DNA from: a virus | Reading direction: 5' to 3' (one strand) | IMG/VR virus record: IMGVR_UViG_3300021378_000195 | Location: 1-21,365 of that record | DNA: 21,365 bases | Part shown: positions 1-21,365 of the stretch, one piece after another | How the letters are laid out: every line of letters begins with the position of its first letter | Numbering within the stretch: position 1 is the stretch's first letter | The notes under the pieces: generated by a model | Told to the model about the DNA's origin: nothing | What the model saw: the letters and a program-made list of their open reading frames with translations, nothing else | The model's database searches: none | Translations under genes and position numbers: made by a program

Positions 1-1
1 G

Positions 2-208
2 ATGGACCTCGTTGGCTACTGCGTCATCGCGATGATGTTGCACGACGGCACGTTCCACCTGCCCGTCCAGCCGACCCTCCCAGGCTTCGACCTCGACCAG
101 CCACCCACGGTCACGGTCAGCGACTCGTCACGACCCGACCTGTTCTGGCGTGGCGAAACGTACGCCGAACATCACCGCCTGGATGAGATCCGAGAACAGT
201 TCCAGTGA
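2..208 (+). CDS. Small hypothetical protein, first gene of plus-strand operon (start uncertain)
   Basis: A 68-residue reading frame begins with ATG at base 2. The window starts one base earlier, so the true start may lie upstream and no ribosome site can be judged. The product is mildly acidic, has no membrane segment or cysteine pair, and carries a proline-rich stretch (LPVQPTLPGFDLDQPP, residues about 20-35) followed by a polar helix-prone tail (RLDEIREQF). I do not recognise the family. Its TGA stop overlaps the GTG start of the next gene as GTGA. This is the same 4-nt overlap used by the next three genes, and is the main argument that it is real and co-translated with them. Confidence 0.6.
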   Translation: MDLVGYCVIAMMLHDGTFHLPVQPTLPGFDLDQPPTVTVSDSSRPDLFWRGETYAEHHRLDEIREQFQ

Positions 209-384
209 TCCCCCGTAATCGAGTCGTCAAGCAACTTGAATCGGAACTCGTCCAAGCCAGGAAGTCCGTAGCAGACGGTGGACCTGGGTACAGCCCCAAC
301 GAAGATCCAGCGTTCTTTGACGGCTACTGGCGAGGCCGCATCTTCGGCCTTGAACAAGCACTCGCATTCCTCACCGAGAAGTGA
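205..384 (+). CDS. Small hypothetical phage protein (59 aa, GTG start)
   Basis: A GTG start at 205 overlaps the TGA of the upstream gene by 4 nt. The frame runs 59 codons to TGA at 382-384, which in turn overlaps the next GTG. The product is MIPRNRVVKQLESEL... with an N-terminal charged helix (residues 5-21), a Gly/Pro turn (25-33) and a C-terminal amphipathic segment, GYWRGRIFGLEQALAFLTEK (40-59). Short proteins with a GxxRGxxxGLxxAL pattern are common in phage early or accessory clusters, but I cannot name a function. Continuous overlap on both sides and sensible amino-acid content support it as a gene. Alternative frames here are shorter or antisense. Confidence 0.65.
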   Translation: MIPRNRVVKQLESELVQARKSVADGGPGYSPNEDPAFFDGYWRGRIFGLEQALAFLTEK

Positions 385-515
385 AGTCATGCGACAACTG
401 GGGTCACTCCTCAGCCATACAAAGAAACAACCCATCCTGCGAATGCCTTATGTGTGAGAGGCACCGCCACACCATGTCCAACCTGAAAACCCCCAAGCGA
501 AAGGCTCGAAAATGA
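381..515 (+). CDS. Tiny Cys/His-rich protein, possible zinc-binding (44 aa)
   Basis: A GTG start at 381 overlaps the previous TGA (GTGA), and the TGA at 513-515 overlaps the ATG of the next gene (ATGA). The 44-residue product has cysteines at 4, 20, 22 and 25 and histidines at 9, 28 and 30 (core PSCECLMCERHRH), which is a plausible zinc-binding cluster. The C-terminus is strongly basic (KTPKRKARK), as in small nucleic-acid-binding phage proteins. Zinc binding and nucleic-acid contact are inferences from composition only. The gene is short, but its place in an unbroken chain of 4-nt overlaps makes it credible. Confidence 0.6.
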   Translation: MKSCDNWGHSSAIQRNNPSCECLMCERHRHTMSNLKTPKRKARK

Positions 516-715
516 GCGAAGCAACCAACGAAGAAACCAACGAAGAAACCAACGAAGAGCCACAGGCAGCAGGACGCCTCAGCCTTGAAGTCACAGCGAT
601 CATCCCGCTGGGCGCAATCCTCAACAACGACGACGCGCCGCAAGCGGCACTCGTCATGTGTGCAGACGGCAGCGTCCGCTGGATCGCCACAGACAACGTA
701 GAAGAAGCAGAATGA
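512..715 (+). CDS. Small acidic protein with TNEE repeats (67 aa)
   Basis: ATG at 512 overlaps the upstream TGA as ATGA. The first 17 residues are a low-complexity acidic tail made of three TNEE units, encoded by three 12-bp tandem repeats. Residues about 22-62 look like a compact beta-rich domain (RLSLEVTAIIPLGAILNN...AALVMCADGSVRWIATDNV). The pattern alternates hydrophobic and polar residues and ends in a GSVRWI turn, giving the look of a small SH3-like or beta-barrel fold, but I do not recognise the family. The acidic ends could indicate a DNA mimic or partner-binding tail, which is speculative. Its TGA overlaps the next ATG. Confidence 0.7.
   Translation: MSEATNEETNEETNEEPQAAGRLSLEVTAIIPLGAILNNDDAPQAALVMCADGSVRWIATDNVEEAE
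524..559 (+). repeat. 12-bp tandem repeat, three units
   Basis: The unit accaacgaagaa occurs at 524-535 and 536-547, with a one-base variant at 548-559. It encodes TNEE three times in the N-terminal acidic tail of the 67-aa protein. The near-perfect DNA identity suggests recent slippage expansion. Confidence 0.9.
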
Positions 716-831
716 AATACTTGGTTGCAGTCGGGGTCAGCGTGTTGCTGATCCCGCCGCTACTTCTTGCCCTAGCGATGTACGAGTTGCATCAGTATTG
801 GCGCGATACCGAGAAGTACATGTGGGAATAA
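712..831 (+). CDS. Tiny single-span membrane protein (39 aa)
   Basis: ATG at 712 overlaps the previous TGA as ATGA, and TAA is at 829-831. The 39-residue product has a hydrophobic segment at residues 4-22 (LVAVGVSVLLIPPLLLALA) followed by a charged tail with aromatic residues (YELHQYWRDTEKYMW). This is one predicted transmembrane helix with a short polar C-terminus. Its role is unknown. Size and topology would fit a small accessory lysis or membrane-modulating protein, or a signal-anchor peptide, but nothing specific supports one. It ends the plus-strand operon. The next base (832) is the last base of a convergent minus-strand gene. Confidence 0.6.
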   Translation: MKYLVAVGVSVLLIPPLLLALAMYELHQYWRDTEKYMWE

Positions 832-942
832 CTACTGGCACGCCTCGCACTCTTCGGGATTCTCAATCCCGCAAGAGAGCGGTGCTTCGTCTTCGTCTTC
901 CATGAATATTTCAAACTCGTATTCCTCGTCAGGGTCAATCAC
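832..942 (-). CDS. Tiny acidic cysteine-bearing protein (36 aa)
   Basis: A GTG start at 942-940 overlaps the TGA of the endolysin (GTGA). The frame ends with TAG at 834-832. The 36-residue product begins MIDPDEEYEFEIFMEDEDEAP and ends with CGIENPEECEACQ. About a third of its residues are Asp or Glu, and it has cysteines at 24, 32 and 35. The Cys cluster may bind metal, but with three cysteines only this is uncertain. I do not recognise the family. The GTGA coupling to the endolysin and the fact that it exactly fills the space up to the convergent operon support it as a real last gene of the late unit. Confidence 0.6.
   Translation of the reverse strand: MIDPDEEYEFEIFMEDEDEAPLSCGIENPEECEACQ
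849..878. terminator. Inverted repeat at the convergent operon junction, candidate bidirectional terminator
   Basis: The arms cgggatt (855-861) and aatcccg (865-871) are perfect with a 3-nt loop. They extend with ctctt (850-854) pairing aagag (873-877) across one unpaired base at 872. Neither strand has a clear T-tract after the stem, so intrinsic termination is uncertain. It lies inside the 36-aa minus-strand gene, just beyond the end of the plus operon, where transcripts from both sides collide. Confidence 0.4.
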
Positions 943-1829
943 TTGACGTACCCCACAACATCCACGACCACATGCGTGTCGCGCAACGACTGAATGTCGA
1001 ACTGTCCATTCTTCAACGGAACGAAGTGCGTGTTCGCCAACGTGTCACCCTGCTCGTAGTTCAAGCACGATGTCTCACCCAAGATCGGGTCAGCAGGCGC
1101 AGCGACCGACAGGAACCCTGGTCCCTCGGGCTGCGTCACCGTCAACGTAGCAATGGCCCCAGTCGCGTCCTTCGGCACACCGTCACCAATGTTGAAACGG
1201 TAAGGCTCACCCCCATCAAGCTTCTTGCCAGGCCACACCCGCGTGTCCGCTGATCGGTACTGCTGAATCATTGCCATGTCTTCATCCTTCGGGGGGTCTG
1301 GTGTGGGCGCTTGATGGCCGATAATGCCTTGCCTGATCTGTTCGATGATTCCCTCGCCAGCGCACGCAGTCCAGTCGATCTCTCCGTGCCATCGGACGGG
1401 CCAATCTGGCTGAGTGGCGATCAGAGCGTTGACCGAAGCAACAGCTTCGGGCGATGCAGGGTTCTGTCCCCCGACAGCAATCTGAATGCTGCGGGTCACG
1501 TTGTTCTTGCCTCCCCCAACTTTGCGGCCAGGGTTACTTGCAGGGTTGTAGACACGCACGCCACGAAACCCCTCGATGCCACGCACCGCCCAAAGGCTTC
1601 CCGACTGTGACGCCACCACTGAGTAGCCGTAGCTGTAGCCCCGACCATTTTTGTATGACCGCTGGGACGCCCTGAGTGACCTAATCATCTGTGCGTCAGT
1701 GCGCGGTTCGTACATTGACGGCGACCCTGGGTAATGAATGATCCATTCGCCAGGCACACCCTTAGGCGCAGGTCCAGTTATCGGCAGGGAGTCGTCTTCC
1801 CACTCCCACTGGGGGTGAATATGAACCAT
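939..1829 (-). CDS. Endolysin: amidase domain plus actinobacterial surface-protein domain
   Basis: Probable N-acetylmuramoyl-L-alanine amidase that cuts host peptidoglycan for lysis. ATG at 1829 overlaps the TGA of the giant upstream gene as TGATG. An in-frame GTG one codon earlier is less likely. Residues about 25-170 form an amidase_2/PGRP-like domain, with IIHYPG holding His32, and H-G-E-I-D-W-T-A-C-A-G holding His148 and Cys156, the expected three zinc ligands. The family more often has C-P-G where this protein has C-A-G. After a Pro-rich linker (171-187), residues 188-296 match a domain seen repeatedly in secreted actinobacterial proteins (DTRVW, PKDATGAIATLTVTQPEGPGFLSV, SCLNYEQGDTLAN, HVVVDVVGYV). 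It probably serves as the cell-surface binding half. No signal peptide is seen, so export should need a holin. Confidence 0.85.
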   Translation of the reverse strand: MVHIHPQWEWEDDSLPITGPAPKGVPGEWIIHYPGSPSMYEPRTDAQMIRSLRASQRSYKNGRGYSYGYSVVASQSGSLWAVRGIEGFRGVRVYNPASNPGRKVGGGKNNVTRSIQIAVGGQNPASPEAVASVNALIATQPDWPVRWHGEIDWTACAGEGIIEQIRQGIIGHQAPTPDPPKDEDMAMIQQYRSADTRVWPGKKLDGGEPYRFNIGDGVPKDATGAIATLTVTQPEGPGFLSVAAPADPILGETSCLNYEQGDTLANTHFVPLKNGQFDIQSLRDTHVVVDVVGYVK

Positions 1830-4800
1830 CACTCACCCTCTCTGCCCTGGCGACGACGTTCGCTATCGCGCTCGTAGTCGCCAAGCTGTTTGAACGGAAG
1901 GCCGAGGTAGTTCAAAGCCTTCTGTAGCTGTCGGTCTTCGAGGCGCGCCTTGCTGTCCTCGCTGCCCAGCGGGTTGATGCCGAGAAGCCCCTTAGCGGTG
2001 CCAGTCGGAGTGAGTACGCCTTCGATGCCGTACATGATTCGCTCCAACGCCTGCTCCTGGCCGCTCTTGTCAACCCAGTTGCCGTACTTGTCTTGCTTCT
2101 TGTCGAAGAAAGCATCGCCGCCGCGGAACCCTGAGTGGTTGAAAGCAACCTCGATTGGCTTCGTAACCAGCGGGTTGCCCGAAGCAAGCAACCCGTCGAC
2201 AATCGGGATGCCCTGCTCGCCCTGCCCGCTGAACGCCATGATGTCCTGCATCAAGTTCGAGTGCTGCAAGTCGGGTGCGAACACGAAGTCCTTCGACTTG
2301 TCACCGAACCAAGAGCCACCCATCACAATCGCTCCAGCATCTTTCAGATACTTCGGCATCAACGAGTTGTCGTCGGACTCGTCAAAGTTGTTCATGAAGT
2401 GGTTGTAAACGGCGTACGCCTTTGGGCGACGCCACATCTGCTCAATTTGCAAAGGCAAGTTGCGGCTCATGAACATGTAGAACGGAATCACACGTTTCAT
2501 TTTTTGGTCTAGGGAACTCAAGTCTGAGTAGTCGAAGTGCAGGCGCTTCACTCGCGAAGCCGCCATGCTCATCCCGCCACCGCCACTTGTTGTGTTCAAC
2601 GCAGCAGCCAAACGGACTGGACCTTCAACCAAGTCCTCGCCGTAACGGCGGGACATTCGGGTCGCCTTGTTGTTCTTCAAACCCTTCCAAGCTTTGACTG
2701 CGCCCGTACCAATTTCGCCAGGATCAAACGAACCACCAGCGCCCACAGCAAACACAGCCTCGAACGCATCTTTCACATGCTGATCTTCGGGTCCGAGGTT
2801 CTTGATGTAGTTCTCGGGATCGTTGACGTAACCCCGCCAGTGCTTGGTCGCTGATCGAACGTCTTTGACCTTGACGCCATCGGCAAAGTTCATGAACGTC
2901 GCACCCATGAAGTTACGGAGATGGAAGCCAGGCGTCATCGTCGCGTACGACTTGAACACCTGGGTTGCCTCGTCAAACCACTTGAGGTCCAGATCGTCGC
3001 CCATCGCGCTCATCCAGTTTTCGACGTTCTTCTTGACCACCGAGTCGATAGACATGTCAGCCATGCCAGGGAACATCTTGGAGTTCAAACGCTCGTAGCC
3101 GTCAAGGAATGCGCGCTGCATGTCAAGGTTGAAGCCTTCGCCGCCATCTTTAGACCCAGCAAGAGCCTTCTGGTAGAGGCCGTCGATTTGTTCGGTTTGG
3201 TCAGCGAACTCCTTAACCCCCTTTAACTGGTTTTCGTAGTTGTCCATCAAGCGTGCGGTCATCTTCATGGCGTGGTCGTCGGGAGCCTCAGCCAGCGAAA
3301 GCCGAATGATGTTCTCGAACTGGTCGCGCCGCACACTCAACTCGTCGGCTGGTACGTCCCATTTCTGATTGTCTGCCTTCTTCCCCTTCTTCTTCTTGAT
3401 CGCCCTGAGTTTCGCCAAGCGATCCTTGCCCCAAACGGCGTGCTCAGTTGCGTCTACCTGATCTGCGACAATCGCGGCCCGAACGCCGTCAAGTTCAGCG
3501 ATCTGTTCCGCTTCGCGTTTGCCAAGTGCGTTCTCTACGGCTGCGAGCTTGTTTAAGCCGAACTCGCCGTCGTCAGCCATTGGCGCTACCGCCGCCTCAA
3601 GACGACGCAGGTCGTCGGTCATCGCTGGCAGCGGACTGGAAGCCTCAAGCTTCGCCAAGTCGTTTTCAAACTTTGTTTGCGCCCTCTGTCCATAGCCGAC
3701 AGCACGGCTCATCCTCTCTCCGATGTCTGCCTGCTCGGCACGGAGTGCAGTGAGTTCGTCAAGCTGCTTCTGAGCAACGTCGCGGTTCACGATGTTCAGC
3801 TTGCGTTCCCAGGATGCGATCTGCCTGGCGTAGTCGTAAACGGAGGCGCGAGCTTCGGGCGTCATCCGTTCGAGGATGTCCTGAGCCTTCATGTAGCTCA
3901 TCTGTCGCTCGTACGACCCTGACTTACCCATGAACTTCTCAAAGGTTTTGCTGCCGTGACGGAACTTCTGTGCCGCACCGCCCAAGACCTCACCAGCCTC
4001 GGTGTAGCTAATCCCGCCCGACTTTTTACCGTCAGGTGTGAAGAAGTCCCTGGCTCGCGTGTTCGGGTGGTCAGCCTTGTACGCCTCGAAATCGTTGCCG
4101 TACTTTTCTGCTACCCGCTTCTGTAGCTGTCGGGGAGTAACTACCTCACCATCTGTACCGAACCTCTTCTGGAAGTCGGAAGACTCATCTACCTTCGTCC
4201 AGAGAAGTACGTCAAGTTGTCTAGCCACGCCCTGTCCGTGGGCTTGCTGAACTATCTCATTAGTCATGCCAAGCGATTCGAGAAGATCGTCCCTCGTTTT
4301 CTCTGCCGAGTTCGCCGCCTGACGCGCATGTCTTTCCTGTGTAGCCAGGTCAAGCCCAGCGTTGCGGGTGCCGCCCGCACCAATCTGTTCCAGAAAGTCT
4401 GCGCCCAGCTCGTCGCCGTAGCGCTCGTCAGCAGAGCGCAGCCCCATGCCGAGAAGCTCTTGTGCGTCGTCACTTGACCCTGGCAAGTGGCGAGCATCTT
4501 CGCCGCCAACCGTGTTCCGCGCCGAGTACCGCAACTGTTCACCGATGGAACTGGTCAGTTGCTCACTGCCAGTGATCCCGTCGTCGGTAACCCTTGCAGC
4601 ACCGCTTTCGAGGATGCCCGCCTCGATACCGCCGTCCCCTCTGCGCGACCAAGGAGGCGTCTGCTTCCACGTCTGACCGAACGGAGCGTCAGGCATGTAC
4701 TTGGTCGAATTGGGTTCTCTTCCCAGTTCAAACCAGTCGTCCATAACCTGACGGGCTGATCGGTTCTCGGTTGCAAGTTCGTGCCAAGGCTGACCCTCAG

Positions 4801-7800
4801 TGTGGGCAATCCTCAGCATGTCATTGTTGTAGTCGTACGCGACCTTCGCGTCCGTGGACCAACTGTCATAGTCGCCCTTGTACCGCGGGTGCTTCACTGG
4901 ATCAGGAGCGTTGTCAGGACGCCCTGGCTTACCCTTCTGCCACCTGTTCGGATTGTGACTCGGCGTATCAACCTGCGGGAAATCCTTACGCCGCTTGTTT
5001 TGAAGCTTCTTCGCAACAGACTGAGCGTCGTTAACAGAAGCGTCAAGACCATCAAAAAATGAACGCGTCACCTTCAAAATAGAAAGGTCGATGTTGTCAG
5101 GGTCCATCCGACCTGTGGTCGGGATATCAGACAAGTCGTCAATTTCGTTCTGGTGGCCGCGAACCGTTGCCGTGAGTTCCGCGATGTCGGCATCAAGCTC
5201 ATCCACGGTCTTGGGATTAGCAAATACAGGAACTTCCGTTTCCGTGGTCCTGTACTTCACCCGCGTTACGCCATCGTCGTCAACGAACTGCTGCACCTTC
5301 CTGTAGACGCCCTGTTTCTTGTGAAGCGATTCCAGAAACGCAACATTCTGTGCCAGTACGCGACGGTCCAAGACCCTCGCGTTCGCCAGGTTCCCAGGGG
5401 CGTGAGTCTCGGGGAATACAGGAGTAGGGCGCTGCGGCCCATAGAAACCCAACCCAGGGGTTCGTGATATCTGCGCTGCCTCAGCGTCATAAGGAAGAAG
5501 CGACTGGTTGCGCGACCCAAGGGTGGCCGTCCTGTCACCAACCCGCACCTCCATGTTGCGTTGCCGCGCAAACTCCATGCTGTCGTCCAGCACCGACTGG
5601 TCGACAAGAGTTCTCGAATCGTTGAGCGCGTCCTTCGAGGTGTGACGGTTCAGTTGTTCCTGCGTGTCTGCAACAATCCAACGCTTCTGGCGCAGCCTGT
5701 GAGCGTCCGACCCGAGAGCAGTTGCGTTGATCCACTCACCGCTCCCCATCGGCCCATTCGATGCCAGCCAGACATCAAGCTCATCGAGGTTCCCCCGAAC
5801 TTCCTTCATGTACTCGAATGCTTCAAACACCTCGTCCGACAGCCCGCCGAAATCGTCGGCCAGCGTCGGCGCGTTCATGTGTTCCGCAACCAAGTACATG
5901 GTGCGGTTCTCCATCTCCAAATACTGAACAAGCAGCTTCTCGCGAGAAATAGCTACCCGCTCGGCGTTCGCCGCATCGAACGCCATGTGGTCCGCGTACG
6001 CCATGTTGTTCCACCCCTCGGGGGGAGCCTGCGGGTAAATCGACTCAGCGGCGTCATCAGAGGCGCTCCGAAGGTTCTTGACGGCATTAGCAAGCGTGCC
6101 CTTGTTGACCTCCGCATTCGAGCGGTTCGACTGGAGTGTCTTCGTCGTCTTGTCACGCGCAGCCACAGCCTGACCATTCAAAGCCCTTAGGTCTTTGTTC
6201 TGTTGAACATCAGACCAAAGTGTCTTGTCAGCGGTGTCTTCCCAGTCACCTCTCTGCTTCCAAATGTGCTGCTGCTGACTTTCGATAGCGTCGTCTACAG
6301 TATCGAGTTGAGACTGGTTCAAACGTGAAGTGATCTCAGGGCGACCTTGATTCAGGAGCGGGTGCATTGACCCGTCCGCAAGATCTTCGAGCGCCTGCTC
6401 CCAGCCGCTGAACGTCCCGTCACGCATCAAGATGTCCAACTTGGCCTGGTTCTCTGTGGCCGCATCCATCGCCCAACGGTCAAGCGGGATTTCCTCGAAC
6501 AGTTTTTCTTGCCCTGTGACGATCTTCGTGCCCTTGAGGTCGGTAAAGAACTCCATGAGAAGCTGGGGGGAGGAAGAAATCTCTTCCATCCGTCCCGTCT
6601 GCGACATCACAAACCCGTACATCTCATCGAGTTCCGTCAAACCCTCGATGGCTTGAGTGTCCATCCCGATCTTCTCGGCATGATGGTTGCTCTTCTTGAT
6701 CCAAGTATCCAGCAACTTACGGACCTGTGCGGTTTCTTGGGTGTAGCCATCAGCAATGGCCTGCTTGGTGACGGCGATGTTGTTGTCCAAATCGGCCTTC
6801 ACCGCAACCAGATCATCGACCTGCTTAGAGAGCCGTGTCCGTTCAGCGGTAAACGTTTCGCGAATGGCTTTCTCTGCGCCTTTCCTTCCCTTATCGTGAG
6901 CCGACAGTTGCTGCTTGATTGTTTTGGTTACGCCGATAAGTTCTTTGTGTTCTTCCGCTGCCTCGTCAACCAATCGCACTAGCGAGTCATCGAGGGCTTT
7001 AGAAATCTCTTTGCCGACACGCGCAGCTTCACCAAGGAGGTACGACTCATGCTCTGCCCGATTCACCAACTCCTTTTTTAAGAAGTCAGCGACCTGCTTG
7101 TTCTTCGTGAGGTTTTGCGCCCCGCGAACCATTTCCGTCGTCATGTGCTTGACGCTGCCCAGTTCGCCCATGTCCAGGGCGTGCATCAACATTGCGTGGT
7201 GGCCCTGAACGCGGGACATCTCACCGATGTACCGCTCCATCAGAACGACAGCGTTGTCTTCCACAAACTTGATGCCGCCAGCCTCAGGGAACGCCTCAGT
7301 CAGCTTTGCGTTGATGTCCTCAATCGACGCATCATCAAACGTGACTTTCCGTCCCTTGATGTCAACTGTCTTGCCAGCAGTGAACGCACGCGTCTGTGCA
7401 GCGTCCTGGCCCGCCTCAGTGCTGCCGCCATTCAGCATCGTCCTTGTAGCACTGTCATCACCGAAGAAGTCCCAAGCTTCCTTCGTGGAGCGGTGCGGCA
7501 AATACCCTGGGCCTCGGAAGCCCATATCGAGGGCTTCGCCAGTCGCCTCTCTCACGTTCGAGTAGACAAGATCGCGTAACGCAATAACTGACTGCGCCTC
7601 GGGAGACAGCTTCGCCAGCTTCGCTGGATCAGCGCTCCCCCCCATCGTCTTGAAGTCCCAGCCAATGTTCAGAGACTCGATCTCTTTCGTGACCCTTGTG
7701 CGAGTAGCGTCGTCAAAACCTTGGAATTGTTTCTGCGCCAAACGTGCATAAGGCTCCGCAGCGCTGCCAGCGACGCCCTTGAACTTGTCGATCATTTCCA

Positions 7801-8698
7801 GCGTGATGCCAGCAGCCTTGGGCGAGATCCCGTCGATTGTCTTGCCCGTCTGAGCCACACGGCGAATGACGGCCAAGCCTTCGTCACCGCGACCCTTGCC
7901 AACCTTGCCGACCAGACGGCCAGCAGAGTTAAGGCGCACCGCAGAGAACCCTTTTTCTGAAACTTTGCCGATCTTGCTGGTGAGAGGCAGGTAAACGGAC
8001 TTGTCACCCCAACCCCAGTAGACGCCCGCCTTCTTCACGCCCAACGCTTCACGCGTCACGTCGTCAAGACCGACGTGACCGAACTTGGCGACATGTGCCG
8101 CAACATCGTCCGACATGCCAAGCTTGGCGGCTTGCTTGACCAGCCCCTCGCGACCCAGCTTGCCCATCACCATGTTCGACTTCATGGCCGCGCCACCGAT
8201 GTAGCTGATCGGGTCAAGAGCAACGTCGCCCACAAAGCCAATCGCACGGTCAACCCACTTGTTGCCAGTTACGTCACCCAGCAACTCGCCCATGCCGTAA
8301 TTCGCGTCAGTCAGCTTGTCCCAGTTGGAACGCTGGTCAACGAGCTTCCCGTTCTCCATCTGCGTGCCGAACTCGCGGCCCATGACGCCTTCGGCAACTT
8401 CCTCGAATGCGAGGGTGCCCAAGTTGGAAACGAAATCAAGACCCTTAGCTGCCCCGCCAAGAACGGTGCCCAAGCCGCCCATGATTGCGCCGCCAATACT
8501 GGTGTCGCCGCCACCGCCTTGACCGCCTTCCCAGTTGCGGTTCAGCAGATCCTCGGTACTCATGCCAGACCCAGTTAACGGCCTCATTCGAGGCGCAGGG
8601 GCAGGAGGGGGTGGAGGCCCGCCATAGAGCGAGCCTTGCCCGTTCCGTTGCTGCCCGAGTTGACGCGCTAACGCCTGATCGCGATTGACGATTGCCAT
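1829..8698 (-). CDS. Giant internal virion (ejection) protein, 2289 aa
   Basis: By position and architecture this is the giant ejected protein of a podovirus, analogous to (not demonstrably homologous with) T7 gp16. The N-terminus has a polyproline run (28-36) and a Gly-rich hydrophobic stretch (67-98, IGGAIMGGLGTVLGGAAKGLDF) that could insert in a membrane. A segment, WVDRAIGFVGDVALDPISYIGGA (148-170), resembles a motif of other giant phage virion proteins, as does GYLPHR near 395. Long coiled coils run about 550-950 and 1560-1750, and a disordered Pro/Asp-rich part lies about 1240-1370. Near the C-terminus are TPGFHLRNFMGATFMNF (about 1920-1940) and IPFYMFMSRNLPLQIEQMWRRP (about 2070-2090), typical of the conserved C-terminal module in such proteins. 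I see no clear lysozyme, protease HExxH or RNA polymerase motif. The start is fixed by the promoter-like motif 16 nt upstream. Confidence 0.8.
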   Translation of the reverse strand: MAIVNRDQALARQLGQQRNGQGSLYGGPPPPPAPAPRMRPLTGSGMSTEDLLNRNWEGGQGGGGDTSIGGAIMGGLGTVLGGAAKGLDFVSNLGTLAFEEVAEGVMGREFGTQMENGKLVDQRSNWDKLTDANYGMGELLGDVTGNKWVDRAIGFVGDVALDPISYIGGAAMKSNMVMGKLGREGLVKQAAKLGMSDDVAAHVAKFGHVGLDDVTREALGVKKAGVYWGWGDKSVYLPLTSKIGKVSEKGFSAVRLNSAGRLVGKVGKGRGDEGLAVIRRVAQTGKTIDGISPKAAGITLEMIDKFKGVAGSAAEPYARLAQKQFQGFDDATRTRVTKEIESLNIGWDFKTMGGSADPAKLAKLSPEAQSVIALRDLVYSNVREATGEALDMGFRGPGYLPHRSTKEAWDFFGDDSATRTMLNGGSTEAGQDAAQTRAFTAGKTVDIKGRKVTFDDASIEDINAKLTEAFPEAGGIKFVEDNAVVLMERYIGEMSRVQGHHAMLMHALDMGELGSVKHMTTEMVRGAQNLTKNKQVADFLKKELVNRAEHESYLLGEAARVGKEISKALDDSLVRLVDEAAEEHKELIGVTKTIKQQLSAHDKGRKGAEKAIRETFTAERTRLSKQVDDLVAVKADLDNNIAVTKQAIADGYTQETAQVRKLLDTWIKKSNHHAEKIGMDTQAIEGLTELDEMYGFVMSQTGRMEEISSSPQLLMEFFTDLKGTKIVTGQEKLFEEIPLDRWAMDAATENQAKLDILMRDGTFSGWEQALEDLADGSMHPLLNQGRPEITSRLNQSQLDTVDDAIESQQQHIWKQRGDWEDTADKTLWSDVQQNKDLRALNGQAVAARDKTTKTLQSNRSNAEVNKGTLANAVKNLRSASDDAAESIYPQAPPEGWNNMAYADHMAFDAANAERVAISREKLLVQYLEMENRTMYLVAEHMNAPTLADDFGGLSDEVFEAFEYMKEVRGNLDELDVWLASNGPMGSGEWINATALGSDAHRLRQKRWIVADTQEQLNRHTSKDALNDSRTLVDQSVLDDSMEFARQRNMEVRVGDRTATLGSRNQSLLPYDAEAAQISRTPGLGFYGPQRPTPVFPETHAPGNLANARVLDRRVLAQNVAFLESLHKKQGVYRKVQQFVDDDGVTRVKYRTTETEVPVFANPKTVDELDADIAELTATVRGHQNEIDDLSDIPTTGRMDPDNIDLSILKVTRSFFDGLDASVNDAQSVAKKLQNKRRKDFPQVDTPSHNPNRWQKGKPGRPDNAPDPVKHPRYKGDYDSWSTDAKVAYDYNNDMLRIAHTEGQPWHELATENRSARQVMDDWFELGREPNSTKYMPDAPFGQTWKQTPPWSRRGDGGIEAGILESGAARVTDDGITGSEQLTSSIGEQLRYSARNTVGGEDARHLPGSSDDAQELLGMGLRSADERYGDELGADFLEQIGAGGTRNAGLDLATQERHARQAANSAEKTRDDLLESLGMTNEIVQQAHGQGVARQLDVLLWTKVDESSDFQKRFGTDGEVVTPRQLQKRVAEKYGNDFEAYKADHPNTRARDFFTPDGKKSGGISYTEAGEVLGGAAQKFRHGSKTFEKFMGKSGSYERQMSYMKAQDILERMTPEARASVYDYARQIASWERKLNIVNRDVAQKQLDELTALRAEQADIGERMSRAVGYGQRAQTKFENDLAKLEASSPLPAMTDDLRRLEAAVAPMADDGEFGLNKLAAVENALGKREAEQIAELDGVRAAIVADQVDATEHAVWGKDRLAKLRAIKKKKGKKADNQKWDVPADELSVRRDQFENIIRLSLAEAPDDHAMKMTARLMDNYENQLKGVKEFADQTEQIDGLYQKALAGSKDGGEGFNLDMQRAFLDGYERLNSKMFPGMADMSIDSVVKKNVENWMSAMGDDLDLKWFDEATQVFKSYATMTPGFHLRNFMGATFMNFADGVKVKDVRSATKHWRGYVNDPENYIKNLGPEDQHVKDAFEAVFAVGAGGSFDPGEIGTGAVKAWKGLKNNKATRMSRRYGEDLVEGPVRLAAALNTTSGGGGMSMAASRVKRLHFDYSDLSSLDQKMKRVIPFYMFMSRNLPLQIEQMWRRPKAYAVYNHFMNNFDESDDNSLMPKYLKDAGAIVMGGSWFGDKSKDFVFAPDLQHSNLMQDIMAFSGQGEQGIPIVDGLLASGNPLVTKPIEVAFNHSGFRGGDAFFDKKQDKYGNWVDKSGQEQALERIMYGIEGVLTPTGTAKGLLGINPLGSEDSKARLEDRQLQKALNYLGLPFKQLGDYERDSERRRQGREGE

Positions 8699-8725
8699 AT
8701 GTAATAGCCTTTTTTGTCCCTATCG
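8699..8725 (-). promoter_or_regulatory. Phage promoter-like motif, copy F (before giant virion protein)
   Basis: GGGACA (complement of 8715-8720) is followed by AAAAAGGCTATTACAT and then the ATG of the giant gene, 16 nt later. The TAG stop of the upstream gene (8722-8720) shares its last G with the first G of the motif. There is only a weak purine stretch and no proper Shine-Dalgarno. Confidence 0.65.
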
Positions 8726-9955
8726 GCGCAACATCATGTTGGCGAGAATGCTCATTGCCTGGTCCGACTGCCTGGTGCGACCAGACTGCCTTTCAAGACC
8801 CACCAAGAAGTTTTCCTTGTACGCCGCGTCAGTTGACTTACCCCTCTTCTCCGCTGCACGACGCATCTTCGACCTGTCAGCAGGAGTGATCGGAGGTGTT
8901 TCCATAGCGTCCTCGTAGGCGCGATCCAGTTGACGCCAGTTACCACCCTGGTTACCCAACTGCGACCCAGTGTTTCCCCGCATCTCTGCAAGAACAGGAG
9001 CCATTTCGTCCTGCGGGTACGTCGTGACTCGGGCGTTACGGCTACCTGCGTCGTTCACGCCAGGAACAATGTCCTCGTACTCCATCTGTACTGGCGTCTG
9101 CGCCCAATCACGCGACAAACCCTGACCAGAGATCGGGTCCAACTCTTTCATCGTCTGTGGAGGCTGATATTCCCTAATGAGCTTCGCCGCCTGGGACGTG
9201 CTGTCTTGGATCAACTCCGTACCGTTCGTGACCTCGGGATTCAGGCTTATCTCTTCAACAGCTTCATCGAAAGCGTCATTCGGACCAACGAGTCGCTTAC
9301 TGGCGACTCGGAAGTCCTCCTGAGCCTGCTTGTAATCCATTTCGTCTTGCGCTGCATCTTGACGCAACTGGTCAATGTTGTCCGAGAAGTAGTTGTCAGG
9401 TGTCGGGTCCGTAGAAATACCCATCGCATTGAGTTGCTTCGCCGTTTCCGAAGGCTCAAATGTCGCGTTGGCACGCTGCCGCTCATACTGCTTGATCTCG
9501 GCAACCTGGGGAGCAAGCTCCTTGGCTGTGCTCAATAGCGCCTTGTAACGGGGATTAGCGTCAGCACCGACAAGCAACTGCCCGCGCTCGTCGGAGATGG
9601 CGTCTTCCCCGTTGGGGAACTCGGCGTTGTACTGGGCAATAGCAGCCTGTTCAGGCAAATAACCCTCTTGCAGCGCAATCAACATGCTGTCCAAGAGGCC
9701 ACCCTCGGCGTACTGATCCAGCAGTGCCGTGTTTGGAGGCTCTTTATCGAACGACGACTCAGGCTCCAACAGGCCGTAGTCGAACGTCCCGTTGATAATT
9801 GCCATCAGCGGATTCCCCGCCAAGCCCAACTGATCTTCGAGCAGCTTCATGTTCTGGATCTCTGAGCCGACATCTATCGGCTGGTACGTCTGCTTCGACC
9901 CGTAATACTCAGGCAAGCCTTCCAAAATCATCCGCAGCAACTGTTCGTCGTCCAT
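8720..9955 (-). CDS. Putative internal virion protein C (411 aa)
   Basis: No family recognised by eye. The product is soluble, acidic and mostly helical, with charged coiled-coil-prone stretches at about 140-235 (KELAPQVAEIKQYERQRA, QDEMDYKQAQEDFRVASKRL). Its Arg/Gln-rich C-terminus ends in a short helix, QAMSILANMMLRR. The N-terminus (MDDEQLLRMILEGLPEYYGS) may be an amphipathic docking helix. ATG at 9955 overlaps the TGA of gene B (TGATG). It sits between two other candidate ejection proteins and directly before the giant one, so a role in the internal core or DNA-ejection complex is the best inference. A structural chaperone for the giant protein is the main alternative. Confidence 0.7.
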   Translation of the reverse strand: MDDEQLLRMILEGLPEYYGSKQTYQPIDVGSEIQNMKLLEDQLGLAGNPLMAIINGTFDYGLLEPESSFDKEPPNTALLDQYAEGGLLDSMLIALQEGYLPEQAAIAQYNAEFPNGEDAISDERGQLLVGADANPRYKALLSTAKELAPQVAEIKQYERQRANATFEPSETAKQLNAMGISTDPTPDNYFSDNIDQLRQDAAQDEMDYKQAQEDFRVASKRLVGPNDAFDEAVEEISLNPEVTNGTELIQDSTSQAAKLIREYQPPQTMKELDPISGQGLSRDWAQTPVQMEYEDIVPGVNDAGSRNARVTTYPQDEMAPVLAEMRGNTGSQLGNQGGNWRQLDRAYEDAMETPPITPADRSKMRRAAEKRGKSTDAAYKENFLVGLERQSGRTRQSDQAMSILANMMLRR

Positions 9956-11088
9956 CAGTAGCTCCCGTTCAGAAGGCCAGCTACGTCGTAGCCAGACAAG
10001 TCTTGGTCAGCTTGAAGCCCGTACTGCAACAACTGCTGCGCGAGTTGGAAGACCTCGTTGTCGCGTGCGTTGTCGGCAGCAGTCTGCTGCTGGGCGTATG
10101 CGGCTTCGGCGGCGAGTTGCCGCTGCCTGTAAGCCTCTTCCTTGTCCTGCTGTGCTTTCGCGGCAGCAGCAAGCTGGATCATCTCTTCCGACTCGATCTG
10201 ACGTTTCTCGTTAACAGCCATCGTCATACGGTCAGCGTTCATTCGGGCGTTCGACTGGTCAGTGTTCGCCTCCATCGCGCCGCCATAGTTCGACCAGAAC
10301 GAGTTCAGCAAAGCCATGTCGTCCTCGGCCTGCAACTGTTTCGCCTCAGCGAAACCGTCACCCATTCCCTGAGCGCGAAGTAGAGCAGCGATCTGAGCGT
10401 CGCGAGCCTGCACCTGCACTGGGTTGTAGTCGCGGAAAGAGTTCTCGCTCATCTCGGGGATGGCACCAAACACTTCGTCTACATTTGACCTGCCTGCGGC
10501 TCCAAGCTCCCTGATCTTGTCGCTCATCAGGTCTTCTGGCGCAGGACCAAAGTCCTGCATTGGGGCGACCTTGTTGCGTCGGCGTCCGTTAATGAGAGCC
10601 ATCTGCTGGTCAGCGAAGCTCTTGAAGTTCTTAGGCCCGCCGTAGCCGCCACCGCCTCGGTAGCTGCCGCCAGGCCCAGGCCGATCAGGAACAGGCCCAG
10701 GCGGTCTTGGATCGTTCGGTCCACCAGGCAGCATCCCTACCTCCGCAAGTGCCGTTAAATCCAAGTAGTTGTAATTACGGCCACCCGATTTGTCCTGCTT
10801 GATGTGGTCGAAAATCTTCTGTTGGTCACCAACGAACCCCTCAGGGCCAGTCCCGCCGCTGTACCTATCCGCAGACAAACCAATGCTCTTCAAGTAGTCG
10901 TCGGACACGCTGCCTCTTGCCGCACCAATACCACGACCAGTGCTCGTTCCACGGTGAACCGATGACGATGGGTTCGGGTTGCGGGTTTCGCCCGCTCGCG
11001 TTCCTGCCGACGACGGAGCAGCAGTGTCGCTCCGAGTGATCGTCGTGGGGTTCTGACCCTTGCTTCTTAAAAACTCTTCACGCGTCAT
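9955..11088 (-). CDS. Putative internal virion protein B (377 aa)
   Basis: The N-terminal 60 residues are Ser/Thr/Pro-rich and probably disordered. Residues about 55-120 form a small folded region (DDYLKSIGLSADRYSGG...FDHIKQDK...YLDLTALAEVGML), and 122-150 is a Pro/Gly-rich linker (PNDPRPPGPVPDRPGPGG). From about 230 on there is a long Ala/Gln/Glu-rich helix likely to be a coiled coil (EEMIQLAAAAKAQQDKEEAYRQRQLAAEAAYAQQQ), typical of podoviral core proteins such as those of the T7 gp14/gp15 type. It starts 2 nt after the stop of gene A and overlaps gene C. The family is not recognised, and the role is inferred from position and composition. Confidence 0.7.
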   Translation of the reverse strand: MTREEFLRSKGQNPTTITRSDTAAPSSAGTRAGETRNPNPSSSVHRGTSTGRGIGAARGSVSDDYLKSIGLSADRYSGGTGPEGFVGDQQKIFDHIKQDKSGGRNYNYLDLTALAEVGMLPGGPNDPRPPGPVPDRPGPGGSYRGGGGYGGPKNFKSFADQQMALINGRRRNKVAPMQDFGPAPEDLMSDKIRELGAAGRSNVDEVFGAIPEMSENSFRDYNPVQVQARDAQIAALLRAQGMGDGFAEAKQLQAEDDMALLNSFWSNYGGAMEANTDQSNARMNADRMTMAVNEKRQIESEEMIQLAAAAKAQQDKEEAYRQRQLAAEAAYAQQQTAADNARDNEVFQLAQQLLQYGLQADQDLSGYDVAGLLNGSY

Positions 11089-11090
11089 AA

Positions 11091-11516
11091 CTATCCAATC
11101 AAAGGTCGAAGAGAGTTGATGCCAGCAGCCGTCTGAGTGATCTGCATGGCCTTCTGGTTTTCCAACTCGGCCAGCGCCTGGTCATAGCTGGCTCTGTACA
11201 TGCGGTCCTGCATGTCGTACTGGTTTTGGGTGTCCATTCCCGCCTGGTTGATCTGGCCCACCTGATCGGCGTAGTCGCCCGTAAATTGCTGCAACGCCCG
11301 CTTGTAAACACCCGAATTACCTAAACCTCGCGAGGCATAGTTACTCGTCACTCTCGGCGTCTGACGCTGGAAGTTCTTTCGAGCGTCGCCGCGCTGCTGC
11401 ATGTTCTGCTTCGTGGCACGCTGACGCCCAAAGTTATTGCTGGCCTTCTGCGCGGCATAGGAGTTTTCAATACTCCGACGCTGCGAGAGGTTGTTAGCCA
11501 TCAAGTTTGAGTCCAT
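11091..11516 (-). CDS. Putative internal virion protein A (141 aa)
   Basis: A small basic, Gln/Asn/Arg-rich helical protein. The region of residues about 52-80 (RQTPRVTSNYASRGLGNSGVYKRAL) resembles the conserved YxxRGLxxSG element of small internal virion proteins in podoviruses. It is followed by a coiled-coil-prone C-terminus with many Gln and a final hydrophobic turn. It is the first gene of a unit led by promoter-like motif E. The ATG at 11516 is 16 nt after GGGACA, the same distance as in other units, which favours this start over the ATG five codons later. It probably assembles with B, C and the giant protein, an inference from gene order. Confidence 0.7.
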   Translation of the reverse strand: MDSNLMANNLSQRRSIENSYAAQKASNNFGRQRATKQNMQQRGDARKNFQRQTPRVTSNYASRGLGNSGVYKRALQQFTGDYADQVGQINQAGMDTQNQYDMQDRMYRASYDQALAELENQKAMQITQTAAGINSLRPLIG

Positions 11517-11543
11517 TACTAATAAGCCCTTCTGTCCCTAATC
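11517..11543 (-). promoter_or_regulatory. Phage promoter-like motif, copy E (before internal virion proteins)
   Basis: GATTAGGGACA (GGGACA complement of 11533-11538) is followed by GAAGGGCTTATTAGTA and ATG exactly 16 nt after GGGACA. The TGA of the upstream appendage gene lies immediately before the motif. No hairpin terminator is visible between the two units, so some read-through is expected. Confidence 0.65.
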
Positions 11544-12351
11544 AGCCGACAAACACAGCGGATAGAAACGAGTGGTCCGAACCGTTGCAACCAAAAGCGC
11601 CAGCACTGCCGTTGGCCTGACGGACCTTGACCTTGAAATCAAGCGTGTTGTTTGCAGGCGCAGCCACAATCCAGACGTTGTTCAACGTGAAGCGGTCGCC
11701 CACTGTCGGGTTAGCTGGTGCCCACACCATCGTGTTCAACTGCAACACGTCATCGACATACAGTTCCCCGACAAACGGATTGAGCGCACCGCCGTCGACC
11801 TGGGCGACAGAGAGGTCAATCGTGACGCTGACGATGTACACGCCAGCTTTCGTGTTCGTAATGTTGCCCGTATCAAGGAACGTCTGCACGTTGCTCGTCG
11901 TGTTCAGCGTCCCTGAATAACTCAAGTCGGTGGTGAATTGGGTTTCGACACCCACCCCATCCGCATAAGTGTTCGCCGCCGAAATAGCAGCCGCCTGAGC
12001 AGCGTCAGCCTTCGTTGTCGCATCTGTGGCCGCAGAAGCCAACGTCGCAGCGTCACCATCAGTTCGTGCAGTGTTAGCGGCAGCAACCGCAGCAGTCTGC
12101 GCTGCGTCGTTCGCAGTGACCGTTGCAGAGATCGCAGCATCCGCAACATCCATCTGACCCTTCGTTGCCGCATGAGCATCCGCGGTTCCCGCACCAGGCA
12201 ACGTCAACGCACCAGTCAAAGCCCGAGCGCCATCAACAGTGAAAACATCATTGTTGATGAACGTCTTCAACGCCTCAAAGTTTGCCTGAATCGGGCGAGG
12301 GTCAAGCGTCTGACCGCCAGCAATGTTGTTAGGCAGGTTTACATTTGACAT
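11542..12351 (-). CDS. Tail appendage / receptor-binding candidate, C1q-like C-terminus (269 aa)
   Basis: Three parts are visible. Residues 1-40 (MSNVNLPNNIAGGQTLDPRPIQANFEALKTFIN) match the usual N-terminal attachment segment of phage tail appendages. Residues about 50-135 are Ala/Thr/Asp-rich with repeated A-A-x-x-A spacing, as in trimeric coiled-coil stalks. Residues about 140-269 alternate beta-strand patterns (GVYIVSVTIDLSV, GELYVDDVLQLNTMVW, RFTLNNVWIVAAPANNTLDFKVKV, SFLSAVFVG) typical of a C1q/TNF-like trimeric jelly roll. It probably binds a cell-surface ligand. The start is ATG at 12351, which overlaps the TGA of the tail hub gene (TGATG). The 50-codon upstream extension would lie inside that gene and is rejected. 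Confidence 0.8.
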   Translation of the reverse strand: MSNVNLPNNIAGGQTLDPRPIQANFEALKTFINNDVFTVDGARALTGALTLPGAGTADAHAATKGQMDVADAAISATVTANDAAQTAAVAAANTARTDGDAATLASAATDATTKADAAQAAAISAANTYADGVGVETQFTTDLSYSGTLNTTSNVQTFLDTGNITNTKAGVYIVSVTIDLSVAQVDGGALNPFVGELYVDDVLQLNTMVWAPANPTVGDRFTLNNVWIVAAPANNTLDFKVKVRQANGSAGAFGCNGSDHSFLSAVFVG

Positions 12352-13994
12352 CAGCGAATCCTCCGCATGATCGACTTCCAAATAAGAGCGGTCAAGCCCC
12401 AGGTCTTTCCAAGCTCCCCATGAAGCTCCATCTGGATCGAGGACGCATTCCCCAGCCCACCAGAGCGCTCCAGCGACGAACCCTTTGCGGGCGTACCCCA
12501 AAGAGCGGTCGCATTGTCATCCCACGAACCACCAACAGGTGGTGTCTCCAGCGACGCATCAGTGCCGTCCCACTGAGGGTCCAACACCCAAAGCAGGCCA
12601 GACGACTTCGGCGTGAACGTCATCGTTCGCGTCCGACGCGCAGCGGTTTCTTCCAAGTTGTGGAAGATGTGCAAAGTCAGCTCGTACGGGATATCTGTTT
12701 CCCGAACAATCAGGTCTGGACGCTTCCAACGCTTCTTGATGGTCGGATAGCCCGAGTCTTGCCAGGCGGTTCTGAGGACGGTCGGGAAGTCGATTGCCAC
12801 CCCGTTCAACGTGTCGGTCGGCACCTCCACGGCATCGAGCCGCACCACCGTCGCCTCTGCCCGAGAGCAGCCCAGCGGAGTACCAGACGACGCTGACCCA
12901 GTGATGGGAGCGATAGCGACACCAGACCCAGCGCGCCACAACATCCAGGCACCCAGCGACGGGTCCAGCACAAACACCGATGTGGCCGAAGTCGGCGCAC
13001 CATTCTCGTTGTAAGGGACGGACCAGTACAGCTTCTGGTTGGCCCAACCCAACCATTGAAGCGACGCATCCTGATTGAAGTCGCCACCCGTCTTGAACGA
13101 GGGACGCAAAGATTCCGAAACTTCAGTGATGGAATCGGGGCCAATCGAGTACACGCCGTCAGGCCATGAAACGAAGTAGACGTTCGACTCTGATCGTGTC
13201 AGGCATTGCCTGTTCGACGCACCCACCGTCTTTGTGACGTTGGCCTTCGCGAACGTGTCAGGGTTGGAGCCGTACAGCGCCCACACAGCAGAGGGGAAGA
13301 ACACCAGCAGGTGGTCGCGGTAAGGGACGATGCCAGTGATCGGCCCGCCGCCTTCGGGGAAGTCGATGTAATCGAGGAGCGCCCAAGAGTCAGGATCGTT
13401 TGGGTGTGAGAAACGGAGGCGGTGAGGGTGCTGGTTGCCGCCCTCAAGTGTGCTGGCAACCCACAGGTAGCCGTCGTGGATCGCAACGAAGTCGGCCTTC
13501 GGCATTTGCCCGCCGACAGGTGCCGTGTAATCGTTTGACCAGTTCGACGCAGCATCGGTTAACGCAGTCCATGTTCCGTTCGACCATTCTTGCCCGACGT
13601 TGGCTGTCCCGCAGGCAACGTAAAGATCAGATCCCCAAGGTGCGAAGTCAGCGCCGTGAGGCACTGCACTGGCGACGACGCCAGGTGCTTTGACGAACGC
13701 GCCGCCGTCGTTGGAGGCCCATAGCTCGCCGTTGAGTCCGATGGTGTTGGATACGAACTGCCATTCGGAGCCGTCGCCTAAAACATGGGAGTACAGGGCG
13801 CGCGGGTTCCATGAAGTCGCAGCGACGGTCTGCCAGTCAACCCAGCCTCTCCGTGAGCGAGCACCGAACGACGGGTCAACGTCCATGTTCAACATCCACG
13901 GCGACTGACCTTCTGCGACCTTTAGTTGGTCGGCGCGAAGGTTCAGCCCACCAGTGAAGGCTGCTGTGGTGTCAAGTTGGACGCTGTTAGCCAT
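12351..13994 (-). CDS. Tail hub/nozzle protein, beta-propeller type (547 aa)
   Basis: Probable closure and tail-tip protein below the portal-adaptor, comparable to P22 gp10 or T7 gp12. The N-terminal GGLNLRADQLKVAEGQSPWMLNMDV (residues 15-39) matches the usual opening of such proteins, where the phage binds its target and adaptor. Repeated beta-propeller blades follow, with GSDLYVACG, HDGYLWVA, LRFSHPNDPDSWALLDYIDFPEGGGPITGIVPYRDHLLVFFPSAVWALYG (about 190-240), and NVYFVSWPDGVYSIG. The C-terminal third is a beta-rich domain (KRWKRPDLIVRETDIPYELTLHIF). ATG at 13994 overlaps the TAA of the adaptor gene (TAATG). Function is assigned by pattern and neighbourhood, and the exact subfamily is not resolved. 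Confidence 0.8.
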   Translation of the reverse strand: MANSVQLDTTAAFTGGLNLRADQLKVAEGQSPWMLNMDVDPSFGARSRRGWVDWQTVAATSWNPRALYSHVLGDGSEWQFVSNTIGLNGELWASNDGGAFVKAPGVVASAVPHGADFAPWGSDLYVACGTANVGQEWSNGTWTALTDAASNWSNDYTAPVGGQMPKADFVAIHDGYLWVASTLEGGNQHPHRLRFSHPNDPDSWALLDYIDFPEGGGPITGIVPYRDHLLVFFPSAVWALYGSNPDTFAKANVTKTVGASNRQCLTRSESNVYFVSWPDGVYSIGPDSITEVSESLRPSFKTGGDFNQDASLQWLGWANQKLYWSVPYNENGAPTSATSVFVLDPSLGAWMLWRAGSGVAIAPITGSASSGTPLGCSRAEATVVRLDAVEVPTDTLNGVAIDFPTVLRTAWQDSGYPTIKKRWKRPDLIVRETDIPYELTLHIFHNLEETAARRTRTMTFTPKSSGLLWVLDPQWDGTDASLETPPVGGSWDDNATALWGTPAKGSSLERSGGLGNASSIQMELHGELGKTWGLTALIWKSIMRRIR

Positions 13995-14656
13995 TAGAGC
14001 GAATCAAAGCCGAAGCGCTGGTTGAGTGTCTGCGGGCCGAAGCCCTGGTGCTCGCCACCGTTGAGCACAATCGGACGGTATGTCGGGGGACGGTCGATGT
14101 CTTTCGCCATGTCCTCGATGACCAACTGCCAGCGACGCATGTACTGGGTTTCGAGTTCGGCGTCTTCTTGCTGCGCGTACACCAACGAAACGGCGTAATG
14201 CAGCACGGCCATGTGGAGCCGTTCGTCAAGATCGACCTCTTGAGCGGTGTCGCCAAGCCAGGCGTAATTGGGCAAACGCCAGCCCCGAATCGAGATGGTT
14301 GTCTCGGCATTCGGCTTGGGCCACAGGTACACCTGACGCCCCCAAATGGAGTACGCGCCAGGACGCCCTGAGCGGCTCGCATACGCCTCCTCAGCGAAGC
14401 TCTGGTCAATGTTGTTCAAACGCTCGTTTGAACGCAGAGAAGCGATCTCAGCGACATCTACAGGTAGCGCAGCGGACTGGGTGTCCGCAGGAACCGTGAT
14501 AGTCCACGAAGACTGATATGCGGGCCATTGGCGGCGCTGCGCCGCAGTCCGCTCGAAAGCTTCCTGCAAGAACATGTGCGCCATCTGGTCGGTTACATCG
14601 ACATCATCGAGGTCTGTCTGCGTACGCATCGCGTCAACGAGTTCATCTCGATTCAT
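13994..14656 (-). CDS. Head-tail adaptor protein (220 aa)
   Basis: Probable connector ring protein attached below the portal, like P22 gp4 or T7 gp11. The N-terminal helices (MNRDELVDAMRTQTDL..., FLQEAFERTAAQRRQWPAY) are followed by the beta motif typical of this family. They contain TITVPADTQSAALPVDVAEIASLRS and SIWGRQVYLWPKPNAETTISIRGWRLP (about 100-128), then a helical part with HMAVLHYAVSLVYAQQEDAELETQYMRRW. I choose ATG at 14656 because AGGAAGG lies 8 nt upstream. The in-frame GTG at 14665 sits directly on that site. The gene begins inside the last codons of the upstream small Cys/His gene, so the two are probably translationally coupled. Confidence 0.85.
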   Translation of the reverse strand: MNRDELVDAMRTQTDLDDVDVTDQMAHMFLQEAFERTAAQRRQWPAYQSSWTITVPADTQSAALPVDVAEIASLRSNERLNNIDQSFAEEAYASRSGRPGAYSIWGRQVYLWPKPNAETTISIRGWRLPNYAWLGDTAQEVDLDERLHMAVLHYAVSLVYAQQEDAELETQYMRRWQLVIEDMAKDIDRPPTYRPIVLNGGEHQGFGPQTLNQRFGFDSL

Positions 14657-14885
14657 CCGATTCACCTTCCTGCTTCTTCAAAGCCCGCTGGTGACCTGCA
14701 CACAGGTCTTCCCCCTTGATTGCGTACGCCTTACAGGTGTCGTCTTTCCCCTTACAAGCCCCTTTAGGACGTTCAGCCTTCTCAGGCTTCGGGGGACGGC
14801 GGGCAATCAGGTCGTAGTTCGCCTTGAACTGGGGGTTTGACGCCTTGCGGTCACCGATGTGTTGGACAGGTCGAAATTGGCTCAT
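14643..14885 (-). CDS. Small Cys/His zinc-finger-like protein (80 aa)
   Basis: The product has a basic, Pro/Lys-rich middle (residues 29-43) and a C-x6-C-x10-C-x2-H cluster (Cys44, Cys51, Cys62, His65, in GACKGKDDTCKAYAIKGEDLCAGH). This arrangement recurs in small phage proteins and probably binds one zinc ion. It may contact DNA or act in head completion, which is not proven. The start is ATG at 14885. The frame is open further upstream to a TTG at 14909, but that would run through promoter-like motif D, while the ATG is exactly 16 nt after its GGGACA. It is the first gene of the connector/tail unit and overlaps the adaptor gene. Confidence 0.75.
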   Translation of the reverse strand: MSQFRPVQHIGDRKASNPQFKANYDLIARRPPKPEKAERPKGACKGKDDTCKAYAIKGEDLCAGHQRALKKQEGESDESR

Positions 14886-14912
14886 CCAACTAAGGCATAA
14901 ATGTCCCAAAAG
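14886..14912 (-). promoter_or_regulatory. Phage promoter-like motif, copy D (connector/tail unit)
   Basis: CTTTTGGGACA (GGGACA complement of 14902-14907) is followed by TTTATGCCTTAGTTGG and ATG at 16 nt. It lies directly after a GC-rich terminator stem, so this unit must have its own promoter if the terminator works. No Shine-Dalgarno precedes the ATG. Confidence 0.7.
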
Positions 14913-14933
14913 ACGGGGGGCTTGCGCCCCCCG
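14908..14933 (-). terminator. Rho-independent-like terminator after major capsid gene
   Basis: On the minus strand CGGGGGGC and GCCCCCCG (14933-14926 and 14921-14914) form a perfect 8-bp GC stem with a 4-nt loop GCAA. It is followed by TCTTTT (14913-14908). It lies 24 nt after the capsid stop codon. The T-run is short, so efficiency may be partial. It is the only convincing hairpin terminator in the late region. Confidence 0.75.
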
Positions 14934-14956
14934 CCTCTCAGCAACATCTCATCGAA

Positions 14957-15991
14957 TCAGACGGTCAGACCGTTGATGCGGAAGTGACGACGACGGTTAC
15001 GGGTCGTCATCTGGAGCAGCGACGTGATGATGTCGTACTGCGCGTCGCGGACGCCACCGACTGAGGAGCCAGTCGTGTATGTGCCGTCAACGGGGTTGGT
15101 GGTGAAGCCAGAGTGCTCCATGAAGCGGTCTTTGTGACCGACAATCTGGAGGTACTTTGAGTTGATACCGAACACGGTGCCAGCGGTGCAGTCAAAGTCC
15201 CAGAACAGCGGCATCTTCGATACCTCGACGTTCTCGAACCCTGCGTTGGCGCTGTTCACGTCTTCGTAGCGGACCTGCTGGACGAAGCTGTCTTCGACAG
15301 CCTCGAACGTGCTGAGGTCCGTGAACGCTGCGTCGCAACGGTCGTTGCCAGCGTCAGAAGCCGTGTTGCGTGCGGTACGGATGCCCTTGCGGACATGCTC
15401 ACCAGTGGTGTAGGCAGATCCGTCCACAACAGTCGACTGCCAGAAGGAGTTGCCCCCGACCGACGTGTCGATGCCGCCAACGTGCCCATGCCCAGCAGCA
15501 ACGGCAGTGGCATCGCCAGCAGCGTTGTTGATGAGGTAGCCAAGACCGAACATGGTGTCGGTGCTGGCAGGCGTGTCGGCAAATGCCGCGGTGGAAAGAG
15601 TTGACTTCATCGTTTCCTCGGCCTGAGTGACGCGAGCTTCGAGCAGGTTGATTGCCTGCTCCTTGCCCGAGTTCATCAGCTTCTCACGGCCAGTGATGAA
15701 CACTGTTCCGTACAAGCCTGCCCAGGGGAACGAAGCAGCACTGTGGCCGTCCGTCTTCTGAACCGAGATGATGGTGTCTTCGCCATACCAAGCGGTGTTG
15801 CCATCGGCATACACCAACGGCTCAACGATCTCAGTACCGCCGTCGACCATGCGACGACGACCCTTCTCAAAGAGCCAGCGGTGGAGCGGGCGACCGTTCC
15901 AGATGTTGTCCGCGAATGATCCGCGAATGTTCTCCAGAGTGGACGACATCAAGCCGTCCCAATCTGCGTTACGTCCTTGGTTAACAGCCAT
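14957..15991 (-). CDS. Major capsid protein, HK97 fold (344 aa)
   Basis: Main shell subunit. The sequence follows a known phage capsid family closely. It has PLHRWLFEKGRRRMVDGGTEIVEPLVYADGNTAWY (35-69), FPWAGLYGTVFITGREKLMNSGKEQAINLLEARVTQAEETM (88-128; E-loop and spine helix region), GHVGGIDTSVGGNSFWQS, DLSTFEAVEDSFVQQVRY, KMPLFWDFDCTAGTVFGINSKYLQIVGHKDRF and a C-terminal NRRRHFRINGLT. Length is normal for the family, with no N-terminal protease-delta domain, in line with the separate scaffold gene directly upstream. ATG at 15991 has GAAAGG 8 nt upstream. The gap to the scaffold stop is 24 nt and a terminator follows, so scaffold and capsid form one expression unit. Confidence 0.93.
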   Translation of the reverse strand: MAVNQGRNADWDGLMSSTLENIRGSFADNIWNGRPLHRWLFEKGRRRMVDGGTEIVEPLVYADGNTAWYGEDTIISVQKTDGHSAASFPWAGLYGTVFITGREKLMNSGKEQAINLLEARVTQAEETMKSTLSTAAFADTPASTDTMFGLGYLINNAAGDATAVAAGHGHVGGIDTSVGGNSFWQSTVVDGSAYTTGEHVRKGIRTARNTASDAGNDRCDAAFTDLSTFEAVEDSFVQQVRYEDVNSANAGFENVEVSKMPLFWDFDCTAGTVFGINSKYLQIVGHKDRFMEHSGFTTNPVDGTYTTGSSVGGVRDAQYDIITSLLQMTTRNRRRHFRINGLTV

Positions 15992-16015
15992 AGGAGTTGC
16001 CTTTCATGAAAGAAG

Positions 16016-16852
16016 CTATTGGCTGGATTCCCATGCCATTTCGATTGCTTCTCGGGTGGTTAGAGGTTTGGTTTGCGGAGGGATCGCCACCGTGCCGCCT
16101 GCCGAAGACCCACCCGAAGAGACAGCAGCGGCACTTGCCGCAGACTGCTTACGAGAAGCTTCTTCTTTCGCCTGCTTTGCAGCAGCCGAAGCGGAGGCAT
16201 CTGACTGAGCGGCCCGCAGTTTGCGGAACGCCAAATCGTTAGCGACCATTTCCATGTGGCTTGGGTCGTACAGTCCACGTTCGTAAGCCGCTTTCGCGAC
16301 TTCCTTCTCGTCAAAGTTCTCGCCAAACTGGTTTCTCAACCCGCTGAACGCCTGCCTGTACTCGGCATCTAAATCTTCACGCTGAAAGCGCTCTTCGATT
16401 GCCGCAATACGGTCTGCCATCGGATCGCTTTGTGCGTACGACTGTGCAGGCTCTTCGTCTAACCAATCTGATCCCGTTGACTGGGGCTGCATTGCTGACG
16501 CAACGTCAGCGATGCTCAGTCCGTTCTGCTTTGCCAGATACTCCAAGGTTCCGCGAGGGTTGACCTCAAGCATTCGGTCAAGCGTTGCCGCTCGATCCAG
16601 TTCTCTTCCTCGTTCAGCCAGTTCTTGCGTCTTACGGGTGTAATCCGCTTGGCGAAGTCCAGACTCTCGAAGCTCTTGCACCGAGAGGGTGTCTTCACCG
16701 ACTTGAACGTGGTAGTCCGAAAACTGTTCCAAGTCCAGAATGTTTGGTTGTTCTACGGGTTGTGTCTCAACATCCACCTCGGTTGGCCCATCAGGCTCCG
16801 CTGCAATGTCACTCGCCTCAACTTCCATCGGGGCGTCATATTCGGTATCCAA
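16016..16852 (-). CDS. Scaffolding protein (278 aa, TTG start)
   Basis: Internal assembly scaffold, placed between portal and capsid genes as usual. It has a strongly acidic N-terminal third (residues 1-45) and the element DTLSVQELRESGLRQADYTRKTQELAERGRELDRA (about 54-88), seen in many phage scaffold proteins. Charged helices with MADRIAAIEERFQREDLDAEYRQAF follow. The Ala/Lys/Glu-rich C-terminal region (215-250) ends in a basic and hydrophobic tail (KPLTTREAIEMAWESSQ) of the kind that binds capsid subunits. The TTG start at 16852 is supported by a strong AGGAGG 5 nt upstream. No better in-frame ATG precedes it, because the only upstream ATG is followed at once by TAG. Confidence 0.87.
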   Translation of the reverse strand: MDTEYDAPMEVEASDIAAEPDGPTEVDVETQPVEQPNILDLEQFSDYHVQVGEDTLSVQELRESGLRQADYTRKTQELAERGRELDRAATLDRMLEVNPRGTLEYLAKQNGLSIADVASAMQPQSTGSDWLDEEPAQSYAQSDPMADRIAAIEERFQREDLDAEYRQAFSGLRNQFGENFDEKEVAKAAYERGLYDPSHMEMVANDLAFRKLRAAQSDASASAAAKQAKEEASRKQSAASAAAVSSGGSSAGGTVAIPPQTKPLTTREAIEMAWESSQ

Positions 16853-16857
16853 GAAGT

Positions 16858-16863
16858 CCTCCT
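16858..16863 (-). promoter_or_regulatory. Strong Shine-Dalgarno deciding the scaffold TTG start
   Basis: AGGAGG lies 5 nt before TTG (16852-16850) on the minus strand. It is the strongest ribosome site in the late region and belongs to the only motif-led gene with a longer (39-nt) spacing from GGGACA to its start codon. Confidence 0.85.
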
Positions 16864-16875
16864 ACGGTTGCTTCT

Positions 16876-16902
16876 ACATAAAGGGCAAAACTGTCCCTAA
16901 AT
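16876..16902 (-). promoter_or_regulatory. Phage promoter-like motif, copy C (scaffold/capsid unit)
   Basis: GATTTAGGGACAGTTTTGCC (GGGACA complement of 16892-16897), then CTTTATG, forms the best-formed copy. The first part closely resembles the SP6-type promoter core ATTTAGGTGACA with one base fewer. Here the gene starts 39 nt later, behind a strong ribosome site. Confidence 0.7.
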
Positions 16903-16918
16903 CGCTAAGAGTTGTTTC

Positions 16919-18802
16919 TTAGGCGCTCATTGCTTGGAGTTCTGCCATGACTTCTGGCGGGATGTCGCCTCCAGGCGGCATCCCCATCCCAGGCGGCATT
17001 CCTGGCATTCCAGGCGGCATTCCTTCCATGCCAGGCATCATGCCTTCCATCCCTGGAGGCATTCCTGGCGGCATTCCTTCTGGCGGCATACCTTCTGGCG
17101 GCATACCTTCTGGCGGTATTGCCTCGCCAGGCGCTCCCTGCTGCTGCTGTGGCTGCATCATCATCGAAGTCGGGTCTTTAACACCCATCATCCGAAGCAC
17201 TTCTGGCAAGAACGTCATCGGGTCGATGTAGACGCCCAAATACTGGCCGAATACCTCGTTCATCTCGAACGCCTTCTGCTGCTTGAACGACTCGTTGTTC
17301 GGAGCGGTAGAACCCGCTTCGACCTCGAAGTCGAACTCGCCTGCGATGTAGTCCGCATCGAACTTCACCCAAGTCGGATGCGACATGCCCACAATGCGGA
17401 CAACATGCTCGCCAGTCATGAACTGCTGCATTAGTTGGATCAGGCGTTGCCCGATCTCACCTAAAACCCGTTCGATGCCAGCCAGCTTGTCAGCCGACCG
17501 CGCGTTCGACGCGTCCTGAATCATCGCTGCCTCAGTCGCTGTGCGACGAATGTTCTGACCGCCGCCACGCTGATACTCCGACGTGCCCGAAACACGGTCA
17601 ATGTCGGAGATGATGAGGTCGGACTGGTTGTAGAACTCGGCAGGCGTGCCCTGGACAGGCATAGCGACCACAGAACGGTCCATGTCCTGAATGTCACCTG
17701 GGTAGGGCACCATCTCGTTGTCGACATCAGACTTGAGGCCATTAACCCCCGTCTGGTCCCATGTCTCTGCGTGGTACATGTACTTACGCGCAAACTTGGA
17801 ACGGTGGTTGAGCATCTGCGTACGCGTGATGTTCAACTCCTGCTGCAACACCTTGATGGCTTCAAGTTCGCCAATCGGGTAGAAGTGGTCAATCACCTCG
17901 TAGTCACGGAGCATGACGAACGGGTGCCCGAACGAGTACGGCATCTTCGCAGGCTTGATGAGGAACTCGCCCTTATCGGTGCCGTCAGCGAGGAACGTCG
18001 ACACTTCTTGTCGGCGCAGATCGTAGAACTCGATGACATCGCAGTATTCCTGCGAGATGTCATGCTGGTCATCACGGCCGTCTTGGTGGCCCGACTCGTA
18101 GGACGACCTGTGTGACGCTGACGCCAGCTTGCGGGCCGACTTCTCGTAACGGCCATCCACCTTCACGTCGTTCACCAAACGGCGTGTGCGTTGGGCAATC
18201 CACTTCATCTCTTTCGGATGACGTGCGTGCGGGTCCACGAATACGTCGAAGAACGAGATGCGTTCAGCGAACGGACGGTCCTCGTCCCAAGGGACATACA
18301 GTTCGGACTCGATGTTGCCGTCAACGGACGTGTCGCGGTCATCTACGCCATAGGACTGTGCGTCCTCTGGCCCGTTCTCGTCAGCGAGCTTGACCTCTGG
18401 CGGCTTTGTCGCCTTGTAGCCAACCTTGATCCAGCCGTGGCCGACCGTCAGCATGTCATCGACAGCTAGACGGAACTCCTGCTGATAGTGGTAGGTGCGC
18501 CACACATAGTTCAACACTTCTTGTGTGACGACCGCCTGGGCAGCAGATTCAGGCTTGCGGGCGTTCACCGAGAACTTCGGGTTACTGACCGAAACAGACG
18601 GGGCGATGACGTTCTTGGTGGAGAACGCGACGTTCACTACCGCACGGTCAGACTCTGCTGCCGAGTTGTAGTGCTTGCCTTTGTAGAGATCAACGAGAGA
18701 CTTCCACAGCACTTCTTTGCGTTCGTTCTCGCGCCATCGCATCGACTCATGGAGTTGGCCCGATAACTGATTCAGTTTCGATTGGAGTGTTGGGGGAGCC
18801 AT
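16919..18802 (-). CDS. Portal protein (627 aa)
   Basis: Dodecameric DNA-entry channel at the capsid vertex. The N-terminal helix and clip-flanking regions contain [26 protein letters not shown] (about 22-47), [25 protein letters not shown] and [33 protein letters not shown], a typical portal wing pattern. Further on are [25 protein letters not shown] and [37 protein letters not shown], and the stem/crown helices after about 430 ([57 protein letters not shown]). The last 70 residues are a Met/Pro/Gly repeat tail. ATG at 18802 follows the holin-like gene by 5 nt, with GAGG 10 nt upstream. Position between terminase and scaffold agrees. Confidence 0.9.
16947..17132 (-). repeat. Low-complexity Met-Pro-Gly repeat at the portal C-terminus
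   Basis: The coding sequence repeats PPEGM, PPGM and PGME units from about residue 557 to 617 of the portal protein. Within it three tandem 15-bp units (17067-17081, 17082-17096, 17097-17111; the last two identical) encode PEGMP. The tail is probably disordered or polyproline-like and prone to slippage length variation. Confidence 0.9.
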
Positions 18803-18807
18803 CTAGT

Positions 18808-19032
18808 TCAGACCTCTTCGGCCTCTTCGGGCATCGACGGGTGCTGCCAGTTCGTCTTGAAGTAGACGGCCAGCCACTGTGCTGACGCGACGCCAAGGAG
18901 CTGCACCCACTGCTCAGGGTCGATAGCTGTGCCCTCTGTCACCGCTTCGGTGAAGAGGCCGACGACGATAGGGATGAGGAACGCAACCCAGGCTTTTCCT
19001 GCCTTGTAGAAAGAATCCATGATTGTTTGCAT
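18808..19032 (-). CDS. Holin-like membrane protein (74 aa)
   Basis: Two hydrophobic stretches, residues about 12-29 (AWVAFLIPIVVGLFTEAV) and 42-58 (WVQLLGVASAQWLAVYF), are joined by a short loop with IDPEQW, and the end is polar and acidic. This layout, with the pattern W...LG...A..L.VYF.TN in the second segment, resembles small holins of actinobacteriophages (DUF7439-like). It would form the pore that releases the signal-less endolysin. ATG at 19032 overlaps the TAA of the upstream gene (TAATG) with GGAGG 4 nt upstream, and a second Met at codon 5 is possible. Family membership is by eye only. Confidence 0.65.
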   Translation of the reverse strand: MQTIMDSFYKAGKAWVAFLIPIVVGLFTEAVTEGTAIDPEQWVQLLGVASAQWLAVYFKTNWQHPSMPEEAEEV

Positions 19033-19328
19033 TACGCCTCCGCGTTTACTGGGGTGTGACCGAGTTCGATGAGTTGATTAGAAAGCTCACTGATGTGAAG
19101 CTCAAGTTGGACGATCTTCTTGTTGAGAGAAGCGACCTGGCCCGACAAGGAGCCGACCGCGACGATCAACTCCGAGATCCGTTCCGACTGCGGCTCAACA
19201 AGGAGCAGGGCGCTTTCGGTGATCTCCCGAGCGCCAGAAATGCTTTCTCGGGAACGACCCCAAATCAGTCCTGCGATGACTGTGAGCAAACCTAAAACTG
19301 ATGCGGCGATGACGGCGGCGGGATTCAT
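19032..19328 (-). CDS. N-anchored membrane protein with coiled coil (98 aa)
   Basis: One N-terminal transmembrane helix (residues 4-23, AAVIAASVLGLLTVIAGLIW) is followed by Arg residues and a long heptad-rich helix, about 48-90 (ISELIVAVGSLSGQVASLNKKIVQLELHISELSNQLIEL). The topology is compatible with an inner spanin-like or DUF2746-like lysis accessory protein found beside holins in actinophages. A host with a single membrane would make a true spanin unnecessary. It is coupled to the holin-like gene by TAATG. There is no clear Shine-Dalgarno before its ATG, so translation may depend on the upstream gene 15 nt away. Confidence 0.65.
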   Translation of the reverse strand: MNPAAVIAASVLGLLTVIAGLIWGRSRESISGAREITESALLLVEPQSERISELIVAVGSLSGQVASLNKKIVQLELHISELSNQLIELGHTPVNAEA

Positions 19329-19343
19329 TGGAGTAGGCCCGCA

Positions 19344-19595
19344 CTACGCGTAATTCACCGATGTCTTGGGCCGAACCTCTCGGCCTTGGGCTGCTGCCGA
19401 AGACACGATGTCGTCCTGTACTTCACGGATTGTCTCGTTATGGAAGGACTCTCTGCCTCCCTGCGCCCCGCGAAACGAGAAAGACAAGCCAGAGATATGG
19501 CATTTAAAGCACACCAAACCACGGCTGCGTACATCGTCAGCTTGAACGGACTCAACACGGCCGCACTCTTCGCACTCGTATTCAAAGGTTGTCAT
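19344..19595 (-). CDS. Zinc-ribbon protein (83 aa)
   Basis: The N-terminal MTTFEYECEECGRV resembles the opening of FmdB/rubredoxin-type zinc ribbons. Cysteines at 8, 11, 29 and 32 (CEEC and CFKC) make a complete four-ligand site. The C-terminal half (SFHNETIREVQDDIVSSAAAQGREVRP) recalls small proteins often found just after terL in actinophages. Function is unknown and could be regulatory or packaging-related. The start is ATG at 19595. The frame is open to a TTG at 19601, but the ATG is exactly 16 nt after GGGACA of motif B, as in other units. No ribosome site precedes it except a G-run touching the start. Confidence 0.75.
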   Translation of the reverse strand: MTTFEYECEECGRVESVQADDVRSRGLVCFKCHISGLSFSFRGAQGGRESFHNETIREVQDDIVSSAAAQGREVRPKTSVNYA

Positions 19596-19622
19596 CCCCA
19601 ATAGGCAAAAGTGTCCCGAAAA
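19596..19622 (-). promoter_or_regulatory. Phage promoter-like motif, copy B (zinc-ribbon/holin/portal unit)
   Basis: TTTTTCGGGACA (GGGACA complement of 19612-19617) is followed by CTTTTGCCTATTGGGG and ATG at 16 nt. It occupies the short gap after terL (stop at 19641), the only non-coding space in the area. Confidence 0.7.
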
Positions 19623-19640
19623 ACTTGGAACATCGTTCGA

Positions 19641-21230
19641 TCAGAAAGCGTCACCGCCGACGTATGAAACGGAAGGCGTCGTTTCAGCCCGAGATTGACG
19701 CATGTGCCAGTCCATCGAGCCGACAACCATCGGCTTCTCAGGCTGATATTTCCGCAGGAACACATACTTCGATCCCTGGTTGCAGATCGCCAACGACATC
19801 ACACGGTCATCGTGAGGCGAACCAGACATCCGACCGTTGTTGTCTCGGGTAAACGCCCGCATCTCCGCAATCGTTTCCTTGTCGTACAACTTCATCGACT
19901 GGTCACGGATCGCCCTGTTCAACTCGTCAATCGCTAAACGCTTCGTCACCTGGGTGGTTCGCCAACCCAAAGCGTCCGTCGCATCAGCGTTACGAACGCC
20001 GACGCGCCTCTCCCGATACAGCGGGAAGTAGTTCGCACGGTTCAACGCCGTCAAGGTCGTCAAGCCGTGGTTATTGGACTCCACCAGAATCAAAGCGTTG
20101 TTGTAGAACTCGCCCAACGGGATGCACACGTCAGTGCCCAACAAGTCAGGGTCAATGTGGCCGTGCCAGTGCGCCACAATCTCTCCCGTCTTCACGTCCT
20201 GCACATGGATTGACGAATAGTCGCCATGAATCAGACCCTCAGCCACGTCAACGCCCATGCAGTATCTGTGGTCGGGGAGAGGTTCAGTGAAAATGCGTAA
20301 CGGGCCTCGAATGTCTTCGAGGAACGTGCCGTCCGTGTCGCCATCGAGCCAGCCGCGTAACGGCTCTTTCGTTTCCGTTTCCCGCAGGAACTCAAGGTCG
20401 AACACTGGACGACCAGAACGCAGGAACGCTTCGTCAGGGTTGTCTGGATATTCCTGAGCCAACTGCCAGTCAGGCAAGTCGGCTTTCTGTCGGGCGTACC
20501 ATTCGTCGTCGCGCCCCGAGGCGCGCCAAGAGTGGAAGATCGACTTGAAACGGTTTGTTCCCGCCTGAGCGCCAGTGAAAGTCTTGTGGAACAAGTTTCC
20601 CTCGCCGTTCGCTGTACCCAACATGACGCAAGAGCCACCTACGTCCACAACAGGTTCGATAGCAGCCCAGGCTTCTTCGCTGTTGGGGAGTTGCCCGATC
20701 TCGTCAACGACGATGTAGAAGGCGGTGACACCACGCGCAGGGTCCGACGCTGACGGCAGCGATTCCATGATCGACTCGTTGGTGAACTTGATTTCCGACT
20801 TGTTTGCTTCAAACAGTGGTCCCCGATGCAACATCCATGTCGGCAGGTATCGGGAGGCGTAGCGGGCGTGAACGAGCAGCTTCTGTGAGTCACGTTCCGT
20901 CTTCGACAGCATGATGATGGTGCGGTCGGGGTAGAAGAAGCAGCACCAGAAACAGAAGATTGACACCAGGGTTGAGAACCCGATCTGTCGCGCTTTGAGC
21001 GCAACAGTGAATCGGTGGGTAAGCCACAGTTCGACTGTTTCGCGTTGGGCGGGCCGAAGCTCGAACTTGATCTTGCCTTTGCCTGGGAAACGGATGTAGG
21101 CGTACTGGGCGCACCAGTATTCAAATGCGTCAGCAAGTTCTGTTGGTGTCGCGTCTTCCCATTCGGGGGCGCATTTGCGCCATTCGCGTTCGTGTAACAG
21201 TTCTCCGAGGGATGCCTGTGTTTCGCTCAC
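19641..21230 (-). CDS. terL: Terminase large subunit, TerL (529 aa)
   Basis: ATP-driven DNA packaging motor and nuclease that docks on the portal. The ATPase half contains KARQIGFST (79-87, Walker A-like), FYIVVDEIG (171-179; Walker B D176 and E177) and GTAN (205-208, coupling motif). The nuclease half has MGVDVAEG (325-332; D328), LVESNNHG (382-389; E384) and SPHDDRVMSLA (471-481; D474/D475), the expected acidic metal ligands of the RNase H-like fold. Length is normal and the domains look intact. The GTG start at 21230 is chosen because it directly follows the upstream TAG and lies 15 nt after GGGACA of motif A. No small terminase subunit is visible within the window. Confidence 0.93.
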   Translation of the reverse strand: MSETQASLGELLHEREWRKCAPEWEDATPTELADAFEYWCAQYAYIRFPGKGKIKFELRPAQRETVELWLTHRFTVALKARQIGFSTLVSIFCFWCCFFYPDRTIIMLSKTERDSQKLLVHARYASRYLPTWMLHRGPLFEANKSEIKFTNESIMESLPSASDPARGVTAFYIVVDEIGQLPNSEEAWAAIEPVVDVGGSCVMLGTANGEGNLFHKTFTGAQAGTNRFKSIFHSWRASGRDDEWYARQKADLPDWQLAQEYPDNPDEAFLRSGRPVFDLEFLRETETKEPLRGWLDGDTDGTFLEDIRGPLRIFTEPLPDHRYCMGVDVAEGLIHGDYSSIHVQDVKTGEIVAHWHGHIDPDLLGTDVCIPLGEFYNNALILVESNNHGLTTLTALNRANYFPLYRERRVGVRNADATDALGWRTTQVTKRLAIDELNRAIRDQSMKLYDKETIAEMRAFTRDNNGRMSGSPHDDRVMSLAICNQGSKYVFLRKYQPEKPMVVGSMDWHMRQSRAETTPSVSYVGGDAF

Positions 21231-21256
21231 CTAGTAATACATCTTTGTCCCGCTGT
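21231..21256 (-). promoter_or_regulatory. Phage promoter-like motif, copy A (before terL)
   Basis: GGGACA (complement of 21246-21251) is followed by AAGATGTATTACTAG and the terL GTG at 15 nt. This copy overlaps the last codons (GTKMYY and stop) of the upstream gene. It lacks the AT-rich flank seen in the other copies and is the weakest match. Confidence 0.5.
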
Positions 21257-21365
21257 CGGCTTCTAATGCCGCTACCCGCTTGCGAAGCTCCTGCAACTCG
21301 GCAACCAACAACGGAAAGAACGCTCTCTGCGCCCATGCCGAAGGCTGGAAGCCTTCTCCGTCTTC
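21231..21365 (-). CDS. 3' end of a tail fibre-like gene (partial, 44 aa visible)
   Basis: The open frame enters from the window edge and ends with TAG at 21233-21231, immediately before the terL start. The visible C-terminus, DGEGFQPSAWAQRAFFPLLVAELQELRKRVAALEAD..., has a heptad helix (PLLVAELQELRKRVAALEA). It resembles the end of peptidase_S74-type intramolecular chaperone domains or of phage minor tail proteins, where such a helix trimerises the fibre. The catalytic part, if any, lies outside the window. The assignment rests on this short tail only. The frame and the exact junction to terL are well supported. Confidence 0.6.
   Translation of the reverse strand, partial: EDGEGFQPSAWAQRAFFPLLVAELQELRKRVAALEADSGTKMYY

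Follow-up and report, generated by a model that had tools for sequence, protein, structure and literature searches.

The endolysin gene of an uncultured phage ends in a domain of about 109 residues that is homologous to a repeat of secreted bacterial proteins. We propose, with a probability of about 0.72, that its product is a phage endolysin carrying a new jelly-roll surface-binding module held in common with those proteins. The phage is represented by an IMG/VR virus record of 21,365 bases, analysed over its whole length and called the window from here on, and the C-terminal DTR/DVVGY domain is referred to as DTR. The lysin and the gene coupled to it are laid out as follows.

939..1829, minus strand: endolysin coding sequence, 296 aa from ATG 1829, stop included (read directly from the sequence)
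942..1268, minus strand: C-terminal DTR/DVVGY domain, residues 188-296 counted from ATG 1829, single copy (bacterial-only profile, AlphaFold2)
1269..1316, minus strand: short Pro-containing linker, about HQAPTPDPPKDEDMAM (read directly from the sequence)
1317..1829, minus strand: catalytic half, a divergent PGRP/Amidase_2-like zinc amidase of the Streptomyces-phage endolysin type (tblastn, hhalign, profile)
1734..1736, minus strand: zinc ligand H32, in IIHY (alignment to the Janus, Picard and Andris endolysins)
1386..1388, minus strand: zinc ligand H148 (alignment)
1362..1364, minus strand: zinc ligand C156, in H-x7-C as in Amidase_2 enzymes (alignment)
1829..8698, minus strand: 2289-aa gene upstream of the lysin and probably translationally coupled to it (a related gene lies upstream of the lysin in related phages)

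The open reading frame of the lysin closes with the stop codon at 939-941 on the minus strand; judging from the sequence, initiation at GTG 1832 would be possible but ATG 1829 is the more likely start. In the sequence TGATG this ATG shares bases with the stop codon of the 2289-aa gene, and GAGGGTGAG lies ahead of it, which makes translational coupling between the two likely. The C-terminal part of the large protein is conserved among related phages. Two small genes for membrane proteins of holin and coiled-coil type (18811-19032 and 19035-19328) are 17 kb away from the lysin and thus not adjacent to it, in the interval from portal to terminase; in the contigs of L094 and L107, two of the phage lysins described below, comparable small genes follow the lysin immediately.

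Neither half of the endolysin was recognised by Pfam, NCBIfam or PHROGs, and a search for relatives of the whole protein by exact peptide patterns returned none. Pfam PF01510 matched neither the protein nor any of the window's DNA, while related lysins do match it. Compared by tblastn with 50,697 phage records under a permissive cut-off, the catalytic half had 22 matches, each individually non-significant; all 22 were Streptomyces phages, and the proteins listed are annotated as endolysin or amidase. Moreover, a profile of three Streptomyces-phage amidases aligned with the window protein by hhalign over 126 columns with a probability of 93.9 (E = 1.6e-7, valid for this one comparison), and the Streptomyces-phage amidase profile picked the protein out of a set of 4378 ORFs at E = 6e-6. 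H32, H148 and C156 fall in register with the zinc-ligand columns of these enzymes (His, His, Cys). The lysin thus has the same H-H-C ligands as the Janus, Picard and Andris Streptomyces-phage endolysins (Amidase_2 + PG_binding_1) and has the motifs IxHY, GYxxVxxQxG and xQIAxGG in common with them; it differs in being too divergent for the Pfam model and in ending in DTR where they carry PG_binding_1. An amidase with a His-His-Cys triad joined to the domain by a Pro-rich linker was what the original prediction had read in this gene, and the alignment bears it out. The AlphaFold2 model of this half is poor, with pLDDT mostly below 60, because the alignment held no homologues of it.

The C-terminal half contains DTR (residues 195-197), TVTQPEGPGFLSV, SCLNYEQGDTLAN and HVVVDVVGY. 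By tblastn against 72,556 plasmids it matched Streptomyces only, with individually weak matches, and pairwise BLASTP with one Streptomyces secreted protein gave 37% and E = 1e-11. A hold-out profile, built from 248 bacterial copies with every phage sequence excluded, gave the window protein 76.8 bits, equivalent to E = 9e-20 in a search of a million sequences, and found 0 of 2000 shuffles of the window domain at E ≤ 10, which rules out a chance motif as the source of the match. The tandem-DTR proteins secreted by Actinomycetota carry the same domain as the window by this profile and by the invariant residues R, D, R, D and G. The predicted homology of residues 188-296 to a repeat domain of secreted, mainly actinobacterial, proteins is therefore highly significant. 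Among 50,697 catalogued phages, tblastn with five DTR queries found no copy, so we did not see the domain spread through phages of unrelated hosts.

The domain was also said to lie outside the classical binding types, and this agrees with our searches: no Pfam or NCBIfam model covers it or its bacterial copies, no PHROG model covers the window domain, and neither Pfam nor NCBIfam matched the latter to PG_binding_1, LysM or SH3b. The titles and abstracts retrieved in literature searches for the domain and for related lysins contain no description of it. AlphaFold2 returned a confident all-beta structure for residues 188-296 (pLDDT mostly 91-98), predicted to be a jelly-roll of about 109 aa. Sequence comparison with solved structures gave a chance match only, and none with a profile of the three-copy unit; Foldseek found no strong PDB match to the window domain, the weak ones including CBM6 and jelly-roll trimers. 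DTR resembles the classical endolysin wall-binding modules (PG_binding_1, LysM, SH3b) in position and presumed role but not in sequence, its weak structural likeness being to CBM6 and C1q-like folds.

Next, we compared the window with its own phage lineage, whose members are tied together by the capsid, portal, terminase and large-protein genes that they have in common. It comprises G001 (L091), G002 (L009), G010 (L099), G011 (L102) and Podoviridae sp. ct52p938. Identity between the window and G002 is 47% for the portal, 50% for the terminase and 38-42% for the capsid, and the large protein is 64% identical to that accompanying L091 over the last 389 aa. Their lysins are built as follows.

Window: cryptic amidase + DTR
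L091 (G001): Amidase_2 + DTR
L009 (G002): GH25 + DTR
L102 (G011): Amidase_2 (58% identity with the L091 amidase) + LysM-looking end, no DTR match
L099 (G010): weakly matching amidase, without DTR
Podoviridae sp. ct52p938: VanY-like peptidase annotated as D-Ala-D-Ala carboxypeptidase, without DTR

The end of L102 is termed LysM-looking only, since Pfam did not confirm a LysM there. In all six members the large gene is followed downstream by the lysin gene, either immediately or after a few other genes. DTR is kept in three of the six, joined there to three different catalytic domains, and the same C-terminal slot holds PG_binding_1 in the Streptomyces-phage relative Janus and the LysM-looking stretch in L102. 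Retention of DTR while the catalytic domains are exchanged is the pattern of a binding module, and to this extent the proposed binding role, read from architecture, is supported.

IMG/VR scans extended the pattern beyond this lineage, adding six phage enzymes that each end in a single DTR copy: L091 and L009 above, and the following.

L094 and L107: Amidase_2 + DTR
L125: Amidase_2 + DTR
L010: enzyme of unassigned type + DTR, with a holin-like gene adjoining and then a separate GH25-like gene

Amidase_2 with a single C-terminal DTR was found in the IMG/VR contigs at L091, L094-L097, L107/L108 and L124-L126. The DTR domains of the seven carriers match one another by BLASTP in 21 of 21 pairs at E < 1e-3, and matches among their catalytic halves and that of L102 are confined to two subfamilies, L091/L102/L125 and L094/L107. 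Because otherwise unrelated lysins carry a single DTR at the same place, it is probably a new cell-surface-binding module. All phage carriers are uncultured contigs; a terminase is present in those of L009, L010, L094, L107, L005 and L007, and the copies at L098, L006 and L008 were left out of the phage count for want of a terminase match in G005, G008 and G009. The L098 gene (2988-5984 in G005) combines GSDH and PKD with three DTR copies. It shares its contig with a tail-collar-like and an Amidase_2 gene, and may belong to a phage or to flanking host DNA. Counting against the binding-module reading, the terminase-bearing contigs of L005 (2941-3372) and L007 (2524-3270) encode lone DTR domains without an enzyme, possibly secreted stand-alone proteins.

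In bacteria, a genome scan returned 80 DTR loci, mostly in Actinomycetota and many in Ilumatobacteraceae and Streptomyces. In even samples, with E thresholds differing between runs, the domain occurred in 16 of 198 Actinomycetota (15 of 197 without the centre genome; E ≤ 1e-10), 14 of 80 genomes of the centre's class, titled Acidimicrobiia (centre included; E ≤ 1e-20), 2 of 80 Acidobacteriota (1 of 79 without the centre; E ≤ 1e-20) and 2 of 200 Pseudomonadota (1 of 199 without the centre; E ≤ 1e-10). DTR is commonest in Actinomycetota and is also found in Acidobacteriota, Chloroflexota and Pseudomonadota. Within the class of L011 (titled Acidimicrobiia), there are genomes with 58 or more copies. 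Single genomes of Bryobacterales, Chloroflexi and Lysobacteraceae gave 115, 32 and 11 matches, the first of these (G016, Acidobacteriota, the genome of L074) being far above most sampled Actinomycetota carriers. The claim that the domain points to the host group thus held as far as the enrichment in Actinomycetota goes and was weakened by these three genomes; together with the resemblance of the amidase, DTR suggests an actinobacterial host. We infer that the module originated from a bacterial protein. Its capture from the host, as first envisaged, drew no support from a tree of DTR origin (123 domains, 116 columns), which gave no resolution, nor from the copy number, three in bacteria against one in phages.

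Many of the bacterial carriers are secreted proteins with PKD, CAP or subtilase domains that have no action on walls. Since DTR sits on such proteins and in Gram-negative genomes, its ligand need not be peptidoglycan. In favour of a binding module, a bacterial Amidase_2 with three DTR copies exists (L054, 1057-3714, in a MAG titled Spirochaetaceae). In the mechanism we envisage, the N-terminal zinc amidase would cleave the stem peptide from N-acetylmuramic acid at the amide bond that joins them. DTR, in the slot that PG_binding_1 or other C-terminal modules occupy in related lysins, would hold the enzyme on the surface of the host envelope, where its ligand is most likely a wall-linked glycan or protein.

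The number of copies bears on another explanation, in which DTR serves assembly: the domain would trimerise, the lysin would be a homotrimer, and bacteria would encode the same trimer as three tandem copies. Exactly three copies are present in 62 of the 68 complete bacterial ORFs at loci L011-L090 (two spurious extra matches discounted), on varied secreted proteins, against one in the window lysin and in the other phage enzymes. For L011, the prediction joins the three copies into a single rigid unit (pLDDT 96.7, pTM 0.94), whose Foldseek matches in the PDB include the engineered single-chain C1q-type trimers 5hkj, 5kca and 4dou and the triple jelly-roll 4ind. However, the TM-scores are only 0.2-0.25, so the domain arrangement of these trimers is not matched, and any chain of three jelly-rolls would rank among the same structures. 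Trimerisation is, moreover, compatible with binding, and we regard assembly as an unlikely account of the domain. Rather more conceivable, though tentative, is a combination in which DTR is an obligate three-fold surface-binding unit, made by bacteria as one three-copy chain, of which phages took a single copy, their lysins binding the same ligand with avidity as homotrimers.

A signal or passenger role seems improbable to us. Here DTR would be a secretion or surface-sorting signal from exported bacterial proteins, or a passenger without a part in lysis. Its place in bacteria fits such a role, as it lies at the C-terminus of unrelated secreted proteins, the last copy being within 6 aa of the end in 50 of 60 complete three-copy ORFs. 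Holin-type lysins are not known to require a secretion or sorting signal, which counts against the first form; a passenger, for its part, would not have kept its position while catalytic domains were swapped time and again in several phage lineages. Finally, we find it hardly credible that the gene is no lysin and encodes a virion or surface protein with a degenerate amidase half. In its favour, this half is missed by Pfam and PHROGs and is poorly modelled, and the gene is coupled to a large one that lies among structural genes. Against it, the zinc ligands and the core alignment to Streptomyces-phage endolysins are intact, and in relatives an endolysin occupies this position.

The reading of the protein as an endolysin with a surface-binding module concerns a domain that is abundant, lacks a family model and recurs on phage lysins. 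With DTR, the endolysins of uncultured, probably actinobacterial, phages would gain a new class of binding module, and cryptic lysins would become easier to annotate. It would also open a first experimental route to the targets to which the three-copy units of secreted bacterial proteins attach. If the obligate three-fold unit were true, DTR would be an envelope-attachment system of Actinomycetota that has no name yet and that their phages have repeatedly borrowed.

Follow-up and report, generated by a model that had tools for sequence, protein, structure and literature searches.

Phage sigma-like late factors include ArpU, a late regulator of phages with Gram-positive hosts; Xpf, a small sigma-like positive factor of the PBSX late genes; phiEco32 gp36, a complete sigma factor with region 2 included; and T4 gp55. 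In T7, T3 and SP6, the promoter cores are lineage-specific. The ECF-type -35 element reads GGAAC. Ltr and RinA are late regulators of Gram-positive-host phages; such regulators are small proteins, some with a sigma-like helix-turn-helix, needed to switch on the packaging and structural genes. One report on phi13 Ltr (PMC13123087) places repeats at -107 to -42 relative to a single late promoter. The motif described here is probably a late control element that switches on the late blocks one by one. Its 6-bp core (GGGACA) is separated by about 8-11 bp from a TA-rich step, which the start codon follows. Sequence comparison suggests that the core is read by a phage protein with a sigma region 4 fold that brings in the host RNA polymerase, and that the cores change along with the helix of this protein.

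The analysed stretch of DNA (the window) is the whole of a virus record, 21,365 bases long. It contains the late region of a podovirus-like phage, with the genes on the minus strand (Table 1). Several of the gene names were assigned by the initial annotation or by us, because the PHROG scan of the window gave no match for 9 of the 16 proteins scanned. No PHROG or Pfam family was found for the 2289-aa giant protein. All six minus-strand copies of GGGACA reported by the initial annotation at the unit boundaries were found at their places (Table 1). The three intragenic copies also exist on the late strand; their first G is at 1470, 8322, and 13610, the low coordinate having been given before. 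Three further copies are on the plus strand (2650, 7213, and 18291). The total over both strands is 12 (nine on the late strand) against 13.4 expected, so the hexamer itself is not over-represented; counted as the bare hexamer, it is at chance level inside genes. The non-random feature is position, not abundance. Going from the terminase gene to the giant gene, the copies stand 21, 22, 45 (scaffold), 22, 22, and 22 nt from the start codon; five of the six are at 21-22 nt. When all hexamers were scored in all 6-nt distance windows for 15 late starts, the strongest signal was GGGACA with five genes; the maximum in dinucleotide shuffles was three genes, and 0 of 500 reached five. A crude hexamer enrichment over all starts, which was judged too blunt, ranked GGGACA first in the window and in contig G035, not in most contigs. 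A generic EM motif search returned mainly start-codon context.

Table 1. Features of the window; for J1 to J6, the higher coordinate is the first G of GGGACA.
Feature	Position	Strand	Remarks
Late genes: terminase, zinc ribbon, small membrane proteins, portal, scaffold, major capsid		-	
Late genes, rest: connector and tail, putative ejection proteins, 2289-aa giant protein, lysis gene		-	
Cassette J1: GGGACA to GTG of terminase gene	21230..21251	-	Kept at the same place in L002, L003, L099 (GGGACA) and L100 (GAGACA)
Cassette J2: GGGACA to ATG of zinc-ribbon gene	19595..19617	-	Relatives have their own core here
Element J3, portal/scaffold junction	16877..16897	-	AGGAGG in the leader that comes next; scaffold gene begins at 16852
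Terminator-like hairpin and T-run, directly before J4	14915..14932	-	Pattern scan and sequence
Cassette J4: GGGACA to in-frame ATG (14885) of the gene that follows major capsid	14885..14907	-	
Cassette J5: GGGACA to ATG of 141-aa gene	11516..11538	-	Seen also in L004
Cassette J6: GGGACA to ATG of 2289-aa giant gene	8698..8720	-	Seen also in L181
Cut open frame, end of DUF1599-like domain	2..208	+	Truncated by the window end; profile and score comparison with relatives

The cassettes share one order: GGGACA comes first, then 8-11 bases that vary, then a TA-rich step; the start codon is 2-5 nt further on. The step reads TATTAC, TATTG, TTAG, or TATTAG in the window. The motif had been described as GGGACA, about five bases, a GC-containing block, and a TATT/TTAG part; the TA-rich part stands, whereas the five bases and GC block are better described as 8-11 variable bases. 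The bases 5' of GGGACA are unconserved among the copies, and it was these bases that gave one copy its likeness to SP6. The J6 core is overlapped by the TAG stop codon of the preceding gene. Most of the cassette genes have no ribosome-binding site at the normal distance; the scaffold leader contains AGGAGG. Terminator-like patterns are at chance level overall (12 found, 12.8 expected). Hairpins before the element at the J4-type junction were also seen by eye in G046 and G060 and, without a T-run, in G062.

Relatives were collected via their portal, terminase, and capsid proteins, and they carry the element at the same junctions; the motif is conserved in synteny. The GGGACA core was found in the close relatives L001-L004, L006, L026-L028, L030, L099, L100 (besides one GAGACA), L177, L178, and L181. 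L005, whose portal is 66% identical, has GAGACA at all four junctions where the element was seen. Other lineages have other cores: GTAACG or GTGACG in G037, G039, G046, G047, G052, G060, G062, G065, G067, G069, G072, and G073; GTAG[CT][GA] in G057, G058, G059, and 12 terminase loci between L145 and L167; GT[TG]ACAA in G040 and G042; and GTAATA in G049. L153 and L154 have the leader type of the GTAGC loci, but GTAACG at both junctions read. Within one genome the cores match between junctions; between lineages they differ. The portal-scaffold leader after the TA step is alike across the core groups, with GAGCAACC or GGAACAACC, then GGACTC. The sequence 5' of the TA step tracks the genome and the sequence 3' of it tracks the junction, as expected around a transcription start.

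In 27 contigs or contig parts, 73 non-genic own-core sites in register (relative to the start codon or the ribosome-binding site) were found on the late strand, against none on the opposite one. Since the core classes were assigned partly from the counted sites, some of the agreement between class and core is circular; this does not apply to the zero on the opposite strand or to the fresh helix-based search below. Cores of other classes gave 26 late-strand and 15 other-strand hits in the same contigs. G030 and G037 have no own-core site by this criterion. In the freshwater phages, the TAA, TAG, or TGA of the core is often the stop codon of the preceding gene. No recognisable core was found in the GC-rich relatives L007-L024 at the junctions looked at. 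The GGGACA found where the marine terminase gene ends is inside coding sequence and was not taken as evidence. When sites were collected loosely from all loci, other hits predominated, and this collection was left out of the counts.

Protein clustering of 12 long contigs (31-57 kb) linked seven families in 12 of 12. As far as could be judged, only one of the seven has no structural or packaging role, and this is a sigma-70 region-4-like protein of about 110-290 residues. In the contigs with the gene order read, its gene is at the end of the early operon and faces the late block. It matches PF04545 at up to 1e-7, above the cut-off in three of six members tested; the marine members are below the Pfam cut-off for this family. 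Counted by record, sigma region 4 was found at E<=0.001 in 22 of 28 and above the cut-off in 11 of 28, with T7 and fragments among the 28. A match to phrog_1740 (phage sigma factor) was found for each of the 11 members tested. The predicted fold resembles the sigma region 4 structures 3hug and 2h27 (Foldseek, best E 6.1e-3; model mean pLDDT 75.8). No match to sigma region 2 was found in six members (Pfam scan, E<=1). Weak matches include RinA TIGR01636 (7 of 11 members, best 9e-4) and phrog_836, a late transcriptional activator (4 of 11). The initial annotation had proposed to look elsewhere in the genome for a T7/SP6-like polymerase or a new sigma factor; no such polymerase was found in 29 related records (PF00940), and the region-4-like protein comes close to the second alternative by PF04545, phrog_1740, and fold. 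The reader of the element is likely to be a small phage protein that comprises little more than sigma-70 region 4.

In many phages, the factor is fused to a DUF1599-like domain (a label taken from annotations), or this domain comes next after the factor. Among 80 loci collected through the region-4/DUF1599 pair, 54 have a region-4 match. In MW202803 the link is through the neighbouring DUF1599-like domain; the region-4 part was read directly, with a profile match at E 0.029. A tblastn search with the G034 factor gave no match in 50,697 phage records, though MW202803 holds a divergent member. The factor of the window phage itself is absent from the window. The cut open frame at the window end was compared with all proteins of the 12 contigs, and its top four matches are the four DUF1599-domain members (scores 84, 83, 77, and 75; next best 41). 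Because this frame is the end of the factor-linked domain, the window most likely ends inside or beside the factor gene. No relatives were found with the 68-aa DUF1599 end or the lysis gene of the window as query, and none of the loci from the DUF1599/region-4 pair search and the PKT-factor search was shown to be a close relative.

The recognition helix and the core were compared in 25 contigs with both portal and factor. Each core has its own helix type: PKT[TS]xAR[RQ]RD with GGGACA, [TS]K[TP]H[AV]WR with GTAACG, SDVHxMR with GTAGC, SRMHASR with GTTACA, and SNVHAWR with GTAATA. With portal similarity removed, helix similarity correlates with core sharing at a partial r of 0.69 (0 of 2000 permutations as good), and similarity of the whole region-4 core at just 0.16 (52 of 2000), in permutations that do not model a tree. 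The nearest neighbour has the same core in 23 of 23 cases by helix, 22 of 23 by portal, and 22 of 23 by the whole region-4 core. The portal exception is G062 (GTAACG). Its portal is 74-76% identical to those of G057-G059 (GTAGC), the nearest being G059 (76%); the factors are 32-38% identical, with 32% for G059. GTAACG is also the core of G060 and G046, and their factors are 62-71% identical to that of G062.

A fresh search with PKT-type factors gave 80 loci with the PKT helix, some of them in contigs used before (L306, L353, L359, and L373). These loci contain 22 distinct late-strand GGGACA cassettes in register, from which exact duplicates were removed and the near-duplicates L319/L324/L325/L326, L313/L314, and L340/L344 were not; the control hexamers gave 0, 0, and 1. 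One of the loci, L330 (helix PKTSLARRR), has GGGACAGTTTGCCCTTATAGGTATGG, which is of the window type. Three GTAACG hits in the PKT set lie within GTAACGGGACA. A set of 22 loci with KxHxW helices gave GTAACG five times and GGGACA never. No clear core was seen among the cores tested in 23 loci with KSHAW helices. Three DVHxM loci gave no core in the helix-based search; their longer contigs have 11. In these comparisons, the predicted recognition helix tracks the core beyond the kinship of the structural genes.

The geometry of the element was analysed in 63 sites (79 before de-duplication), with cores accepted 18-26 nt ahead of the start codon; in 57 of the 63, this distance is 19-23 nt. A few sites, such as three rows of G046, are probably chance. 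TA steps occur 76 times at -8 to -3 and 20 times at -17 to -9 before the start codon. TANNNT was found in 0 of 63 sites at a spacer of 16-18 bp from the core and in 13 of 63 at 8-13 bp; it occurs five times at -14 to -9, the leaderless sigma-A position. A sigma-70 scan of positions 8000-21365 gave one pair, against 4.0 in shuffles, and none at a junction. The canonical sigma-70-type -35/-10 layout is not what the element has. These sequences suggest either an unusual layout, in which the RNA begins on the start codon or a few bases from it and the region-4 domain is adjacent to the melted DNA, or another mode of action of the factor, for example blocking. A tentative and rather doubtful form of the first possibility is a one-box promoter, in which a region-4-only factor directs the RNA start about 16-22 bp past the box, to the start codon or a position immediately ahead of it. 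The layout would differ from -35/-10, and the region-4 domain would occupy the usual place of region 3 or of an extended -10. At least six box/helix specificities might have arisen by genome-wide concerted change, which would provide a recognition code together with cassettes of about 24 bp that fuse promoter and start codon.

It is unlikely that the factor is a repressor or roadblock of the late genes early in infection, with the start signal elsewhere. The box does overlap the loading place of the polymerase or ribosome, and no -35/-10 pair is in register. However, the terminator-like hairpin directly before J4 means that a new start is needed there, and no other shared element was seen between the hairpin and the gene.

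An RNA-level element in the late mRNA leaders, such as a hairpin, a processing site, or a translation site, might explain the tight distance to the start codon, and several copies can pair GGGACA with TGCCC or TGTCC. Yet, in de-duplicated sites, folding is no better than in shuffles for window-type sites (41 of 300) and helix-found sites (133 of 300); just eight marine sites fold better (5 of 300). The core goes with a DNA-binding helix, and the scaffold copy is 45 nt from its start, which makes a role at the RNA level very unlikely.

The likeness to SP6/K11-type promoters in the initial annotation raised the possibility of a T7/SP6-like single-subunit RNA polymerase promoter, with the core near -18, TATA at -4 to -1, and the start at the next G. 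The element length and the TATAG step fit this better than the geometry of a sigma promoter, and lineage-specific cores are also known from T7, T3, and SP6. However, PF00940 was found in 0 of 29 related records, many of them fragments, which include a 38 kb contig with overlapping ends; the T7 control was found at 9.9e-110. No PHROG or Pfam family was found in the giant protein, and no bases are shared upstream of GGGACA, so there is no block continuing to about -17. A promoter of this type is highly improbable here.

Reading by a host factor is hardly credible: WhiA is reported to bind GACAC (PMC3781837), many marine sites read GGGACAC, and 6 of 29 records have WhiB-like genes, but a conserved host factor leaves the lineage-specific cores unexplained, the GTAACG, GTAGC, and GTAATA lineages have neither GACAC (the reason for rejecting WhiA/WhiB) nor the GG-N10-GC of sigma-54, and the window copies are 1-2 bp short of the latter, in agreement with the earlier remark that the spacing is too short for sigma54.

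The late control element read by the phage region-4-like factor therefore remains the preferred explanation. The factor would be made early, from the end of the early operon, and would bind the cores of the late cassettes. The bound factor may recruit the host RNA polymerase to the late blocks and activate their transcription, with the RNA 5' end on the start codon or a few bases from it. Any change of the recognition helix in a lineage would be accompanied by a change in the cores that the factor reads. The cassettes, their late-strand restriction, the concerted change, the factor family, and the helix/core association can be read from the sequences themselves; position, strand, covariation, and protein family point to the binding and recruitment role. 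The earlier proposal of a new late promoter class is retained as a class of late control elements, which are syntenic, in register, on the late strand only, and concerted in their core change; they are not of the SP6/K11 type.

Some phages of this large group carry WhiB-like genes and so probably infect actinobacteria. The late switch of these abundant uncultivated aquatic phages should be predictable from sequence, from the helix to the late elements and the reverse. The matched helix/box sets form a natural experiment on DNA choice by region-4 domains. If the layout is as it appears, the element would be a minimal promoter outside canonical bacterial initiation.

Nothing recognisable as this system was found in the open-licence papers searched, and several known systems share some of its features. 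The promoters of T7, SP6, and K11 are likewise short elements made of a single block, with a TATAG step, that precede late genes; they differ in that no such polymerase and no conservation upstream of the core were found here. A complete sigma factor of the phiEco32 gp36 type differs from the six factor members scanned, in which region 2 was not found (E<=1). Sigma-70 region 4 has a fold like that predicted for the factor (3hug, 2h27), and the core G-N-N-A-C resembles the ECF GGAAC; systems of region 4 with a -35 element differ, since here no region 2 was found in six members and no -10 at the usual distance. Xpf of PBSX is likewise a small sigma-like factor, and member 1 of A1 matches PRK06930 at 7.3e-4, with a score of 19.3 against a cut-off of 136. 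The candidate factor is a small phage protein, as are Ltr and RinA, and late regulators of that kind in part also have a sigma-like helix-turn-helix. Compared with phi13 Ltr as described (PMC13123087), the window has single short cores at six junctions, about 22 nt before the start codons, and no multi-repeat array at one promoter. With its predicted region 4 domain and putative cognate sites that change with the helix, the factor appears to belong with the phage sigma-like late factors of the region-4 type. Phage-encoded sigma-like late factors are known; the layout found here may prove new.

The region-4 factors, the small sigma-70 region-4-like phage proteins proposed to read the core (the lineage-specific short motif at late-gene junctions), include one more large class, which carries a KSHAW-type recognition helix and was identified at 23 loci, including L234, L240, L242, and L249. 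No target core for these factors emerged among the cores tried at the 23 loci. The KSHAW-type class provides a lead toward other specificities.

Many phages encode a DUF1599-like domain together with the region-4 factor, either as a fusion or following it; this applies to 54 of the 80 loci found through this pair (L206-L285), and the related contigs G037, G046, and G052 also belong to the phages with this pairing. The DUF1599-like domain is nucleotide-related, yet it accompanies a late factor.

The GC-rich relatives (L007-L024; 63-67% GC) have portals with 49-57% identity, and the junctions looked at contain no recognisable core of these classes. In the window phage, Pro, Gly, and Met repeats run through the portal protein end (16919-17100, minus strand).

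The large terminase of the marine relatives is apparently split between two genes, one for the ATPase part and one for the nuclease part; in G034, an unrelated gene lies between them.

Apparent split of the large terminase in related phage contigs
Contig	Locus	Feature	Coordinates	Assignment
G034	L087	split region	1-335, 323-1159, 1156-2043	halves by likeness
G024	L085	split terminase	2124-3020 + 3017-3688	halves by likeness
G031		split terminase	46210-47100 + 47097-47768	halves by likeness

WhiB-like genes (PF02467) occur in 6 of the 29 related records (G031, G034, G046, G047, G048, and G053), which points to actinobacterial hosts.
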